Below, piece after piece: positions 1 to 64,000 of a DNA stretch of 64,000 nt. The position numbers and the translations under genes are program-made. Source of the DNA: Pseudomonadota bacterium (GTDB taxonomy: Bacteria > Pseudomonadota > Gammaproteobacteria > Xanthomonadales > Ahniellaceae); the NCBI GenBank assembly GCA_022843465.1, contig JALHNO010000013.1:36138-100137 (forward strand), written 5' to 3'. Within the stretch, counting starts at the first letter, position 1. Every line of letters begins with the position of its first letter. The notes below the pieces were generated by a model. That model was not told the origin of the DNA. It made no database searches and saw only the letters and a program-made list of their open reading frames with translations.

Positions 1-144
1 TCAACATCAACATCAACATCAACATCAACATCAACATCAACATCAACATCAACATCAACATCAACATCAACATCAACATCAACATCAACATCAACATCAA
101 CATCAACATCAACATCAACATCAACGTCAACGTCAACGTCAACA
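1..144. repeat. Hexanucleotide tandem repeat (TCAACA/TCAACG)
   Basis: There are 24 consecutive hexamers: twenty TCAACA (1-120), three TCAACG (121-138) and a final TCAACA (139-144). The array starts at the window edge, so its true length is unknown. Read on the minus strand it lies just downstream of the dioxygenase stop codon at 192-194. No gene crosses it in the visible part. One minus-strand frame is a run of TGT-TGA stops and the other two would give VD or LM repeats. Being a multiple of 3, length changes by slippage would keep any overlapping reading frame. Confidence 0.95.
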
Positions 145-191
145 GCAGCGCGGCAAGCCACGCTCCATTCAATCCGCTCAGGGGGAGAAAA

Positions 192-725
192 TCAGCCGCT
201 GGCCTCGTCGGCATACCGTGCCGGCGCCGGATTCAGGTGACCGCAGGCGCTGCAGGTGCGCAGGGTCGGCGAACGATAGAAATGATCAAACACGGCCAAG
301 AACTGCTGCTCGACATCGGTCAGATGAAAGTAGGACTCATGCAGCAGGTGGTTGCACTGGTCGCAATACCACAGCAAGCCGTCCTGCTCGTGCGCGAGCC
401 GCTTGCGCTCGATCACCAGACCGATCGAGCCCGCCATCCGTTGCGGCGAATGCGCAATCCGCGGCGGCAGATAGAACATGTCGCCCGCGCGGATCGGGAT
501 ATCCCGCGGCTTGCCGTCTTCCTGGATGCGCAGCACCATCTCGCCTTCGAGCTGATAGAAGAACTCCGGGCCTTCCTCGTAGTGATAGTCGGTGCGTTGG
601 TTCGGGCCGCCGACGATCATCACGATGTAGTCGCCATCGACGATGCACTTGTTGCCGACCGGCGGCTTGAGCAGATGCCGGTGTTCGTCGATCCATTGCT
701 GAAGATTGAAGGCAGGACTCAACAT
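192..725 (-). CDS. haaO: 3-hydroxyanthranilate 3,4-dioxygenase
   Basis: A 177-residue cupin enzyme that opens the ring of 3-hydroxyanthranilate to 2-amino-3-carboxymuconate semialdehyde, a cytosolic step of tryptophan/kynurenine catabolism. The iron ligands of the family are visible as His48, Glu54 (motif HYEEGPE) and His92 (motif IAHSPQR). The C-terminal rubredoxin-like metal site of bacterial forms is present as two CxxC pairs, Cys121/Cys124 and Cys158/Cys161. The start at 725 is chosen because the product begins MLSPAFN as in the family; the longer frame to 869 only reads antisense to the next gene. It sits 1 bp after the RidA gene's stop and is the last visible gene of the minus-strand operon. 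Confidence 0.95.
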
Positions 726-726
726 C

Positions 727-1149
727 TCAGCGGCCCTCGGGCAGTTGCGCGATGCACTTGAGCTCGATCGCGATCGGGGTGGGCAGGGCCGTGATGCCGA
801 GCGTGGTGCGGCAGGGCTGGGCAGCGCTGAAGTACTCGGCGTAGATCCGGTTGTAGGTCGCAAAGTCATTACGCATATCGGTCAGGTACACGGTAACGTC
901 GATCAGGTCTTCCCAGTGCGCGCCGCTGGCTTCAAGGACGGCGCGCACATTGGCGAACACCTGATGGCATTGCGCGGCGATGTCATAGCCGATCAGCCGG
1001 CCCTGTTCGTTGTAGCGATTGCCTGGAATCAGATCGGTCCCCGGGGTGCGTGGTCCGACCCCGGACAGGAACAGCAGATGGCCGGCGCGGCGAGCGTGCG
1101 GGTAGGCGCCGACTGGCGCCGGGGCAGCTGCGGTTGTCGTCGTCGTCAT
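727..1149 (-). CDS. amnD: RidA-family protein, probable 2-aminomuconate deaminase
   Basis: A 140-residue protein of the YjgF/RidA family. The family arginine lies at Arg114 (PCRTTLG) and the conserved acidic residue of the C-terminal strand at Glu129 (IAIELKCIA). RidA proteins usually deaminate reactive imines, but placement between a 3-hydroxyanthranilate dioxygenase and a muconic semialdehyde dehydrogenase points to the specialised 2-aminomuconate deaminase (AmnD/NbaF type), which releases ammonia and yields 4-oxalocrotonate. The start overlaps the stop of the carbonic anhydrase gene (ATGA, 1146-1149), which indicates translational coupling. General RidA housekeeping is the alternative; the operon context makes the catabolic role more likely. 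Confidence 0.8.
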
Positions 1150-1808
1150 GGTGAGGCTCCGATCCGGCAGATGCGCCGCATGGTGTTTTCATAGTCCTGA
1201 CGGACATCGCTGCCGCCCTCGACCGAGAACCCGAGATCATTGATCTTGCCATCGTGCAGGCTGTACACCCAGCTATGCACGGTGAGGGATTGCCCGCGTG
1301 CCCAGGCGTCCTGGACCACGGTGCTCTGACAGACATTGAGCGCCTGCTCGATCACATTGAGTTCGCAGAGTTTGGCGTGGCGCAGCGACGAGGTATCGAT
1401 CAGGTCGAGCGTCGTCTGGTGCTTGTCGCGGACGTCGCCGACATGGCGCAGCCAGTTGTCGACCAGGCCATGGCGATCGCCATTCATCGCCGCCTGCACG
1501 CCGCCGCAGCCGTAGTGTCCGACCACGATGATGTGTTCGATCTGGAGCACATCGGTGGCGAACTGGATCACCGAGAGACAGTTCAGATCGCCATGGGCGA
1601 CGATGTTGGCGACATTGCGATGCACGAAGATTTCGCCGGGCGCCAGTCCGACGATCTGATTGGCCGGCACCCGGCTGTCCGAGCAACCGATCCACAGATA
1701 ACGCGGCGATTGCTGGCGCGAGAGTTCCTTGAAGAAATTGGGATTGGCCGCGCGCGTCGTCTCCGCCCAGCGACGGTTGGCACGTATCAGATGCTCGATG
1801 CTACTCAA
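1146..1808 (-). CDS. can: Beta-class carbonic anhydrase
   Basis: A 220-residue enzyme that interconverts CO2 and bicarbonate. The zinc site of the Can type is complete: Cys42 and Asp44 with Arg46 in GCSDSRVP, and His98 and Cys101 in HYGCGG. Length and residue spacing match the E. coli Can family. The gene is embedded in the 3-hydroxyanthranilate operon: it follows the dehydrogenase stop by 9 bp and its own stop overlaps the RidA start. The pathway releases CO2 at the aminocarboxymuconate semialdehyde decarboxylase step and ammonia at the deaminase step, so a role in handling these products or in local pH balance is a reasonable inference, not shown by the sequence. Confidence 0.95.
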   Translation of the reverse strand: MSSIEHLIRANRRWAETTRAANPNFFKELSRQQSPRYLWIGCSDSRVPANQIVGLAPGEIFVHRNVANIVAHGDLNCLSVIQFATDVLQIEHIIVVGHYGCGGVQAAMNGDRHGLVDNWLRHVGDVRDKHQTTLDLIDTSSLRHAKLCELNVIEQALNVCQSTVVQDAWARGQSLTVHSWVYSLHDGKINDLGFSVEGGSDVRQDYENTMRRICRIGASP

Positions 1809-1817
1809 GGGCTGCCC

Positions 1818-3269
1818 TCATCGCGATTCCAGTTGCACGCAGACATTGCGCGGTTCGGTAAAAAAACGCATGGCCTCGAAACCGCCCTCGCGACCCATGC
1901 CGGAGGCCTTCATGCCGCCGAACGGCGTGCGCAGATCGCGCTGCATCCAGCAGTTGATCCAGACGATACCGGTTTCGACCTGTGCGGCAAGCCGATGGGC
2001 GCGATTGAGATCGCGCGTCCAGACCTGGGCGGCCAGACCGTAGCTGCTGGCATTGGCGAGTGCCAGAGCCTCGGCTTCACTGTCGAAGGCTTGCAGGCTG
2101 ACCACCGGGCCGAAAATTTCCTCCTGGTTGCTGCGGCAGTCCGCGCCGAGTCCCTCGACCACGGTGGGCTCGATGAACCAGCCGCCCGCGCAACGCCCGG
2201 CCGGGCGCAAGGCCTTGCCACCGCAGAGGATCTGTCCGCCATCGCGCCGGATCTGCTCAATGCAGCCCATTACCTTGGCATGGTGGGCGGCCGACACCAG
2301 GGCGCCGACCCGGGTCTCGGGGTCGAGCGGATCGCCAGTGGCGAGGGCTCGCGCTGCGTCGACCAGCGCGTCGCGGAATTCTGCGTAGTACGAGCGCTCC
2401 ACCAGGATGCGCGCACCGCAGAGACAGATCTGGCCGGCGTTCTGGAACGATGAACGCAGCAGGGTGGCAATCAGATCCGCGCGCGGCGCATCGGCGAATA
2501 CCAGTACGGGGTTCTTGCCGCCGAGTTCCAGCGAGACCTTCTTCAGCGCCGGGCCGCAGAATCCGGCAATCTGTCGCCCGACGGTGGTGCTGCCGGTAAA
2601 ACTGATCGCCTTCACCAAAGGGTGTTCCACCAGGGCGCGGCCTGCCTCGGCACCGTGGCCGTGGACAATATTCAACACGCCGGCCGGAAACCCGATCCGG
2701 TGCATGATCTCGCTCAGATGATGCGCGGTGAGCGGGGTAACCTCGGAGGGCTTGGCCACCACGCAATTGCCGGCAGCCAGGGCGGGCGCGATCTTCCAGC
2801 TGAGCAGGTAGAGCGGCAGGTTCCATGGCGAGATGCAGCCGACCACACCAAGCGGCGCGCGCAGGGTGTAATTGAGCAGGGCGCCATCGTGGTGCGATTC
2901 GCTGGAGAACTGCGTTGCCGCCGCCGCGAAGAAGCGGAAGTTGCTGATCGCGCGCGGGATCTCGATATCCCGGGTCTGCCAGATCGGCTTGCCGGTATCG
3001 AGCGACTCGGCCTCGGCCAATTCGTTCAGGCAGGCCTCCATCGCGTCCGCAAGCCGATGCAGCCAGCTTGCGCGTTCGCCGTGGCGCAGCCCGGACCAGG
3101 CCGGAAATGCCAGGCTGGCAGCGCGCACGGCCGCCTCGACGTCGGCGCTATCGCCTGCGGCGAGCTGGGCGTGCACGCGTCCGGTTGCGGGCTCGAACAC
3201 GTCGAGCAAACGGCCGTCCGTCGCGCTGCGCCAGTCGCCGCCGATGTAATGGGTCAGTACCGAGGTCAT
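1818..3269 (-). CDS. amnC: Aldehyde dehydrogenase, probable 2-aminomuconate-6-semialdehyde dehydrogenase
   Basis: A full-length 483-residue NAD-dependent aldehyde dehydrogenase. Visible residues are the oxyanion Asn150 (SPWNLPL), the cofactor-binding Lys173 (AKPSE), the general base Glu248 (LELGGKNP) and the catalytic cysteine in NAGQIC (Cys282). Within the operon its expected substrate is 2-aminomuconate semialdehyde, giving 2-aminomuconate for the adjacent deaminase; hydroxymuconic semialdehyde dehydrogenases belong to the same clade. It is the first visible gene of the minus-strand operon, so the promoter should lie in 3270-3459, shared with the divergent gene at 3460; no convincing promoter boxes were found there. 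The decarboxylase, kynureninase and monooxygenase genes are not in the window. Confidence 0.85.
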   Translation of the reverse strand: MTSVLTHYIGGDWRSATDGRLLDVFEPATGRVHAQLAAGDSADVEAAVRAASLAFPAWSGLRHGERASWLHRLADAMEACLNELAEAESLDTGKPIWQTRDIEIPRAISNFRFFAAAATQFSSESHHDGALLNYTLRAPLGVVGCISPWNLPLYLLSWKIAPALAAGNCVVAKPSEVTPLTAHHLSEIMHRIGFPAGVLNIVHGHGAEAGRALVEHPLVKAISFTGSTTVGRQIAGFCGPALKKVSLELGGKNPVLVFADAPRADLIATLLRSSFQNAGQICLCGARILVERSYYAEFRDALVDAARALATGDPLDPETRVGALVSAAHHAKVMGCIEQIRRDGGQILCGGKALRPAGRCAGGWFIEPTVVEGLGADCRSNQEEIFGPVVSLQAFDSEAEALALANASSYGLAAQVWTRDLNRAHRLAAQVETGIVWINCWMQRDLRTPFGGMKASGMGREGGFEAMRFFTEPRNVCVQLESR

Positions 3270-3459
3270 TGCCGCACTTTAGCCCGAGTCGATTGGGGAG
3301 AGTAGAAGGACGTCGCTGGCGTCAGCAGAGTGCCGCCCGAATGCCGCCGTTTCGCGTCAACGGACGGCCCGGGTTCGCGGGCGGACTTGCCCCTGCTGCC
3401 CCGGAGGGTTACCCTTCAACTGCCGCCCCACGTTTTTTGCTGGGGTCAGGGAGGTTTGC

Positions 3460-3897
3460 ATGAATCGCTCCGCATTGCTGATGTGCTCGCTTGTGCTTGC
3501 TGGCGTGGCCTCGGCTGCGCAGGCATCGGCTACGCTGACCCGGGTAAGCGGCGGCGTTCGCGTCAATCAGGGGGTCGAGTTCGTCGAGGCCTTCGAGGAA
3601 CTGGCACTGCGGCCCGGCGACCGCATCATGACCCTCGAAAACGGCCGCGCCCGTATCACCTTCGATGATGGCTGCGATCTCGATGCCGGGCCCAACACCA
3701 TGGTCACGATACCCGAGACCTCGACCTGTGCCGGTGGCCAGGCGCTCACCCAGAACATCGCCCCCGGCGGCACCGAAGCAGTCGGGGCGGGCCAGTCCTT
3801 CAACTGGCGACGTGCGCTGCTGATCGCCTTGCCGGTTGCCGCAGGAGTCGCGATCTACGAACGCAACCGCGATGACGATGCGACGGTAAGTCCCTGA
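3460..3897 (+). CDS. Secreted FecR-like protein with C-terminal membrane segment
   Basis: A 145-residue protein with an N-terminal signal peptide (hydrophobic core about residues 5-20, probable cleavage after AQASA). A short FecR-like or ligand-sensing beta domain follows (ATLTRVSGGVRVNQG, then RPGDRIMTLENGRARITFDDG). Two cysteines (DDGCDL and TSTCAGG) may form a disulfide. Near the C-terminus is a hydrophobic stretch (ALLIALPVAAGVAIYE) followed by a charged tail. A clear ribosome binding site (GGGAGG) lies 7 bp upstream. It is followed after 17 bp by an O-antigen ligase-like gene, so a link to surface polysaccharide is plausible, but no defined function is known to me. Confidence 0.8.
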   Translation: MNRSALLMCSLVLAGVASAAQASATLTRVSGGVRVNQGVEFVEAFEELALRPGDRIMTLENGRARITFDDGCDLDAGPNTMVTIPETSTCAGGQALTQNIAPGGTEAVGAGQSFNWRRALLIALPVAAGVAIYERNRDDDATVSP

Positions 3898-3914
3898 TCG
3901 GGCAGAATTCGCCA

Positions 3915-5282
3915 GTGCCGCTGGATCGGCGCGACCGGTCCGTCCCGGCGGCCCCCATCTGGTTCTTCGGCTTCACCCTTGTTCTGCTGGCGGCGGCGCT
4001 CGTGCTCGGCGGTGGCCGCGGCAATCTCGGCGATACCTTGTTGCAACTGCTGGCGGTCACTCTGCTGCTGGCGCAGTTCCGGCTGCCGCCATTGACGCCG
4101 GGACCAGAACGTCGCCTGCTGTTCGTGTTGCCGGGCCTGTTGGTGCTGATTGCGCTGCTGCAACTGCTGCCGTTGCCGCTGGCGTTCTGGCAGACCGGTG
4201 CGCTGCGGGCGCAACTGGCCCAGGAAATGCTGGCCGCCGGTGCCAGCGTGGCGCCGCAACTGAGTCTCGATCCACTCGCCAGTGAACGCGCGTTGCTGTC
4301 CCTGCTGCCGGCCTGCGCCCTGTTTGCTGCCGTGTGGCGACTGGGCCCTGCGCAACGGCGGCAACTGGTGCTGATGTTCATCGCGCTGGCCCTGCTCAGC
4401 ATCCTGCTCGGCTTCGCCCAACTGGCCGATGGTCAGGAAAGTCTGCTGCGCTTTCATTCGCCGACCAATACCACCGAAGCCGTTGGCTTCTTCGCCAATC
4501 GCAATCACTTCGCTTCGCTGCTGGTCACCGCGCTGCCTTTTGCGATCGGTGCTGCGGTCTGGTGGTTCCAGCATCGCCGACCGGGTGCGCCCGGCGACAT
4601 CCTGGGCGTCGTCGGCCTGGTCGGCATTGCGATGCTGCTGATCCTCGGAATCGCGCTGGCGCGATCGCGCGCCGGGCTGTTGCTCGGCATGCTCGCGGTG
4701 GCGTTCTGTGTTCCGCTGCTGTTGCGCTGGCGCGGCCAGCGCGGTGGTGGACGCGCCCTGCTCGTGGTCATCGTGGCGACTGTCTTGCTTGGCGCGCAGT
4801 TCGCGCTGATCGGCATCGTGCAGCGTCTGCAGACCGACCCGCTCGACGATGGCCGCTGGCAGTATGCCCGGGTGCTTTCAGCAGCAGCGCAGGATGCCGG
4901 CCCGCTCGGAACCGGACTGGGCACGTTTGGCCAGGTCTACCCCCAGTACGAAGCCGAAACCGGTGCCGGGCCCGGTTACGCCGTGGTCAATCACGCACAC
5001 AACGATGTGCTGGAGCTGGTTCTGGAACTGGGATGGTTGGCCGCGCCGGTCCTGCTGGTGCTGCTGCTGTGGATGGGCTGGGTGGGCTGGCGGCTGCTGC
5101 GAAGTACCAGCGGGATCGATCCGCAGGCGTTGCTGCTCGCGCGCCTCGCCTGGGTATCGGCGCTGATGCTCGCCCTGCACAGTTTTCTCGACTATCCGCT
5201 GCGCACCACCGCATTGCAATGTGTGTTCGGCCTGATGCTGGCGCTCAGTGTGCCCGCGCGCGCAAGCACAAGCGCGGATTGA
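3915..5282 (+). CDS. O-antigen ligase/polymerase family membrane protein (Wzy_C)
   Basis: A 455-residue polytopic membrane protein with about ten or more hydrophobic segments. It has the Wzy_C/WaaL-type signature: NRNHFASLL in the middle, a large periplasmic loop after residue 290, then HAHNDVLELVLELG and HSFLDYPLRTTALQ near the end. Such proteins polymerise O-units or transfer glycans from undecaprenyl pyrophosphate to an acceptor in the periplasm; the sequence does not separate the two. The start is GTG at 3915. The stop coincides with the first base of the 194-bp repeat array. It is one of three proteins of this kind in the window (see 26600 and 41891); this one resembles 41891 most in its motifs. 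Confidence 0.88.
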   Translation: MPLDRRDRSVPAAPIWFFGFTLVLLAAALVLGGGRGNLGDTLLQLLAVTLLLAQFRLPPLTPGPERRLLFVLPGLLVLIALLQLLPLPLAFWQTGALRAQLAQEMLAAGASVAPQLSLDPLASERALLSLLPACALFAAVWRLGPAQRRQLVLMFIALALLSILLGFAQLADGQESLLRFHSPTNTTEAVGFFANRNHFASLLVTALPFAIGAAVWWFQHRRPGAPGDILGVVGLVGIAMLLILGIALARSRAGLLLGMLAVAFCVPLLLRWRGQRGGGRALLVVIVATVLLGAQFALIGIVQRLQTDPLDDGRWQYARVLSAAAQDAGPLGTGLGTFGQVYPQYEAETGAGPGYAVVNHAHNDVLELVLELGWLAAPVLLVLLLWMGWVGWRLLRSTSGIDPQALLLARLAWVSALMLALHSFLDYPLRTTALQCVFGLMLALSVPARASTSAD

Positions 5283-5915
5283 TCCCCTCTCCCGCTTGCG
5301 GGAGAGGATCAGGGTGAGGGCAAACACTCATGTATGAACCGGGCTGATGGGTAACAAGGCAAACCGGGCTGATGGGTGACCGAACGCACGAATGTTTCCA
5401 ATCAGTCATGCCTGCTCCCCAGCCACCCTCATCCGGCCTGCGGCCACCTTCTCCCGCTTGCGGGAGAAGGGAATGATCCCCTCTCCCGCTTGCGGGAGAG
5501 GGTCAGGGTGAGGGCAAACACTCATGTATGAACCGGGCTGATGGGTAACAAGGCAAATCGGGCTGATGGGTGACCGAACGCACGAATGTTTCCATTCAGT
5601 CATGCCTGCCGCCCAGCCACCCTCATCCGGCCTGCGGCCACCTTCTCCCGCTTGCGGGAGAAGGGAATGATCCCCTCTCCCGCTTGCGGGAGAGGGTCAG
5701 GGTGAGGGCAAACACTCATGTATGAACCGGGCTGATGGGTAACAAGGCAAACCGGGCTGATGGGTGACCGAACGCACGAATGTTTCCAATCAGTCATGCC
5801 TGCCCCCCAACCACCCTCATCCGGCCTGCGGCCATCTTCTCCCGCTTGCGGGAGAAGGGAATGATCCCCTCTCCCGCTTGCGGGAGAAGGCCAGGGTGAG
5901 GGCAAGCACTCACAG
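5281..5915. repeat. 194-bp tandem repeat array, 3.3 copies, REP-like hairpins
   Basis: Units start at 5281, 5475, 5669 and 5863, giving an exact 194-bp period, and differ by only a few bases. Each full unit contains two perfect palindromes: CTCTCCCGC-TT-GCGGGAGAG at its start and the longer CCTTCTCCCGC-TT-GCGGGAGAAGG at its end. Each also has an internal doublet of GGGCTGATGGGT. The last copy is partial and diverges after about 5910. Similar GCGGGAGAGGG palindromes are common REP-type elements in Xanthomonadales. The array fills the gap between a ligase gene and the RfaH-type gene. Short open frames on both strands come from the repeat and are not genes. Confidence 0.93.
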
Positions 5916-5939
5916 AGATCCCCTGCACGAAATCTCCTA

Positions 5940-5979
5940 CGTCAGCAAAGTTGACGATTGCGACGTGACCGATTGTGTT
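5940..5979 (+). promoter_or_regulatory. Candidate promoter/operator upstream of the RfaH-type gene
   Basis: Directly after the repeat array is an inverted repeat CGTCA-7 bp-TGACG (5940-5956) that overlaps a good -35 hexamer TTGACG (5951-5956). At 17 bp spacing the -10 would be TGTGTT (5974-5979), which is weak. The arrangement would place transcription start about 30-35 bp upstream of the ATG at 6021. This is suggestive only. Confidence 0.25.
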
Positions 5980-6020
5980 CGAGGCTTGAACGCAGTGCAG
6001 CCATCGGTTAGGTTCACTGC

Positions 6021-6560
6021 ATGAACGCAATCGCCGATGACAGCAAACTGGCCTGGTTTGCCGTGCTCACCAAGCCGCGCTGCGAGGACGTCGCGGTGCA
6101 GCAGCTGATGCGCCAGGGCTTCGAGTGTCTGCTGCCCAAGGCGCGGCATCAGCGCCGCAGCGCGCGAGGGATGCAGGCGACAATCGAGCCATTGTTTCCG
6201 CGCTATGTGTTCCTGCACGCACGTGCCGATGGCTGGACCCTGGGTCCGGTGCGCTCGACGCGCGGCGTCAGCGGCGTGGTCCGGTTCGGTGGCCAGGCCG
6301 CGCATGTGCCGGCGCGTGTCATCGAGCAGATCCAGTCGCGCATGGGCGAGGACGCCTGCGTACGACTCGACGCGCCGGATCTCGCGCCAGGCGATATGGT
6401 CCGCATCACTGAAGGTCCGCTGGCGGGCATGCGCGCGATTTTTGATTGTGCTTCGGGTTCGGAGCGGGTGCGGCTGTTGATGGAAATGTTGGGCGAACGG
6501 GTAGCGGTCGTGGTGCCACGGTCGCAGTTGGTCACCGGTTTCCAGCAGGCCTGGGCCTGA
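6021..6560 (+). CDS. rfaH: RfaH-type transcription antiterminator (NusG paralogue)
   Basis: A 179-residue specialised NusG. The N-terminal NGN domain is clear (WFAVLTKPRCEDVAVQQL, then LFPRYVFLHA around residues 55-65). The C-terminal part (PGDMVRITEGPLAGMRAIF, then VRLLMEMLGERVAVVVPRSQL) matches the RfaH KOW region, which in E. coli switches between a helical hairpin and a beta barrel. RfaH proteins bind elongating RNA polymerase at ops DNA, suppress pausing and Rho termination, and help translation of long, poorly expressed operons for surface glycans. The match of this gene with an exact ops element at 6784-6796, 223 bp downstream of its stop, makes the neighbouring polysaccharide operon its obvious target. 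A UpxY/LoaP-type NusG paralogue is the alternative class. Confidence 0.92.
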   Translation: MNAIADDSKLAWFAVLTKPRCEDVAVQQLMRQGFECLLPKARHQRRSARGMQATIEPLFPRYVFLHARADGWTLGPVRSTRGVSGVVRFGGQAAHVPARVIEQIQSRMGEDACVRLDAPDLAPGDMVRITEGPLAGMRAIFDCASGSERVRLLMEMLGERVAVVVPRSQLVTGFQQAWA

Positions 6561-6783
6561 TCGGGATCGCCAGGGATCGTGGCGGCGTGCGGGCCTGAGT
6601 CCCGCGTGCGGTGGCAAGGGGGCAAGTGAAACGGGGTGGCTGGTGTCCCGGCATCAGCACTGGAACTACAGCGGTTTCTGGTCTGCGTCCACAAGGGACG
6701 CGTGTTGATTTGCAGCACAGGTGTTGAAAGCAATTTCCCTACAACCTGCAGCGTTCGGCCATAGGGCAAGCCCAGCGCCATTG
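6561..6783 (+). other. Leader region between RfaH-type gene and ops element
   Basis: No gene is seen in this 223-bp stretch. It must contain the end of the rfaH transcript and probably the promoter of the large operon. Two TTGA-containing hexamers (6705-6710, 6724-6729) were inspected but neither has a convincing -10 at 16-18 bp. Just before the ops site is GCAAGCCCAGCGCCATT, which loosely recalls the part of the enterobacterial JUMPstart sequence that precedes ops. Confidence 0.5.
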
Positions 6784-6796
6784 GGCGGTAGCGTGC
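6784..6796 (+). promoter_or_regulatory. ops element (RfaH recruitment site)
   Basis: The 13 bases GGCGGTAGCGTGC match the enterobacterial ops consensus (GGCGGTAG followed by CGTGC) exactly, on the coding strand of the downstream operon. The site lies in the untranslated leader, 35 bp before the first ATG at 6831. In E. coli this element pauses RNA polymerase and exposes a small hairpin in the non-template strand that RfaH reads. The presence of an RfaH-type gene directly upstream strongly supports function. Confidence 0.88.
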
Positions 6797-6830
6797 CTGC
6801 GGTCAGGAATGGGATGCGGATGCGGCGGTC

Positions 6831-7727
6831 ATGATGCAGCGTCTGTTGATACCGCTGCGGGGTATCCTCGCTCATCCGCTTGGCCGCATCTATCCGATCG
6901 CCTGTCTCTGGCGGTTCTTCGCATGGCAGGTGCGCAGCCGCCTGCATGAAAGCCTGGATGTCCCCTTCGTCAACCAGTCGCGCCTGCGGGTATCGCGGGG
7001 CATGACCGGACTGACTGGCAATGTCTATACCGGACTGCACGAGTTCGAGTCGATGGGCTTCCTGCTGCATGGCCTGCGCGGCAATGACCTGTTTGCCGAT
7101 GTCGGCGCCAATGCCGGCAGCTACAGCGTACTCGCCGCCAAGGCGATCGGCTGTCATGTCGTGGCGGTCGAGCCGGTGGATATCGCACTGCGTGCCTTGC
7201 GGGCCAATGTGGTACTCAATGAGATCCACGATCAGGTTGAGATCCACGAGTGTGTGGTGGCCGATCAGGCGGGCAGCGTGCGATTTACGACCGGGTTGGG
7301 CGCCGGCAATCACGTCGCCACCGAAAACGAGTCTGCGGTCGCCAGCAGCGATTTTCCCGTGCGCACCCTCGACAGCATCCTGGCAGGCAGAACGCCGATA
7401 TTGATCAAGCTGGATGTCGAAGGCTATGAATTGAAGGTCTTGCAGGGCGCCGGACACACACTTTCGAGTTCCGTTCTGCAGGCACTGATTGTGGAGATCA
7501 ATGGCAGCGACAAGCGCTATCAGCTGCAGGCCACCGAACTGGTCGATCTGCTCAAGCGCTACGGTTTCAGCGGGCATCACTACAACCCGATACGGCGCTT
7601 GCTGCACGCTGTCGATCCGCTCAGTGTCGACGGCAACGTGATTTTCCTGCGCAACCCCAATCGCATGCACCAGCGCCTCCGTTCCGCGCCGATGTTTGTA
7701 CTCCCCAGCTGGCGCCTGGCGATATGA
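6831..7727 (+). CDS. FkbM-family SAM-dependent methyltransferase
   Basis: A 298-residue protein. SAM-binding motif I is at residues 88-98 (FADVGANAGSY), followed by the acidic post-I loop VAVEPVD. The FkbM-type segment LIKLDVEGYELKVLQGA and the strand LQALIVEING complete the fold. FkbM enzymes O-methylate hydroxyls, often on sugars of surface glycans. It is the first gene after the ops element. Two adjacent ATG codons (6831 and 6834) are possible starts. The family assignment is secure; the acceptor is unknown. Confidence 0.85.
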   Translation: MMQRLLIPLRGILAHPLGRIYPIACLWRFFAWQVRSRLHESLDVPFVNQSRLRVSRGMTGLTGNVYTGLHEFESMGFLLHGLRGNDLFADVGANAGSYSVLAAKAIGCHVVAVEPVDIALRALRANVVLNEIHDQVEIHECVVADQAGSVRFTTGLGAGNHVATENESAVASSDFPVRTLDSILAGRTPILIKLDVEGYELKVLQGAGHTLSSSVLQALIVEINGSDKRYQLQATELVDLLKRYGFSGHHYNPIRRLLHAVDPLSVDGNVIFLRNPNRMHQRLRSAPMFVLPSWRLAI

Positions 7728-7845
7728 GCGCCATCGTGCGTGCCTGGTGCGCATGGCACATGGTCGCAGTTTTCCGCAAGGTCCGCCTCTCTGCAGCGGG
7801 CTGCGTCTCGTCCCCTACGTGCAGAGCACCTGGTGGAACCCGCCA

Positions 7846-8190
7846 ATGAACGACGTATCGCACGACGAGATTCCGCTGCAGTTGATGCGCCTGCTGGAGG
7901 CCAACCCGCAAATGAGTCAGCGCGCGCTGGCCGAGGAGCTGGGGCTGAGTCTGGGCAAGACCCATTACTGCATCCATGCCCTGATCGAGAAGGGCTGGAT
8001 CAAGGCACGCAATTTCAAGAACAGCGACAACAAGCTGGCCTACGCCTATGCGCTGACGCCAAGTGGAATTCGTCAACGCGCCAATGCCACGGTGCAGTTT
8101 CTCAAGCGCAAGCGCGCCGAATATGCCGCGCTCAAGCGCGAAATCGCCCAGCTCGAGGCCGAAGTGGCTTCCTCGAAGGCGCGTCGCTGA
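7846..8190 (+). CDS. MarR-family EPS-associated transcriptional regulator
   Basis: A 114-residue protein with a winged helix-turn-helix at the N-terminal half (PQMSQRALAEELGLSLGKTHYCIHALIEKGWIKARNF in short segments) and a long C-terminal helix rich in Lys, Arg and Glu (about residues 75-110), probably a coiled-coil dimerisation region. This layout matches the MarR-like regulators found specifically in exopolysaccharide clusters. Start 7846 is chosen because the preceding in-frame sequence overlaps the methyltransferase gene and lacks family similarity. Its position as second gene of the ops-controlled operon suggests feedback control of the locus, but no operator can be assigned. Confidence 0.85.
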   Translation: MNDVSHDEIPLQLMRLLEANPQMSQRALAEELGLSLGKTHYCIHALIEKGWIKARNFKNSDNKLAYAYALTPSGIRQRANATVQFLKRKRAEYAALKREIAQLEAEVASSKARR

Positions 8191-8211
8191 TGGGCGCTCG
8201 CTTTTCTGTTG

Positions 8212-8314
8212 GGCATCTCTGCGAGATGCCGCCTTCAAGGCGCCGCGGGGGTGGGATGGCATCTCACAGAGATGCCCTACAGGATCAAGGACGAGCAGCG
8301 GGGCAAGCCCCGCT
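8212..8314. repeat. Cluster of three REP-like palindromes
   Basis: Three perfect palindromes lie between the regulator and the dehydrogenase gene. They are GGCATCTC-3 nt-GAGATGCC at 8212-8230, the same arms again with loop ACA at 8258-8276, and AGCGGGGC-AA-GCCCCGCT at 8297-8314. The first two share arms, so they can also pair with each other. Such elements may act as mRNA stabilisers or attenuators inside an operon. No T-tract follows them. Confidence 0.8.
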
Positions 8315-8362
8315 CTACAAAGGCGGAATACGGCAAATCGCGTGGTCGAGGGGCGGGGGTCA

Positions 8363-9655
8363 ATGATGAACTTCAACCCCAACCTTGCCGATGCCAGGAT
8401 TGCCGTGATCGGACTCGGTTATGTCGGGCTGCCACTCGCTGCGGCCTTGTCGGCGCATTTTGCGGTGACCGGATTCGATATCTCCGAGTCACGCATCAGG
8501 GCCTTGCAACAGGGCAAGGATGGCACCGGCGAACTCGACCAGGCCGAACTGGCCGCCTTGCCGCGGGTTCGGCTGAGCTCCGATGAAGCCGATCTCGCTT
8601 CCTGCACCGTCTACATCATCGCCGTGCCGACGCCGGTCAGCAGCGACAAATTGCCCGACCTCGGGCCACTCCGGGCGGCCAGCCAATGCGTGGGCCGCGC
8701 GCTCAAGCGCGGCGACATCGTGATCTACGAATCCACGGTCTACCCGGGCGCTACCGAAGAAGTCTGCGTGCCCGAGTTGGAGCAGAGTTCCGGTCTGAAG
8801 TTCAATGCCGATTTCTACTGCGGCTATTCGCCCGAGCGGATCAATCCCGGTGACCGCACGCGGCGCATTGCCGACATCATCAAGGTGACATCGGGCTCCA
8901 CGCCCGCTGTCGCACGGTTCGTCGATCAGCTGTATCGCCGCATCATCCGCGCCGGCACCCATCTCGCTCCGAGCATCCGGGTGGCCGAGGCCGCCAAGGC
9001 AGTCGAGAACACCCAGCGCGACATCAATATCGCCTTCGCCAACGAACTGGCGATGATGTTCCATCGCATGGGCATCGATACCGATGAAGTGCTCAAGGCC
9101 GCCGAGACCAAGTGGAATTTCATGCCGGTGCGACCCGGTCTGGTCGGCGGCCACTGCATCGGTGTCGATCCCTACTATCTGATCCACAAGGCCGAAGAAG
9201 TCGGCGCCGCGCCCACGCTGATCCGTTCGGCGCGCCTGATCAATGAGCAGATGAGCGCACATATTTTCGCGCGACTCGCCGATGCCATGCAGGTCCGCGG
9301 CATCGCGATGTCCGGCGCGCGCGTGCTGGTGCTCGGACTGAGCTTCAAGGAGAATTGTCCGGATATACGCAATACGCGCATCGTCGAGTTGATCGCAGAA
9401 GCGGGCAGATGCGGAGCGCGCGTCGATGTCTACGATCCCTGGGTCGATGCCGACGAGGCGCGCGAGGAGTACGGAATCGAGTTGCTGAATTCGCTTCCGT
9501 CCGATCCGGTCTACGATGCCATCGTGCTGGCGGTGGCGCATCGCGAGTTCGCGGCCATGGGCGCAGCGGCGATTCGCGCGCTCACGCGCACGCCGTCGGT
9601 GGTCTTTGATGTCAAGGGCCTCTATCCACGCGATCAACTGGACGGTCGTCTGTGA
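8363..9655 (+). CDS. tviB: UDP-N-acetylhexosamine (GalNAc/GlcNAc) 6-dehydrogenase, TviB/WbpO type
   Basis: A 430-residue nucleotide-sugar dehydrogenase that oxidises C6 of a UDP-N-acetylhexosamine to the uronic acid with two NAD+. The Rossmann motif VIGLGYVGLPLA is at residues 15-26. The conserved segments YSPERINPGD, ETKWNFMPVRPGLVGG and the catalytic Cys265 in GGHCIGVDPYYL are all present, then the C-terminal UDP-binding domain (LGLSFKENCPDIRNTR). The start at 8363 (two tandem Met codons) fits the family N-terminus; a 100-codon upstream extension is unrelated and runs through the palindromes. With the C4-epimerase at 24674 it should yield UDP-GalNAcA. Confidence 0.92.
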   Translation: MMNFNPNLADARIAVIGLGYVGLPLAAALSAHFAVTGFDISESRIRALQQGKDGTGELDQAELAALPRVRLSSDEADLASCTVYIIAVPTPVSSDKLPDLGPLRAASQCVGRALKRGDIVIYESTVYPGATEEVCVPELEQSSGLKFNADFYCGYSPERINPGDRTRRIADIIKVTSGSTPAVARFVDQLYRRIIRAGTHLAPSIRVAEAAKAVENTQRDINIAFANELAMMFHRMGIDTDEVLKAAETKWNFMPVRPGLVGGHCIGVDPYYLIHKAEEVGAAPTLIRSARLINEQMSAHIFARLADAMQVRGIAMSGARVLVLGLSFKENCPDIRNTRIVELIAEAGRCGARVDVYDPWVDADEAREEYGIELLNSLPSDPVYDAIVLAVAHREFAAMGAAAIRALTRTPSVVFDVKGLYPRDQLDGRL

Positions 9656-9684
9656 TGTCCATGACCTGCGAGTTGCAGCGCTGA

Positions 9685-11484
9685 ATGTGCGGCATCGTCG
9701 CCCTCTACGCCCACTCTGGCTCGGCTGCGCCGGTCGATCGCGAGGAACTTCGCCGCGTGCGTGATCATATGCAGGCGCGCGGGCCGGATGGGGCAGGTGA
9801 GTGGTACTCGGCAGACGGACGGCTGGGGCTCGGTCATCGACGGCTGGCGATCATCGATACCACCGAGCGTGGCGCGCAGCCGATGCGCAGCGCCGACGGC
9901 AAGCTGGTGATCAGCTTCAATGGCGAGATCTACAACTACCGCGAACTGCGCGCCAAACTTGAAGCCCTGGGCCGCGTGTTTGCGACCGATTCCGATACCG
10001 AAGTGCTGCTGCATCTGTACGCGCAGCAGGGCGTCGAGATGTTCAGGCAACTGCGCGGCATGTTTGCGCTGGCGATCTGGGATGAGGAACGCCGCCAGCT
10101 GGTGCTGGCGCGCGATGCGTTCGGCATCAAGCCCCTGTATTTCGCTGATCGCGCCGGCCTATTTCGCTGCGCCTCCCAGGTCAAGGCACTGCTCCATGCC
10201 GATGTCGATCGCGCGCCCGATTCTGCCGGGCATGCCGGATTCATGATGTGGGGTTCGGTGCCGGAACCGTTCACGCTGTATCGCGGCATCCGTTCGCTGC
10301 CGGCAGGGCACTGGATGCGGGTGGGCGCCCAGGGTCCGAGTCCATCGGTAGCGTTCTGCGATGTGGTGCGGGTCCTGAAGGAAGCCGCCGACCAGCCCAG
10401 CGAGATGGACCGACCGACCGCGATTGCCTGCATCGCTGCCGCCATCCGCGGCACGGTGCGGGCGCACCAGATTGCCGATGTGCCCGTCGGAGTGTTCCTG
10501 TCGGCCGGGATTGATTCGGGCATGATCGCCGACAATGCCGAGGCCAGTGGCGAGCGTCCGTACACGTTGACGCTCGGCTTCGAGGAATACATCGGCAGCG
10601 GCAATGACGAAGTGCCACTGGCGGAAGAAGTCGCCCGCGGGCTCGATGCCTGGCATAGCACCCTGGTTACCCGGCGTCAGGATTTCGAGGACGACCGCGA
10701 GCGTCTGCTGGCGGCGATGGATCAGCCATCCATCGACGGCGTGAACACCTGGTTTGTGGCCCGAGCTGCGGCACGCATGAATTTGAAAGCTGTGCTCTCG
10801 GGTCTGGGCGGTGATGAGCTGTTTGCGTCCTACCCGAGTTTCCGGCAGTTGCCGCGGCTGGTTCGGATGGCGCGGCCGTTTGCCGCAGTACCTGGAATGG
10901 CGCGTCTGATGCGCCGGATGTCGGCCCCCATACTGGGGCGACTGACCTCGCCGAAATTTGCCGGCGTACTGGAGTACGGCGGCTCGCTCGGCAGCGCCTA
11001 TCTGCTGCGCCGCTGCCTGCATGCGCCGTGGGAACTGCCGGGATTGCTTGGACATGAAGTCGCTGCCGCAGGACTGGAACAGTTGCAGACCCTGGCAGCC
11101 CTGCAGCGCACCGTCGAAGGCAATCGCAGCGATCGTCTGGCAGTCTCGGCTCTGGAAATGGGCTGGTACATGCGCAACCAGTTGCTGCGTGATGCCGATT
11201 GGGCGGGCATGGCGCAGTCGCTGGAGATCCGCGTACCATTTGTCGATCTCGACTTGTTGCGCAGTTGCGCGCCGATCTTTGCGCGTCATCCCGATATCAG
11301 CAAGGCGGAGATCGCCCAGGCGGCGGCGCCGCGTATTTCGCGCAAGGTGCTGCAGCGACCCAAGAGCGGGTTCTCGATTCCGGTGCGCGACTGGCTGAGC
11401 GGCGCGAATGCCGGCTCGCGCGGACGTGGACTGCGCAGCTGGGCACGCTATATCCATGGTCGCCATACCGGTGCCCGCGCATGA
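9685..11484 (+). CDS. Glutamine-dependent asparagine synthase-like amidotransferase (first copy)
   Basis: A 599-residue protein with an N-terminal class II glutaminase domain (catalytic Cys2 in MCGIVALY, then RGPDGAGEW and FNGEIYNY) and a C-terminal ATP-pyrophosphatase domain (PVGVFLSAGIDSGMI, then SGLGGDELFASY). In AsnB, aspartate is amidated. In polysaccharide clusters, relatives such as WbpS are thought to amidate uronic acids. The usual SGGLDS motif reads SAGIDS here, a difference from the second copy at 19595. Its stop overlaps the next start (ATGA, 11481-11484). Context with UDP-GalNAcA enzymes favours a uronamide-forming role. Confidence 0.85.
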   Translation: MCGIVALYAHSGSAAPVDREELRRVRDHMQARGPDGAGEWYSADGRLGLGHRRLAIIDTTERGAQPMRSADGKLVISFNGEIYNYRELRAKLEALGRVFATDSDTEVLLHLYAQQGVEMFRQLRGMFALAIWDEERRQLVLARDAFGIKPLYFADRAGLFRCASQVKALLHADVDRAPDSAGHAGFMMWGSVPEPFTLYRGIRSLPAGHWMRVGAQGPSPSVAFCDVVRVLKEAADQPSEMDRPTAIACIAAAIRGTVRAHQIADVPVGVFLSAGIDSGMIADNAEASGERPYTLTLGFEEYIGSGNDEVPLAEEVARGLDAWHSTLVTRRQDFEDDRERLLAAMDQPSIDGVNTWFVARAAARMNLKAVLSGLGGDELFASYPSFRQLPRLVRMARPFAAVPGMARLMRRMSAPILGRLTSPKFAGVLEYGGSLGSAYLLRRCLHAPWELPGLLGHEVAAAGLEQLQTLAALQRTVEGNRSDRLAVSALEMGWYMRNQLLRDADWAGMAQSLEIRVPFVDLDLLRSCAPIFARHPDISKAEIAQAAAPRISRKVLQRPKSGFSIPVRDWLSGANAGSRGRGLRSWARYIHGRHTGARA

Positions 11485-12575
11485 GGGTGCTGCTGCTGAC
11501 CACCGATGCCTATGGCGGCCATGGCGGCATCGCCTTGTACAACCGCGATATCGCCGATGCCCTGGCCGAGATGGCCGAGATCAGCGAAGTGGTGGTGGTG
11601 CCGCGCACCTTGCCCCTGGTCCCCGAAGGCATCCCGTCGAAGGTACGTTTCCATGGTGAGGCCGCTGGTGGAAAATGGCGCTATGTGCGCACTGCCTTGC
11701 GCTGCGCACTGTCGTCGTTTGACCTGGTGATCTGCGGCCATGTCAATCTGCTGCCGCTGGCCGGTGTCGTGCGCGCGAAGCTGCGTTGTCCACTGGTTCT
11801 TATGGTCTACGGCGTTGATGTCTGGACCCGGATGCACCGCTCCACACGCTACTGGTTGCGCCGGGTCCATGCAGTCTGGTCGATCAGCCGGATCACCCGT
11901 GAGCGGATGAATGCCTGGGCGCAGCTGCCGGAGGATCGCTATCAGTTGCTGCCCAATGCGATTCACCTGGATCGTTATGGGGTTCGTCCCAAGTCGCCGG
12001 CGCTGCTGGCACGCTATGGGCTGCAGGGACGCAAGGTGATTCTGACGGTCGCGCGACTGCCCGGCGCCGAGCGCTACAAGGGCGTTGATGAATTGCTCGA
12101 GATTCTGCCGGAGTTGATCGCAGTACATCCGAACCTGAGCTATGTCATTGCGGGCGATGGTGACGATCGCCAGCGACTGACCGCCAAGGCCTACGATCTT
12201 GGACTGGAGCAGCATGTGGTATTCACCGGATTCGTTGCCGAGCACGAGAAGGCCGATCATTATCGCCTGGCCGATGTGTTCGCGATGCCGGGGCGCGGTG
12301 AGGGCTTCGGCTTTGTGTTTCTGGAAGCGCTGGCCTGCGGCGTACCGGCAGTCGGCAGTCTGATCGATGGCAGTCGCGAGGCGCTGCTCGATGGCGCGCT
12401 GGGTGAACTGGTCGATCCACTGGATCGTGCATCAATTCGTGCTGGCATTCTGCGCGCGCTCGACAAGCCCATCGCGGTGCCCGATGGTCTGTCGCACTAC
12501 GCCTGGCCCGGCTTTCACGCGCGTCTGCGGGCGGCGCTAGACTCGGTTCTTCCGCACACGATGGCGAAGGCATGA
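11481..12575 (+). CDS. Glycosyltransferase family 4
   Basis: A 364-residue GT-B glycosyltransferase. The N-terminal glycine-rich loop (TTDAYGGHGGIALYN), the acceptor domain, and the C-terminal donor site (LTVARLPGAERYKGVDELL, VIAGDGDDR, then GRGEGFGFVFLEALACG with the E-x7-E motif) are all visible. It is a retaining enzyme by family. It overlaps the preceding and following genes by 4 bases each (11481-11484 and 12572-12575). Donor and acceptor cannot be named. Confidence 0.9.
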   Translation: MRVLLLTTDAYGGHGGIALYNRDIADALAEMAEISEVVVVPRTLPLVPEGIPSKVRFHGEAAGGKWRYVRTALRCALSSFDLVICGHVNLLPLAGVVRAKLRCPLVLMVYGVDVWTRMHRSTRYWLRRVHAVWSISRITRERMNAWAQLPEDRYQLLPNAIHLDRYGVRPKSPALLARYGLQGRKVILTVARLPGAERYKGVDELLEILPELIAVHPNLSYVIAGDGDDRQRLTAKAYDLGLEQHVVFTGFVAEHEKADHYRLADVFAMPGRGEGFGFVFLEALACGVPAVGSLIDGSREALLDGALGELVDPLDRASIRAGILRALDKPIAVPDGLSHYAWPGFHARLRAALDSVLPHTMAKA

Positions 12576-13573
12576 GTATCGACAACGCCGCATCGACAGC
12601 AAAGACGGCCCTGATCTGTGGCGTCTCCGGTCAGGACGGTGCCTATCTGGCGCAACTGCTGCTCTCCAAGGGCTATCGTGTGGTGGGCACATCGCGTGAC
12701 GCCCAGATCAGCAGCTTCGCCAATCTGGACCGGCTCGGCATTCGCGCGCGCATCGAGGTCGCTTCAATGGCGATCAACGACTTCCGCAGCGTGCTCAATG
12801 TGCTGGCGAAATTTCGTCCCGACGAGATCTACAATCTTGCCGGACAAAGTTCGGTCGGTCTCTCGTTCGATCAGCCGGTCGAAACGCTCGAAAGCATCAG
12901 CGTCGGCACGCTCAATCTGCTCGAAGGCATCCGCTTTCTCGACACCCGAATCAAGCTCTACAACGCCGGTTCGAGCGAGTGCTTCGGCGATACCGGCGAC
13001 ACGCCGGCGGATGAGTGCACGCCGTTCCGACCGCGCAGTCCCTACGCTGTGGCCAAGGCCGCCGCGTTCTGGGAAGTAGCCAACTATCGCGATGCCTATG
13101 GCCTGTTTGCCTGCTCCGGCATCCTGTTCAATCACGAATCGCCGCTGCGCCCGGAACGATTCGTCACCCAGAAGATCGTCCGCGCCGCCTGCCGCATCGC
13201 CGCCGGCAGCGGCGAACGCCTGCAACTCGGCAACCTCGATATCCACCGCGACTGGGGCTGGGCACCGGAATACGTTGATGCGATGCACCGGATGATGCAG
13301 GTCGACAAGGCTGAAGACTTCGTGATCGCGACCGGACACACCCATGCCTTGAAGGACTTCGTCGCCGCCGCATTCGAAGCCGTGGATCTCGACTGGAAAG
13401 CGCATGTCGATGTGAATGCCAATCTGATGCGCCCCACCGACCTGCGCTTCAATCGCGCCAATCCCGAACGTGCCACGAGTAGGCTGGGATGGCGTGCCGG
13501 GAAGGCGATGCGTGAAGTCGTGACAGCCATGGTGCAGGAAATCACCTCTCGCCGAGCAGAGCGCCTGGCGTGA
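12572..13573 (+). CDS. gmd: GDP-mannose 4,6-dehydratase family protein (short form)
   Basis: A 333-residue short-chain dehydrogenase. The N-terminal [15 protein letters not shown] is the Gmd-specific form of the NAD(P)-binding loop, and PDEIYNLAGQSSV, SSECFGDTG, SPYAVAKAAAFW (catalytic Tyr/Lys) and NHESPLRPERFVTQK are Gmd-type motifs. The usual TSE catalytic triplet reads SSE. It is about 35 residues shorter than the classical Gmd encoded at 38707, so two Gmd paralogues occur in one locus. It should form GDP-4-dehydro-6-deoxy-D-mannose, but a related GDP-sugar dehydratase is possible. No dedicated reductase lies next to it; an ABC exporter follows with 4-bp overlap. Confidence 0.85.
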   Translation: MSIDNAASTAKTALICGVSGQDGAYLAQLLLSKGYRVVGTSRDAQISSFANLDRLGIRARIEVASMAINDFRSVLNVLAKFRPDEIYNLAGQSSVGLSFDQPVETLESISVGTLNLLEGIRFLDTRIKLYNAGSSECFGDTGDTPADECTPFRPRSPYAVAKAAAFWEVANYRDAYGLFACSGILFNHESPLRPERFVTQKIVRAACRIAAGSGERLQLGNLDIHRDWGWAPEYVDAMHRMMQVDKAEDFVIATGHTHALKDFVAAAFEAVDLDWKAHVDVNANLMRPTDLRFNRANPERATSRLGWRAGKAMREVVTAMVQEITSRRAERLA

Positions 13574-14421
13574 GCCGAGAAAACACAGAGCAGTACTTCG
13601 GCCACGATCACCTGACCGTGATCGAGCCGGTGAAGGGCTGGCGCATGCTGGACTGGCGCGAGCTTTGGGCGTATCGCCAGTTGCTGTGGGTGCTGACGGC
13701 GCGCGATGTGAAGGTGCGCTACAAGCAGACGGTGCTGGGTGCGGCCTGGGCGGTGTTGCGACCACTGACCACGATGTTGATCTTCAGTGTGGTGTTCGGT
13801 CGGCTGGCGAAGATGCCCTCGGACGGCATTCCGTATCCGATCTTCGTCTATGCCGCATTGCTGCCCTGGACCTTCTTCGCCGCAGCGATCACCAGTTCCG
13901 GGCAGTCCCTGGTGGGCTCCTCGCATCTGGTCAGCAAGGTCTACTTCCCGCGGCTGATCATTCCACTTTCGTCGATTGGTGCCGGATTGGTCGATCTGCT
14001 GGTGTCGTCGGTGATTCTCGTGTTGATGATGTCCTGGTATCAGGTAGGGCTGAGCTGGAATCTGCTGGCGGCACCGCTATTGATTGCGGGTGTCGTGTTC
14101 ACTGCGCTCGGCATTGGGACCCTGCTTTCGGCGCTGACCGTGGCCTACCGGGACTTCACCCATGTCACGCCGTTCATGGTGCAGATCTGGATGTATGTGA
14201 CGCCGGTGATTTTCCCGATCAGTCTGGTGCCGGAGCGTTGGCAGTGGCTGCTGTATCTGAATCCGATGACTGGTATCGTCGAGGGATTCCGCTCCGTGTT
14301 TTTGGGCCGGCCGTTCGATCTGGTCGGACTCGGCATGTCGTTCGCAGTCAGTGTGCTGCTTTTTGTCATCGGCGTTGCCTACTTTGAACGTGTGGAGCGG
14401 CGCTTCGCCGACGTGATCTGA
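13570..14421 (+). CDS. wzm: Polysaccharide ABC exporter permease
   Basis: A 283-residue ABC-2 type permease with six predicted membrane segments. Family landmarks are the N-terminal amphipathic segment WRELWAYRQLLWVLTARDVKVRYKQ (positions about 25-50), LGAAWAVLRPL and LYLNPMTGIVEGFR near the C-terminus. It would form the inner-membrane channel that exports an undecaprenyl-linked glycan together with the ATPase encoded next (1-base overlap at 14421). The GTG start at 13570 overlaps the gmd stop by 4 bases. Confidence 0.93.
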   Translation: MSRENTEQYFGHDHLTVIEPVKGWRMLDWRELWAYRQLLWVLTARDVKVRYKQTVLGAAWAVLRPLTTMLIFSVVFGRLAKMPSDGIPYPIFVYAALLPWTFFAAAITSSGQSLVGSSHLVSKVYFPRLIIPLSSIGAGLVDLLVSSVILVLMMSWYQVGLSWNLLAAPLLIAGVVFTALGIGTLLSALTVAYRDFTHVTPFMVQIWMYVTPVIFPISLVPERWQWLLYLNPMTGIVEGFRSVFLGRPFDLVGLGMSFAVSVLLFVIGVAYFERVERRFADVI

Positions 14422-15764
14422 TGAGCCGCCCGGCGATCAAGGTGGAGGGCGTCTGGAAGGAATACACGGTCGGGGCCGCGCATCCCCGTCACAGCACCTT
14501 TTACGATCTGCTCAGTCATGGCCTGATGGCACCGTTTCGTCGCTTGCGTGGCGCCGGCGTCGACGCGACCAGCGGCGATCGCTTCCAGGCACTGCGTGAT
14601 GTCAGTTTCGAAGTCAGGCCCGGTGAAGTGCTCGGTGTGGTCGGCCGCAATGGCGCCGGCAAGAGCACCCTGTTGAAGGTGCTCAGCCGAATCACCGCGC
14701 CGAGTCGCGGCCGGGTCAGCCTGCGCGGCCGGGTTGCCAGCCTGCTTGAAGTGGGTACCGGATTTCATCCTGAACTCAGCGGGCGCGAGAACATCCATCT
14801 CAATGCCACCATTCTCGGCATGGGCAAGGCCGAGATTGCGCGCAAGTTCGATCAGATCGTCGCGTTCTCGGGCATCGAGCGCTTCCTCGACACGCCGGTA
14901 AAGCGCTATTCCAGTGGCATGTATGTGCGGCTGGCGTTTGCCGTCGCCGCCCATGTCGAGGCCGATATCCTGCTGATCGACGAGGTACTGGCCGTCGGCG
15001 ATGCCGAGTTCCAGAAGCGCTGTCTCGGCATGATGGGTGAAGTCGCGCGCGATGGCCGCACCGTTGTGTTCGTCAGCCACAATCTTACGGCGATGCGCAA
15101 TCTCTGCAGCGAGGGGCTGCTGCTCAGCAATGGCCGGGTGGACGCGTCTGGCAGCATTGATGAGGTGCTCAGGCAGTATGCGTTCAATGCGGCAGGCCAT
15201 ACCGGTGCCGTTGTCGATATCGATGAGGCCTACCCGGAGAAGATTGCGGCCCTGCGCCGGGTTGCGGTGGTGCCGCAGGGCGGGGCAGGTGGTGACTCCC
15301 TGTCGGTGTCGGCGCCGTTCCAGATTTCAACCTGCATCGAGGTGCGTGCCGAGCACGTCGATCTTGGAGTCTTCGTGTCCTGCCTGGACGCCAGTCAGAA
15401 CTGCGTATTCAGTTCGGCCAGCTTCTTCAACGCTAAACTCAATGGCGCCAGATTGACAGCGGGATTGCACGAGTTCCATTGCTCGGTGCCGGCTCATCTT
15501 CTGAACACGGGTGATTACACCCTGGACGTTGTGCTGATCCGCAATCGTTCCGAGATCGTGCTGACAGAATCGGCGGTCGTGTCCTTCCATATTGAGGACG
15601 CGCCCACCGGTATCGACGGCTGGCACTGGCCGATCCAGGGCATCGTGCGTCCGCAGCTGGGCTGGACGAAATCGAAAATCTCGAGCCCTCGCGCGGCATT
15701 CCAGACCGGCGTCACGCCAGTCGCCACTTCATCCACTCCGAAGTCTCCGGGAGCGTCCTCTTGA
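14421..15764 (+). CDS. wzt: Polysaccharide ABC exporter ATPase with C-terminal glycan-binding domain
   Basis: A 447-residue protein. The nucleotide-binding domain (residues 1-250) has Walker A GRNGAGKST at about 75, the signature YSSGMYVRLAF at about 163 and Walker B ADILLIDEVLAVGD at about 180. A C-terminal Wzt_C-type beta domain (about 270-400, ending HWPIQGIVRPQLGW) follows. In O-antigen systems this domain recognises the finished glycan's non-reducing end and gives export specificity, often together with a terminal modification such as methylation. Three methyltransferases in this operon fit that. The tail after 415 is Ser/Pro-rich. Confidence 0.93.
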   Translation: MSRPAIKVEGVWKEYTVGAAHPRHSTFYDLLSHGLMAPFRRLRGAGVDATSGDRFQALRDVSFEVRPGEVLGVVGRNGAGKSTLLKVLSRITAPSRGRVSLRGRVASLLEVGTGFHPELSGRENIHLNATILGMGKAEIARKFDQIVAFSGIERFLDTPVKRYSSGMYVRLAFAVAAHVEADILLIDEVLAVGDAEFQKRCLGMMGEVARDGRTVVFVSHNLTAMRNLCSEGLLLSNGRVDASGSIDEVLRQYAFNAAGHTGAVVDIDEAYPEKIAALRRVAVVPQGGAGGDSLSVSAPFQISTCIEVRAEHVDLGVFVSCLDASQNCVFSSASFFNAKLNGARLTAGLHEFHCSVPAHLLNTGDYTLDVVLIRNRSEIVLTESAVVSFHIEDAPTGIDGWHWPIQGIVRPQLGWTKSKISSPRAAFQTGVTPVATSSTPKSPGASS

Positions 15765-16798
15765 GCAGTGTCGTCATAACCACCATCCAGGCGCCCACCA
15801 ATTCGGTGATTGCCATGCTGGACAAGGCGCAGAGCGCGGGTCTGGACCTGATCGCGATCGGTGACCGCAAGACTCCAGAAGTAGCCTGGCCTGCGGGAAG
15901 CAGCTACTTCAATATCCAGCAGCAACAGGCTTCGGGATTCGAACTGGCTGGCCTGCTGCCAATGAACCACTACGCGCGCAAGAATCTGGGTTATCTGATC
16001 GCGATGGCGGCCGGTGCCGAGGCGATCTTCGACACCGATGATGACAATGCGCCGCTGCCGAGCTGGGGCGCGCGCTCACTGCTCACGCGCGCTCGGCGCT
16101 GTGAGCAGACCGGTTGGATCAATGCCTATCGCTGGTTCAGTGATGCCCATGTCTGGCCGCGTGGGCTCCCGCTCGATCATGCACACCATGCGGCCGCGGC
16201 CGCGCCGCTGGGCGCCATGGCCGAGATTGCCGCGCCGATCCAGCAAGGGCTGGCGGATGGTTCTCCGGATGTGGACGCCGTCTGGCGTCTGTTGATGGAT
16301 CAGGACATCCGGTTCCGCGATGGCGACAGTGTGTTCCTGCCCGAAGGCGCCTGGTGCCCGTTCAATAGCCAAAGCACCTGGTGGTTCCCGGCGGCCTATC
16401 CGCTGATGTATCTGCCGAGCTTTGTCAGCTTCAGAATGACCGACATCTGGCGCAGCTTTGTGGCGCAACGCTGTCTATGGGCGATGGGTCATGGGCTGGT
16501 GTTTCATGGACCGGAGATGTTCCAGGATCGCAATCCGCATAACCTGATGCGGGATTTCGAGCAGGAAGTTCCTGGCTATCTGCACAATGAGAAGATCCGG
16601 CAGACGCTCGAAGCATTGCAGTTGAAGGCCGGACCGGAGGCAGTCGCCGAAAACTGTCGTGCCTGCTACGAAGCACTGATCGCCGCAGAACTTGTGCCCT
16701 CGACGGAACGCTCATTGTTGGTTGCTTGGCTGGATGATTGTCGCTCGGTTGCCACTGGATTGAATGTGGCACCTCCAGCTGCGGGAGGCTTGCAATGA
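15761..16798 (+). CDS. STELLO/DUF288-like putative glycosyltransferase
   Basis: A 345-residue protein whose N-terminal part (VVITTIQAPTNSV, AIGDRKTPEVAW) and central metal-binding type motif DTDDDN (residues 91-96) resemble the DUF288/STELLO group, known mostly from plants where the proteins organise cellulose synthase. Bacterial members occur in surface-glycan loci. Aromatic-rich segments follow (NSQSTWWFPAAYPLMYLPSF), then RMTDIWRSFVAQR and GLVFHGPEMFQDRN. No signal peptide or membrane segment is evident. The start is TTG at 15761 overlapping the wzt stop; the stop overlaps the next ATG. Family assignment is from recall of motifs and should be tested. Confidence 0.7.
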   Translation: MSSVVITTIQAPTNSVIAMLDKAQSAGLDLIAIGDRKTPEVAWPAGSSYFNIQQQQASGFELAGLLPMNHYARKNLGYLIAMAAGAEAIFDTDDDNAPLPSWGARSLLTRARRCEQTGWINAYRWFSDAHVWPRGLPLDHAHHAAAAAPLGAMAEIAAPIQQGLADGSPDVDAVWRLLMDQDIRFRDGDSVFLPEGAWCPFNSQSTWWFPAAYPLMYLPSFVSFRMTDIWRSFVAQRCLWAMGHGLVFHGPEMFQDRNPHNLMRDFEQEVPGYLHNEKIRQTLEALQLKAGPEAVAENCRACYEALIAAELVPSTERSLLVAWLDDCRSVATGLNVAPPAAGGLQ

Positions 16799-17544
16799 AT
16801 GCCATTCTCCAAGAGATTCTGGCGACTGGTGTCACCGTACTTCCTGACGGCGAGCGGGTCCCTATCCACTCTGGCGTCGGGCCTGGAAGTGGGAGCGTGT
16901 TACTTGCGGCTGTCGAAGCGGCAAAGCCAAAGCTGGGCTGTGAAGTTGGTCTGGCATTTGGACTGAGCACTCTGTACATCCTTGATGCGATGCAAGCCCA
17001 CGGAGGCGGACGGCTGATTGGTGTGGATCCGGCTCAGCATGATGCGACTTGGAGGGGCGGTGGGCTGCACAATGTGCAACGTGCAGGGTTCGCGGATTAC
17101 TACGAGTTTCTGGAAGAAACGTCACAACTTGCCCTTCCAAAACTCGCCGGCTGCGGCACCCGAATACAGTTCGGCTTCATCGACGGTTGGCATACCTTCG
17201 ATCACGCACTGGTCGACTTCTTTTTTCTCGACATGATGATGGACGTCGGCGGTGTTGTGGTGCTTGACGATGTGGGTTACCCGGGATTGCAGCGACTGGC
17301 GCACTTCATTGTTAGCAACCGTGATTACAAGCTGCTCGCGCTTGATCGGCGCCCAATCCCGTCTGGCTGGCGAGTCACTGCCAAGTCAGGGGCTCAGCGC
17401 TTGTTGCGTCCCCTCGTGCGCGACAACCATTCGCCAACCATGGAAACGCTCAAGCTGCAGCAGCCGATCAACACGGCGCAGCTGATCGCCCTGCAAAAAC
17501 GTGGCGATGATCGTCGTCGCTTCGATCACTTCGTGCCCTTCTGA
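16795..17544 (+). CDS. Class I SAM-dependent methyltransferase (Methyltransf_24 type)
   Basis: A 249-residue protein with motif I-like CEVGLAFGLSTLYI at about residues 50-63, the acidic loop GVDPAQH, and IQFGFIDGWHTFDHALVDFFFLD, a signature of the class that acts on sugars or small acceptors. The start at 16795 has a good ribosome binding site (GGGAGG at 16782-16787). Base composition is lower in GC than in the flanking genes (33 of 60 bases on the line at 17101), suggesting separate ancestry. Substrate unknown. Confidence 0.82.
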   Translation: MNAILQEILATGVTVLPDGERVPIHSGVGPGSGSVLLAAVEAAKPKLGCEVGLAFGLSTLYILDAMQAHGGGRLIGVDPAQHDATWRGGGLHNVQRAGFADYYEFLEETSQLALPKLAGCGTRIQFGFIDGWHTFDHALVDFFFLDMMMDVGGVVVLDDVGYPGLQRLAHFIVSNRDYKLLALDRRPIPSGWRVTAKSGAQRLLRPLVRDNHSPTMETLKLQQPINTAQLIALQKRGDDRRRFDHFVPF

Positions 17545-17552
17545 GCGCGCGC

Positions 17553-18485
17553 ATGAGCAATCCGCATCCGCTCGTCAGTATCGTGATCCCTAGTTACAAC
17601 CAGGGGCGCTTTATCCGCGAGACCATCGCGTCCTGCCTGAGTCAGGATTACCGGCCGCTCGAAATTCTGGTGCTCGATGGTGCCTCCAAGGACGATACCG
17701 TTGCGGTGCTGAAGTCATTCGATGCAGCTGAACTGCAGTGGTGGAGCGAGCCTGACGGCGGCGTGGTGGATGCGGTCAACAAGGGGCTGGCGCGGGCGCA
17801 GGGTGCCATCCTCACGATCCAGAGTTCGGACGATGTGTTTCTGCCGGGCGCGATAACGGCGATGGTCGCGGCATTGCAGGCTGCACCGGAGGCTGGCCTG
17901 GTCTACGGCGACGTCGAGTTGATCGATGCCGATTCGCAGTTGATCGGCGCTGACGTGCAGGGCGATTTTGACTTCTGTGCCTACCTCGGCCGACTGCAGT
18001 ACATCCCGCAGCCCGGAACCTGCTTCACGCGTGCGGCCTATGCGGAGACCGGCGTCTGGCGGGACACCGTGAGCTACGCGGCCGATGCCGATTTCTGGAT
18101 GCGGATTGCGAGCCGCTTTCCGGTGCTGCATGTGGCGCGTTGCGTTGCACGCTATCGCTACCACGATGAGCAGCGCGATACCCAGCGCGCACGGATCGCC
18201 CGTGACTGGACCCAGGCCGTCAACGATCTGATCGCCAGCAACTTGCTCACGCCGAGACAGCGACGATATGCCCGCATGGGCAATCAGTTGGTCCGTCACC
18301 GCTACGCTGCGCCGCAGAACTGGATGGAGCGCACGCGTGCACTCTATGCGGCGGCATTGGCAAATCCACCGGGTCTCCTCGACGCCCGCTTTCCCAAACG
18401 CGAGCTGCTGCCGGGACGCGATCCGATCTGGCGCCAGTTGTCGCGACTGAAACGCTCGCTGGGCTTCCGGCCGAGAGTCGGATGA
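17553..18485 (+). CDS. Glycosyltransferase family 2
   Basis: A 310-residue GT-A inverting glycosyltransferase. The nucleotide-binding strand VSIVIPSYNQGRFI is at the N-terminus, the acidic metal-binding motif is the variant SSDDVF (about residue 92), and the acceptor region has AADADFWMRIA. The C-terminal third is basic and could contact the membrane. It ends in a 4-base overlap with the next gene. Donor and acceptor unknown. Confidence 0.9.
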   Translation: MSNPHPLVSIVIPSYNQGRFIRETIASCLSQDYRPLEILVLDGASKDDTVAVLKSFDAAELQWWSEPDGGVVDAVNKGLARAQGAILTIQSSDDVFLPGAITAMVAALQAAPEAGLVYGDVELIDADSQLIGADVQGDFDFCAYLGRLQYIPQPGTCFTRAAYAETGVWRDTVSYAADADFWMRIASRFPVLHVARCVARYRYHDEQRDTQRARIARDWTQAVNDLIASNLLTPRQRRYARMGNQLVRHRYAAPQNWMERTRALYAAALANPPGLLDARFPKRELLPGRDPIWRQLSRLKRSLGFRPRVG

Positions 18486-19549
18486 TGTCCGGACTGCAAC
18501 GCGCCCGTGGCCTGCTCGGTGTCGTCGTCAAGGATCTGCCGCGCTATCTGCCAGCCCTCCGACAGCGTTCGCCGCGCTATCTGGCGATCTGCAATCGCGG
18601 CGAGCAGCTGATCGCGGCGCCTGATGGCAGCGGGTACCGCTGCGACTGGCAATGGACTTCGGATCTGCGCGCGCCGCTGCAATTGCCGGTACTCGGGCGC
18701 AGGCTGATGCAACGCGCGCTGGCCGATCATCCGATCCGGCTGAATCCGCAACCGGACACGATGCCAGTAGCGCCCGAAGTAACTTTCATCATCGGGCACC
18801 GCGGCGACAGTCGCCTGCCATATCTGCTGAAGACACTCGAGAGCATCGCCGGCCAGCAGGGCGTCGCGTTCGAGTGCATCGTGGTCGAGCAGGACAGTGT
18901 GCCACGGCTCAGCGGTCGGCTACCTTCCTGGGTTCGCCATCTGCATACACCGCCGCCAGTCGCGAATATGCCGTATTGCCGGTCCTGGGCCTTCAATATC
19001 GGTGCCCGTGAAGCAAGCGGAGCGCTGCTGATCCTGCACGACAACGATCTGCTGGTATCGACCGACTATGCCGCCCGGTCGCTGGAGCGCATGCGGGCAG
19101 GCTTTGACGTGGTCAATCTGAAGCGCTTCGGCTTCTATCTGGGCGAGGCGCACACCCAGGCTGTTTTCGAGCGCGCAGTGTCTCTGACGGATCAGCCGCC
19201 AGAGAGCGTGGTGCAGAACATGCTGGGCGGCGGCAGCATCGCGATCGGGCGTTCGGCTTACCTGCGCATCGGCGGCATGGACGAGGGTTTTGTCGGCTGG
19301 GGTGGCGAAGACAACGAGTTCTGGGAGCGCGCCCAGACCCTGGATCTCTGGCCCTATGGCTGTCTGCCTTTGATTCATCTCTGGCATCCGTCACAGCCCG
19401 GCAAGTATCAGTCCGACAATCCCACGCTGGCGCGCCATCGCGCACGATCTGCAATCGATGCGGTGCGTCGCATCGAAGAACTCTCGGCCTTGCCCTGGGG
19501 CGATCGCAGCGGACCGCTGGGCTACGGCGGGGCAGCGGACAGTGGCTGA
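18482..19549 (+). CDS. GT2/galactosyltransferase-like glycosyltransferase
   Basis: A 355-residue protein. After about 95 residues of unassigned N-terminal sequence comes a GT-A fold (EVTFIIGHRGDSRL), a metal site of the form LHDNDLL at about residue 183, and the GMDEGFVGWGGEDNEFWER segment typical of the galactosyltransferase C-terminal (Glyco_transf_7C) region. The N-terminal domain may bind a partner or membrane. It overlaps the preceding GT2 gene by 4 bases and is followed by a 45-bp gap. Confidence 0.85.
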   Translation: MMSGLQRARGLLGVVVKDLPRYLPALRQRSPRYLAICNRGEQLIAAPDGSGYRCDWQWTSDLRAPLQLPVLGRRLMQRALADHPIRLNPQPDTMPVAPEVTFIIGHRGDSRLPYLLKTLESIAGQQGVAFECIVVEQDSVPRLSGRLPSWVRHLHTPPPVANMPYCRSWAFNIGAREASGALLILHDNDLLVSTDYAARSLERMRAGFDVVNLKRFGFYLGEAHTQAVFERAVSLTDQPPESVVQNMLGGGSIAIGRSAYLRIGGMDEGFVGWGGEDNEFWERAQTLDLWPYGCLPLIHLWHPSQPGKYQSDNPTLARHRARSAIDAVRRIEELSALPWGDRSGPLGYGGAADSG

Positions 19550-19594
19550 GCGGAGACCGCGGACTGTGGCCGAGTCGTCCATATGGGCGCAGCC

Positions 19595-21361
19595 ATGTGC
19601 GGTCTAGTCGGCTGGCTGTCAGCACCTGGAGTGGCAGCAGATCCGAACCTGCTCAGCTCCATGATGGATGCGATCGGCCATCGTGGTCCGGATGACCGCG
19701 GGTCCTACATCGATGACGACGCCGGCATCGCGCTCGGGCATTTGCGCCTGAGCATCATCGACCTCAGCTCGGCGAGCCATCAGCCCATGCGCGATGGCGG
19801 GTCCGGCGTGACGCTTGCCTACAATGGCGAGTTGTACAATTTCCGCCCGCTGCGTGCCGAACTGCAGTCGCTCGGTCATGTGTTCGCCTCGCAGGGCGAT
19901 ACCGAGGTGGTGCTGCGCAGTTATCTGCAATGGGGCATCGACTGCGTGCAGCGCTTTGCCGGCATGTTCGCGCTGGCCCTCTGGGATCCGCGCGGCCAGG
20001 TGCTGCACCTCGCGCGCGATGCAATGGGCATGAAGCCGCTGTATTACGTCGAACAGCCCGGCCGCCTGCTTTTCGCCTCCGAGGTCAAGGCCTTCAAGCG
20101 AGTGCCGGGATTGCATCTGCGCCCCTCGGCTTCGGGTCTGACCCAGTATCTGGAATTCGGCTATGTGTTCGATACCCATGAGACGATCTTCGAGGGCGTA
20201 CGCAAACTGCCACCGGGGTTTCGCGCCGAACTGAGGACGGGCAAGGCGCCCAACCTGGTGCGCTATTTCGATCCGCCTGCGCCCGATCCCGCCGACCGCC
20301 GTGATGAACAGAGCCGCGTCGATGAGTTGCAGGCCGTGCTGTCCGAAGTGACCGAGCAGCACCTGATTGCCGATGTCCCGGTCGGTCTGTTGCTGTCGGG
20401 TGGGCTGGATTCCAGTCTGATTGCTGCGCTGGCCGCGCGCAAATCCTCGGTGCTGACGATCAGCATGGGATTCTCCGACTCCGTCATCGACGAGCGGCCC
20501 CATGCGCGCGCGGTCGCTGACCATATCGGCTCGCGTCACCTCGAAGTGTTGATCACGCCCCAGCAGGTCATGCAGGAAGTCGTCGCGGGCGCCTGGGTGT
20601 TCGACGATCTGTTTGCTGACTGGGGCACGATCACCACGCGCCTGATGTACCGGCGTTGTCGCGAGCAGGGTGTCAAAGTGGTGCTGGTTGGCGAGGGCGC
20701 AGACGAAATTTTTGGTGGTTACGATGTCTTCCGATGCCCCGAGCGCCTTGGACTGTGGCAACTGTTTCGTCTGTACCAGCGCTATTCAGGACGTCGGCAT
20801 GGCAACCTCTTTGGTGCATTCCGCGAGTGTATGGTCAAGTATCAGCAAGCTGGGCAGGGCGATACCTTCCATGCGGTGAGGATGTTTGAGGCGCTTCGTC
20901 AGCTTCCAAACCAGTATGTGATGAAGGTGGACAAGGCGAGCATGGCCGAAAGTATCGAGGCAAGGGCCCCATATCTTGATCGCCGTGTCGCCGAGCTTGC
21001 GTTGCGGACTCCGCGTGAATGGCTGCTCCGTGATGACCAGAACAAATATCTACTGCGCGCACTTGCCAGGCGCGATGGGCTTCTTCCATCGTCCATCAGC
21101 AATCGGACCAAATTCGGTGGTTCGGTTGCCGCAAGTTGGATGGATGAGAACACAAAGTTCCGGGACTTCGCACGCGAGCGTCTCCTTGGTGGCGTCTGGT
21201 GTCGGAAGCTTGGCGTACTGTCTGATATGGAAGCCTATTTTAAGCGTGGGCGGCGCGGTCGTCCGTTCCCGTTCGCGATATCGCTTTATAGCAATCTGGC
21301 CTGGAGACTGCTGCTGCTCGAGTTGTGGTGGGAACATTACGCTGGTGCGGAAACTTCATGA
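19595..21361 (+). CDS. asnB: Asparagine synthase (glutamine-hydrolysing)-like, second copy
   Basis: A 588-residue protein. The start is placed at 19595 because the mature glutaminase needs Cys at position 2 (MCGLVGW); the 4-codon longer version from 19583 would mask it. The glutaminase domain (RGPDDRGSY, YNGELYNF) and synthetase domain (PVGLLLSGGLDSSLIAALA, GEGADEIFGGYDVF) are complete. It belongs to the same broad family as the gene at 9685 but they are clearly different proteins. Base composition falls from about 20650 to the end of the gene, so the 3' half looks recombined. Amidation of uronic acids in the glycan is the contextual hypothesis; plain asparagine synthesis is the alternative. 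Confidence 0.87.
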   Translation: MCGLVGWLSAPGVAADPNLLSSMMDAIGHRGPDDRGSYIDDDAGIALGHLRLSIIDLSSASHQPMRDGGSGVTLAYNGELYNFRPLRAELQSLGHVFASQGDTEVVLRSYLQWGIDCVQRFAGMFALALWDPRGQVLHLARDAMGMKPLYYVEQPGRLLFASEVKAFKRVPGLHLRPSASGLTQYLEFGYVFDTHETIFEGVRKLPPGFRAELRTGKAPNLVRYFDPPAPDPADRRDEQSRVDELQAVLSEVTEQHLIADVPVGLLLSGGLDSSLIAALAARKSSVLTISMGFSDSVIDERPHARAVADHIGSRHLEVLITPQQVMQEVVAGAWVFDDLFADWGTITTRLMYRRCREQGVKVVLVGEGADEIFGGYDVFRCPERLGLWQLFRLYQRYSGRRHGNLFGAFRECMVKYQQAGQGDTFHAVRMFEALRQLPNQYVMKVDKASMAESIEARAPYLDRRVAELALRTPREWLLRDDQNKYLLRALARRDGLLPSSISNRTKFGGSVAASWMDENTKFRDFARERLLGGVWCRKLGVLSDMEAYFKRGRRGRPFPFAISLYSNLAWRLLLLELWWEHYAGAETS

Positions 21362-22314
21362 TTGACGGGTTGGTCAGCACGGTGATCCCGGTTTTCAACC
21401 GCCCCGCGATGCTTCGAGAGGCGGTGGACAGCGTCCTGGCACAGACCTGGCGGCCGATTGAGATCGTCATCGTGGACGACGGTTCCACCGACGCCACGGC
21501 TGTCGTCGCCGAATCGCTACGTGCTGAGAATCCCTCGGTTGTGAAACTCCTCGCGCAAGCCAACGCTGGCCCGGGAGTCGCTCGTCAGCACGGGCTCACG
21601 CACAGCACTGGCGAGTTCGTCCAGTTCCTGGACAGCGATGATCTGCTGCTGCCCAAAAAGTTTTCGCTTCAGATCGCCGGACTGCGTGAGGATACGGCGG
21701 CCGGCATCAGCTATGGAAAGTCGTACGCCAGCACTGGCGGAGTGCGATCCGACAAGCCGGCGCAACGAACCGGGGAGGTATTCCGCACCCTGTTTCCGGC
21801 GCTGCTCCGAGAACCGATCTGGCCGACGATGACACCGCTCTATCGCCGCGCCTTGATCGATCGTATTGGACCGTGGCCCCGCGCGCGCCAGTTGGAAGAC
21901 TGGATCTACGACGCGCAGGCGGCAGAACTGGGTGTGGAGCTGCACTACGTCGACGACTACATTGCAGAGACCAGGGATCACACAGAGGCACGACTCTGCA
22001 GAGAGTGGATGAGCAATCCGGAAGGAATGAAGGAGCGGATCGCTGCCTACTTCGAGGTAATGATTCGCGCGAAGCGGGCTGGGGTTGAACGGGTTCATCC
22101 CGAGTACCAGCGCTTTGCCCGAAGCCTGTTCTGGATGGCGAGAAACGCTGGACGCTATGGATTGGAGTCAGAAGCGGAACGCCTGTTCCTGGCCGCGCGC
22201 GAGGAGACGCTTGCGCCCGGCTGGGACTATCGCTGCTTTGGGATCATGGCGAAGCTGCTTGGTTGGTCGCGTGTCAGCAGGCTGGCAGAGGGAATCAAGG
22301 GGCTGACTCGGTGA
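21358..22314 (+). CDS. Glycosyltransferase family 2
   Basis: A 318-residue GT-A glycosyltransferase starting MIDGLVSTVIPVFNRP, with the nucleotide-binding VIVDDGSTDAT at about residues 38-48 and the DxD-type motif LDSDDLL at about residue 93. A conserved QLEDWIYDAQAAELG segment provides the likely catalytic acid/base. Start 21358 is chosen from the ATGA overlap with asnB and the family N-terminus. It lies in the lower-GC part of the locus. Substrate unknown. Confidence 0.9.
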   Translation: MIDGLVSTVIPVFNRPAMLREAVDSVLAQTWRPIEIVIVDDGSTDATAVVAESLRAENPSVVKLLAQANAGPGVARQHGLTHSTGEFVQFLDSDDLLLPKKFSLQIAGLREDTAAGISYGKSYASTGGVRSDKPAQRTGEVFRTLFPALLREPIWPTMTPLYRRALIDRIGPWPRARQLEDWIYDAQAAELGVELHYVDDYIAETRDHTEARLCREWMSNPEGMKERIAAYFEVMIRAKRAGVERVHPEYQRFARSLFWMARNAGRYGLESEAERLFLAAREETLAPGWDYRCFGIMAKLLGWSRVSRLAEGIKGLTR

Positions 22315-23267
22315 ATACCGATGCGTCATCACAATCCGGTTCGTTGTCCAGTTCCGCGTCGGCGCCTCTGGTGTCGGTGGTCATGTCCGTCTTCAACGGT
22401 GCTGAAAGGCTCACCGATACCCTGGAGAGCGTGCTGGGGCAAACCGATGTCGCGCTTGAGCTTATTGTTGTGGACGACGGCTCAACGGACGCAACAGCCG
22501 AGATCCTGCGCCGCCATGCGGAAGCGGATTCCCGGCTGATCGTGATCAGTCAGCGCAATACCGGATTGACCCGGGCACTGATCGCCGGATGCGAAAGGGC
22601 CAAAGGGCAGTTCATCGCTCGCCAGGATGCCGATGACCTCGCGCTTCCAGGACGAATTCGGGCACAGGCTGAGTATCTGTTGCAGCACCCTGAAGTAGTG
22701 GCTGTGGCCGGTGGTGTCCGCTTCGTGGCCCCGCAAGGTGAAGTGCTCTTCGAGGTCATACCTCCCACGAGGCTGGTGATTGATCTACACATCGATAGAA
22801 TCAAGACTCCACCCTTGGTCGCGGCCATGTTCCGACGGGCCAGTTACCTGGAATGCGGGGGATTTCGACCTCGATTCGTCGTCGCCCAGGACGTGGATCT
22901 GTGGCTTCGGCTTGAGGAAGTCGGTCCATGTCATGGCATTGAAGATGTCTATTATGAGGCTCGCATGACGGTAGCCGGAATCAGCAGCAGCCGACGGGGT
23001 GCGCAACTCGAGCTGGCACGTCTCGCAATAGAGTGCGCCCGGCAGCGCCGAGGCGGAAATGGTGACATTCAAGTGCTCGAAGAATCTGTTCGATTGCCAG
23101 CCAGGGTCAAGGCTGCGTCGAACTCGACGCGAGCCGATTTCTACTATTTTCTGGGAGCTTGCTTGCGCCGCCGCAATGCTGCGGCTGCCCGCCGTTACTT
23201 TCGCCAGGCGCTTGCACTACGGCCATTCCATTTCAGGGCGCTGATTTCCTGGTTGGCAACTAGATGA
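22311..23267 (+). CDS. Glycosyltransferase family 2 with C-terminal helical extension
   Basis: A 318-residue protein starting at GTG 22311, which overlaps the previous stop (GTGA). After a Ser-rich leader of about 20 residues come VSVVMSVFNGAERL, VVDDGSTDAT and the metal motif RQDADDLA (about residue 102). AQDVDLWLRLEEVG follows as acceptor region. The last 60 residues (FYYFLGACLRRRNAAAARRYFRQALALRP in short pieces) resemble a TPR-like helix pair, seen in some polysaccharide GT2 enzymes. Donor and acceptor unknown. Confidence 0.88.
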   Translation: MNTDASSQSGSLSSSASAPLVSVVMSVFNGAERLTDTLESVLGQTDVALELIVVDDGSTDATAEILRRHAEADSRLIVISQRNTGLTRALIAGCERAKGQFIARQDADDLALPGRIRAQAEYLLQHPEVVAVAGGVRFVAPQGEVLFEVIPPTRLVIDLHIDRIKTPPLVAAMFRRASYLECGGFRPRFVVAQDVDLWLRLEEVGPCHGIEDVYYEARMTVAGISSSRRGAQLELARLAIECARQRRGGNGDIQVLEESVRLPARVKAASNSTRADFYYFLGACLRRRNAAAARRYFRQALALRPFHFRALISWLATR

Positions 23268-24064
23268 AGCCGCCTGTTTTCGACCCAGGCTTCGTCGAAG
23301 AGGTCGCCGCCCTCTACCGCCACGATATGCAGGAAATGTGGGATCCGAAGCTATGCCGGCACATCTGGAATCAGTACCACAATCAACTGGATATCTATCT
23401 GGGATTCGCGTGGGGCTCGCCGATGCGCATACTGGATGTGGGTTGCGCACAAGGAACCTTGGCGCTGCTGTTGGCAGAACGTGGACACAGGGTCACGGCA
23501 GTGGACATTCGACCGCAGTTTCTCGAGTACGCGAAAAGCCGGTACACCCACGGCGACATCCAGTTCCTTGCCGCCAATGTGCTGGAGGATGACCTACCTG
23601 GCGAATATGACCTGATCTTTGCCAACCAGATCATCGAGCATCTCGTTTTCCCGGAACTTCTGCTGACACGGCTGCGTGCGCTCCTGGTCCCGGGAGGCCG
23701 CCTCGTCACGACTACGCCAAATGGTAGCTACATCAAGAACAAGCTTCCTTCCTACGCCGATTTGGGTGATCCCGATGACTGGAAGGATCGACAGTTCACC
23801 GCCGACGGCGACGGACATTTCTTCGCGTATCGCGACGTCGAGCTTCGTCGCATCTATGAGGCCACTGGGTTTTCGAGGATAGAGATTCGCTACTTCGAGA
23901 CGCCGTTCATCAGCGGACACATGAAGGTACGGCATGTGCATGGCTTTGTGCCCGTGGGGGCATTGCGGTTTTTCGACCGTCTCGCCTTGCGTGTACCGGG
24001 CCTGCGTCAGCGGGTATCGCATCAGCTGCTTGTTACGGGCACTCGCAGTGTGGAGCCCGCGTGA
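23264..24064 (+). CDS. Class I SAM-dependent methyltransferase (Methyltransf_23/UbiG-like)
   Basis: A 266-residue protein with motif I LDVGCAQGTLALLLAERG (about residues 57-74), motif post-I VTAVDIRPQFLEYA, motif II DLIFANQIIEHL and motif III LVPGGRLVTTTPNGSY. The N-terminal part contains WNQYHNQLDIYLG, which is not assigned. It is the third methyltransferase in the operon and ends in an overlap with the acyltransferase gene. It may place a terminal or internal methyl group on the glycan; this is inference. Confidence 0.85.
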   Translation: MKPPVFDPGFVEEVAALYRHDMQEMWDPKLCRHIWNQYHNQLDIYLGFAWGSPMRILDVGCAQGTLALLLAERGHRVTAVDIRPQFLEYAKSRYTHGDIQFLAANVLEDDLPGEYDLIFANQIIEHLVFPELLLTRLRALLVPGGRLVTTTPNGSYIKNKLPSYADLGDPDDWKDRQFTADGDGHFFAYRDVELRRIYEATGFSRIEIRYFETPFISGHMKVRHVHGFVPVGALRFFDRLALRVPGLRQRVSHQLLVTGTRSVEPA

Positions 24065-24615
24065 TCGCCTGGACTGAGCGCAGGACGAGTGAGTATCGGG
24101 AGGTCTTCCTCGATCGAGTGCGCGCCTTGTTCTTGAGCGCGCGCGGAGCTCGGCTAGGGCATCGAAGCAGGGTGGGCCGAGGCTGCGTGGTAAGGAGACC
24201 CTGGCGCCTTGAGACCGGGACTCTGGTTCAACTGGAACATGCTGTATACATCAAGGCAACCGGTGATGAGGCGAGGATCGTGCGGGGCTCAAATGTCTTT
24301 GTTGGTTGTGGCTCTCAGTTCGACATCAGTGACAGTCTGAGCATTGGGGATGGCATACTGATCGCTCCGGGTTGCTTCATTACCGACCACAACCACCTGC
24401 ACGGCCGTCACGACACAGTCGCCGCACAGGGGTGCGTGGTATCCAGGGTGTCCATTGGAGATGATGTCTGGCTCGGTATCCGGGCTGTCATTCCGCCAGG
24501 CGTGACGATTGGCTCAGGTGCGGTCGTTGCGGCCGGCGCGGTCGTTACACGCGACGTCGCGCCCATGGCGATTGTCGCGGGGGTTCCGGCCCGTCTGATA
24601 GGACAAAGGAGCTGA
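24061..24615 (+). CDS. Hexapeptide-repeat acyltransferase (left-handed beta helix)
   Basis: A 184-residue protein, GTG start at 24061 overlapping the previous stop. The hexapeptide repeat region runs from about residue 75 to the end, with ITDHNHLH (catalytic His of the xenobiotic/maltose acetyltransferase type) and [22 protein letters not shown] followed by the closing [12 protein letters not shown]. It probably O-acetylates a sugar of the repeating unit or a nucleotide sugar. The N-terminal 60 residues are Arg-rich without recognised domain. Confidence 0.88.
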
Positions 24616-24673
24616 TTCGTGCCGGGTGGCCGTTTCGCATTCCATATCAAGTTCCTCCCGCAGGTATGCATCA

Positions 24674-25708
24674 ATGAATACAGCTGAACAAAGCAGTCTG
24701 TTGAGGGGCGAGCCTCGACGTTGGCTGGTGACAGGTGCGGCGGGCTTTATCGGTAGCAACTTGCTCGAAGCCTTGTTGGCGCAAAACCAGGTGGTTGTGG
24801 GGCTGGACAATTTCTCCACAGGTTTTCGGCATAACCTGGATCAGATTCGGGCCAATGTGACCTCGAAGCAGTGGGCCGGACTCACCTTCATCGAGGGCGA
24901 CATTCGCGAGCTGGACATTTGCGCTGGAGCCTGCGCTGGTGTGGATGTCGTTCTTCATCAAGCTGCTCTGGGATCCGTGCCGAGGTCGATCCAGGATCCC
25001 ATTCTTACCCATGGATCAAACATCACCGGATCGCTGAACATGCTGGTCGCGGCTCGCGACGCTGGCGTCAAGCGCTTCGTCTACGCTGCCTCAAGTTCCA
25101 CTTACGGCGATCATCCCGGACTGCCCAAGGTCGAGGAAATCATCGGGCGACCGCTTTCACCCTACGCGGTTACCAAGTACGTGGCGGAACTCTATGCGGA
25201 TGTGTTCCAGCGCTGCTACGGACTGGACTCCATCGGACTACGCTACTTCAATGTGTTCGGCCGTCGACAACATCCCGATGGTGCCTATGCAGCGGTAATT
25301 CCGAAGTGGATTGCCCAACTGATCCGGGGTGAGCCGGTCCAGATTCACGGCGATGGCGAAACCAGCCGAGACTTCTGCTACGTGGATAACGTGGTCCAGG
25401 CCAACCTCAGAGCGGCAACCTGCACCGACCCGTCAGCGTTGAATCAGGTGTTCAATATTGCCGCAGGCGGCAGGACCACTCTGAACGAGTTGTTCAATGC
25501 CATACGCACAGGATTGGTTAGCGATTTCCCACATATTGCGCAAAGTCAGGCGCGCTACGGCGAGTTCCGGCCGGGCGATGTGCGACATTCACTGGCCGAT
25601 ATCTCGAAGGCTGAGCGACTGCTTGGATATCGCCCAACACACAGCATGACGGAAGGACTTACAGAAGCAATGGCGTGGTATGCAAAGAACGTGATTGCTT
25701 CCAACTGA
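24674..25708 (+). CDS. tviC: UDP-N-acetylglucosamine/uronic acid C4-epimerase, WbpP/TviC type
   Basis: A 344-residue extended SDR. The NAD-binding loop [16 protein letters not shown] is at about residues 20-35, the catalytic triad is visible in AASSSTYGD and [11 protein letters not shown], and [23 protein letters not shown] plus [14 protein letters not shown] are hallmarks of the WbpP/TviC clade. It interconverts UDP-GlcNAc/UDP-GalNAc or their uronic acids. Together with the dehydrogenase at 8363 it would supply UDP-GalNAcA. Start 24674 gives the family N-terminus; a GTG at 24626 would add 16 residues. The stop overlaps the next ATG by one base. Confidence 0.9.
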
Positions 25709-26610
25709 TGAGTCCGGGCGCCCACATCAGCATCGTCATCCCGACTTACCGACGCGAGCAGGTGTTACTGGATACGCTCCACAGCTTGTTGCGTCTGCCG
25801 GTGCCGGCTGGCGAAATCCTGGTGATCGATCAGACCGAGCAGCATCTTCCGGAGACGCAGGCGAAATTAGGTGAATTGCACGCTTCGGGCGCGATCCGCT
25901 GGATCGAGCAGCATCCGCCTTCGATTCCGGCGGCGATGAACCGCGGATTGCGCGAGGCGAGGGGAGACTGGGTGCTGTTTCTGGATGACGATATTGCCGC
26001 GGAGCCCGAACTGGTCGCGGCGCATGTCCGGGGGCATGCGGCGCATGCTTCCTGCCTCATCGCCGGCAGGGTGATCCAGCCCTGGGAAGAGTCCGAGGAT
26101 TTCAGCGCCGTCGAGGAATTCCGCTTCGGCGGGATCCGTCCGGCGTGGATTCCGGATTTCATGGGCGGCAACTTCTCGGTTTCCCGCACGCAGGCGCTGG
26201 CCCTGGGCGGATTCGATGAGAATTTCGTCCGCGTGGCGTACCGCTTCGAGGCCGAGTTTGCGCATCGCTTTCGTGCCAGTGGATCGCGCATCCGTTTCGA
26301 GCCCGATGCCTGCATCCATCATTTGCGGGTGGTTTCGGGTGGCACCCGCAGTTATGGCGAGCATCTGGTCAGCAGCCGTCCGGACCATCCGGTGGGCGCG
26401 TACTACTTCGTGCTGAGAACGCAGTCCGGCCTGCGCCGATTGCCCGCCTTCGTGCGCCGGATTCTGCGTTCGGTGGCAACTCGACATCACTTGCGCAGGC
26501 CGTGGTGGATACCGGTGACCCTGGTCGCGGAGCTGCGCGGGATGCTGTGGGCGATCCGCCTGAATCTTGCTGGACCACGTCTGATCGGAGCGCCACGGCA
26601 TGATGCCTGA
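25708..26610 (+). CDS. Glycosyltransferase family 2
   Basis: A 300-residue GT-A enzyme. ISIVIPTYRREQVL at the N-terminus, the metal motif FLDDDIAAE at about residue 92, GGNFSVSRTQALALGGFDENF and the YRFEAEFAHRF acceptor motif are visible. The C-terminus contains a basic, hydrophobic stretch (RPWWIPVTLVAELRGMLWAI) that could associate with the membrane. The gene overlaps the following membrane-protein gene by 11 bases. High GC returns at this gene after the lower-GC block. Confidence 0.9.
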   Translation: MSPGAHISIVIPTYRREQVLLDTLHSLLRLPVPAGEILVIDQTEQHLPETQAKLGELHASGAIRWIEQHPPSIPAAMNRGLREARGDWVLFLDDDIAAEPELVAAHVRGHAAHASCLIAGRVIQPWEESEDFSAVEEFRFGGIRPAWIPDFMGGNFSVSRTQALALGGFDENFVRVAYRFEAEFAHRFRASGSRIRFEPDACIHHLRVVSGGTRSYGEHLVSSRPDHPVGAYYFVLRTQSGLRRLPAFVRRILRSVATRHHLRRPWWIPVTLVAELRGMLWAIRLNLAGPRLIGAPRHDA

Positions 26611-28072
26611 GCTGGCTCTGGTCCTGGTGTTTTTTGCCGCCATTCTGGCGATCGGATCGTGGCGCAGCGGTCTGATCCTGTGCACGCTGACGGCACTGAT
26701 GCAAGACCCGATGCGCAAGTTGACGCCGGGTGAACCGGTGTATTTTGTGGTCCTGGTCGGCTTCGTATTCGGTGCGGCCTGGATCGGCGCCCTGCTGTCA
26801 CGGGTGCCCCTGCGGCCGAGCTCGATCCGCGGCTGGGAGCCGCAGGTAGGCACCCAGTTCACCCTGTTTGTCATCATCGTGTTGCTGCAAGGCGTGCATT
26901 CCTTCGTGCGCTTCGGCAGTGCCGCCATGACCGGTATTGGCATGCTGTCCTACTTCGCGGCACTGCCGGCCATCGTGTTTGCCTATCAGTACGCGGTGCG
27001 CTTCGATATCAAGGGCATCACCCGCTGGATGTGGTTTTATGTGTTTGCTGCTTCCCTTGCCCTGATGGGGGTCTATCTCGAGTACATCGAGGTCGACTGG
27101 ACCGCGCTCGGCGAGGTCGGCGAAGGGCTGATCATCTATGACGTCAGCATGGCGCTGAAGGCCTATTCGGGTTTCTTCCGTTCGTCCGAGATTGCCGCCT
27201 GGCACACCGGTACGATCGCCTGCTTCGTCTTCCTGCTGCTGGTCGGCCAGCGTCGCTCGTTCGCCCGGATCGCCCTGGCGGCGGGGCTGGTGCTGTTTCT
27301 GATTGGCATGGGCGCGCTGACCGGACGCCGCAAGATGCTGGTCCAGATTGCCATCTTCATCAGCATGTACTTCCTGCTGGTGGCCTGGTTCCAGCGCGGC
27401 GCCACCAAGATTGCCGGTGTGATCGGGTTCGTCGGGCTGGCCTCGTATGTGGCGATCATCGGCATCGTTGAACCGGATCCTGGCGAACGGACATTCCGTT
27501 CGCATGAGCTGACTGTCGCGCCTGATCAGCTGTATCAGGCCTATGCACTGCGCACCCGCTCGGTGATCGAGGATATCCCGGACCGCATCTCGCAACTGGG
27601 TCTGCAGCCGGTCACCTGGGTGGTGGAGCAACAGGGCTGGTTCGGTGCTGGCCTCGGCAGTGGCAGCCAGGGCGTCCAGCACTTTGGTGGCGACGAATTG
27701 ATTGATCGTGGTGCCGCCGAGGGTGGCCTCGGCAAGCTGACCATGGAGTTGGGCGTACCCGGCCTGCTGATTGCGATCTGGTTTGCCTACGCGCTCGGTC
27801 GCTACATGTGGCGTGTCCTCGGACAGCTTGCGGTCACCTCGCAGGCGCATGCCCGCGTCGGCTACGGCATGGTGGCCTTCATGGCCTCGAATGTGGCCGC
27901 GTTCTCGGTGGCCGCGCAGGCCTATGGCGATGTCTTCATCCTGCTCTGCCTGGGCTGGGCGCTGGGCTTCCTGCTGGCATTGCCGGTGCTCGCGAAGCGC
28001 GCCGTTGAGGCCGCGCTGCAAACGTCTGCGCGCGCAAACATCAGCGCGGTGATCCAGCGTCGCGCTGGTTAA
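26600..28072 (+). CDS. O-antigen polymerase-like polytopic membrane protein
   Basis: A 490-residue protein with about 10-12 hydrophobic segments spread along its length. It lacks the NRNHF motif of the other two ligase-like proteins but has the general Wzy layout, including a large hydrophilic loop (about residues 295-385, containing GWFGAGLGSGSQG and GGLGKLTMELGVPG) and a final pair of membrane segments. A role as glycan polymerase is inferred from topology and context. Its 3' part, 27663-27993, is duplicated downstream at 28326-28652. Either Met1 (26600) or Met2 (26603) may start the protein. Confidence 0.78.
   Translation: MMPELALVLVFFAAILAIGSWRSGLILCTLTALMQDPMRKLTPGEPVYFVVLVGFVFGAAWIGALLSRVPLRPSSIRGWEPQVGTQFTLFVIIVLLQGVHSFVRFGSAAMTGIGMLSYFAALPAIVFAYQYAVRFDIKGITRWMWFYVFAASLALMGVYLEYIEVDWTALGEVGEGLIIYDVSMALKAYSGFFRSSEIAAWHTGTIACFVFLLLVGQRRSFARIALAAGLVLFLIGMGALTGRRKMLVQIAIFISMYFLLVAWFQRGATKIAGVIGFVGLASYVAIIGIVEPDPGERTFRSHELTVAPDQLYQAYALRTRSVIEDIPDRISQLGLQPVTWVVEQQGWFGAGLGSGSQGVQHFGGDELIDRGAAEGGLGKLTMELGVPGLLIAIWFAYALGRYMWRVLGQLAVTSQAHARVGYGMVAFMASNVAAFSVAAQAYGDVFILLCLGWALGFLLALPVLAKRAVEAALQTSARANISAVIQRRAG
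27663..27993 (+). repeat. Source copy of a 331-bp segmental duplication
   Basis: This part of the polymerase-like gene, coding for the end of its large loop and the last two membrane segments, reappears at 28326-28652. The first 40 bases are identical. Over the whole alignment I count by eye 13 substitutions and one 4-base deletion (TGAT) in the downstream copy. Homology starts and stops abruptly. Confidence 0.93.
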
Positions 28073-28083
28073 GCCCAGATCAA

Positions 28084-28728
28084 GTGCTTGCCGTCCTGAC
28101 CACCCACCCGATTCAATATCAGACCCCCATCTGGCGTGGACTGGCGGCGCGTGATGATGTGCCGTTCACGGTGATGTTCATGAGCGATCAGGGTCTGAAG
28201 GCGCGGTTCGATCCAGGGTTCGGTCGAGAGCTGGCTTTGAATATTGATCTGCTGGACGGGTATCCGCATGAATTTCTGCCGGTGCGTACGGGGCCGAAGC
28301 AGGACGCATTTGGCTGGCTGAAGTTGCAGCCAGGGCGTCCAGCACTTTGGTGGCGACGAATTGATCATGGTGCCGCCGAGGGTGGCCTCGGCAAGCCGAC
28401 CATGGATTTGGGCGTACCCGGCCTGATGATTGCGATCTGGTTTGCCTACGCGCTGGGCCGCTACATGTGGCGTGTGCTGGGACAGCTTGCGGTCACCTCG
28501 CAGGCGCATGCTCGTGTCGGCTACGGCATGGTGGCCTTCATGGCCTCGAATGTGGCGGCGTTCTCGGTGGCCGCACAGGCCTATGGCGATGTCTTCATCC
28601 TGCTCTGCCTGGGCTGGGCGCTGAGCTTCCTGCTGGCATTGCCGGTGCTCGCACATCGTGCCGTGCTGGCTGCGCAACGGCCTGTGGTCGCCGCGCCGGT
28701 GTCCGGATTTGCTACTCTGCGACGATGA
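28084..28728 (+). CDS. Chimeric ORF: truncated glycosyltransferase fused to duplicated polymerase tail
   Basis: A 214-codon open frame starting with GTG at 28084. Residues 1 to about 80 (LAVLTTHPIQYQTPIWRGLA, then FDPGFGRELALNIDLLDGY) are the N-terminus of a GT4-type glycosyltransferase, which normally runs to 350-400 residues; the catalytic C-terminal domain is missing. At 28326 the sequence becomes a copy of the polymerase-like gene. About 13 codons are read out of frame (PGRPALWWRR), then a 4-base deletion brings the frame into register with the polymerase tail and both final membrane segments are encoded. The stop overlaps the rfbF start (ATGA). It is either a decayed gene kept open by coupling or a new membrane-tethered protein. 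Confidence 0.85.
   Translation: MLAVLTTHPIQYQTPIWRGLAARDDVPFTVMFMSDQGLKARFDPGFGRELALNIDLLDGYPHEFLPVRTGPKQDAFGWLKLQPGRPALWWRRIDHGAAEGGLGKPTMDLGVPGLMIAIWFAYALGRYMWRVLGQLAVTSQAHARVGYGMVAFMASNVAAFSVAAQAYGDVFILLCLGWALSFLLALPVLAHRAVLAAQRPVVAAPVSGFATLRR
28326..28652 (+). repeat. Derived copy of the polymerase 3' segment
   Basis: This is the second copy of 27663-27993, inside the chimeric frame. Hand alignment gives 13 substitutions, most of them synonymous in the polymerase frame, and a 4-base deletion near position 28366. The copy ends at GTGCTCGC, after which the sequence is unrelated. Confidence 0.93.
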
Positions 28729-29510
28729 AAGCAGCCATTCTCTGTGGTGGTCGCGGCACCCGCATCCGCGAAGTCAGTGACCTGATTCCCAAGCCGATGG
28801 TGCAGATCGGCGACAAGCCGATCCTCTGGCACATCATGAAGAGCTATGCCGCGTTCGGCATCCATGAGTTTGTGCTGCTGCTCGGCTACAAGGGCGATGT
28901 GATCCGCGAGTTCTTTCTGAATTTTGCGGCACACACGACCGACGTGACGATCGATCTGAGCCGTACCGATGCCGGTCGACTGACCTTTCATGGGGTACCC
29001 AGCGAACCCTGGAAGGTGACCCTGGTGGACACCGGCGAGCACGCGATGACCGGCGCCCGACTGCGGCGTGCGCGACACTTTCTCGATGACAGTGACACCT
29101 TCTGCGCGACCTATGGTGATGGCGTCGGTGATATCGACATGGCCGCTTTGCTGGCCTTTCACCGCGCGCATGGAAAGCTGGCCACGGTGACGGGTGTGCT
29201 GCCTCCGGGCCGTTTCGGCGAGCTGAGTGTGCAGGATGGCGAGGTGCACAAGTTCAGTGAAAAGCCGCAGGTGACCAGCGGTCGCATCAATGGCGGCTTC
29301 TTCGTGTTCCAGCGCGAAGTGCTCGAGCGCTTTCTTGATGATCGCGAGGATCTGATCCTGGAACGCGAGCCGATGGAACAGCTCGCTGCCGCCCGCGAAC
29401 TGCAGATGTATCGCCACGATGGTTTCTGGCAGCCGATGGATACGCCGCGCGAATTCCAGTTGCTCAATGAGCTATGGGCTTCCGGTCGTGCACCGTGGAA
29501 GGTCTGGTAG
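28725..29510 (+). CDS. rfbF: Glucose-1-phosphate cytidylyltransferase
   Basis: A 261-residue nucleotidyltransferase that makes CDP-glucose from CTP and glucose 1-phosphate. The signature is KAAILCGGRGTRIREVSDLIPKPM at the N-terminus (given here as landmarks GGRGTR and IPKPM), followed by YGDGVGDID, GRFGELSV, INGGFFVFQ and the C-terminal WQPMDTPRE. The length is typical for RfbF. It is the first of a CDP-sugar set with the dehydratase at 29519. Its start overlaps the stop of the chimeric frame, so its translation may depend on that frame. Confidence 0.95.
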   Translation: MKAAILCGGRGTRIREVSDLIPKPMVQIGDKPILWHIMKSYAAFGIHEFVLLLGYKGDVIREFFLNFAAHTTDVTIDLSRTDAGRLTFHGVPSEPWKVTLVDTGEHAMTGARLRRARHFLDDSDTFCATYGDGVGDIDMAALLAFHRAHGKLATVTGVLPPGRFGELSVQDGEVHKFSEKPQVTSGRINGGFFVFQREVLERFLDDREDLILEREPMEQLAAARELQMYRHDGFWQPMDTPREFQLLNELWASGRAPWKVW

Positions 29511-29518
29511 AACACAGC

Positions 29519-30637
29519 ATGTTCGCTGATCAGTTCCGAGGCAGGCGCGTATTCGTTACCGGCCACACCGGATTCAAGGGTGCTTGGCTGTGCGAATGGC
29601 TGCTGCAACTGGGCGCCAAGGTGACCGGCTACAGCGATGAGGTGGCCGCCGATCAGAATCTGTTCGCTTCGCTGGGGCTGGCGCAGCGGATGCGGCATCT
29701 GCTTGGCGATGTGCGCGACCTGACTGCGCTGGAACAAGCGGTTCGACATGCAGCGCCCGACTTCGTGTTCCATCTGGCGGCACAGTCCCTGGTGCGACGA
29801 TCCTATGCCGACCCGATCGGTACCGTGACCACCAATGTCACCGGCACGGCAAACCTGCTCGACGTGCTGCGTCGGCTCGATCATCCGGTTGCCTGCGTCG
29901 TGGTGACCTCGGACAAGTGCTACGAGAACCGCGAGGTGCTGCATGGCTATCGCGAGGACGATGCACTGGGTGGCCACGATCCCTATAGCGCCAGCAAGGG
30001 CGCCGCTGAGATCATCACCCATGCCTACCGGCGTTCGTTCTTCAGTAGCCCGGATTCGAAGGTGCGCGTGGCCTCGACACGCGCCGGCAATGTGATTGGC
30101 GGCGGTGATTGGGCCGTGGACAGGATCGTGCCGGATTGCGCCAGAAGTCTGGCGCGCGCGGCGCCGATCGTGGTGCGCAATCCGCTGGCGACACGGCCCT
30201 GGCAGCATGTGCTGGAACCGCTGAGTGGTTATCTCTGGCTTGCTGCGCTCTTGAGCGGCAATGTGCAATTGCCGCGCGTGGCCCTTGCCGCGGATGTCGC
30301 GTCCGGGTTCAACTTCGGACCCTTGCCCGAGGCCAATCGTTCGGTCGCTGCGCTGGTCAAGGAGGTGCTGATGCATTGGCCGGGCAGTTGGACCCAGGAA
30401 GCGTCGGTCCAGGCAGTCCATGAGGCGGGCTTGCTCGGGCTTGCCATCGACAAGGCGTTTCATCTGTTGCAGTGGCAACCGACCTGGAGCTTTGCACAAA
30501 GCGTGGCGGCCACGATGCGCTGGTATCGCGATACGCATACGGGTGCCCGCGGGGTGCCAGCTGCAACGCGCGGGGATATTGCCGAGTATCAGCAGGCCGC
30601 TGTGCAGCAGGGCCAGCGCTGGGCCCAGTCATCGTAA
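29519..30637 (+). CDS. rfbG: CDP-glucose 4,6-dehydratase
   Basis: A 372-residue extended SDR that converts CDP-glucose to CDP-4-dehydro-6-deoxyglucose. Clade markers are VTGHTGFKGAWLCEWL near the start, FHLAAQSLVRRSYADP, TSDKCYENRE, the active-site DPYSASKGAAE and AGNVIGGGDWAVDRIVPD. The start at 29519 follows the rfbF stop by 8 bp and gives MFADQFRGRRVFVTGHTG. A ribosome binding site is not obvious. Confidence 0.95.
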   Translation: MFADQFRGRRVFVTGHTGFKGAWLCEWLLQLGAKVTGYSDEVAADQNLFASLGLAQRMRHLLGDVRDLTALEQAVRHAAPDFVFHLAAQSLVRRSYADPIGTVTTNVTGTANLLDVLRRLDHPVACVVVTSDKCYENREVLHGYREDDALGGHDPYSASKGAAEIITHAYRRSFFSSPDSKVRVASTRAGNVIGGGDWAVDRIVPDCARSLARAAPIVVRNPLATRPWQHVLEPLSGYLWLAALLSGNVQLPRVALAADVASGFNFGPLPEANRSVAALVKEVLMHWPGSWTQEASVQAVHEAGLLGLAIDKAFHLLQWQPTWSFAQSVAATMRWYRDTHTGARGVPAATRGDIAEYQQAAVQQGQRWAQSS

Positions 30638-30656
30638 CAATCAAGGAAATCCGAGC

Positions 30657-31106
30657 ATGATCGACGGTGTGATAGTGACGCCCCTGCGGCAGATTCCCGA
30701 CGAGCGCGGCAAGGTGATGCACATGTTGCGCTCCGATGCGCCGCATTTTGATCGCTTTGGCGAGATTTATTTTTCGACCATCCATCCGGGCGCGATCAAG
30801 GCCTGGCATATCCACAAGCTGATGACGCTGAACTATGCCGTTGTGCACGGAATGATCAAGTTCGTGCTGTACGACGATCGCGAGGGCTCGCCCACGCGCG
30901 GTGAACTGCAGGAGCTGCACATTGGCGAGAGCAACTATTGCCTGGTGACGGTGCCGCCCCTGGTCTGGAATGGCTTCAAGGGCTATGGCGACAAGATGGC
31001 GATCGTGGCCAACTGCACGACCCATGTGCACACGGCAGATGAGATCGAGCGCATGAGCCCGTTCAGCGATCGGATCCCGTACAACTGGGATATCCGGCAT
31101 GGCTGA
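30657..31106 (+). CDS. dTDP-4-dehydrorhamnose 3,5-epimerase-like cupin
   Basis: A 149-residue RmlC-like cupin, shorter than true RmlC (about 180). Visible features are DERGKVMHML, GEIYFSTIHPGAIKAWHIHK and LVTVPPLVWNGFKG. The His of AWHIHK is the likely base. A good ribosome binding site AAGGAA precedes the ATG at 30657. With RfbF and RfbG upstream it probably epimerises CDP-4-dehydro-6-deoxyglucose at C3 and/or C5. The family has other members of unknown specificity. Confidence 0.82.
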   Translation: MIDGVIVTPLRQIPDERGKVMHMLRSDAPHFDRFGEIYFSTIHPGAIKAWHIHKLMTLNYAVVHGMIKFVLYDDREGSPTRGELQELHIGESNYCLVTVPPLVWNGFKGYGDKMAIVANCTTHVHTADEIERMSPFSDRIPYNWDIRHG

Positions 31107-32001
31107 ACGCAGCTGCCTGATCGTCGGCGGTTGCGGTTACATCGGATCGCGGTTGGCTGAGGCGCTGGCGGCCGAGTATGCCGTTACCGTTACCCGCAGG
31201 CAGCGTTCGCCCCTGCGCGATGCCTGGATTGCACGCAGCGGTGTGACCGTGATGGACTTCGACAGCGGCCGTGATCCGCCGTTGAACCCGCAGGGTGATT
31301 TTGATGCAGTAATCCACCTTGCCATGCCGGGTGCGGCCGAAGCCGCGCGCGATCCGGATGCGGCGCGCAAGGCCAGCATCAGCGTAGGCGGCAGTCTGCA
31401 GTTGCTGCAGAACGGTCGCGCTGGACGGCTGCTGCATTTTTCGAGCTTCCACGTTTACGGCGGCGCTGGCAGGGCACGATTCGACGAGTCCGATCCGGCT
31501 GCGCCGGTGCATCCCTACGGTGCCATCCATTGGGACTGCGAGCGTCTGCTTTCCACGCACCCAGCGGTCACCATCATCCGGCCATCAAATATCGTCGCCT
31601 GCCCGGCGCATGCCGATCTGGGCGATCAGTCGCGACTGCTGTTTCTCGATATCTGCCGGCAGGCCGCGGGCGGTGCAATTGCACTCAACAATGATGGTCT
31701 GAGCTTTCGCGATTTTGTGGCCTTCGATGATCTGCTGTCGGCGGTCCGTCTGCTGCTGGATCGTGAGCCGGATGGTCATCGCCTGTTCAATGTTGCGCAG
31801 GGTGCGGCACGCCGACTCGATGAGATTGCCGGCATGGTCGGATCGGCCGCTGAGCCCGCAGTTCCGGTGCAGCTCGGTGATGGCCGGGATGCGTTCCGCG
31901 CGCCGTTCGAGATCTCCATCGAACGGCTGGCCGCCCTGGGCTGGCGACCCGCTGCCGGGCTTGTTGATGAAACCCGCAGGATCATCCGCTTCTTCTCATG
32001 A
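31099..32001 (+). CDS. NAD(P)-dependent sugar epimerase/reductase (SDR)
   Basis: A 300-residue extended SDR with loop VGGCGYIGSRLAEAL at residues 9-23. The catalytic Tyr-Lys pair is altered: the usual YxxxK appears as YGAIHWDCE in the right place, so the lysine is not evident. The expected role in this CDP-sugar set is reduction of the 4-keto group to give a CDP-6-deoxyhexose, as for paratose/abequose synthases, but the missing lysine leaves this open. It overlaps the cupin gene by 8 bases and the next gene by 4. Confidence 0.75.
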   Translation: MAERSCLIVGGCGYIGSRLAEALAAEYAVTVTRRQRSPLRDAWIARSGVTVMDFDSGRDPPLNPQGDFDAVIHLAMPGAAEAARDPDAARKASISVGGSLQLLQNGRAGRLLHFSSFHVYGGAGRARFDESDPAAPVHPYGAIHWDCERLLSTHPAVTIIRPSNIVACPAHADLGDQSRLLFLDICRQAAGGAIALNNDGLSFRDFVAFDDLLSAVRLLLDREPDGHRLFNVAQGAARRLDEIAGMVGSAAEPAVPVQLGDGRDAFRAPFEISIERLAALGWRPAAGLVDETRRIIRFFS

Positions 32002-33170
32002 CCGCTGCCCGACTGCTGGTGGTTTCTCCGCCCTGTCATCAACCGGTCAATCGGGCGGTGTATCGGGAGCTGGTTGAGCAGCACGGTGTGGCGGTGCATC
32101 TCGCCGTTCCCAGGCGGTTGAATGTGGGCGGTGTCTGGCGGGATACGCCGGCAGGGGCAGCGGAGGGCTACTCGCTGAGCCTGCATGAAATTTCTGGAAC
32201 CCATGGACGCCTGCAGCGCATGCACGGACTGGCAGAACTCGCCCACAGGTGGAAACCGACCCATGTGCTGATCGACAGTGACCCGGCCAGCAGGATGGTT
32301 CTGTCGGCGGCGCGCGCCTGCCGGGATTGCAAGGTGTGGGCACTGACCGCGGAGAATCTTCCTGCGCGTTCAGCGAGGGAATTCATCGAGGGTCTGACCG
32401 CGTTCAGTCCGATGCGCGCGCTGGCACCACTGCTGAAAGCGGCTCTGCGACTCTGGGTGCATCCGCACGTCGATCATGTTTTCACCTTGAGCCAGGATGG
32501 CAGTCGCGTCATGGAGCAGCTGGGCTTTCGCGGTCGGGTGACGCGCATCCCACTGGGCTTTGATCCGGCGATGTTCCGGATCCAGGACGCGGCCAAGGTC
32601 GCGCAGACGCGGCGCAGCCTCGGATTGTCTGCGCCCACTGTCGCCTATTTCGGTCGGCTGACGCCGGAAAAGGGCATCCACCTGCTGCTCGATGCACTGG
32701 CGCAGATCAGGGATCGGCCCTGGCAACTGCTGCTGGATCGATTCGCGGATTACCCGACACCGTATGTCGAATCGCTGACGGCCCGTATCCAGTCGCTGTC
32801 CCTCGAAGAGCGCGTAGTGTTTTTTGATGCACGACATGAGCAGATGCCGGATTTCATGAATGCCGCCGACATCGTGGTGCTGCCGTCCATCAGTACGCCG
32901 CGCTGGAAGGAGCAATACGGGCGTGTACTGCCAGAGGCCATGGCCTGCGGCAAGCTGGTCATTGGCAGCGACAGCGGCGCCATTCCCGAACTGGTAGCCG
33001 AACATGGCCATATTGTTCCCGAGGGCGATGTGGCTGCACTGCGTGATTGCCTTGAAAAGCTGCTGGCCGCGGCGGACTTCGCATCGCGTAGTGCTGAAAT
33101 TTCTGGCTATGCGCATCGCGAGCTGTCGATTCGCCGGCAGGCCGAAATCTGGGCAGGCCTGTTGCGATGA
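31998..33170 (+). CDS. Glycosyltransferase family 4
   Basis: A 390-residue GT-B protein. Donor-domain landmarks are PTVAYFGRLTPEKGIHLLLDAL, FDARHEQMPDFMNAADIVVLPS and the E-x7-E segment EQYGRVLPEAMACG, then SDSGAIPELV. The N-terminal half is the acceptor domain and contains LLVVSPPCHQPVNRAVYREL. It begins in the CDP-sugar set and could be the transferase for that sugar. Confidence 0.9.
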   Translation: MTAARLLVVSPPCHQPVNRAVYRELVEQHGVAVHLAVPRRLNVGGVWRDTPAGAAEGYSLSLHEISGTHGRLQRMHGLAELAHRWKPTHVLIDSDPASRMVLSAARACRDCKVWALTAENLPARSAREFIEGLTAFSPMRALAPLLKAALRLWVHPHVDHVFTLSQDGSRVMEQLGFRGRVTRIPLGFDPAMFRIQDAAKVAQTRRSLGLSAPTVAYFGRLTPEKGIHLLLDALAQIRDRPWQLLLDRFADYPTPYVESLTARIQSLSLEERVVFFDARHEQMPDFMNAADIVVLPSISTPRWKEQYGRVLPEAMACGKLVIGSDSGAIPELVAEHGHIVPEGDVAALRDCLEKLLAAADFASRSAEISGYAHRELSIRRQAEIWAGLLR

Positions 33171-34342
33171 CTGCGCAGCCCTTGACCGCATTGCGCATCC
33201 TGCACGTGGTGCCCAGCTATCTGCCCGCCGTGCGTTATGGTGGGCCGATCTACTCGGTGCATCATCTTTGCGTGGCACTGGCGCGGCAGGGGCATCAGGT
33301 TGATGTGGCGACGACCAATGTGGATGGGCCGGGCGATAGTGATGTGGCGCTGGGGGTGCGGGTGGATCTTGATGGGGTGGGCGTGCACTACTTCGCGAGT
33401 CGACGGCTGCGACGGCTCTACTACGCGCCGGCGATGCGTACCTGGTTGCGGGCTCGGGTGGGTGACTACGATGTGGTGCATCTGCACTCGGTGTTTCTGT
33501 GGCCGACCCTGATCGCGGCGCGTACCGCGCGGCGTGCCGGTGTGCCCTACGTACTGGCACCGCGCGGCATGCTGATCCGAGAGCTGCTGCGGGCGCGCAG
33601 CCGCTGGTTGAAGCGCGCCTGGATCGCCCTGTTTGAACGCCGCAGCATCCGGCAGGCAGCGGCGATCCATCTCACGTCGAATATCGAACGCGACGAATTT
33701 CAGGCGCTCGGCTTTGCTACGAACGGCGCGATGGCGGTCATCCCCAATGGCGTCGACATTCCCGATCCGGATGCGGATGCCGCGGCGGGAGACGATCCGT
33801 ATGTGCTGGTGCTGGGCCGCATCAGCTGGAAGAAGCGGATCGAGCGCGCCATCGAGGCTGTGGCCGCGGTGCCGGGCCTGCGCCTGGTGGTGGCGGGCGG
33901 CGATGATGAGGGACTGCTCGATCGCCTGCGTCAGTGCGCAGCCGATCACGGGGTCGGTGCGCGCGTCGAGTTTGCGGGTCATGTCGAGGGCGCGCGCAAG
34001 CTCGCGTTGTTGCGCGGTGCGCGTGCCCTGATGATGGTTTCCCTGACCGAGAACTACGGCAATGTGGTGCTGGAAGCCATGGCCCTGGGCACGCCTGCCA
34101 TCGTGGTCCCGCAGGTCGGTGCGGCCGATGCCGTGCGTGCGGCGGCAGGCGGCTGGGTGGTTGACGATCGTATCGAGGCACTGAGTGCCCAGTTGCAGGA
34201 ACTCATCGCGCAGCCTGAGGCGGCCAGGGCTGCTGGTCAACGCGCCGCCGACTGGGTGCGCAATGAAGCCGGTTGGCCTGCCATTGCCGGCCGGATGTCA
34301 GTTCTTTACGCCGGCCTGGTTGCCCGCGGGCGCGCCGCATGA
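33167..34342 (+). CDS. Glycosyltransferase family 4
   Basis: A 391-residue GT-B protein starting ALRILHVVPSYLPAVRYGGPIYSV, with HLHSVFLWPTLIAARTARRAGVPYVLAPRGML in the acceptor domain (short landmarks HLHSVFLW and LAPRGML) and YVLVLGRISWKKRIERAIEA, LVVAGGDDEG and SLTENYGNVVLEAMALG in the donor domain. The APRGML segment is frequent in exopolysaccharide GT4 enzymes. 4-base overlaps on both sides show tight coupling. Confidence 0.92.
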   Translation: MTAQPLTALRILHVVPSYLPAVRYGGPIYSVHHLCVALARQGHQVDVATTNVDGPGDSDVALGVRVDLDGVGVHYFASRRLRRLYYAPAMRTWLRARVGDYDVVHLHSVFLWPTLIAARTARRAGVPYVLAPRGMLIRELLRARSRWLKRAWIALFERRSIRQAAAIHLTSNIERDEFQALGFATNGAMAVIPNGVDIPDPDADAAAGDDPYVLVLGRISWKKRIERAIEAVAAVPGLRLVVAGGDDEGLLDRLRQCAADHGVGARVEFAGHVEGARKLALLRGARALMMVSLTENYGNVVLEAMALGTPAIVVPQVGAADAVRAAAGGWVVDDRIEALSAQLQELIAQPEAARAAGQRAADWVRNEAGWPAIAGRMSVLYAGLVARGRAA

Positions 34343-35217
34343 GTCGCTCCATGGATACGACGAAGAGCGCGGCCGCGGTTCCGGTGTCGGTGATGGTGTT
34401 CACGCTCAACGAGGAAATCCATCTGCCCAGTTGCCTGGCCAGCCTGGCCTGGTGTGATGATGTGATCATCGTGGATTCCTACAGCAGTGATGCCACGGAG
34501 TCGATCTGTCGCTCCGCTGGTGTGCGCTTTGCGCAGAACACGTTTACGGGTTTCGGTGACCAGCGCAACTGGGCGTTGCAGCATGCGTCGCCGCGGCACG
34601 ACTGGGTGCTGATCCTGGATGCAGACGAGCGCGTCACGCCCGAACTGGTGAGCGAGTTGCGGGCATTGATTCCGTCAGTGGGGGCGGACATCGGCGCGTT
34701 CCGGATTCGCCGGCGCTTTCATCTCTGGGGCCGCTGGCTGCGCCATTCCAGTCTGTATCCGACCTGGGTGGTTCGTCTGGTGCACCGCGACCGTGTGCGC
34801 TACATCAATCGCGGCCATGCCGAGACCCAGGAAGTGCAGGGCAGGATTGCCGATCTGGCCAACGATCTCATCGATGAGAATCTCAAGGGGCTGGATGACT
34901 GGTTTGATCGGCAGAACCGCTATGCCGCCAAGGACGCTGCCTACGAGCTTGCCGCGGAACGTTCCGCGCTGCCCTGGCGTCGTGGTCTGTTCGGCGGCGC
35001 GCTGGAACGTCGGGCGCTGCTGAAGCGTCTGGCCGCGCGCGCGCCGGCTCGGCCCTTGCTCTACTTCATTTACAGCTATGTGCTGCGCTGCGGATTTCTC
35101 GATGGCCGCGATGGCCTGCAGTTCTGTCTGATGAAAGCGCTCTATCAACGCATGGTGCAGATCCGCAAGTACGATTTGCGGCGCGCGGCGAAATCGACTG
35201 GTACGCACGATGCGTGA
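34339..35217 (+). CDS. Glycosyltransferase family 2, WaaE/KdtX-like
   Basis: A 292-residue GT-A enzyme. Landmarks are VSVMVFTLNEEIHLPSCLASL, VDSYSSDATESIC, the acceptor/donor motif GFGDQRNWAL, LILDADERVTPELV and IRRRFHLWGRWLRHSSLYPTW. This layout is that of the WaaE-type beta-1,4-glucosyltransferases acting on lipopolysaccharide core. Start 34339 overlaps the previous stop (ATGA). It is followed by a 60-bp gap without visible features. Confidence 0.88.
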   Translation: MSRSMDTTKSAAAVPVSVMVFTLNEEIHLPSCLASLAWCDDVIIVDSYSSDATESICRSAGVRFAQNTFTGFGDQRNWALQHASPRHDWVLILDADERVTPELVSELRALIPSVGADIGAFRIRRRFHLWGRWLRHSSLYPTWVVRLVHRDRVRYINRGHAETQEVQGRIADLANDLIDENLKGLDDWFDRQNRYAAKDAAYELAAERSALPWRRGLFGGALERRALLKRLAARAPARPLLYFIYSYVLRCGFLDGRDGLQFCLMKALYQRMVQIRKYDLRRAAKSTGTHDA

Positions 35218-35277
35218 TCTCACTGTGACCAAAGGGCTCGGCATGCGGGCAGAAAACTCCGGGAGTGGTACGAACTG

Positions 35278-37029
35278 ATGACACTGATTCTGGGTTTGAA
35301 CGCTTTCCACGGAGACTCTTCCGCCTGCCTGATCCGCGACGGCGTGATCGTCGCCGCGGCGGAGGAAGAGCGCTTCCGGCGGATCAAGCACTGGGCGGGG
35401 TTTCCGAGTGAGGCGATTGCCTATTGTCTGCGCGAGGCAGGGGTGGCGCTTTCGGCGATCGAGCATGTGGCGGTGAATCAGGATGCCAGGGCCAATCTCG
35501 GTCGCAAGCTGATGTACACGATGCTGAAGCGGCCGGACCTCAGTCTGGTGCTCGATCGCCTGCGCAACAAGCGTGAGCGCGCCGGCGTCGAGGTGCATCT
35601 GGCGCGCGCATTTCCGGACCAGGTGTTCGCCGGCAAGGTGCATGCGGTCGAGCATCATCTGGCGCATCTGTCTTCGGCATTTCATGTGTCGCCGTATGCG
35701 GAGGCCACCGTGGTGTCGGTCGATGGCTTCGGCGATTTTGCCAGTGCCGCCTGGGGTGTTGGGCGCGGTACCGAAATCGACGTCGAGGACAAGGTCTACT
35801 TTCCGCACTCGCTGGGTATTTTCTATCAGGCGCTGACCCAGTACCTCGGCTTTCCGCACTATGGCGACGAGTACAAGGTGATGGGCCTGGCGCCCTACGG
35901 GCAGCCGACCCAGCTCGATCTGCTGCGCAAGATCGTCCTGCTGCAGGACGATGGAAGTTTCAAGCTGGAGCTCGACTATTTTCGCCACGGCCGCGAGAAG
36001 ATCGAGTACGAGTGGGAAAATGGTTCACCTTCGGTCGGTACCTTGTTCGCACCGGCGCTGGAAACCCTGCTGGGCCCGGCCAGAGCAGCGGATGCGCCGC
36101 TGGAACAGCAGCACAAGGATCTGGCGCGCTCGGTGCAGGCGATGTACGAGAAAGCCTTCTTCCATCTGCTCAACAGGCTGCATGCGCGTCATCAGCTGGA
36201 TGCGCTCTGCATCTCCGGTGGCTGCGGCATGAACTCGGTGGCCAATGGCAAGGTGACCCTGCGCACTCCGTTCAAGCAGGTCTATGTGCAGTCGGCGGCA
36301 GGCGATGCCGGTGGTGCGATTGGCGCGGCGTATTCGGTGTGGCATGAACTCGGGGGCGCTCGCGGGCCGGTGATGGATCATGCCTATCTGGGGCCCGGCT
36401 GCGATGAGGCCGAAGTGAGCGCCTTGCTCGAGCAGCGTGCCGCAGAGATTGCCGAGGCCGGCTGCACTGTCGAGCTGATCAGCGATGAGGCCGAGCTGTG
36501 CGCGCGGACCGCCGCCGCGGTGGCAGACGGCCAGGTGATTGGATGGTTCCAGGGCCGCATGGAGTGGGGTCCGCGCGCGCTCGGCAATCGCTCGATCGTC
36601 TGCGATCCACGCCGCGCCGATATCAAGGACATCCTCAATCTGAAGATCAAGCGGCGCGAATCGTTCCGGCCGTTTGCGCCATCGGTGCTGCGCGAGGCGG
36701 TGCCGGACTGGTTTGAGCTCGATGGCGAAGTGCCCTTCATGATGCAGGTCTATCAGATCCGCGCGGCGCAACGCGCGCGCATTCCTGCGGTCTGTCATGT
36801 CGATGGCTCGGGGCGCCTGCAGACGGTCTATCGTCACAGCAATCCACGCTACTACCGGCTGATCGAGGCGTTTGCCGCGCTGACCGCGGTGCCGATGGTG
36901 CTGAATACCTCGTTCAACGAGAATGAGCCGGTGGTCTGTACGCCGGCCGAGGCACTCGACTGCTTCCTGCGGACGAAGATGGATCTGCTGGTGTTGGGCG
37001 ATCATCTGATCCGGCGCGGCGGTCCATGA
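35278..37029 (+). CDS. NodU/CmcH-family O-carbamoyltransferase
   Basis: A 583-residue carbamoyltransferase. The N-terminal Kae1-like domain has LNAFHGDSSACLI, the metal-binding VEHHLAHLSSAF (two His) and SVDGFGDFAS, then ISGGCGMNSVANG. The C-terminal YrdC-like domain has GWFQGRMEWGPRALGNRSI and LNTSFNENEPVVCTP. It transfers a carbamoyl group from carbamoyl phosphate via carbamoyl-adenylate to a hydroxyl, here presumably on a sugar of the glycan. The length is normal and it overlaps the next gene by 4 bases. Confidence 0.93.
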   Translation: MTLILGLNAFHGDSSACLIRDGVIVAAAEEERFRRIKHWAGFPSEAIAYCLREAGVALSAIEHVAVNQDARANLGRKLMYTMLKRPDLSLVLDRLRNKRERAGVEVHLARAFPDQVFAGKVHAVEHHLAHLSSAFHVSPYAEATVVSVDGFGDFASAAWGVGRGTEIDVEDKVYFPHSLGIFYQALTQYLGFPHYGDEYKVMGLAPYGQPTQLDLLRKIVLLQDDGSFKLELDYFRHGREKIEYEWENGSPSVGTLFAPALETLLGPARAADAPLEQQHKDLARSVQAMYEKAFFHLLNRLHARHQLDALCISGGCGMNSVANGKVTLRTPFKQVYVQSAAGDAGGAIGAAYSVWHELGGARGPVMDHAYLGPGCDEAEVSALLEQRAAEIAEAGCTVELISDEAELCARTAAAVADGQVIGWFQGRMEWGPRALGNRSIVCDPRRADIKDILNLKIKRRESFRPFAPSVLREAVPDWFELDGEVPFMMQVYQIRAAQRARIPAVCHVDGSGRLQTVYRHSNPRYYRLIEAFAALTAVPMVLNTSFNENEPVVCTPAEALDCFLRTKMDLLVLGDHLIRRGGP

Positions 37030-38114
37030 AGATTCTGCTCCTCTGCGACTGGTTGCCGCCGGATTTCGGCGCGATCGGCCAGTATGCCCTGCAGCATGCG
37101 CAGAGCCTGGCCGAGCAGGGCCATGATGTCTGTCTGATCGGTTTCTCCTCACAGAAGTCGTCCACCACGGTGGTGTCGTATGGCGATGGTGCGCTGACCG
37201 AGCGTCGTCTGCTGATGCCGACCTATGATCGTGGCGCCCTGGGCAAGCGTGCGATCTGGACCCTGCGCGCCAACATCCGCCTGCTGTGGGCCGCGCGCGT
37301 CGATCTGCGCGCGGCCGACGAGATCTGCTTTACCGGATCGCCGCCGTATCTGTTGCATTTCATTGCACCGCTGAGTCCGTTTCTGCGCGGCATACTGCGC
37401 TATCGAATCGCGGATTTTCACCCGGAGTGTCTGATTGCCTCGATGCCAAAGGTGCCGCTGTGGCTGCGCCTGATCGAAAAATTGACCTGGCATTGGCGGC
37501 GACGTGTGGATGTGCTGGAGGTGATTGCGGAGGATCAGCGTGATCGCCTGGTATCCGGCGGGATTTCCCGCAATCGGATTGAACTGCGCCGCGATCGCTC
37601 GCCGGTCCGCTTCGACCTTGACTTGAAGCCGCTGGCTCTGCCGGAGCCGCTGCAGGGTCGCAAGCTGATTCTCTACTCCGGCAATTGGGGTGTGGCGCAT
37701 GATCATGAAACCTTCGCGGTCGGCATGGCGCTGTTTGAGCAGAAGCATCCCGCGGTTGCCGCGGTCTGGTTGAATGCGACCGGCGGCCGTGCTGATCAGG
37801 CGGAGACTGCCTTGCGCGCGGTGGGTGTGCGGGTGCATCGGACGCCGCCGTGTCCGCTTGAAGCGCTTGCGCCTTTGTTGCTGGCGGCCGATGTGCACCT
37901 GATTACCTTGGCGGATGCCTTTGTCGGCTATGTGTTGCCGTCCAAGGTCTATGCCTGCATCGAGTCGGGGCGGCCGGTGCTGTTTGTCGGCAGCGCGTTT
38001 TCGGATGTGCATACCTTGTGCACGCTCGGCGTCGCGAGCGGTCGTTACCAGCGGGTGGAAGTGGGTGATGCCGAGGGGGTGTGTGTTGCGCTTGAGCGCC
38101 TGCTCCAGTTGTAG
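37026..38114 (+). CDS. Glycosyltransferase family 4-like (GT-B)
   Basis: A 362-residue protein starting MKILLLCDWLPPDFGAIGQYA, typical of WcaI-like GT4 enzymes. The donor domain has LILYSGNWGVAHDHETF and FVGYVLPSKVYACIESGRPVLFVG. The normal E-x7-E motif is not clear, so the exact subfamily is uncertain. It is the last gene of the first polysaccharide block; repeats follow immediately after its stop. Confidence 0.83.
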   Translation: MKILLLCDWLPPDFGAIGQYALQHAQSLAEQGHDVCLIGFSSQKSSTTVVSYGDGALTERRLLMPTYDRGALGKRAIWTLRANIRLLWAARVDLRAADEICFTGSPPYLLHFIAPLSPFLRGILRYRIADFHPECLIASMPKVPLWLRLIEKLTWHWRRRVDVLEVIAEDQRDRLVSGGISRNRIELRRDRSPVRFDLDLKPLALPEPLQGRKLILYSGNWGVAHDHETFAVGMALFEQKHPAVAAVWLNATGGRADQAETALRAVGVRVHRTPPCPLEALAPLLLAADVHLITLADAFVGYVLPSKVYACIESGRPVLFVGSAFSDVHTLCTLGVASGRYQRVEVGDAEGVCVALERLLQL

Positions 38115-38160
38115 GAGCGCCGAGTGGGCGCGACCGTTGAGGTGAGTGGCGAGACATCGG

Positions 38161-38560
38161 TCGGCCCGACTCGGGCCTCCTACAGGGGAGCGTGGATTGG
38201 GCGTGGCGGTAGAGGTGAGTTGGGAGACTGCGGTCGGCCCGACTCGGGCCTCCTACAGGGGAGCGTGGATGGGGCGTGGCGGTTGAGGTGAGTGGCGAGA
38301 CTGCGGTCGGCCCGACTCGGGCCTCCTACAGGGGAGCGTGGATGGGGCGTGGCGGTTGAGGTGAGTGGCGAGACTGCGGTCGGCCCGACTCGGGCCTCCT
38401 ACAGGGGAGCGTGGATTGGGGGTGGCGGTTGAGGTGGGTGGCGAGACTACGGTCGGCCCGACTCGGGCCTCCTACGGGGGAGCGTGGATTGGGGGTGGCG
38501 GTTGAGGTGAGTGGCGGGACTGCGGTCGGCCCGACTCGGGCCTGCCACCATGCCGACGCA
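38161..38560. repeat. 73-bp tandem repeat array with palindromic core
   Basis: The core TCGGCCCGACTCGGGCC recurs at 38161, 38234, 38307, 38380, 38453 and 38526, exactly 73 bp apart. Each core holds the palindrome GGCCCGA-C-TCGGGCC. Between cores are GGAGCGTGGAT and GTGGCGGTTGAGGTGAGTGGCGAGACTGC with minor changes. The last copy breaks off after the core. The 46 bp before the array (from 38112, TTGTAGGAGCGCCGAGTGGGCGCGACC) resembles a REP element common in Pseudomonas and Xanthomonas relatives. Open frames through it are repeat artefacts. Confidence 0.95.
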
Positions 38561-38606
38561 CCTGGGGTTGGCGGGTCAAGCTTTGTGGCGTTGCCGATTT
38601 TCGGCG

Positions 38607-38634
38607 CTGACTGGCGTGTCTGGACGACTAGAAT
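38607..38634 (+). promoter_or_regulatory. Candidate sigma-70 promoter for the gmd block
   Basis: CTGACT (38607-38612) and TAGAAT (38629-38634) are separated by 16 bp and match the -35 and -10 consensus at 4 and 5 of 6 positions. They lie about 72 bp upstream of the gmd start, after the repeat array. The gap 38561-38706 contains no gene. Confidence 0.45.
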
Positions 38635-38706
38635 GATGACTGTCGGGATGCTGCTGGCAAGCTTGTTGCATTCAGTCTGGAACTTGAAGGATCAACGGGG
38701 AACAAT

Positions 38707-39816
38707 TTGAAACGTGCACTGATCACCGGAATCACTGGCCAGGATGGCGCTTATCTGGCTGAATTGCTGTTGGCGAAAGGGTACGAGGTGCATGGCATCA
38801 AGCGCCGTGCCTCGTCGTTCAATACCGATCGAATCGATCACCTGTACCAGGACCCGCACGTCGATGGCCGTCGACTGCTGCTCCACTACGGCGACCTGAC
38901 CGACTCGACCAATCTGATTCGTATCCTGCAACAGGTGCAGCCCGACGAGATTTACAATCTGGGCGCGCAGAGTCATGTCCAGGTGTCATTCGATACCCCG
39001 GAATACACGGCCAATTCGGATGCGATCGGTACGCTGCGTCTGCTCGAGGCGATCCGGATTCTGGGTTTGCAGGACAGGACGCGCTTCTATCAGGCCTCCA
39101 CCTCCGAGATGTACGGCAAGGTGCAGGAAACTCCGCAGCGCGAGACGACACCGTTCTATCCGCGTTCGCCCTATGGCGTAGCCAAACTTTATGCTTACTG
39201 GATTTCGGTGAACTATCGCGAGGCGCATGGGCTGTTCGCCTGCAATGGCATTCTTTTCAATCATGAGTCGCCACTGCGCGGTGAAACCTTTGTCACCCGC
39301 AAGATCACCCGCGCCATGGCGCGCATGCATCTGGGTCTTCAGGATTGCCTGTACCTGGGCAATCTGGGAGCGCTGCGCGACTGGGGCCATGCCCGCGACT
39401 ATGTCGATGCGATGTGGCGCATGCTGCAACAAGATGTGGCCGAGGATTTCGTGATCGCGACCGGCGAGCAGCATTCGGTGCGCGATTTCGTCAGTCGCTC
39501 TGCCGGCGAGCTTGGCGTACGAATTGAATGGAAAGGCGAGGGCGCCGAGGAGATCGGGGTGGTTGCCGCTGCGCCAGCGGAGTCCGCGATGAAGCCCGGG
39601 CAGCGCCTGGTCGCGATCGATCCGCGCTATTTCCGTCCCGCAGAAGTCGACACCCTGCTCGGCGATCCCGCCAAGGCGAAGGCGAAGCTGGGCTGGTCGC
39701 CGCAGACCTCGTTCGCCGAACTGGTCGCCGAAATGATGGCAGCCGATCTTGAGATCGCGCGTCGTGACGCCCTCGTCCATGACGCCGGCTATCGGGTGCC
39801 TGATCGTCATGAGTGA
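38707..39816 (+). CDS. gmd: GDP-mannose 4,6-dehydratase (classical)
   Basis: A 369-residue SDR, the length of the classical Gmd. It makes GDP-4-dehydro-6-deoxy-D-mannose from GDP-mannose. Landmarks are [17 protein letters not shown], the [12 protein letters not shown] loop, [12 protein letters not shown], the catalytic ASTSEMYGK and [12 protein letters not shown], and [16 protein letters not shown]. The start is TTG at 38707 ([11 protein letters not shown] follows). It overlaps the GDP-fucose synthase gene by 8 bases. This is the second Gmd of the window. Confidence 0.96.
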
Positions 39817-40753
39817 CACCGGTTTCGATCGCAACGCGCGCATCTTCGTTGCCGGTCATCGTGGCCTGGTCGGTTCGGCCATCGTGCGCCGGCTGCAGGC
39901 CGATGGCGCGCGCCGCCTGCTGGTGCGCAGCCGCAATGAGCTCGACCTCTGCAATCAGGCCGCCGTGCGCAAGTTCTTTGCCGAAGAGCGGCCGGATTAT
40001 GTGATCCTGGCTGCTGCCAAGGTGGGCGGCATCCTCGCCAATGACAGCATGCCGGCCGAATTTCTGCGCGAGAATCTGGAGATCCAGACGCATGTCATTC
40101 ATGCCGCCTGCCAGAACGGTGTACGCAAGCTGTGTTTCCTGGGTTCATCGTGCATCTATCCGCGCCTGGCTGCGCAGCCGATGCGCGAGGACAGTCTGCT
40201 GACCGGTGCGCTCGAGCCGACCAATGAGTGGTACGCGATCGCCAAGATCGCCGGCATCAAGATGTGCCAGGCCTATCGTCGCCAGTACAGTTTCAATGCG
40301 ATCAGCCTGATGCCGACCAATCTCTACGGCCCCGGCGACAACTTCGATCCGAGCACATCGCATGTACTGCCGGCGATGATCCGGCGCTTCCACGAGGCGA
40401 AGATCCGCGGTGACAGTGAGGTCACGATCTGGGGCACCGGCACGCCGCGTCGCGAGTTTCTGCATGTCGATGATCTCGCCGATGCCGTGGTGTTCCTGAT
40501 GGATCGCTATGACCAGGCCGAGCCGATCAATGTTGGTGTAGGTCTGGATATCAGCATCAGCGAGCTGGCGCAGAAGATTGCCGGTGCCGTCGGCTTTGAA
40601 GGACGCATCCGCACCGATCCGACGCGACCGGACGGGACGCCGCGCAAACTGCTGGATGTCGGGCGCCTGAGTGCGCTCGGCTGGCGTGCGCGGATCGGTC
40701 TGGATCAGGGTATCAAGGAGGTCTACAAGTGGTTTGCCGCCCAGCCTGGTTGA
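39809..40753 (+). CDS. fcl: GDP-L-fucose synthase (GDP-4-keto-6-deoxymannose epimerase/reductase)
   Basis: A 314-residue SDR that epimerises C3/C5 and reduces C4 of the Gmd product to give GDP-L-fucose. Landmarks are [42 protein letters not shown], the active-site [16 protein letters not shown], and [14 protein letters not shown]. The start at 39809 gives the family N-terminus; the longer frame overlaps gmd without similarity. The gmd-fcl pair strongly implies L-fucose in the glycan. Confidence 0.96.
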
Positions 40754-40793
40754 CTGCGCACTGCCAGCGCGGCTCCGAGTGGAGGCCGCGCTG

Positions 40794-41891
40794 ATGCGCC
40801 CGGAGATGTTGCTGCTTGCTGCGACGCTCTGTGCCGCACTGACCTGGCTGCTGTCGCGTTCCGCCGTTGTGCTCGGCATGGTCGATCAGCCCGGTGGCCA
40901 CAAGCACCATGAGACGCCGGTTGCGATGGTCGGCGGCCTGGCGATCGCGGGCACCCTGCTGATCATGCTGTTGCCATTCACCACGCTGATGGCGCCGGCT
41001 CAGATTGCGGCGCTGATCGCCGCGGCCGCGATGCTGGTGACTGGCACGATCGACGACCGGATTTCCCTGGCGCCGCGCACGCGACTGCTGGTGCAGGCAC
41101 TGGTGGCCCTGCTGCTGGCGCAGTTTGCCGATGCCAGACTGATTGATCTGGGTGCGTTGTTCGATGGCAGCCAGATCGTGCAGTTGGGCTGGTTCGCCTG
41201 GCCGATGACCGTGTTCTCGGTGGTCGGTGTCATCAACGCCTGCAATATGAGCGATGGCATCGATGGTGCGGCGGGCGGCCTGGTTGCGCTCGCGCTTGCC
41301 GGCGCGATGATCCTCGCGGGCAGCCAGGCGGTTCCGGCTGATCTTGCCATTGTCAGTGTGACGCTCGCGGCAGTGCTGGGTTTCCTCGTCTGGAATCTGC
41401 CGCTGCTGCGTTCGGCGCGGGCCTATCTGGGCGATGGCGGAAGCCTGCTGCTCGGCAGTCTGCTGGCCTGGGTGCTCGTCGGTTTCAGTCAGGGACCGGA
41501 GCGCGTCTTCGCACCGGTGACTGCGCTCTGGCTGTACGCACTGCCCCTGATCGACACGGTGTCGGTGATGTGGCGGCGCATGGCCGAGCGGCGATCGCCG
41601 TTCCAGCCGGACCAGCGCCATCTGCATCATGTGCTGCTGCGCGCCGGACTGTCGGTACGGCTGAGCTGGATGGTGATGATGCTGCTCGGACTGGGCGGCG
41701 TCGTGGTTGCGGTCTGTGCGACGCGGTTCAATTGGTCGGAGCCGATGCTGGCCCTGCTGTTTCTGCTGTTGGCATTCAGTCACCACTTCGTGATGTGGCG
41801 CGCTGATCGCAGCGGCTCCTGGTTGTCACTGCCGCTGGCGGCTGATGTCGGCGCCGCTGCGGCCCGGCGACGGGCTGCGGGGCGCGCTTGA
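40794..41891 (+). CDS. wecA: Undecaprenyl-phosphate GlcNAc-1-phosphate transferase family (WecA-like)
   Basis: A 365-residue polytopic membrane protein of the MraY/WecA family with about eleven hydrophobic segments. It carries the conserved cytoplasmic motifs MVDQPGGHKHHETPV, GTIDDR (metal/catalytic Asp pair), NACNMSDGIDGAAGG and PDQRHLHHVLL. It would prime glycan synthesis by transferring a sugar 1-phosphate to undecaprenyl phosphate. A ribosome binding site GGAGG (40781-40785) supports the ATG at 40794. The stop overlaps the next start. Confidence 0.92.
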   Translation: MRPEMLLLAATLCAALTWLLSRSAVVLGMVDQPGGHKHHETPVAMVGGLAIAGTLLIMLLPFTTLMAPAQIAALIAAAAMLVTGTIDDRISLAPRTRLLVQALVALLLAQFADARLIDLGALFDGSQIVQLGWFAWPMTVFSVVGVINACNMSDGIDGAAGGLVALALAGAMILAGSQAVPADLAIVSVTLAAVLGFLVWNLPLLRSARAYLGDGGSLLLGSLLAWVLVGFSQGPERVFAPVTALWLYALPLIDTVSVMWRRMAERRSPFQPDQRHLHHVLLRAGLSVRLSWMVMMLLGLGGVVVAVCATRFNWSEPMLALLFLLLAFSHHFVMWRADRSGSWLSLPLAADVGAAAARRRAAGRA

Positions 41892-43342
41892 TGGCAGTGC
41901 GGGACTCCGCGGATCGCTCCCGGCTGCTGTTCTACCTGTGGCTGGTCTGGATCGTCTTGCTGCCGTGGCCTCTGGGCGCCAATCGTGACTGGATCTGGCC
42001 CTGGTTCAGTGCGGCATTGCTGATGCTGACCGCGGCGACCGTCTGGTGCGGCCATCCGCTGGCACGCTGGCGCGAAGCGCATGGCGCCTTGCGCGCCGCA
42101 TTGATCTGCCTGGTGGCGATCAATCTGATCGATTTTGCCCGGGCCATCGGCGCCAACCTGTGGCCAACTGCTGCGCCCTGGGCGGCCGATCCCGATGCGG
42201 CCCTGCTCGGTGCATTCAAGGGCAGCACCTTGTGGGCGCTTGCCTTGCTCGCCATCCTGCTGGTCGGTTCGCGGCGGCGCGCCCGTTGGCTGCTGGCCAG
42301 TGTGTTTGTTTCCGGCTTTCTGGGTGCGCTGTTTGCACTGGCGCTTTCACTGGGGCATCTGCAACTGCCCTGGCTCGGTCACCGCCTGGGTACCGCCGAC
42401 TACGCCACCGGAACGTTTCTCAACCGCAATCACTTCGCCGGCATGCTGGAGCTTGCTGGAGCCGCAGGATTTGGACTGCTCGCCAGCGGCCTGCATACCA
42501 GCGAGCGTGCCGCGAACTGGCGCGAGTGGCTGCGCCGGATCGGGCATGCCCTGCTGGGTTCCCGCTTCGCGGTGCGCGCAGGACTTGCGGTGATTGTGGT
42601 GGCCCTGGTCATGAGCCGCTCGCGGATGGGAAATGCCGGCCTGTTCCTCGGGCTGACTGCCGCTGGTCTCGCCGCCCTCGCATGGTGGCGGCCGCTGCCA
42701 CGAATTCTGATCTGGCTGCTGCTCTCGATCGTCGCGATCGATGTGCTGGTGCTGGGGGCATGGGTCGGTGTCGACAAGCTGGCCGAGCGGGTGACGTCAA
42801 CACGCCTGGTGGCCGCCGCGGCCGAGTCGGATGACGTCGCCGTCTCCGTCGACCTGGCCGCGGTGCCGGTTCCCGTAGAGCCAAGCGATGCCGAGCGCTG
42901 GACCGTCGCCCGTGCCGCCGTGCTGGCATGGCGCGAGCGGCCCCTGCTCGGTCACGGCGCCGGCTCATTCCGTCTGGTGTTTCCGGCGGTGAAGCCCGAG
43001 TCGGTGGGGCTTTTTTACGAGCACGCGCACAATGATTATCTGCAGACTCTGGTGGAGCGCGGTGTCGTGGGTTTGCTGCTGTATCTGGCAGCAGTGGGTC
43101 TGCTGATGCTTGCTGCGGTGCAGGCGCTGCGTCGGCGTAGCGACAGTCTCTCGCGTGGACTCGCGCTCGCGACGATCGCCGCCGCAGTCGCCTTCGGCGT
43201 ACACTCCCTGGTCGATTTCAATCTGCAGATTGCCGCCAACCTGTTCTGGTTCCAGATCTGCCTGCTGTTTGGCGCGGTCGCCCACGTTCTGCCGCTGCGC
43301 ACAGGGACGACGGCCGATCCGGAAGGGCAGGTCGCGCAGTGA
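41891..43342 (+). CDS. O-antigen ligase/polymerase family membrane protein (Wzy_C)
   Basis: A 483-residue polytopic protein with a large loop (about residues 290-375). Signature segments are TGTFLNRNHFAGMLELAG, ERPLLGHGAGSFRLVFP, YEHAHNDYLQTLVERGVVG and AFGVHSLVDFNLQIAANLFW, typical of Wzy_C/exopolysaccharide polymerases. ATG 41891 overlaps the wecA stop; TTG 41888 is one codon upstream. Third ligase-like protein in the window. Confidence 0.9.
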   Translation: MAVRDSADRSRLLFYLWLVWIVLLPWPLGANRDWIWPWFSAALLMLTAATVWCGHPLARWREAHGALRAALICLVAINLIDFARAIGANLWPTAAPWAADPDAALLGAFKGSTLWALALLAILLVGSRRRARWLLASVFVSGFLGALFALALSLGHLQLPWLGHRLGTADYATGTFLNRNHFAGMLELAGAAGFGLLASGLHTSERAANWREWLRRIGHALLGSRFAVRAGLAVIVVALVMSRSRMGNAGLFLGLTAAGLAALAWWRPLPRILIWLLLSIVAIDVLVLGAWVGVDKLAERVTSTRLVAAAAESDDVAVSVDLAAVPVPVEPSDAERWTVARAAVLAWRERPLLGHGAGSFRLVFPAVKPESVGLFYEHAHNDYLQTLVERGVVGLLLYLAAVGLLMLAAVQALRRRSDSLSRGLALATIAAAVAFGVHSLVDFNLQIAANLFWFQICLLFGAVAHVLPLRTGTTADPEGQVAQ

Positions 43343-44373
43343 AGGGCCGGTCGGCCATGCTCTGGCTGCTGATCACTGCGGGACTGATCACGGCAAGCGC
43401 GAACGCGTTGCCGCCGGCGAGTGCCGAGCCAGTGAGTTGCGCCTATCGCGTCAACGATCTCGCTGCGCCAGAGTTGTTTGCGCAGGCCGAACGCGCGATT
43501 GCGAGCTGGCGTGAGCAACTCAAGCGTGACTCCCGCGACCCGCAGATCCGGCAGTCGATGGCCGACTACGCCATCAACCTGCTGCAAAGGGTGAATCGCC
43601 TGGACGCGGTGGGACTGGAAGCCGAGGCCGCGAAGCTGCGCCGGTTCGTGATCGCGCAACTGCCGGATACCTCCTGGCGCATCCAGCATCAGGCTGAGCT
43701 CGGCGATCTGGGCGCCATCGAGGCACGAATCGCCTGGTTGCGTGCGGACGCCAACGCCGAGTCCGAGGCCATCTGCACCTTGGCCGCAAGGGGGGCTGTG
43801 CTCGGAGGTGCCGAGTCCTATTACCGGCTCGCGCTGTGCACGACAGCTGCGGCTGCGGCCCTGCAGGACATGCAGAAGGCCGCTGCCCTTGGCCACCCTG
43901 CGGCAATGGAAACCGTCGGCCGGCTTTGCATTTCGGGCCGGCTGCAGGCTGACTGCAAACTTGAACCATTGTGCCGTGCCGCGCAGGCGGGTCGTATCGG
44001 CGCGGCCGCAGCGATAGGCTGGCACCTCACTGGACCCGAGCTGCCCGAGTCCGGCGATGGTCCATTCTGGTTGCGGCGCGCGGCAGAAGCGGGCGATGCG
44101 CTGGCGCAGAACAACTATGGCGAATTGCTTGAACGTCAGCTTGCAGGCTCGGGGGATTTGCGCGAGGCTCTTGGGTGGTATCGGCGGGCCGCGGAACAGG
44201 GGCTGCCCGCGGCGATGGTGAATGCGGCGCGCGTGCTCGCGGCGGGCAGTCCTGCCGACTGCCTTCAGGCACAGAACCTGCTTGAAAAGGCTGGGAATTC
44301 TGGGCTGGCCCAGGCGACGGCATGGCGTCAGAGCTTGCACTGCGACCAGATTGATCCTGTGAAAAACCCGTGA
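43339..44373 (+). CDS. Secreted Sel1-like repeat protein
   Basis: A 344-residue protein starting at GTG 43339 (GTGA overlap with the previous stop). It has an N-terminal signal segment (AMLWLLITAGLITASANA), then helical sequence with Sel1/TPR-like repeats toward the C-terminus (AAALGHPAAMETVGRLCISG, FWLRRAAEAGDALAQNNYGELLE, WYRRAAEQGLPAAMVNAARVLAAG). Four or more cysteines suggest disulfides in the periplasm. In polysaccharide systems such proteins act as scaffolds (as AlgK does in alginate export). The stop codon is in a 6-bp hairpin (CCCGTG-6 nt-CACGGG, 44367-44384). Confidence 0.82.
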   Translation: MKGRSAMLWLLITAGLITASANALPPASAEPVSCAYRVNDLAAPELFAQAERAIASWREQLKRDSRDPQIRQSMADYAINLLQRVNRLDAVGLEAEAAKLRRFVIAQLPDTSWRIQHQAELGDLGAIEARIAWLRADANAESEAICTLAARGAVLGGAESYYRLALCTTAAAAALQDMQKAAALGHPAAMETVGRLCISGRLQADCKLEPLCRAAQAGRIGAAAAIGWHLTGPELPESGDGPFWLRRAAEAGDALAQNNYGELLERQLAGSGDLREALGWYRRAAEQGLPAAMVNAARVLAAGSPADCLQAQNLLEKAGNSGLAQATAWRQSLHCDQIDPVKNP

Positions 44374-44469
44374 ACATACACGGGGATCGACAAAAAATAT
44401 GCAGTTTCGCTTGAAAGTTGTGTGCTAAATCGTTGAAACTAGTCAATAGTTCCGTTTGCCGGGGGTTTC

Positions 44470-45654
44470 ATGATCGGAAGGACCTCAATTCTGAGGCTGG
44501 TGCTGCTTGCGAGCGGACTGGTGACCCCGTTGCTCGCAGCCGCCGCCGCCGGGAATGGGTTCAAGCTCGGGCCACTCCGTGTTTCTCCCACGGCCGGCCT
44601 TTCCTACGGTCACGACAGCAATGTGGTCCTGAGCTCGAACAACGAGATCGATTCCTTCGTCACGCGTTTTTCGCCCGGTATCCGGGTCGAGAGTGGCTCC
44701 GAAACCAACCGGCTGACGGCGACCTACCAGGGCGAGTACGGCCGCTACGAAAGTTCGACCACCGACAACTACAGCGATCATTCTCTGGCCCTGCAATGGC
44801 TGTGGAGTCCGCTCATCCGCCATGCCTTCAGCGTCGATGTCGGCTGGGCCAGACACCACGACGAGCGCGGAACCGCAGGTCGCGAAGGTCAGCTTGCGCT
44901 ATTGCCGCTGGAGCCCGACGAATTCGATCAGCGCTCGCTGGACGCCCGCTACCGCTTCGGCGCGCCGGGTGCGCGCGGTCGACTCGAACTGGAGATCGGC
45001 ACCACGGATTTCAGCTACCGCAACAATCGCGACCTGACCGTGTTCCGTGACCGCACCGATGACAATATAGGCGGCGGATTCTACTGGCGGGTTGCGCCCA
45101 AGACCTCGGCGCTGGTGCGCGTCGATCAGGTCGAGTCCAATTACGACCTATCGACGCTGGACAGTACCGAGCGCCATTACTACATCGGTGTCGAGCTGGA
45201 TGCCACCGCGCGCACCACGGGTACCGTTCTGGTCGGTCGCGCTGAAAAGGATTTTGACGATCCCGGCCGGCAGGATTTTTCCGGGACCAGCTGGCGCGCA
45301 GGCGTCAGCTACAAGTTGCGCAGCTACTCGGTATTCGACCTGTCGACCAGCCGCGACGCCGATGAAACCAATGGTTTCGGCGATTTCATTCTTCGTCGGG
45401 ACCTGACCCTGGGCTGGAACCACCAGTGGTCGCCGCGATTGACCAGTCAGATCGATGTCGGTGTGGCACGCGATGAGCATCGGCCCAGCCCGCGTACGGA
45501 TCGCAGTAGCTTTTATGGGGTTTCCGGCCAGTATCGGGTTACCCCATGGTTGAGTCTGGGCGCTGGTTTCCGCGCCTCCGATCGTGATTCGGATATATCC
45601 GAGCTGAACTACGACAGAAAACAATTGCTGCTTTCGCTGGAAGCGTCGCTGTAG
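44470..45654 (+). CDS. Outer-membrane beta-barrel protein of the exopolysaccharide exporter (EpsL/VpsM/Wzp-like)
   Basis: A 394-residue protein with signal peptide (LRLVLLASGLVTPLLAAAAA), then continuous alternating hydrophobic/polar strands, e.g. VSPTAGLSYGHDSNVVL, SLALQWLWSPLIRHAFSVDVGWAR, and the final strand KQLLLSLEASL. About 16-18 strands can be drawn. Such barrels occur beside short Wza proteins, where they are proposed to form the outer-membrane pore. It lies directly before the Wza-like gene. The AT-rich upstream 96 bp (44374-44469) is the largest gap in this block and may hold a promoter, but I found no good boxes. Confidence 0.85.
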   Translation: MIGRTSILRLVLLASGLVTPLLAAAAAGNGFKLGPLRVSPTAGLSYGHDSNVVLSSNNEIDSFVTRFSPGIRVESGSETNRLTATYQGEYGRYESSTTDNYSDHSLALQWLWSPLIRHAFSVDVGWARHHDERGTAGREGQLALLPLEPDEFDQRSLDARYRFGAPGARGRLELEIGTTDFSYRNNRDLTVFRDRTDDNIGGGFYWRVAPKTSALVRVDQVESNYDLSTLDSTERHYYIGVELDATARTTGTVLVGRAEKDFDDPGRQDFSGTSWRAGVSYKLRSYSVFDLSTSRDADETNGFGDFILRRDLTLGWNHQWSPRLTSQIDVGVARDEHRPSPRTDRSSFYGVSGQYRVTPWLSLGAGFRASDRDSDISELNYDRKQLLLSLEASL

Positions 45655-45698
45655 CGATTACAGTGTGCGCAGTTCCAGTCGCGGGGAAGGAAGCAGCA

Positions 45699-46331
45699 GT
45701 GAGTGTTCTCTCCACCTTGAAGTTCGGGTCACAGACAGGGCTCGAGCCTGCGCCAAGCCGAAGCCATCGCCGGAGCCGATCGGGTCTGCTGCTGGTGCTG
45801 CTTGCCTGGATTCTCGCGTCATTTGCCGTGATGGCTCAGGAAACTGTTCCAGCACCGCAGCGTTCGAGCTATGTCCTCGGGCCCGGGGATGAGGTCAACA
45901 TCCAGGTATTTGGCGAGCCGGACCTGTCCCAGCGTTTCAAGATTGCCGTCAATGGCCGGATGAATTTCCCCTTCCTCGGCGAACTCAATGTCGTTGGCCT
46001 GACCACCAATGAATTGGAAAAGCGAATTGCCGATGGTCTGCGCGGCGATTTTCTGGTCGACCCGCGGGTCTCGGTGACGATTACCGAGTATCGGCCATTC
46101 TTCGTCAACGGCCAGGTCAAGAGTCCCGGCAGCTTTCCGTTTCAGCCTGGTCTGACGGTGCGCAAGGCGCTTTCGCTCGCCGGTGGGCTCACCGAGCGGG
46201 CTTCCGAAAAGCGTGTCAGCATCATTTCCGAGAATGACAAGCTCAAGGGGCGCAGCAAGGGCAGGCCGGTGAGCATGGAAGATCGGGTTGCGCCCGGTGA
46301 CATCATTACGGTAGATGAGAGTTTCTTCTGA
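45699..46331 (+). CDS. Polysaccharide export protein (short Wza/GumB-like)
   Basis: A 210-residue protein. The start is GTG 45699 with AAGGA-type ribosome binding site 8 bp upstream; GTG 45663 would add 12 residues. A long basic n-region precedes the signal core (SGLLLVLLAWILASFAVMA). The Poly_export domain (YVLGPGDEVNIQVFGEPDLSQ, then RMNFPFLGELNV) and one SLBB-like domain (PFFVNGQVKSPGSFPFQPGLTVRKALSLAGG) follow. No lipobox and no C-terminal amphipathic helix are present, unlike E. coli Wza, so an outer-membrane partner is needed. The 44470 barrel is a good candidate. Confidence 0.9.
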   Translation: MSVLSTLKFGSQTGLEPAPSRSHRRSRSGLLLVLLAWILASFAVMAQETVPAPQRSSYVLGPGDEVNIQVFGEPDLSQRFKIAVNGRMNFPFLGELNVVGLTTNELEKRIADGLRGDFLVDPRVSVTITEYRPFFVNGQVKSPGSFPFQPGLTVRKALSLAGGLTERASEKRVSIISENDKLKGRSKGRPVSMEDRVAPGDIITVDESFF

Positions 46332-46347
46332 TGCGGAGTCGCGGTTG

Positions 46348-48564
46348 ATGAATGCAGTGCTGCCAATCGATCCGCGCGAGCCCGCTTCTGCCGAGGAAGG
46401 TCGCGAGTTGCCCAATCTGCAGGACTACCTGCGGATTCTTTTTCGTTTCAAGTGGGGCGTACTCGCCCTGATGCTGGCGAGCGGTCTGATTGCGGTGTTG
46501 CGCGCGCATTCCGAGACGCCGATCTATCAGGCTTCGGCGCTGATGCTGATCGAGCGCCAGGCGGCACGCTTTGTCTCGATCGAAGAGGTCTATCGGGCCA
46601 ATCAGGGCTATGATTTCGGCGAGTACTATCAGACCCAGTACGAGATCCTGCGTTCCAGGCCGCTGGCTGAGCGTGTCGTCGACAAGCTGGGGCTGCCTGC
46701 ATTCGCGCCACGTGCCGATGCCCACAAGGGTTTCAGCTGGCGCAACCTCATTCCGGGTGCGAGCAAGGCCAGCGCCGCTCCGGCTGAAGCCGCACCCGTC
46801 GAGCGGGCCTGGGCAGTCGGGCTGGTCCAGGGCAGTGTCTCGATCGTGCCGGTGCGCAACAGCCAGCTGGTCCGCATCCAGTTCCGTCACTCCGATCCTG
46901 CCTTTGCCGCCACCCTCGCCAATGCGCATGCCCAGGCCTACATCGAGGAAACCCTCGAGGGTCGCGTGCAGATGTCGCAGACCGCGTCGACCTGGTTGAA
47001 TGAACGCACATCCGGATTGCGTGAGAAGCTGGAGCAATCCGAGCGCGCCTTGCAGGAGTTTCGCGATCGCGAACGTCTGATCGATGTTGGCGGCGTCGAT
47101 GGCCTGGCGGCCAGCGAACTCAGTCTGGCCAGCGAACGTCTTGCCGAGGCGCGTCGTGAGCGCGCCGACAAGGAAGCCGCCTATCGCCAGGTTGAAGATG
47201 CGCGTCGTCAGGATCGCCTGGACCAGCTGCCGCTGTTGCTGGCCTCACCCCTGGTGACCGATCTGAAACAGACGGCTGTGAACGCAGAGCGGGCACTCGG
47301 AGAGCTGACCGGACGTTACGGCCCCAAGCATCCCCGCATGCTGGAAGCGGAGGCCACGCTGGTGGCAGCCCGCAACGCGCTCAAGCAGCAGCTTGAACTG
47401 GTTGCCTCGGGTATCGAGCGCGATTTTCAGGCGGCGCGGCTGCGCGAGAACCAGCTGAGCGGCGAGATGGGCAGCGCCAAGGGCGAGGTGCGTGACCTCA
47501 ACCGCAAGCAGTACGAGTTGCAGGCGCTGCAGCGCGAAGTCGACAGCAATCGCCAGCTCTATGAAGTGTTCCAGACCCGTTACAAGGAGACGGCGGCCTC
47601 AGGTGGTGTGCAGAACGCCAACGCGCGCCTGATCGAGGCGGCGATGCCGAATCTGGCGCCGGTTTACCCGAACAAGAACCGCTCGGCGATGGTCGGCTTG
47701 CTGATCGGTCTGGCCCTCGGCATTGCGCTTGCGCTGATCCTCGATCACCTCGACAACACGCTCAAGGGCGCCGACGATGTCGAGCGTCGTCTCGGTCTGC
47801 CGGTACTCGGTCTGGTGCCGCGACTGGCAGAAAACACGGACGCCGGCGAGGCGCCGATCAACTATTTTGCAGCGCATCCGCAGTCATCGTTTGCCGAAGC
47901 CATCCGCACCATCCGTACCGGCGTGCTGTTGTCGGCGGTCGATCAGGACCACAAGCGTCTGCTGATCACCTCCTCGGTTCCCAGCGAAGGCAAGACCACC
48001 TTGTCGATGAATCTGGCGTTCTCGCTCGGACAGATGAAGAAAGTCCTGCTGATCGATGCCGATATGCGGCGGCCGGCCCTGCACCGCGGTCTGCCGGACC
48101 AGCGTCAGACGCCGGGTCTGAGCGAGTACATCACCGGCGAAGCCAAGGTATCGGACTGTCTGCGGCTGTTGCCGAACTCCAGCGTATACGTGATGCCGGC
48201 TGGCGTGGCACCGCCCAATCCGCTGGAGATCCTGAGCTCGCGCAAGTTTGCCGAGGCGCTGGACAATCTTGGCAAGGCTTTTGACCACATCCTGATCGAC
48301 TGCGCGCCAGCTTGCGCGGTCAGCGATGCGCTCGTGCTGTCGCGCCTCGTGCATGGTGTGGTCTATGTGGTGCGCAGCGATGCGACGCAATGGCAGGTGG
48401 CACGAACCGGGGTAAAACGACTTACACGAATCGATGCGCCGATCATCGGTGCCGTGGTCAACCAGGTCGTCCCACGCAAGGGAGGATACGGCTATGGCAA
48501 ATACTACTACCATGGCGACGGCTACTACTCGGACTACGGCTACGCAAAGCGCAAGAAAACCTGA
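46348..48564 (+). CDS. wzc: Chain-length determinant fused to BY-type tyrosine kinase (Wzc-like)
   Basis: A 738-residue inner-membrane protein. The Wzz domain spans from a membrane segment at about residues 36-52 to a second at about 445-465, with a long coiled-coil region between (residues about 215-420) and the GNVR-type segment. The cytoplasmic kinase has Walker A SSVPSEGKTTLSMNLA, Walker A' LLIDADMRRP and Walker B HILIDCAP. The C-terminal tail (about 20 residues) has eight or more tyrosines, the usual autophosphorylation cluster. Start 46348 is chosen (GGAG 9 bp upstream); ATG 46315 would overlap wza by 17 bases. Confidence 0.93.
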   Translation: MNAVLPIDPREPASAEEGRELPNLQDYLRILFRFKWGVLALMLASGLIAVLRAHSETPIYQASALMLIERQAARFVSIEEVYRANQGYDFGEYYQTQYEILRSRPLAERVVDKLGLPAFAPRADAHKGFSWRNLIPGASKASAAPAEAAPVERAWAVGLVQGSVSIVPVRNSQLVRIQFRHSDPAFAATLANAHAQAYIEETLEGRVQMSQTASTWLNERTSGLREKLEQSERALQEFRDRERLIDVGGVDGLAASELSLASERLAEARRERADKEAAYRQVEDARRQDRLDQLPLLLASPLVTDLKQTAVNAERALGELTGRYGPKHPRMLEAEATLVAARNALKQQLELVASGIERDFQAARLRENQLSGEMGSAKGEVRDLNRKQYELQALQREVDSNRQLYEVFQTRYKETAASGGVQNANARLIEAAMPNLAPVYPNKNRSAMVGLLIGLALGIALALILDHLDNTLKGADDVERRLGLPVLGLVPRLAENTDAGEAPINYFAAHPQSSFAEAIRTIRTGVLLSAVDQDHKRLLITSSVPSEGKTTLSMNLAFSLGQMKKVLLIDADMRRPALHRGLPDQRQTPGLSEYITGEAKVSDCLRLLPNSSVYVMPAGVAPPNPLEILSSRKFAEALDNLGKAFDHILIDCAPACAVSDALVLSRLVHGVVYVVRSDATQWQVARTGVKRLTRIDAPIIGAVVNQVVPRKGGYGYGKYYYHGDGYYSDYGYAKRKKT

Positions 48565-48589
48565 GCGTCGCGACACCGAACCGCGGCGG

Positions 48590-49330
48590 ATGCTGGATCT
48601 GCATTGCCACATCCTGCCGGGTTTCCCGGGCGGTCCGGTGGATATGGAGGCGGCGCTGCAACTGGTGCTCAGCGCGTCATCACGTGGTGTGGCGGCAATC
48701 GTCGCAACCCCGCACTTTCTCGAGAGCGATTTCCGCCCGCAGGTACAGCAGGCGGTCAGCACCTGTGCCGCCCTGGTCAGTCGCTTGCGGGTGCGTGGTT
48801 CTCTGATCGATATCCAGGTTTCCGGCGAGTACCGACTCGGGCAGAGGCTGGCCCGCGCCATCGTGATGGACCAGACGCCAGCGCTGGGACTGCACGAGGG
48901 CCGCCGCGTGCTGGTGACCCAACTGCCGGAGGCGCGCATCCCGCGCAATATCGTCAGTGTCATCGAGTGGATGGCTACCCAGAGGATCTGTCCGCTGATC
49001 GCCTGTCCCGAGCAGCACCGTGATGTGCTGCGTGATCTCCAGGTGCTGGAACCAGTGGTCGCCGCAGGCGCCCTGCTGGAGGTCAATGCCGGCACGCTTG
49101 CCGGTCGTCGTGGGCCGTATGCGCAGCGGCGTTCGCGCGAATTGCTGGAGCGCGGCTGGGCCACGGTCATGAGCAGCAATGCCCATGCCGGAGATGCTGC
49201 CGGCGCCCTGCTCGAAGTGGGCCGCGAGGCAGCGGCAGCGATCATCGGAGAATCCGCCGCCTGGGATCTGGTCTGGAAGCGGCCGGCGCAGATTGCCGCC
49301 CCACACCTGCTCGGACGCAGCAAGGCGTGA
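48590..49330 (+). CDS. PHP-type protein-tyrosine phosphatase (CpsB/YwqE-like)
   Basis: A 246-residue protein expected to dephosphorylate the Wzc tail. Metal-site motifs are DLHCHILPG at residues 3-11, VATPHFLES, SGEYRLGQRL and SSNAHAGDAAG near the C-terminus. In the family the last motif is usually SDAH; here Asn replaces the metal-binding Asp. The start at 48590 gives the canonical MLDLHCH; an upstream ATG at 48494 would overlap wzc by 71 bases with low-complexity sequence. Its stop overlaps the next gene. Confidence 0.88.
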   Translation: MLDLHCHILPGFPGGPVDMEAALQLVLSASSRGVAAIVATPHFLESDFRPQVQQAVSTCAALVSRLRVRGSLIDIQVSGEYRLGQRLARAIVMDQTPALGLHEGRRVLVTQLPEARIPRNIVSVIEWMATQRICPLIACPEQHRDVLRDLQVLEPVVAAGALLEVNAGTLAGRRGPYAQRRSRELLERGWATVMSSNAHAGDAAGALLEVGREAAAAIIGESAAWDLVWKRPAQIAAPHLLGRSKA

Positions 49331-50028
49331 GCTCGAACCGGCACCGCCTGCTGCGCGGGTCTGGCGCGGTGTTGCTGGTTGCACTGGCCTGCGGCGGCGG
49401 CTATCAGGCCTGGCAGCAGAGTCTCACCTTGCTGTTCGAACAGAGTGTGCTGGCGCTCGAGGTCAGCAATCGCCAGCGTCTGCCAGAAGTGCTGCTGACG
49501 GAGGGCGCCCAGGTGCCGGCACCGGGCGTGGCCGCCAACAGTGCGGTCCGGATGGAACTGCGGGCGCGCTGGTGGTTGCTGTGGTCAGAGCGGGTGGCCA
49601 CTGCAGGCGAGCGCCGCGAACTGCTGCGGCGGGCACGTGATGAACTGCGGGCGGCGGTCGCGCGCCGCCCGGAGGCCGCGTTTGCCTGGTCGGCATTGGC
49701 CGCGGTCAAGGCCCAGATGGGCAGCTTCGATGGCGAATTCAGCAAGGCGTTTGATGCAGCGCTGCAAAGGGCGCCCCATGAATTGCGGGTGCAGCGACAA
49801 TTGCTCGGCATCGTCCTGCGCTATCCGGAACGCCTGGGAACGCTCAAGCAGCCGCAAGGCCGTGCTCTGCTGGCACGTTTCGACCGCCGCGATCCCTATC
49901 TGCTGCTTCGGCTGGCGAGCCGCTATCATGCGCTGCCCTGGGTGTGCGCCGAGGCGGAATTGGGCGTGATCGCACGCCGACATTGCGCACAGTCGGGCTA
50001 TCCTACTCACACGAATGCGCTGCAATGA
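49327..50028 (+). CDS. Membrane-anchored VpsP-like polysaccharide biosynthesis protein
   Basis: A 233-residue protein, GTG start overlapping the phosphatase stop. There is one N-terminal membrane anchor (GAVLLVALACGGGYQAW), then a periplasmic helical domain with TPR-like segments (RAAVARRPEAAFAWSALAAVKAQMG and FDAALQRAPHELRVQRQLLGIVLRYP). The pattern resembles the VpsP family encoded with exopolysaccharide export genes in several gammaproteobacteria. Two Cys in the last 30 residues. The function is unknown. It is the last gene of the polysaccharide block. Confidence 0.7.
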   Translation: MSSNRHRLLRGSGAVLLVALACGGGYQAWQQSLTLLFEQSVLALEVSNRQRLPEVLLTEGAQVPAPGVAANSAVRMELRARWWLLWSERVATAGERRELLRRARDELRAAVARRPEAAFAWSALAAVKAQMGSFDGEFSKAFDAALQRAPHELRVQRQLLGIVLRYPERLGTLKQPQGRALLARFDRRDPYLLLRLASRYHALPWVCAEAELGVIARRHCAQSGYPTHTNALQ

Positions 50029-50249
50029 ATCCGATGTCCAAACAGATCAGCGATCGGCTGGACGATCTTGAATCGCGTTTCGCGTTTCAGGACGAAGCGA
50101 TCGCCAGCCTGAATCCGCATATTGCCGGACAGGAAAAGCGCATTGCCAACGTCGAGCAGCAACTGCTCGCGCTGCGGCAGGAACTTGCCGCGCTTCGGGT
50201 CGCACTCAGCCACGACGGTGGGCTGGAAGCGCCACCTCCGCATTTCTGA
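50025..50249 (+). CDS. slyX: SlyX family protein
   Basis: A 74-residue coiled-coil protein. The heptad pattern is clear (ISDRLDDLESRFAFQDEAI, then EKRIANVEQQLLALRQELAALR), with the acidic/proline tail EAPPPHF of the family. Cellular role is not established. The ATG at 50025 overlaps the stop of the preceding gene, which appends this small housekeeping gene to the polysaccharide operon; Met4 (50034) is another start. Confidence 0.88.
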   Translation: MNPMSKQISDRLDDLESRFAFQDEAIASLNPHIAGQEKRIANVEQQLLALRQELAALRVALSHDGGLEAPPPHF

Positions 50250-50257
50250 GTGCTGCC

Positions 50258-50926
50258 ATGACCGATAGTCTCCGCGACCAATTGCTGAAACTGGGCTTCA
50301 AGAAGCCTGAGCCGCCAGCCCGCCCCGCCGTGCCTGCGCGCACGGGGCAGCGGCCACCGCCCGGCAAACCTGCTGCCGCGGCGGGCCAGCCGCAGCGGCC
50401 GGGTGGCAACCCACAGAACCGCAATCCGCAACGTCCGCAGGACCGCCCGCAGCGGCCGGGGCAGGGCAAGCCAGCGCAGCAAGCCAAATCCGCCGTGCCG
50501 CGCAGTCAGGAAGAAATCGATCTGGCCCGCGCCTATGCCCTGCGTGATCGGCAGGAGCGCGAAGAGAAAGAGGCGGCCCGACGTGAGGCCGAACTCAAGG
50601 CACGCGAACGCCGCGAGCGCAGGCTGCGATTGCAGGCGCTGGTTGCCGGCAAGACGGTGAACGATCCCGCGGCCGAATTGCTCCGCCATTTCCCGCATCG
50701 CGACAAGATCAAGCGTGTCCACGTCAACGAATCGCAACTGGCGGCGCTCAATGCCGGTGCGCTGGGTGTGGTGCAGATCGAGGGGCGCTATTTGCTGGTG
50801 GATCGCGAGACGGCGCTTGCCGTGCAATCGGTCTTCGCCGATGCCCTGGTGCTGCTGCCCGAGCCCGGCAGCCAGGACGAGGACGAAATCGCTGCGGTCG
50901 AGCCAGCGGTCATTGCAGCCGGCTGA
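50258..50926 (+). CDS. yaiL: DUF2058 (YaiL-like) protein
   Basis: A 222-residue nucleoprotein-like protein. The N-terminus MTDSLRDQLLKLGFKKP is the family signature. A Pro/Gln/Arg-rich linker (about residues 20-80) follows, then a highly charged helix (RDRQEREEKEAARREAELKARERRERR in parts) and a folded end (HFPHRDKIKRVHVNESQL, GRYLLVDRETA). Members are thought to be RNA/ribosome-associated. The stop overlaps the next ATG by one base. Confidence 0.88.
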   Translation: MTDSLRDQLLKLGFKKPEPPARPAVPARTGQRPPPGKPAAAAGQPQRPGGNPQNRNPQRPQDRPQRPGQGKPAQQAKSAVPRSQEEIDLARAYALRDRQEREEKEAARREAELKARERRERRLRLQALVAGKTVNDPAAELLRHFPHRDKIKRVHVNESQLAALNAGALGVVQIEGRYLLVDRETALAVQSVFADALVLLPEPGSQDEDEIAAVEPAVIAAG

Positions 50927-51672
50927 TGGCCGAAAGGGGCAGCCGCCACGGTTTGGCGCGCGTGCTGTCCAAGCGCGGTCTGCTCTCGCGCAGCGAGGCG
51001 GCACGCTGGATCCTTGCCGGTCGTGTGCGCATCGACGGCCGCCTGATCCGCGATCCCGAACATCCCACCGCTGCCGATGCGCACATTGAAATGGACGGCG
51101 CTGCGACGCAGCGCGCGACCCCGATCTACCTTGCGCTCAACAAACCGCGTGGGCTGATCACCACCGCGGAAGACGAGCGCGGCAGGCCGACGATCTATGA
51201 CTGTCTGCGGCCGCTGAAGCTGCCCTGGGTGGCGCCCGTGGGTCGCCTGGATCAGGCCAGCGAAGGCCTGCTGCTGCTCAGCAACGATCCGGAATGGGCG
51301 GCGCGGATCACCTCGCCGGATTCCCGGCTGGACAAGACCTACCATGTCCAGGTCGCGCCGGTTCCGTCCGGCGACCAGCTCACCCTGCTGGCAGAAGGTG
51401 TGGTGGTCGATTCCGGCGGGCCGCGGTGGCGCGCACAGTCGGCCCGCCTGCTGCGCAGCGGTGGCAAGACCGCCTGGCTGGAAATCGTGCTCGACGAGGG
51501 CCGCAATCGTCAGATCCGCCGCATGCTGGAGGCGCTCGATATCCGGGTGCTGCGGCTGATTCGCGTCGCCATCGGATCGCTGGTGCTGGGCAGCCTGGCA
51601 AAGGGTGCAGTACGCAGGCTGAGCCCTGAGGAAGTGGCCTTGCTGGTTCCCCTCGATCCTGAGCGGAAGTAG
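50926..51672 (+). CDS. Pseudouridine synthase (RsuA/RluE-F family)
   Basis: A 248-residue enzyme isomerising uridine in rRNA. An S4 domain is at the N-terminus (LARVLSKRGLLSRSEAARWILAGRVRIDG in short parts) and the catalytic motif VGRLDQASEGLLLLSND contains catalytic Asp109. NKPRGLITT, RLDKTYHVQV and EGRNRQIRRML are also present. The subfamily could be RluE or RluF; target nucleotide not assignable. Confidence 0.92.
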   Translation: MAERGSRHGLARVLSKRGLLSRSEAARWILAGRVRIDGRLIRDPEHPTAADAHIEMDGAATQRATPIYLALNKPRGLITTAEDERGRPTIYDCLRPLKLPWVAPVGRLDQASEGLLLLSNDPEWAARITSPDSRLDKTYHVQVAPVPSGDQLTLLAEGVVVDSGGPRWRAQSARLLRSGGKTAWLEIVLDEGRNRQIRRMLEALDIRVLRLIRVAIGSLVLGSLAKGAVRRLSPEEVALLVPLDPERK

Positions 51673-51795
51673 TGGGCTGCGGCAGGCGGATCAGGCGCGG
51701 AGGAAATTCATGCGATTTCGTATTAGCATGACCAGTCCCGCCCTGCCGATCATGGCTGACATCGCCCTTACGCGGCACTTTCCTTTGGAGTTTCC

Positions 51796-53589
51796 ATGTT
51801 TTTCAATCATTTGAAGGCGGCAGGACTGCTCGTCGCAGTATCTGCGCTATCCGCCTGTGGCAAGGACAAATCCTCCGATCCACTCGCCTACGTACCGGAA
51901 AACACCGCATTTCTGGCCGGCAATCTTGAGCCGCCGCCGCAGGTTGCCAGCGACATGTGGCTCAAGAATGCCGAGCAGATGATGCCGATGTACGAGCAGG
52001 TGTTCGACAAGACCATCGCCGATATGCAAAGCGCCGGCTCCGATGACCTTGGCACGAAAGTGCTGATTGCCCTGCGCGACGAAATGAAGGGCAAGTTCAA
52101 TCGTGCCGGCATGGAAAGCCTTGGTCTTTCGATGTCCGCCCGTTCGGCACTCTACGGCATCGGCCTGATTCCGGTGATGCGCCTTGAGCTGGGTGATGCC
52201 GAAGCCTTTCGTGCCTTCATCGGCAGGCTGGAAACCAAGTCGGGCCAGAAGCTCGATGTGGCCAAGGTCGGCGATCAGGAGTACTGGTCAGCCAGCGGTG
52301 GCGAGGACAAGCTGCAGTTGATTGCCGCCATCCAGAATACCCATCTGGTGCTGACACTGGCACCGCGACCGGCCGACGCAGCCGTGCTGAAGACGCTGCT
52401 CGGTGTCGATATGCCGAAAACGTCCGTGCTCGAAGCCAAGACACTCGCCAAGTTCAATGCCGAGCGCAGCTATCTCCCGTATGGCAGCGGATACTTCGAT
52501 ACTTCCAAGCTGGTCGAGTTGCTGTTTGCAGAACGCACCGCGGTCGAGCAGGCTTTCCTTGATGCCTGGGGCGAGAAGAATCCGCTCGCTGATGTATCCG
52601 AGCAGTGCAAGGCCGAGTACCGCGCGATTGCCAGCCAGATGCCGCGGGTCGGTTTCGGCTACACCACGCTTGCGGGCAAGAACATGGTCTTGCGCTATGC
52701 CATCGAGACCTCACCGGCCGTGGGCAGCGAGCTTTCCGCACTGGCCGTCAAGGTGCCTGGACTGGATGGTCACGGCGAGGGTCTGTTTGATTTTGGTTTC
52801 GGTCTGGATCTCAATGCCCTGGTGAAGTTCGTCAATGCCAAGGCAGGTGCGGTGGCGTCGGCTCCGTATCAGTGCGCGTCCCTGCAGCCGCTCAACGAAG
52901 CGTTTGCCAAGGCGCGCACCAATGTCAACAACCCGGGCGTGTTCATGGTGGCGGCCGCCTACAAGGGCATGTATGTCTCACTGAGCAAGCTGGATGTTGC
53001 CGATGCCAGCAAGCCCGAGATCGAGGGCAAGCTGGTGATCGCTTCGGATAACCCGCAGTCGTTGCTGTCGATGGTCGGCAATTTCGTGCCGCCACTGGCG
53101 GCCCTGTCCCTGCAGCCCAATCAGGCTCCGGTGGCGTTGCCGCTGGACGGCATGCCGCCCGGACTGCCGCCCGCCTTCATAGCGATCAGCGACAAGTCCA
53201 TTGGCGTCGCCGTTGGTGCAAGCGAAGAAAAATCGCTGCAGGCGTTCATCAATGATATGCCCAGCAAGCCATCGCCACTGCTGCACTATGGCGTCGATGG
53301 TACCGGCATGGCGCGATTCTTCGATCTGATGATCAAGCAGGCCGAAACCGACCTGGCCGCCAGTGAGGCCATGCAGGAGATCGCTGCGCCTGAAGACTCT
53401 GATGGCGAAGACGGGGCTGCAGCGGAAGCCGCAGCGGCACGCACCAAGAAGCAGGCCGACGCGCGGATGGCCTTCGAGATGATGAGTTCGATGCGCGACA
53501 TGTATGCCAACCTGTTCAAGCGGGTGGACGTGGCGGTGTTTGCGACCACCCGCGGCATCGAAGTCGAGTACTCGGTCGAGTTGAAATAA
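51796..53589 (+). CDS. Large outer or periplasmic lipoprotein of unknown function
   Basis: A 597-residue protein with a lipoprotein signal (LLVAVSALSAC, lipidation at Cys21). The following residues GKDKSS lack an inner-membrane Asp at +2, so outer-membrane sorting is likely. After that, YVPENTAFLAGNLEP resembles the start of DUF3352-type proteins, but the match is weak. A low-complexity acidic/Ala stretch (APEDSDGEDGAAAEAAAARTKKQ in short pieces, about residues 535-557) is near the end. A 123-bp intergenic region precedes it with no clear promoter. I do not recognise a function. Confidence 0.85.
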   Translation: MFFNHLKAAGLLVAVSALSACGKDKSSDPLAYVPENTAFLAGNLEPPPQVASDMWLKNAEQMMPMYEQVFDKTIADMQSAGSDDLGTKVLIALRDEMKGKFNRAGMESLGLSMSARSALYGIGLIPVMRLELGDAEAFRAFIGRLETKSGQKLDVAKVGDQEYWSASGGEDKLQLIAAIQNTHLVLTLAPRPADAAVLKTLLGVDMPKTSVLEAKTLAKFNAERSYLPYGSGYFDTSKLVELLFAERTAVEQAFLDAWGEKNPLADVSEQCKAEYRAIASQMPRVGFGYTTLAGKNMVLRYAIETSPAVGSELSALAVKVPGLDGHGEGLFDFGFGLDLNALVKFVNAKAGAVASAPYQCASLQPLNEAFAKARTNVNNPGVFMVAAAYKGMYVSLSKLDVADASKPEIEGKLVIASDNPQSLLSMVGNFVPPLAALSLQPNQAPVALPLDGMPPGLPPAFIAISDKSIGVAVGASEEKSLQAFINDMPSKPSPLLHYGVDGTGMARFFDLMIKQAETDLAASEAMQEIAAPEDSDGEDGAAAEAAAARTKKQADARMAFEMMSSMRDMYANLFKRVDVAVFATTRGIEVEYSVELK

Positions 53590-53605
53590 GCCGCTGAAGT
53601 CGGCA

Positions 53606-53663
53606 GGCGCGGCGGTAATTCCGCGCCCGGATTGGACGAGGCCACGCCCATCGGCGTGGCCTC
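53606..53663 (+). terminator. Two consecutive hairpins after the lipoprotein gene
   Basis: First hairpin: GGCGCGG-8 nt-CCGCGCC (53606-53627). Second: GAGGCCACGCC-CATC-GGCGTGGCCTC (53638-53663), a perfect 11-bp stem with a 4-nt loop. No T-tract follows either, so a Rho-independent terminator is not certain. They may protect the mRNA 3' end. Confidence 0.45.
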
Positions 53664-53742
53664 CTGCTATCCGGATCGATGACTTTGTTCTGGCCATGAT
53701 GCCCGCCCACTTGAACATTCCAGTGAATTAGGGCATCACTCG

Positions 53743-53760
53743 GGGTTCGCCCCCGAACCC
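53743..53760 (+). promoter_or_regulatory. Hairpin just upstream of thrA
   Basis: GGGTTCG-CCCC-CGAACCC forms a perfect 7-bp stem with 4-nt loop, ending 10 bp before the GTG start codon of thrA at 53771. In this place it could limit ribosome access. The short upstream frame ATGATGCCCGCC... (about 53697-53732, 11 codons) is not rich in Thr or Ile codons, so a classical thr attenuator is not supported. Confidence 0.35.
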
Positions 53761-53770
53761 GGATCCGCCA

Positions 53771-56248
53771 GTGAATTCCAGTCTTCCCCTGATCGCGCAC
53801 AAGTTCGGTGGTTCCAGCATGCGCGATGCCGAACGCATCCGCAGTGTCGCCGACATCCTGCTGGCCAGAACTGGCGAACGCCAGATCGTGGTGGTCTCTG
53901 CCATGCAGGGCATGACCGATGCGCTGATCGCACTGGTGCGCCAGGCGGCGGCGCGGGAACCCGGTTGGCGCGAGGCACTCGACCAGATGCTCCAGCGTCA
54001 TATCGAGGCGGCCCGGCAATTGCTGGGCACCGATTCGGCGCCGGCCATCGCCTGGCTGCACAAGGAATTCGCCGATCTCGCCGACGTCTTGCATGCCCTG
54101 GCCCTGATGGGGACCTCGTCGCGAGAAGCGCTGGATCTGGTGCAGGGACTCGGTGAAGTCTGGTCGTCGCGGCTGCTTGCCGAGCATCTCTCGGCACGCA
54201 ACGAGGCCGGTGCCTGGCTGGATGCACGCGATGTGCTGGTCGTCCGTGCCGAGGAACTCGGTGTGATGGTCGACTGGGCGCGTTCGCAGCAGGCCTTCGA
54301 TGCCTGGATTGCCGGCAAGGATCTGCGTCGGCTGGTGGTCACCGGCTTCGTCGCGCGCGACCTGCATCAGCGCGCCACCACCCTGGGCCGCAACGGCAGC
54401 GACTACTCGGGCGCGATCTTTGGCGCGCTCTCGGGCGCCCAGGAGATCCATATCTGGACCGACGTCGATGGTGTGCTCAGCGCTGATCCGCGTCTGGTGC
54501 CCGAGGCTGTGCTGGTCACCGACCTGAGCTATCACGAGGCCTGCGAACTGGCCTATTTCGGCGCCAAGGTGATTCATCCGCAGACGATGGCACCGGCGAT
54601 CGAGCGCAATATCCCGATCTATATCCGCAATACCTTCCGACCGGAACTCAGCGGATCGCGGATCGGTCCGGAACTGTCACTGGAACCGCCCGTCAAGGGC
54701 GTCAGCGCCGCTGATGGCATGGCCCTGGTCAATGTCGAAGGCGCCGGCATGATCGGTGTGCCCGGAACCGCCGAGCGCCTGTTTGGTGCCCTTCGTGAAA
54801 ACGGCATTTCGGTCGTGATGATTTCGCAGGGTTCGTCGGAACACTCGATCTGCTGCGTTGTCCGCGAGCAGGATGCCGAACGCGCCAGCGCAGCGCTAAA
54901 CGAGGTATTCGCGCTGGAGTTGCAGCGCGGCTTCCTGCAGGACATCGCCGTGCAGACCGGCATCAGTGTGCTCGCCGTCGTCGGCGACGGCATGGCCGGC
55001 ATGCCCGGTATCGCAGCGCGGCTGTTCGATCATCTGGGCCGTGGCCGGGTCAATGTGCGCGCCATCGCCCAGGGCGCGTCCGAGCGCAACATCTCGGTGG
55101 CCATCGATACCCGCGATGCCTCCAAGGCCCTGCGTGTCGTCCATGCCGGCTTCTATCTTTCGGCGCAGACCATTTCGATCGGCGTGATCGGTCCCGGCAA
55201 TGTCGGTGCTGCCCTGATCAACCAGATCGCCGCCGTCGAGGAGCGGCTCAAGCGCGAAATCGGCCTGGATCTGCGCGTGCGCGCGATTGCCGGCAGCCGC
55301 AAGTGGCTGCGCGCACCGCGTCGGCTCGATCTGTCCAACTGGAAGACCGAGTACGCTGAACTCGCCGAGTCCGGCCCGACCGATCTCGATGCCTTTGCCG
55401 CCCATGTCCATGCCGACCATCTGCCGCATGCGCTGATCATCGACTGCAGTGCCTCGCAGGGTGTCGCCGAAAAGTACCCCGAGTGGCTGGCCCAGGGCAT
55501 CCACATCATTACCCCCAACAAGAGCGCGGGCAGCGGCCCGCTGGCGCGCTATCGCGCGATCCAGGCGGCCACCCGCGCCGGCATCGCACGCTTCCGCTAT
55601 GAGGCCACAGTGGGTGCCGGCTTGCCGGTGATCTCGACGCTGCGCGATCTGATCGACACCGGTGATGAGATCCACTCGATCGAGGGCATGTTCTCGGGCA
55701 CGCTGGCCTTTCTGTTCAACCGCTTCGATGGCAGTCAGCCGTTCTCGGCCCTGGTCCGCGAGGCGCGCCAACTTGGCTATACCGAGCCCGATCCGCGCGA
55801 CGATCTTGATGGTCGCGATGTCGCCCGCAAACTGGTCATCCTCGCCCGCGAGCAGGGGCTGGCGATCGAGCTTGCCGATGTCGAGGTCGCCAGTCTGGTG
55901 CCGGAATCGATCCGCGACGGCGACAGCGCGCGGTTCATGGATCGACTCGACGCAATGGACGCACCGATGCAGGCCCTGCTCGATGCCGCCAAGGCCGAGA
56001 ACAAGGTGCTGCGCTTCGTTGCCCGGCTCACCCGCGAAGGCCACACCAGTGTTGGATTGGTCGCCTTGCCGCGTGATCACGCCTTTGCCAATGCGCGCTT
56101 GACCGACAATGTGGTGCAGTTCAGTACCCGCCGCTACGCCAGCAATCCGCTGGTGGTGCAGGGGCCGGGTGCCGGACCGGAGGTGACCGCCGCCGGACTG
56201 TTTGCCGATCTGCTGCGCGTCTCCGCGCATCTCGGAGCCAAGGTTTGA
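53771..56248 (+). CDS. thrA: Bifunctional aspartate kinase / homoserine dehydrogenase
   Basis: An 825-residue fusion enzyme catalysing the first and third steps of threonine synthesis. The kinase domain begins [20 protein letters not shown], with [16 protein letters not shown] and [13 protein letters not shown]. Two ACT regulatory segments follow ([15 protein letters not shown] and [16 protein letters not shown]). The dehydrogenase has the NAD loop [13 protein letters not shown] near residue 474, [28 protein letters not shown] and [15 protein letters not shown]. The start is GTG. It is translationally coupled to thrB (TTGA overlap at 56245). Confidence 0.95.
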
Positions 56249-57183
56249 GCCCGCCGCGCGAGGTGCTCGCCTACGCTCCAGCCAGCGTCGGCAATGTCGC
56301 AGTCGGGTTTGATCTGCTCGGTCATGCCCTGGATGGCGCCGGTGATCGCGTACTGGCGCGGCGAACCCAGTCTGGCGAGGTGCGTGTAGTGCGCACCAGC
56401 GGTACTCCGATGGACCTGCCCAGCGATCATCTGCGCAACACGGCCGCGCGCGCCGTGCATGCACTGTTGCAGGCGCGTGGTGCTTCGTTCGGGGTTGAAC
56501 TCGAACTCGAGAAAGGCATCCCGCTGGGCTCAGGCATGGGCGGCTCCGCGGCGTCGGCGGTTGCTGCGCTGGTTGCGGCCAACGGCCTGTTTGCAGATCC
56601 GCTGGCGCTCGAAGCGCTCTATCCATACGCGCTCGAGGGCGAGTATGCCGCCAGCGGGGGCCGTCATGGCGACAATGTCGCGCCCAGCCTGCTGGGTGGT
56701 CTGGTGCTGGCGACCCATGCCGGATGCTTGCAGCTTGCGGTGCCCGAGGGCATGAGCTGTCTGCTCGTGCATCCCGATCTGGTGGTCGAAACCCGGCTGG
56801 CACGGGCGCGCCTGAGCGCACCCTATCCATTGTCGGAATTCGTGGTTCAGAGCGAGGCCCTGGCGCTGTTTCTGTGTGGTCTGCACCGTGGTGACATCGC
56901 CCTGATCCGGGCCGGGCTACGCGATGTGCTGGTGGAGCCGCGACGGGCCGAGCTGATTCCAGGATTCAACCAGGTCAAGCAGTCGATGCTTGACCACGGC
57001 GCCGTCGGCGCCAGCATTTCGGGCGCAGGTCCCAGTGTTTTTGCGTGGTTCGAGTCGGCCACGCAGGCGGCTGCGGCGATGGCCGACGCCGTAGCCGCTT
57101 TCGCTGCTGCCGGTCTTGCGGCACGCGGCCTGGTATCACCCGTCGCCGCCGCCGGAGCGAGGATCGAACAATGCACTGCCTGA
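56245..57183 (+). CDS. thrB: Homoserine kinase
   Basis: A 312-residue GHMP kinase that phosphorylates homoserine. The start is TTG 56245. Landmarks are the N-terminal [21 protein letters not shown], the ATP-binding loop [19 protein letters not shown] (about residues 92-110) and [14 protein letters not shown]. It overlaps thrC by 13 bases. Confidence 0.95.
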
Positions 57184-58466
57184 GTACCCGTGGTGGCGAC
57201 AGCGCGCCGATCACCCTTGCGTTGCAACGCGGTCTGGCGCTCGATGGCGGGCTCTACCTTCCCGAGCGCGTGCCGCATTTCCAGATCAGCGATTTTGAAG
57301 GCGCTTCGGAACTGCCAGCGGTCGCGACCCGGTTGTTGCAGCCGTTCTTCGAGGATACGCCGCTGTCTGACCAGGTCGGTGCGATCTGCTCCGAGGCCTT
57401 GAATTTTCCGACGCCGCTGTGCGCGCTGCCCGAGCCGGGTTCGTATCTGCTCGAACTCTTCCACGGCCCTACCGCCGCATTCAAGGATATCGGTGCGCGC
57501 TTTCTCGCCGAGTGCCTGTCGCGGCTGCGGGATCCGATGGCGGCGGATGTGACCGTTCTGGCCGCGACTTCCGGCGATACCGGGAGTGCGGTAGCGGCGG
57601 CGTTCCATGGTCGCCCGGGATTCCGCGCGGCCATCCTGTTTCCCGATGGGCGTGTCTCGCCGCGGCAGGCGCATCTGCTCAGCTGCTTTGGCGACAATAT
57701 CGCCAGCTACGCGGTACAGGGCAATTTCGATGCCTGCCAGGCCATGGTCAAGGCGGCTTTTGCCAATGCCGAATTGCAGGCCCACTGTCCGCTGACCTCC
57801 GCCAACAGCATCAGCCTGGGTAGGCTGCTGCCGCAGTCCGCGTATTACGCGCACAGCGCTCTGACGCACTGGCGCACACATGGCACGGCTCTCAATTTCG
57901 TCATCCCGACCGGGAATCTTGGCAATGGTCTGGCCGCGCTCTATGCGCGGATGATGGGCCTGCCAGTGGGTGAAATCGTGCTGGCCACGAATGCCAATCG
58001 GGTGCTGCCGGATTTTCTGGACAGTGGGCGCTATGAGCCCAGGGCGAGCCTGGCAACTTTGGCCAATGCTATGGACGTCGGGGCACCGAGCAATCTTGAG
58101 CGGCTGCGCGCGCTGTTTCCCGAGCATTCAGCACTGCGTGCCGAGGTTTCGGCGCGCTCGGTGGATGACACCCGGATCCGCGCGCGCATCCAGAGTTTCA
58201 AGCGGGAGCAGGGCAGGGTGATCTGCCCGCATACCGCAGTAGCCGCCGAGGTTCTGGCCGATCTGCGCCGTGCTGGTGACCTGCGCGACTGGTGCATCGT
58301 GGCGACCGCGCACCCGGCGAAGTTCGAATCGGTAGTCGAACCCCTGATCGGCGAGACCATCGCCGTCCCGCCGGGCATGCGTCATTGGCTGGATCGTCCG
58401 GCCCAGGCGATTGCCCTTGCGGCCGATTCCGCTGTACTTGGTGACAGCTTGTTGCGAGGGGATTAA
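57171..58466 (+). CDS. thrC: Threonine synthase
   Basis: A 431-residue pyridoxal-phosphate enzyme that makes threonine from O-phosphohomoserine. The PLP lysine is Lys105 in [14 protein letters not shown], and [14 protein letters not shown] and [14 protein letters not shown] are the phosphate- and substrate-binding segments. N-terminal [10 protein letters not shown] is typical of the short bacterial form. A hairpin GGTGCA-ACC-TGCACC lies 20-34 bp after the stop (58486-58500), without a T-tract. Confidence 0.95.
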
Positions 58467-58542
58467 GGCCGGATTCAAGCCCAGGGGTGCAACCTGCACC
58501 TCATCTGTGCTGTTGCCCGTCCTAAAGGTTTATGATCCGAGC

Positions 58543-59127
58543 ATGCGTATCGCAATTCCCAGCCTTGTCCTGATCGGCGGTCTCCTGACTGCGGGCGGAG
58601 CGTGGGCTCAGGAACATGCGCCGCCGGAACGCAGCGAGCAGCGGGTGATGCAGCCAAGCAATCGCGAGGTAATGCGCGCTCAGCGCGAAGAGTTGCAGCG
58701 TGGCGCGCCGGCCTCGAATTTTGCGCCGCATGCGGAAAACTTCCAGCCGCGGGCGGAACGCTTTCCGGAAAACTCCGGGTCGCGCAATCGTCTGCTCAAT
58801 GGCCGCGACATCAATTCCAATCAGTTGCGGCCGGCGCCGGTCGATCCGCGCGATCCGCGCGATCCGCGCATGGGCGACTACCAGACCCGGATCCAGCCGC
58901 AGGATCTGCGTCGTGGCTATGTGCCACAGGACATGCAGCGCGCCATCGAGCGTGCGCAGGCCGAGCATGGCGGCAAGGTGTTGAGCGCGGACCGCATCCG
59001 CTATCGGGGTCAGGATACCTATCGAGTCAAGTTGCTGACACCCGGAGGCCGGGTGCGTGTGGTGCAGTTGTCCGAAGCTCCGGCACCCGCAGGTGAGACC
59101 GAAAACCAACGGAAGGGAGACGAATAA
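58543..59127 (+). CDS. Small periplasmic PepSY-like protein
   Basis: A 194-residue protein. The signal peptide is IPSLVLIGGLLTAGGAWA (cleavage before QEHAPP). The middle is disordered, rich in Arg, Pro, Glu and Asn, with a short tandem (DPRDPRDPR). The C-terminal 55 residues (QDMQRAIERAQAEHGGKVLSADRIRYRGQDTYRVKLLTP in pieces) look like a PepSY domain. The stop overlaps the response-regulator ATG (TAATG), so it belongs to the same operon and may be an accessory sensor or target. TATGAT at 58531-58536 is too close to the ATG (7 bp) to be a normal -10. Confidence 0.8.
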   Translation: MRIAIPSLVLIGGLLTAGGAWAQEHAPPERSEQRVMQPSNREVMRAQREELQRGAPASNFAPHAENFQPRAERFPENSGSRNRLLNGRDINSNQLRPAPVDPRDPRDPRMGDYQTRIQPQDLRRGYVPQDMQRAIERAQAEHGGKVLSADRIRYRGQDTYRVKLLTPGGRVRVVQLSEAPAPAGETENQRKGDE

Positions 59128-59807
59128 TGCGCATATTGCTGGTGGAAGACGAGGCGCCGCTGCGCGAAACCCTGGCGGCCAGATTGAAGCGCGAAGGCTA
59201 TGCGGTCGATGTCGCGGCTGATGGCGAGGAAGGCCTGTTTCAGGGCAAGGAAGTGCCATTCGACGTCGCAATCATCGATCTCGGCCTACCCAATATGAGT
59301 GGCATGGAATTGATCCAGAAGCTGCGCGCCCAGGGTGCCAAATACCCGGTGCTGGTGTTGACCGCACGCTCAAGCTGGCAGGACAAGGTCGAGGGACTCA
59401 AATCCGGAGCCGACGATTATCTGGTCAAGCCCTTCCATGTCGAGGAACTGCTCGCCCGCATCAATGCCCTGATGCGCCGGGCCAGCGGCTGGACACGTCC
59501 CCAGCTCGAGTGCGGTCCGGTGATACTGGACACCACCGCGCAGACCATCAGCGTCAATGGCCAGATGGTGGAACTGACCACCTATGAGTACAAGGTCCTT
59601 GAGTATCTGATGTTGCACGCTGGCGAACTGGTGTCCAAGGCGGACTTGACCGAGCACATCTACCAGCAGGATTTCGATCGCGATTCGAACGTGCTGGAAG
59701 TGTTCATCGGGCGCCTTCGTCGCAAGCTCGATCCCGACGGCAGTCTCAAGCCGATCGAGACGGTGCGTGGCCGTGGCTACCGTTTCGCCATTCCGCGTAC
59801 CGTTTGA
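59127..59807 (+). CDS. phoP: OmpR/PhoP-family response regulator
   Basis: A 226-residue regulator. The receiver domain has the acidic pair at residues 7-9 (VEDEAPL), the phosphoacceptor Asp51 (IIDLGLPNMSG) and Lys near 101 (VKPFHVEELL). The OmpR winged helix is complete (TTYEYKVLEYLMLHAGELVSKADLTEHIY, then SNVLEVFIGRLRRKLDP, with GRGYRF). Similarity of arrangement suggests PhoP. Partner kinase at 59858. Confidence 0.92.
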   Translation: MRILLVEDEAPLRETLAARLKREGYAVDVAADGEEGLFQGKEVPFDVAIIDLGLPNMSGMELIQKLRAQGAKYPVLVLTARSSWQDKVEGLKSGADDYLVKPFHVEELLARINALMRRASGWTRPQLECGPVILDTTAQTISVNGQMVELTTYEYKVLEYLMLHAGELVSKADLTEHIYQQDFDRDSNVLEVFIGRLRRKLDPDGSLKPIETVRGRGYRFAIPRTV

Positions 59808-59857
59808 CGCGATGAAGTGCTGCCGCACCGCCTGAGCGGGCGGGCGGCCCTCCTCTC

Positions 59858-61225
59858 ATGGCACGTCGCCGTCCGATATCACTGCAAACGCGGCTGCTCT
59901 GGGCGGCCAGCCTGGCCTTGGCCGCGTTTCTGGGCGTGACCGGCTATACGCTGGAACAGGCGTTCCGCAAGAGCGCATTGCAGGCAATGCGCGATCGCCT
60001 TGAAAGCTATGTGTTCACCTATCTGTCGGGCACCGATATCAGCAAGGATGGCGCGTTGATCCTGCCGGAATTGCCGCCTGACCCGCGGTTCGACCGCCCG
60101 CAGTCGGGTCTCTACGCCGGTATCGTCGGCGAGCAGATCAACTGGCGTTCGGCCTCGGCGCTCGGCCGCGAACTGCCCTTTGATCAATCCCTGGAGCCGG
60201 GGCGGACCTACTGGAAGGACACGCCCAGCCCGACCAACGTCGGCGGTGTCTATCGCTACTCGCGCGCGGTGACCTGGGAGGTACCCAATGGCGGCGACGT
60301 CAAGCTGACCTTCCACGTCGCCGAAAACGATGCCTCGTTCAATCGCCAGGTCGCGGTGTTCCGTCGCACCCTGCTGACCCAGCTCGGCGCAGCAGCGTTT
60401 CTGCTGTTCCTGGTCCAGTTGCTGATGCTGCGCTGGAGTCTCGGCCCGCTGCGCACGGTGGCGCGCGATCTGGCGCGGGTTGAGCAGGGCGAGCGCGAGC
60501 GGCTACCCGACCACTATGTGCGCGAGCTGAGCCCGCTGACGCTGAGCATCAACGATGTCATCGACAATGAGCGCGAGCAGCGGACGCGTTATCGCCACAC
60601 GCTGGGCGATCTGGCCCACAGTCTGAAGACGCCACTGGCGGTGATGCGCAGCGAGCTCGAGTCGGCGACCGATCCGGCTTCGGCGAAGCGCGTTCTGGTC
60701 GAGCAGGTACGCCGGATGGACGATATCGTGGCCTACCAGCTGGCGCGGGCCGCAGCCTCGGGTCACGCGACGTTCTCGGCGCCGATCGCCATTGAGCCGC
60801 ATGCCGAGTCGATCGTCGTCGGGCTGGAAAAGGTCTACGCCGATCGCGGCGTGCTGTGCGAATTCGACATCGCGCCGGGCGCGCGCTTCTATGGTGAGAA
60901 GGGTGATCTGCTCGAGCTGCTGGGCAATCTGCTGGAGAACGCCTTCAAGTGGGCACGCTCGCGGGTGCTGCTGACCGTATCCAGCAGTGCCGGCGTCGCC
61001 GGCCGGCGGCCCACGCTCAGTATCGTGGTGGAGGATGACGGCCCCGGAATTCCGCCGGAGCAGGTTGCCGTCCTGCTGCAGCGCGGCGTGCGCGGTGACG
61101 AACGGGTCGAGGGCCACGGCATTGGCATGTCGATCGTGCAGGACATCGTGCGCGGCTACCGTGGCGAGTTGAAGGTCGAGCGTTCGTCGACGATGGGTGG
61201 CGCACGCTTCGAACTGCGCTTCTGA
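59858..61225 (+). CDS. phoQ: PhoQ-like sensor histidine kinase
   Basis: A 455-residue kinase. Two membrane segments (about residues 10-30 and 170-190) enclose a periplasmic domain. The HisKA box is TLGDLAHSLKTPLAVMR with phosphoacceptor His254, and the ATP domain has ELLGNLLENAFKWA (N box), VEDDGPGIP and GHGIGMSIVQDI (G boxes). Layout is that of PhoQ kinases. The periplasmic part (PELPPDPRFDRPQSG, ELPFDQSLEPGRTYW) is not strongly acidic, so magnesium sensing is not assured. Confidence 0.92.
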   Translation: MARRRPISLQTRLLWAASLALAAFLGVTGYTLEQAFRKSALQAMRDRLESYVFTYLSGTDISKDGALILPELPPDPRFDRPQSGLYAGIVGEQINWRSASALGRELPFDQSLEPGRTYWKDTPSPTNVGGVYRYSRAVTWEVPNGGDVKLTFHVAENDASFNRQVAVFRRTLLTQLGAAAFLLFLVQLLMLRWSLGPLRTVARDLARVEQGERERLPDHYVRELSPLTLSINDVIDNEREQRTRYRHTLGDLAHSLKTPLAVMRSELESATDPASAKRVLVEQVRRMDDIVAYQLARAAASGHATFSAPIAIEPHAESIVVGLEKVYADRGVLCEFDIAPGARFYGEKGDLLELLGNLLENAFKWARSRVLLTVSSSAGVAGRRPTLSIVVEDDGPGIPPEQVAVLLQRGVRGDERVEGHGIGMSIVQDIVRGYRGELKVERSSTMGGARFELRF

Positions 61226-61259
61226 TTCCTGCGCCTGGCGCCTGGCGCACCGGAAACGG

Positions 61260-61604
61260 TCAATCCGGCGCCAGTGCCTCGATCTTGGCAGCGCAGATGA
61301 AGTCGTTTTCCGAAAGCCCGCCAACATCATGCGTGTTGTAGCGGATCAGGCAGTGTCCGTAGCCGATTTCCATATCGGGATGGTGATCCTCGGCATGCGC
61401 TATCCAGGCCACTGCATTGACGAAGGCCATGGTCCGGTGGAAATCCTTGAAGATGAAATCCTTGCTGATGCGGTCGGCGTTGTCCGACAGTGCCCAGCCC
61501 GGAAACAGGGCGATCAGGCCCTCGGACTCGACGCGGCTCAGCGCGTGCTCGGGTCCCCGGCGCGCGCGGCAGCGCTGCCGCGCGAGTTGTTCGATGCTGT
61601 TCAT
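61260..61604 (-). CDS. phhB: 4a-hydroxytetrahydrobiopterin dehydratase (pterin carbinolamine dehydratase)
   Basis: A 114-residue protein that regenerates the pterin cofactor of phenylalanine hydroxylase. The active-site segment AHAEDHHPDMEIGYG with paired His, the upstream FKDFHRTMAFVNAVAWIAH and the final strand VGGLSENDFICAAKIE are typical. It converges with the phoQ gene; the 34-bp gap holds a 6-bp inverted repeat (TGCGCC-8 nt-GGCGCA, 61230-61249) that may end both transcripts. Confidence 0.93.
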   Translation of the reverse strand: MNSIEQLARQRCRARRGPEHALSRVESEGLIALFPGWALSDNADRISKDFIFKDFHRTMAFVNAVAWIAHAEDHHPDMEIGYGHCLIRYNTHDVGGLSENDFICAAKIEALAPD

Positions 61605-61741
61605 GACGCTTCCTTGGTCTCCGACCCCCGTCGGTTCCCCGGCAACTTAAGCAAGCTGGCGCGATGTTGCAAGCGCCACGTCGGCAACGCCCGCCAGTTC
61701 TCGTGCCCCGGCTCCCCATTGACAGCATTCCCCAGCTGGCT

Positions 61742-62170
61742 TCACTCGCGCGTGATGACAAACTTGCCGAAGGCGACACCGAGATCCCAGCCCTTGCCTT
61801 TTCCGGCAAGGGCCAGGCTGACATTGCCCTTGGTCATCGCCGAGGCTTTGGCCGATTTTGCCGCTCCGGCATGCGCTTCGCTGGCGACATAGGTGCCGAG
61901 GATCTCGCTGATATTGTCGATTCCGGAGAATTCGCCGCGACCGTCGGTGATTGAGGATTTGCCGAAGGTGATGCCGCCTCCCTTGGCGACCAGGGTGACC
62001 CGCATCGTCTGGCCGTTGTTGCAGCGAACCGTACCGCTGCCCTTGGCGGTCTTGTAGAACGCCGACCAGCCCTTCAGCTGGAAGCTCATCTTGCAGTCGG
62101 CCTCGGCCGATTGCGCCTCAGGCGCAGCTGCCAGCAGGAGAAGGGAGCAGGACAGGATGATCGATCGCAT
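61742..62170 (-). CDS. Small secreted protein of unknown function
   Basis: A 142-residue protein with signal peptide (SIILSCSLLLLAAAPEAQS, cleavage near AEA). The mature part is rich in Gly, Ser and Lys in beta-like pattern (FQLKGWSAFYKTAKGSGTVRCNNG, then TLVAKGGGITFGKS, SLALAGKGKGWDLGVAFGKFVIT). One Cys pair (DCKM and VRCNN) may form a disulfide. I do not recognise a named family; proteins with this pattern appear to be conserved hypotheticals in Xanthomonadales. Start 62170 gives the signal peptide; the longer frame to 62233 does not. Confidence 0.75.
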   Translation of the reverse strand: MRSIILSCSLLLLAAAPEAQSAEADCKMSFQLKGWSAFYKTAKGSGTVRCNNGQTMRVTLVAKGGGITFGKSSITDGRGEFSGIDNISEILGTYVASEAHAGAAKSAKASAMTKGNVSLALAGKGKGWDLGVAFGKFVITRE

Positions 62171-62324
62171 GGTGAGCTCCAGAAAGGTGAGGCGGTGCTG
62201 GTCAGCCCGGTATCGCCTGATCGCGGACCGCACGTCCGTTGCAGACCGTAATTCTGCCCGTCGCGCCGCACAATGACCAGCGCGCAGCGCTCAGGACGTG
62301 CGCCGTGTCGCAGGCCGCTGGCGC

Positions 62325-62330
62325 TACAAT
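62325..62330 (+). promoter_or_regulatory. Possible -10 box for nfuA
   Basis: TACAAT, 27 bp before the nfuA ATG, matches the -10 consensus at 5 of 6 positions. No clear -35 lies 16-18 bp upstream. The 62171-62356 gap otherwise shows nothing and separates divergent genes. Confidence 0.3.
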
Positions 62331-62356
62331 GGTGGCGATCAACTGTACGGCTCAAT

Positions 62357-62941
62357 ATGCTTACCATCAGCAGCAACGCGCAATCGCATTTCCGTCGCAT
62401 TCTTGAGCAGCAGGGCATCGCTGATCTCGGGATACGTCTGTCTGCCGTGCATCCCGGCACGCTCAAGGCTGACTGCCGACTGGAGTTCTGCGAGCCCGAT
62501 GACCTCAATGGCGATGAGTGGATGCTCGAGTGCGAGGGGTTCTCGCTCTACGTCGCCGCCGACAGTACCGCCTGGCTGGACGCGGCCGAACTCGACTTTG
62601 TTGGTCAGGCCGGCGCCGCCCAGCTCACCATCAAGGCTCCGAATCTGAAGGGCAAGGTGCCCGGTGCCGACGCCAGTGTGGTCGATCGTGTCCGTCATGT
62701 GCTGGACTCGGAGATTGCGCCCATGCTGGCTGCGCACGGCGGCAAGGTCGCGCTGCAGGAGGTCGATGCCGATGGTGTGGTCACGCTGCGCTTTGGTGGC
62801 GGCTGCCATGGCTGTGGGATGGTTGATGTCACCCTCAGGGACGGTATCGAAAAGACCTTGCGTGAGCGGGTTCCTGAAGTCAGCGCGGTGCGTGACGCCA
62901 CCGACCACGCCAGTGGCAGTGCGCCCTACATCAAGCGCTGA
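62357..62941 (+). CDS. nfuA: Fe-S cluster biogenesis protein NfuA
   Basis: A 194-residue carrier of [4Fe-4S] clusters. The N-terminal domain is a degenerate A-type (IscA-like) scaffold; the C-terminal Nfu domain has the cluster-binding CxxC in GGGCHGCGM (Cys150, Cys153). The order and length match NfuA. Start 62357 gives [12 protein letters not shown] as in the family. Confidence 0.95.
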
Positions 62942-62947
62942 ACCGGC

Positions 62948-64000
62948 ATGCCTGCCGCAGACGATTCCGCTGTGGCACAGGGGTTCGCCGGTTGGTTGCA
63001 ACGCCATGGTCTGCTGCTTCGTCTTGCCGGCTTCTATCTGCTGATCTCATTGCCAACCCTGCTGATCGTCGAGGCGATCGTGCTGACCATGGAGTTCCGC
63101 GAGTTTTCGCGTTCCGCAGACCAGGGCAGCCTGTTGCGCAGTCTCGATGCGGAAGTCATGCGCCTGCAGGATCTGCGCGCGCACGGGCTGAAGTCGAGCG
63201 GCCAGGTGCTGGCGCGTGAACTGGACTCCTGGATTCTTGGTATGGAGCGTCCACGGCCGGGCGGCGAGTCGCAGACCTACGTGGTTCTTGAGCTGAGCGA
63301 TCAGCCCTTCGCCGCCATCGTGCAGGGGCTTGATGGCCGGATCCTGGCGCACAATCGCAATGCCGAGCATTGGCGCATAGATGCGGCTGTCGCTGACGAG
63401 ATGACCGGCGCAATTGAACGCGCGCGCGAAATTGCCCGGGCCAGTAGTCCGCAATGGATGCGCCGCTACGCCGCGCCGCTGCGCACCCCGTCCGGCGCAC
63501 TCGATGGCTGGCTGGTGCTGGAAGTACGTCTGCCGCAGCCCTGGCGCAAGCTGCTGTTCAAGGTCAGCTATGAATGGCCCCTGTTGATCGCCTACCTGCT
63601 GGTGTTCTCGATCGGTACCTTCCTGTTTTTCAATCGCTGGGTCAGTGGGCGACTCAATCGCATTGCCGCGGCCGCCGATGCCTGGCGCCATGGCGATTTC
63701 ACGGTCTCGATCGCTGACAAGGCGGCTGATGAGCTGGGACTGCTTTCGCACCGGCTGGATCGCATGGCGAACGATCTGCGCGAACTGGTCCACGCCCGTG
63801 CCGAGGTCGCGATGTTGAACGAGCGCGCGCGACTGGCGCGCGATCTGCACGACACGGTCAAGCAGAAGGCCTTCGCGCTCAGTCTGCAGATCGCGACAGC
63901 GCGGGCGAGAATGCCCGCGCAGGCCGGCGACGCACTGCCGGCGCTTGAGGAGAGCAGCAAACTTGCCGAGGAAATCCAGCGCGAACTGCTGGTGATCCTG
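62948..64000 (+). CDS. NarL-class sensor histidine kinase (partial, runs off the window)
   Basis: 351 residues are visible and the frame is open to the window end. A first membrane segment (LLRLAGFYLLISLPTLLIVEAIVL) and a second (EWPLLIAYLLVFSIGTFLFF) enclose a periplasmic sensor domain of about 175 residues. A HAMP segment (RWVSGRLNRIAAAADAWRHGDF) and the HisKA_3 box ARLARDLHDTVKQKAFAL with phosphoacceptor His301 follow. The ATP-binding domain and likely LuxR-type partner lie beyond 64000. The ATG is 6 bp after the nfuA stop, so they may be cotranscribed. Confidence 0.9.
   Translation, partial: MPAADDSAVAQGFAGWLQRHGLLLRLAGFYLLISLPTLLIVEAIVLTMEFREFSRSADQGSLLRSLDAEVMRLQDLRAHGLKSSGQVLARELDSWILGMERPRPGGESQTYVVLELSDQPFAAIVQGLDGRILAHNRNAEHWRIDAAVADEMTGAIERAREIARASSPQWMRRYAAPLRTPSGALDGWLVLEVRLPQPWRKLLFKVSYEWPLLIAYLLVFSIGTFLFFNRWVSGRLNRIAAAADAWRHGDFTVSIADKAADELGLLSHRLDRMANDLRELVHARAEVAMLNERARLARDLHDTVKQKAFALSLQIATARARMPAQAGDALPALEESSKLAEEIQRELLVIL

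Follow-up and report, generated by a model that had tools for sequence, protein, structure and literature searches.

An rfaH-type gene and an adjoining ops site as a probable linked regulatory module of a long polysaccharide operon

Results

Organisation of the locus

Within the window, the 64,000-nucleotide stretch of DNA analysed here, an RfaH-type gene is followed on the same, plus, strand by an exact ops site that begins 223 bp past the stop codon of the ORF (Table 1). This arrangement had been pointed out in a sequence-only reading, together with a same-strand gene run continuing to 38114, and both were found to be real: regulator and site are encoded together, and they precede a long run with polysaccharide gene content. 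The run encodes a UDP-sugar dehydrogenase, an asparagine synthase-like protein, glycosyltransferases, a GDP-mannose dehydratase-like protein, methyltransferases and epimerases, with sugar-nucleotide enzymes also among its genes. An FkbM methyltransferase gene separates ops from the MarR family EPS-associated regulator gene (MarR_EPS) here, while in most relatives of the order ops is followed by MarR_EPS directly. MarR_EPS is a recurrent neighbour of rfaH and ops: it occurs in the leaders of relatives and, on Rhodobacterales plasmids, next to rfaH. In GC profile the locus was not atypical enough to make a case for recent import. A tandem array (5276-5912; 194-bp unit, 3.3 copies, 96% matches) lies in the gap between a Wzy_C gene, which ends at 5282, and rfaH.

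Table 1. Features of the rfaH-ops locus, with positions in the window
Feature	Position	Strand	Basis or remark
RfaH-type NusG paralogue, 179 aa	6021..6560	+	TIGR01955, Pfam NusG, closest PDB match
Leader from rfaH to next gene	6561..6830	+	ops after 223 bp, first ATG 34 bp past ops
Hairpin and ops (JUMPstart-like) model match, degenerate 5' stem	6767..6799	+	model R1, 27.1 bits, E 2e-7
ops GGCGGTAGCGTGC, exact 13-mer	6784..6796	+	sequence match
FkbM-family methyltransferase	6831..7727	+	TIGR01444, 89 bits
MarR family EPS-associated regulator, winged helix	7846..8190	+	TIGR04176, 150.7 bits (cut-off 88)
Polysaccharide run, presumed RfaH target	8366..38114	+	operon membership inferred from strand and spacing
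ABC permease/ATPase, Wzm/Wzt-type transporter	13570-15764	+	in polysaccharide run
Carbamoyltransferase	35278-37029	+	in polysaccharide run
Last gene of polysaccharide run	37026-38114	+	

The ops site is the sole exact match to GGCGGTAGCGTGC within the window. It fits the ops pattern GGCGGTAGCGTG(C) and lies on the sense strand of the long-run leader; with one flanking G on the 5' side and CTG on the 3' side it reads GGGCGGTAGCGTGCCTG, identical to the consensus of relatives. Two copies of the exact 13-mer are present in the 5.18-Mb genome, and the second (contig C9), which precedes rimO, was set aside as chance. Allowing up to one mismatch, near matches were not enriched genome-wide (20 matches vs 48 for a reversed control), and thus the signal of ops is positional. 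No clear Shine-Dalgarno sequence was seen by eye in the leader, and a promoter scan at the locus found no promoter. Between rfaH and ops, at 6684-6702, there is a terminator-like stem (TGCGTCC-ACAAG-GGACGCG) that does not exceed chance expectation; if real, it would part rfaH from the operon.

The RfaH-type protein

The RfaH equivalog model TIGR01955, whose curated cut-off is 144.5 bits, matched the product of the RfaH-type gene with 131.4 bits (E 3e-38). As this falls short of the cut-off, we use the label RfaH-type and do not treat the protein as a certified RfaH; many cis-linked RfaH relatives of the class pass this cut-off. It also matched the Pfam NusG model (NGN domain) with 62.3 bits, and its closest PDB relative was E. 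coli RfaH (E 2e-18). Structure comparison returned the NGN domains of both E. coli RfaH and NusG, which supports an RfaH/NusG NGN domain only. The NCBIfam models for UpxY and LoaP scored 70.9 of 100 and 47.5 of 125 bits, both below cut-off. Since the housekeeping nusG of the same genome is a different gene, located on contig C6, the RfaH-type gene is a paralogue; no third NusG-domain gene was found in this genome.

The residues involved in ops contact and autoinhibition were compared on the basis of their roles in E. coli RfaH (PMC5995543, PMC7593976), in which K10, H20, R23 and R73 contact ops (PMC5995543). In the alignment K10, R23, Q24, T72 and R73 are identical in the window protein, H20 is replaced by Gln and R16 by Val. 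As both replaced residues are important in E. coli, these substitutions count against an RfaH-ops reading; Gln20 together with a T6 ops was found in 9 of 193 rfaH loci. The autoinhibition residues E48, I93, F130 and R138 are all present. The C-terminal domain (CTD) is NusG-like in sequence (LG..VxVP), and AF2 modelled it as a beta-barrel (pLDDT 58-74) from an alignment of 28 sequences that included phage NusG-like proteins; with 13 sequences the pLDDT of the CTD was only about 30-40.

Linkage of rfaH and ops in relatives

Relatives of the order (Lysobacterales) were surveyed in a set of 61 and then in 398 genomes by locating rfaH homologues and inspecting the DNA downstream. In 33/33 scorable EPS-type homologues, spanning six GTDB families (f1, f2, f4, f7, f10 and f11 type 1), a same-strand ops was located 45-245 bp downstream, with 21 sites exact and 12 carrying 1-3 changes. 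The identity of these EPS-type proteins to the window protein is as low as about 34-45%, and their leaders vary in length and are strongly diverged in sequence, yet the place and strand of ops are fixed. Loss of ops from relatives that keep rfaH had been named beforehand as the observation that would speak against the pairing; ops was kept in all 33. At 33/33 homologues, the linkage is the rule in the lineage and no peculiarity of this locus. In family f9, GGCGGCGGCGTCA-type matches ~300 bp downstream of rfaH fall inside the phosphomannomutase coding sequence and were rejected as ops sites.

Across the class, 276 genomes yielded 61 rfaH genes, 20 of which had an exact same-strand 13-mer no more than 3 kb away, where ~0.02 linked cases would be expected by chance from the 77 exact copies found overall (an estimate that takes ~2.8 Mb per genome). 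Of 193 rfaH loci examined, 57 had the 12-mer core of ops no more than 1.2 kb downstream, 3 had it upstream and none had it on the opposite strand near rfaH, while permuted 12-mers gave a mean of 0.017 and a maximum of 1 downstream match. In 17 genomes presumed to be enterobacterial, no ops was found near rfaH, which is what an rfaH acting in trans would predict and agrees with the earlier statement that enterobacterial rfaH usually lies apart from ops.

A winged-helix protein of ~200 aa (SQRHLA..GVALGLANSYLKRC) is encoded between rfaH and ops at loci L042, L044, L045, L048, L050-L052, L068, L115 and L120. Its gene takes this position in many genomes of the class, and in the order MarR_EPS usually comes after ops; the ~200-aa protein is perhaps the counterpart of MarR_EPS.

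In other classes of the phylum, for which the data were drawn from rfaH loci only and are therefore local, ops or an ops-like sequence, (T/G)GCGGTAGC, was found 59-246 bp downstream of rfaH in 7/20 loci, with a hairpin present in most. On two Rhodobacterales plasmids (L371, Marivivens; L374, Sulfitobacter) a hairpin and TGCGGTAGC stand divergent from rfaH and directly before MarR_EPS, and an rfaH-bearing Agrobacterium plasmid (L370) has a hairpin and TGCGGTAGC site before an epimerase gene. Transfer of regulator and site as a unit, which the sequence-only reading had suggested, is hinted at only by the patchy occurrence of the pairing and by these alphaproteobacterial plasmids that carry rfaH with ops-like sites.

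The hairpin and ops element

Alignment of 56 linked sites on ops gave the consensus TGCGG-N7..15-CYGCAG followed by GGCGGTAGCGTGC and CTGA, with ops bases 2-5, 7-9 and 11 invariant. In 49/56 elements, compared with 34% of shuffles, a stem of 5 bp or more ended 0-3 nt 5' of ops, and double changes were seen at 5/5 stem pairs, these covariation counts leaning towards the hairpin since the alignment was selected for stems. In f9 elements the stem is wholly swapped to UUGGG/CCCAA. The stem in the window itself is degenerate, while it is clear and covarying in most relatives. An Rfam search of the leader gave no family above gathering, JUMPstart (RF01707) reaching 18.4 bits on the window, against a gathering score of 35, and at best 27.4 bits on 20 relatives.

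A covariance model of the hairpin and ops element was then used to search 25 genomes of the order with a threshold of 30 bits. It returned 20 matches at or above threshold, 12 of them rfaH-linked (f1, f4, f7 and f11) and 8 in f9. In the f1, f4, f7 and f11 genomes every such match was the linked site, and there was no second element that strong; the model missed two linked sites, and the linked site of the window's own genome, with 27.1 bits, lies under the threshold. In f9, rfaH adjoins phosphomannomutase or glmS and has no ops beside it, and, judged by translation, most genes following the 8 f9 elements encode UDP-glucose dehydrogenase or have other polysaccharide functions. Class-wide, 34 matches of at least 30 bits were obtained, of which 19 were rfaH-linked and 2 were in genomes without RfaH. 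Protein and site thus stay paired whether they are neighbours or apart, which speaks for RfaH as the factor that the site serves.

Base 6 of ops and residue 20 of RfaH

In E. coli, T6 of ops flips into a pocket of RfaH formed by H20, R23, Q24 and R73 (PMC5995543). All 64 of 64 T6 elements pair with His, Asn, Gln or Glu at RfaH residue 20. In family f11, linked ops sites have C6 in 7/7 loci, and the RfaH protein of each of these loci has Cys20 (L015, L017, L018, L020, L021, L022 and L072); the locus of an eighth Cys20 protein ends at the contig end. Among the 193 loci, Cys20 is confined to f11. The seven C6/Cys20 loci form a single clade (99/96) and thus represent one coincident change and no replicated evidence, so that co-evolution of ops and RfaH specificity at base 6 and residue 20 is possible. 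Five f11 genomes carry a second RfaH with His20 and without ops nearby, which suggests insulation between the paralogues. Ops-like A6 elements (GGCGGAAGCGTG) were found at loci L350, L355 and L367, where RfaH residue 20 is Asn, Asn or Ser and residue 23 is Ala, Asn or Ser; two of these lie at most 70 bp after rfaH and one ~800 bp before the rfaH end.

Discussion

The recurrence of the gene-signal pairing in many related and distant bacteria points to a conserved linked module, and we consider it highly probable, judging from sequence comparison, that the locus combines RfaH and ops in a linked regulatory module for the long polysaccharide operon, with RfaH loading at ops. We infer pausing, recruitment, NusG exclusion and coupling from E. 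coli RfaH. By that analogy, transcription running through or just past rfaH would enter the leader, and RNA polymerase would pause at ops, where the N-terminal domain of RfaH would read the exposed non-template bases of the G4-G5-T6-A7 loop. RfaH would then remain on the polymerase and exclude NusG, rendering it processive over the ~31 kb run, and the polymerase would probably be coupled to ribosomes, provided that the CTD acts like that of E. coli RfaH. The long operon would in this way be transcribed without Rho-dependent polarity, and the position of rfaH just upstream of ops would put the protein where its site is. The sequence-only reading had suggested that, should the ops-RfaH contact hold outside enterobacteria, specificity was kept over a long distance; the pairing is conserved far outside enterobacteria, and the ops contacts are kept only in part, given the replacement of H20 and R16.

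A wider reading is that rfaH, hairpin and ops make up a self-contained, ops-dependent module that occurs on plasmids as well as in two or more classes of Pseudomonadota, with base 6 and residue 20 co-evolving to give naturally insulated pairs, namely Cys20 with C6 in one family, mostly in addition to a His20 RfaH. We hold this tentatively, at somewhat less than an even chance. If T6/C6 with His20/Cys20 are true specificity pairs, they would be natural variants of DNA-hairpin recognition and useful for orthogonal processivity switches.

Alternatively, the RfaH of the locus could work mainly in trans, with the linked ops as one target of several, as in E. coli. Elements away from rfaH in the f9 genomes of the order and in several genomes of the class are in line with such a role; however, the genome that contains the window lacks a second strong element, its other exact ops being the one before rimO, and in four families of the order (f1, f4, f7 and f11) all matches of at least 30 bits are the linked site, so we regard a mainly trans-acting role as improbable here.

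It is a shade less probable again that the 13-mer is conserved as a consensus pause of RNA polymerase or as a leader RNA signal, and that the neighbouring rfaH acts without ops, for example co-transcriptionally in cis. The ops sequence does fit the consensus pause, its central bases being dispensable for pausing (PMC5995543), ops-independence has been reported for cis-adjacent monomorphic RfaH homologues (PMC13015549), and one AF2 run gave a beta-barrel CTD for the window protein. However, C3, G4, G5, A7 and G8, which are needed by RfaH and not for RNA polymerase pausing, are invariant in 56/56 elements. Moreover, the strong element is almost confined to RfaH-bearing genomes, including those with rfaH elsewhere, and base 6 of ops and its RfaH pocket residue change together in one clade. 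That ops is a chance match or an unrelated repeat resembling it has negligible probability: although near matches lack genome-wide enrichment and the second exact copy looks accidental, chance is refuted by the fixed place and strand of ops beside rfaH across families and dozens of species, with 57 occurrences against the permuted mean of 0.017.

RfaH, ops and JUMPstart are already known, as are rfaH genes near envelope operons (PMC7593976); what appears new, again from sequence, is ops beside rfaH outside enterobacteria, of which no report was found in the literature searched, where few subscription journals were covered. The linked RfaH-ops module resembles the E. coli system (PMC5995543, PMC7819879) in its ops sequence, protein family and long polysaccharide operon target, and in keeping the main ops-contacting and pocket residues K10, R23, Q24 and R73. 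In contrast to E. coli, where rfaH acts in trans, the gene here adjoins its site, and its product has H20 and R16 replaced, scores below the equivalog cut-off and has a NusG-like CTD sequence. The JUMPstart stem-loop has been noted in gammaproteobacteria (PMC2864571), and JUMPstart (RF01707) shares with the present elements a hairpin followed directly by GGGCGGTAGCGTG in polysaccharide leaders of gammaproteobacteria; most elements here, however, lack the 5' CAGYGC box and score below gathering.

In UpxY, LoaP, TaA and the Shewanella CL7 RfaH (PMC7593976), too, the gene of a NusG paralogue lies next to or within the polysaccharide or metabolite operon that the paralogue controls, the presence of ops being what distinguishes the present loci. 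A 2026 preprint described operon-adjacent monomorphic RfaH homologues that behaved as ops-independent in E. coli (PMC13015549); they resemble our locus in that rfaH adjoins a long LPS/EPS operon, whereas at our locus the ops beside the gene is strictly conserved and the protein retains the autoinhibition residues. The recruitment modes of operon-encoded NusG paralogues were stated to be unknown (PMC7593976), and a conserved ops beside rfaH at dozens of unrelated loci makes ops-dependent targeting of such paralogues directly testable.

Finally, on a 96-kb IMG/VR contig labelled as viral (L192:2498-3905), GGCGGTAGCGTGT lies 61 bp after a gene for an RfaH-like protein, close to where the next ORF begins, and a cold-shock gene is found downstream. 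This is possibly a phage-borne rfaH-ops pair.
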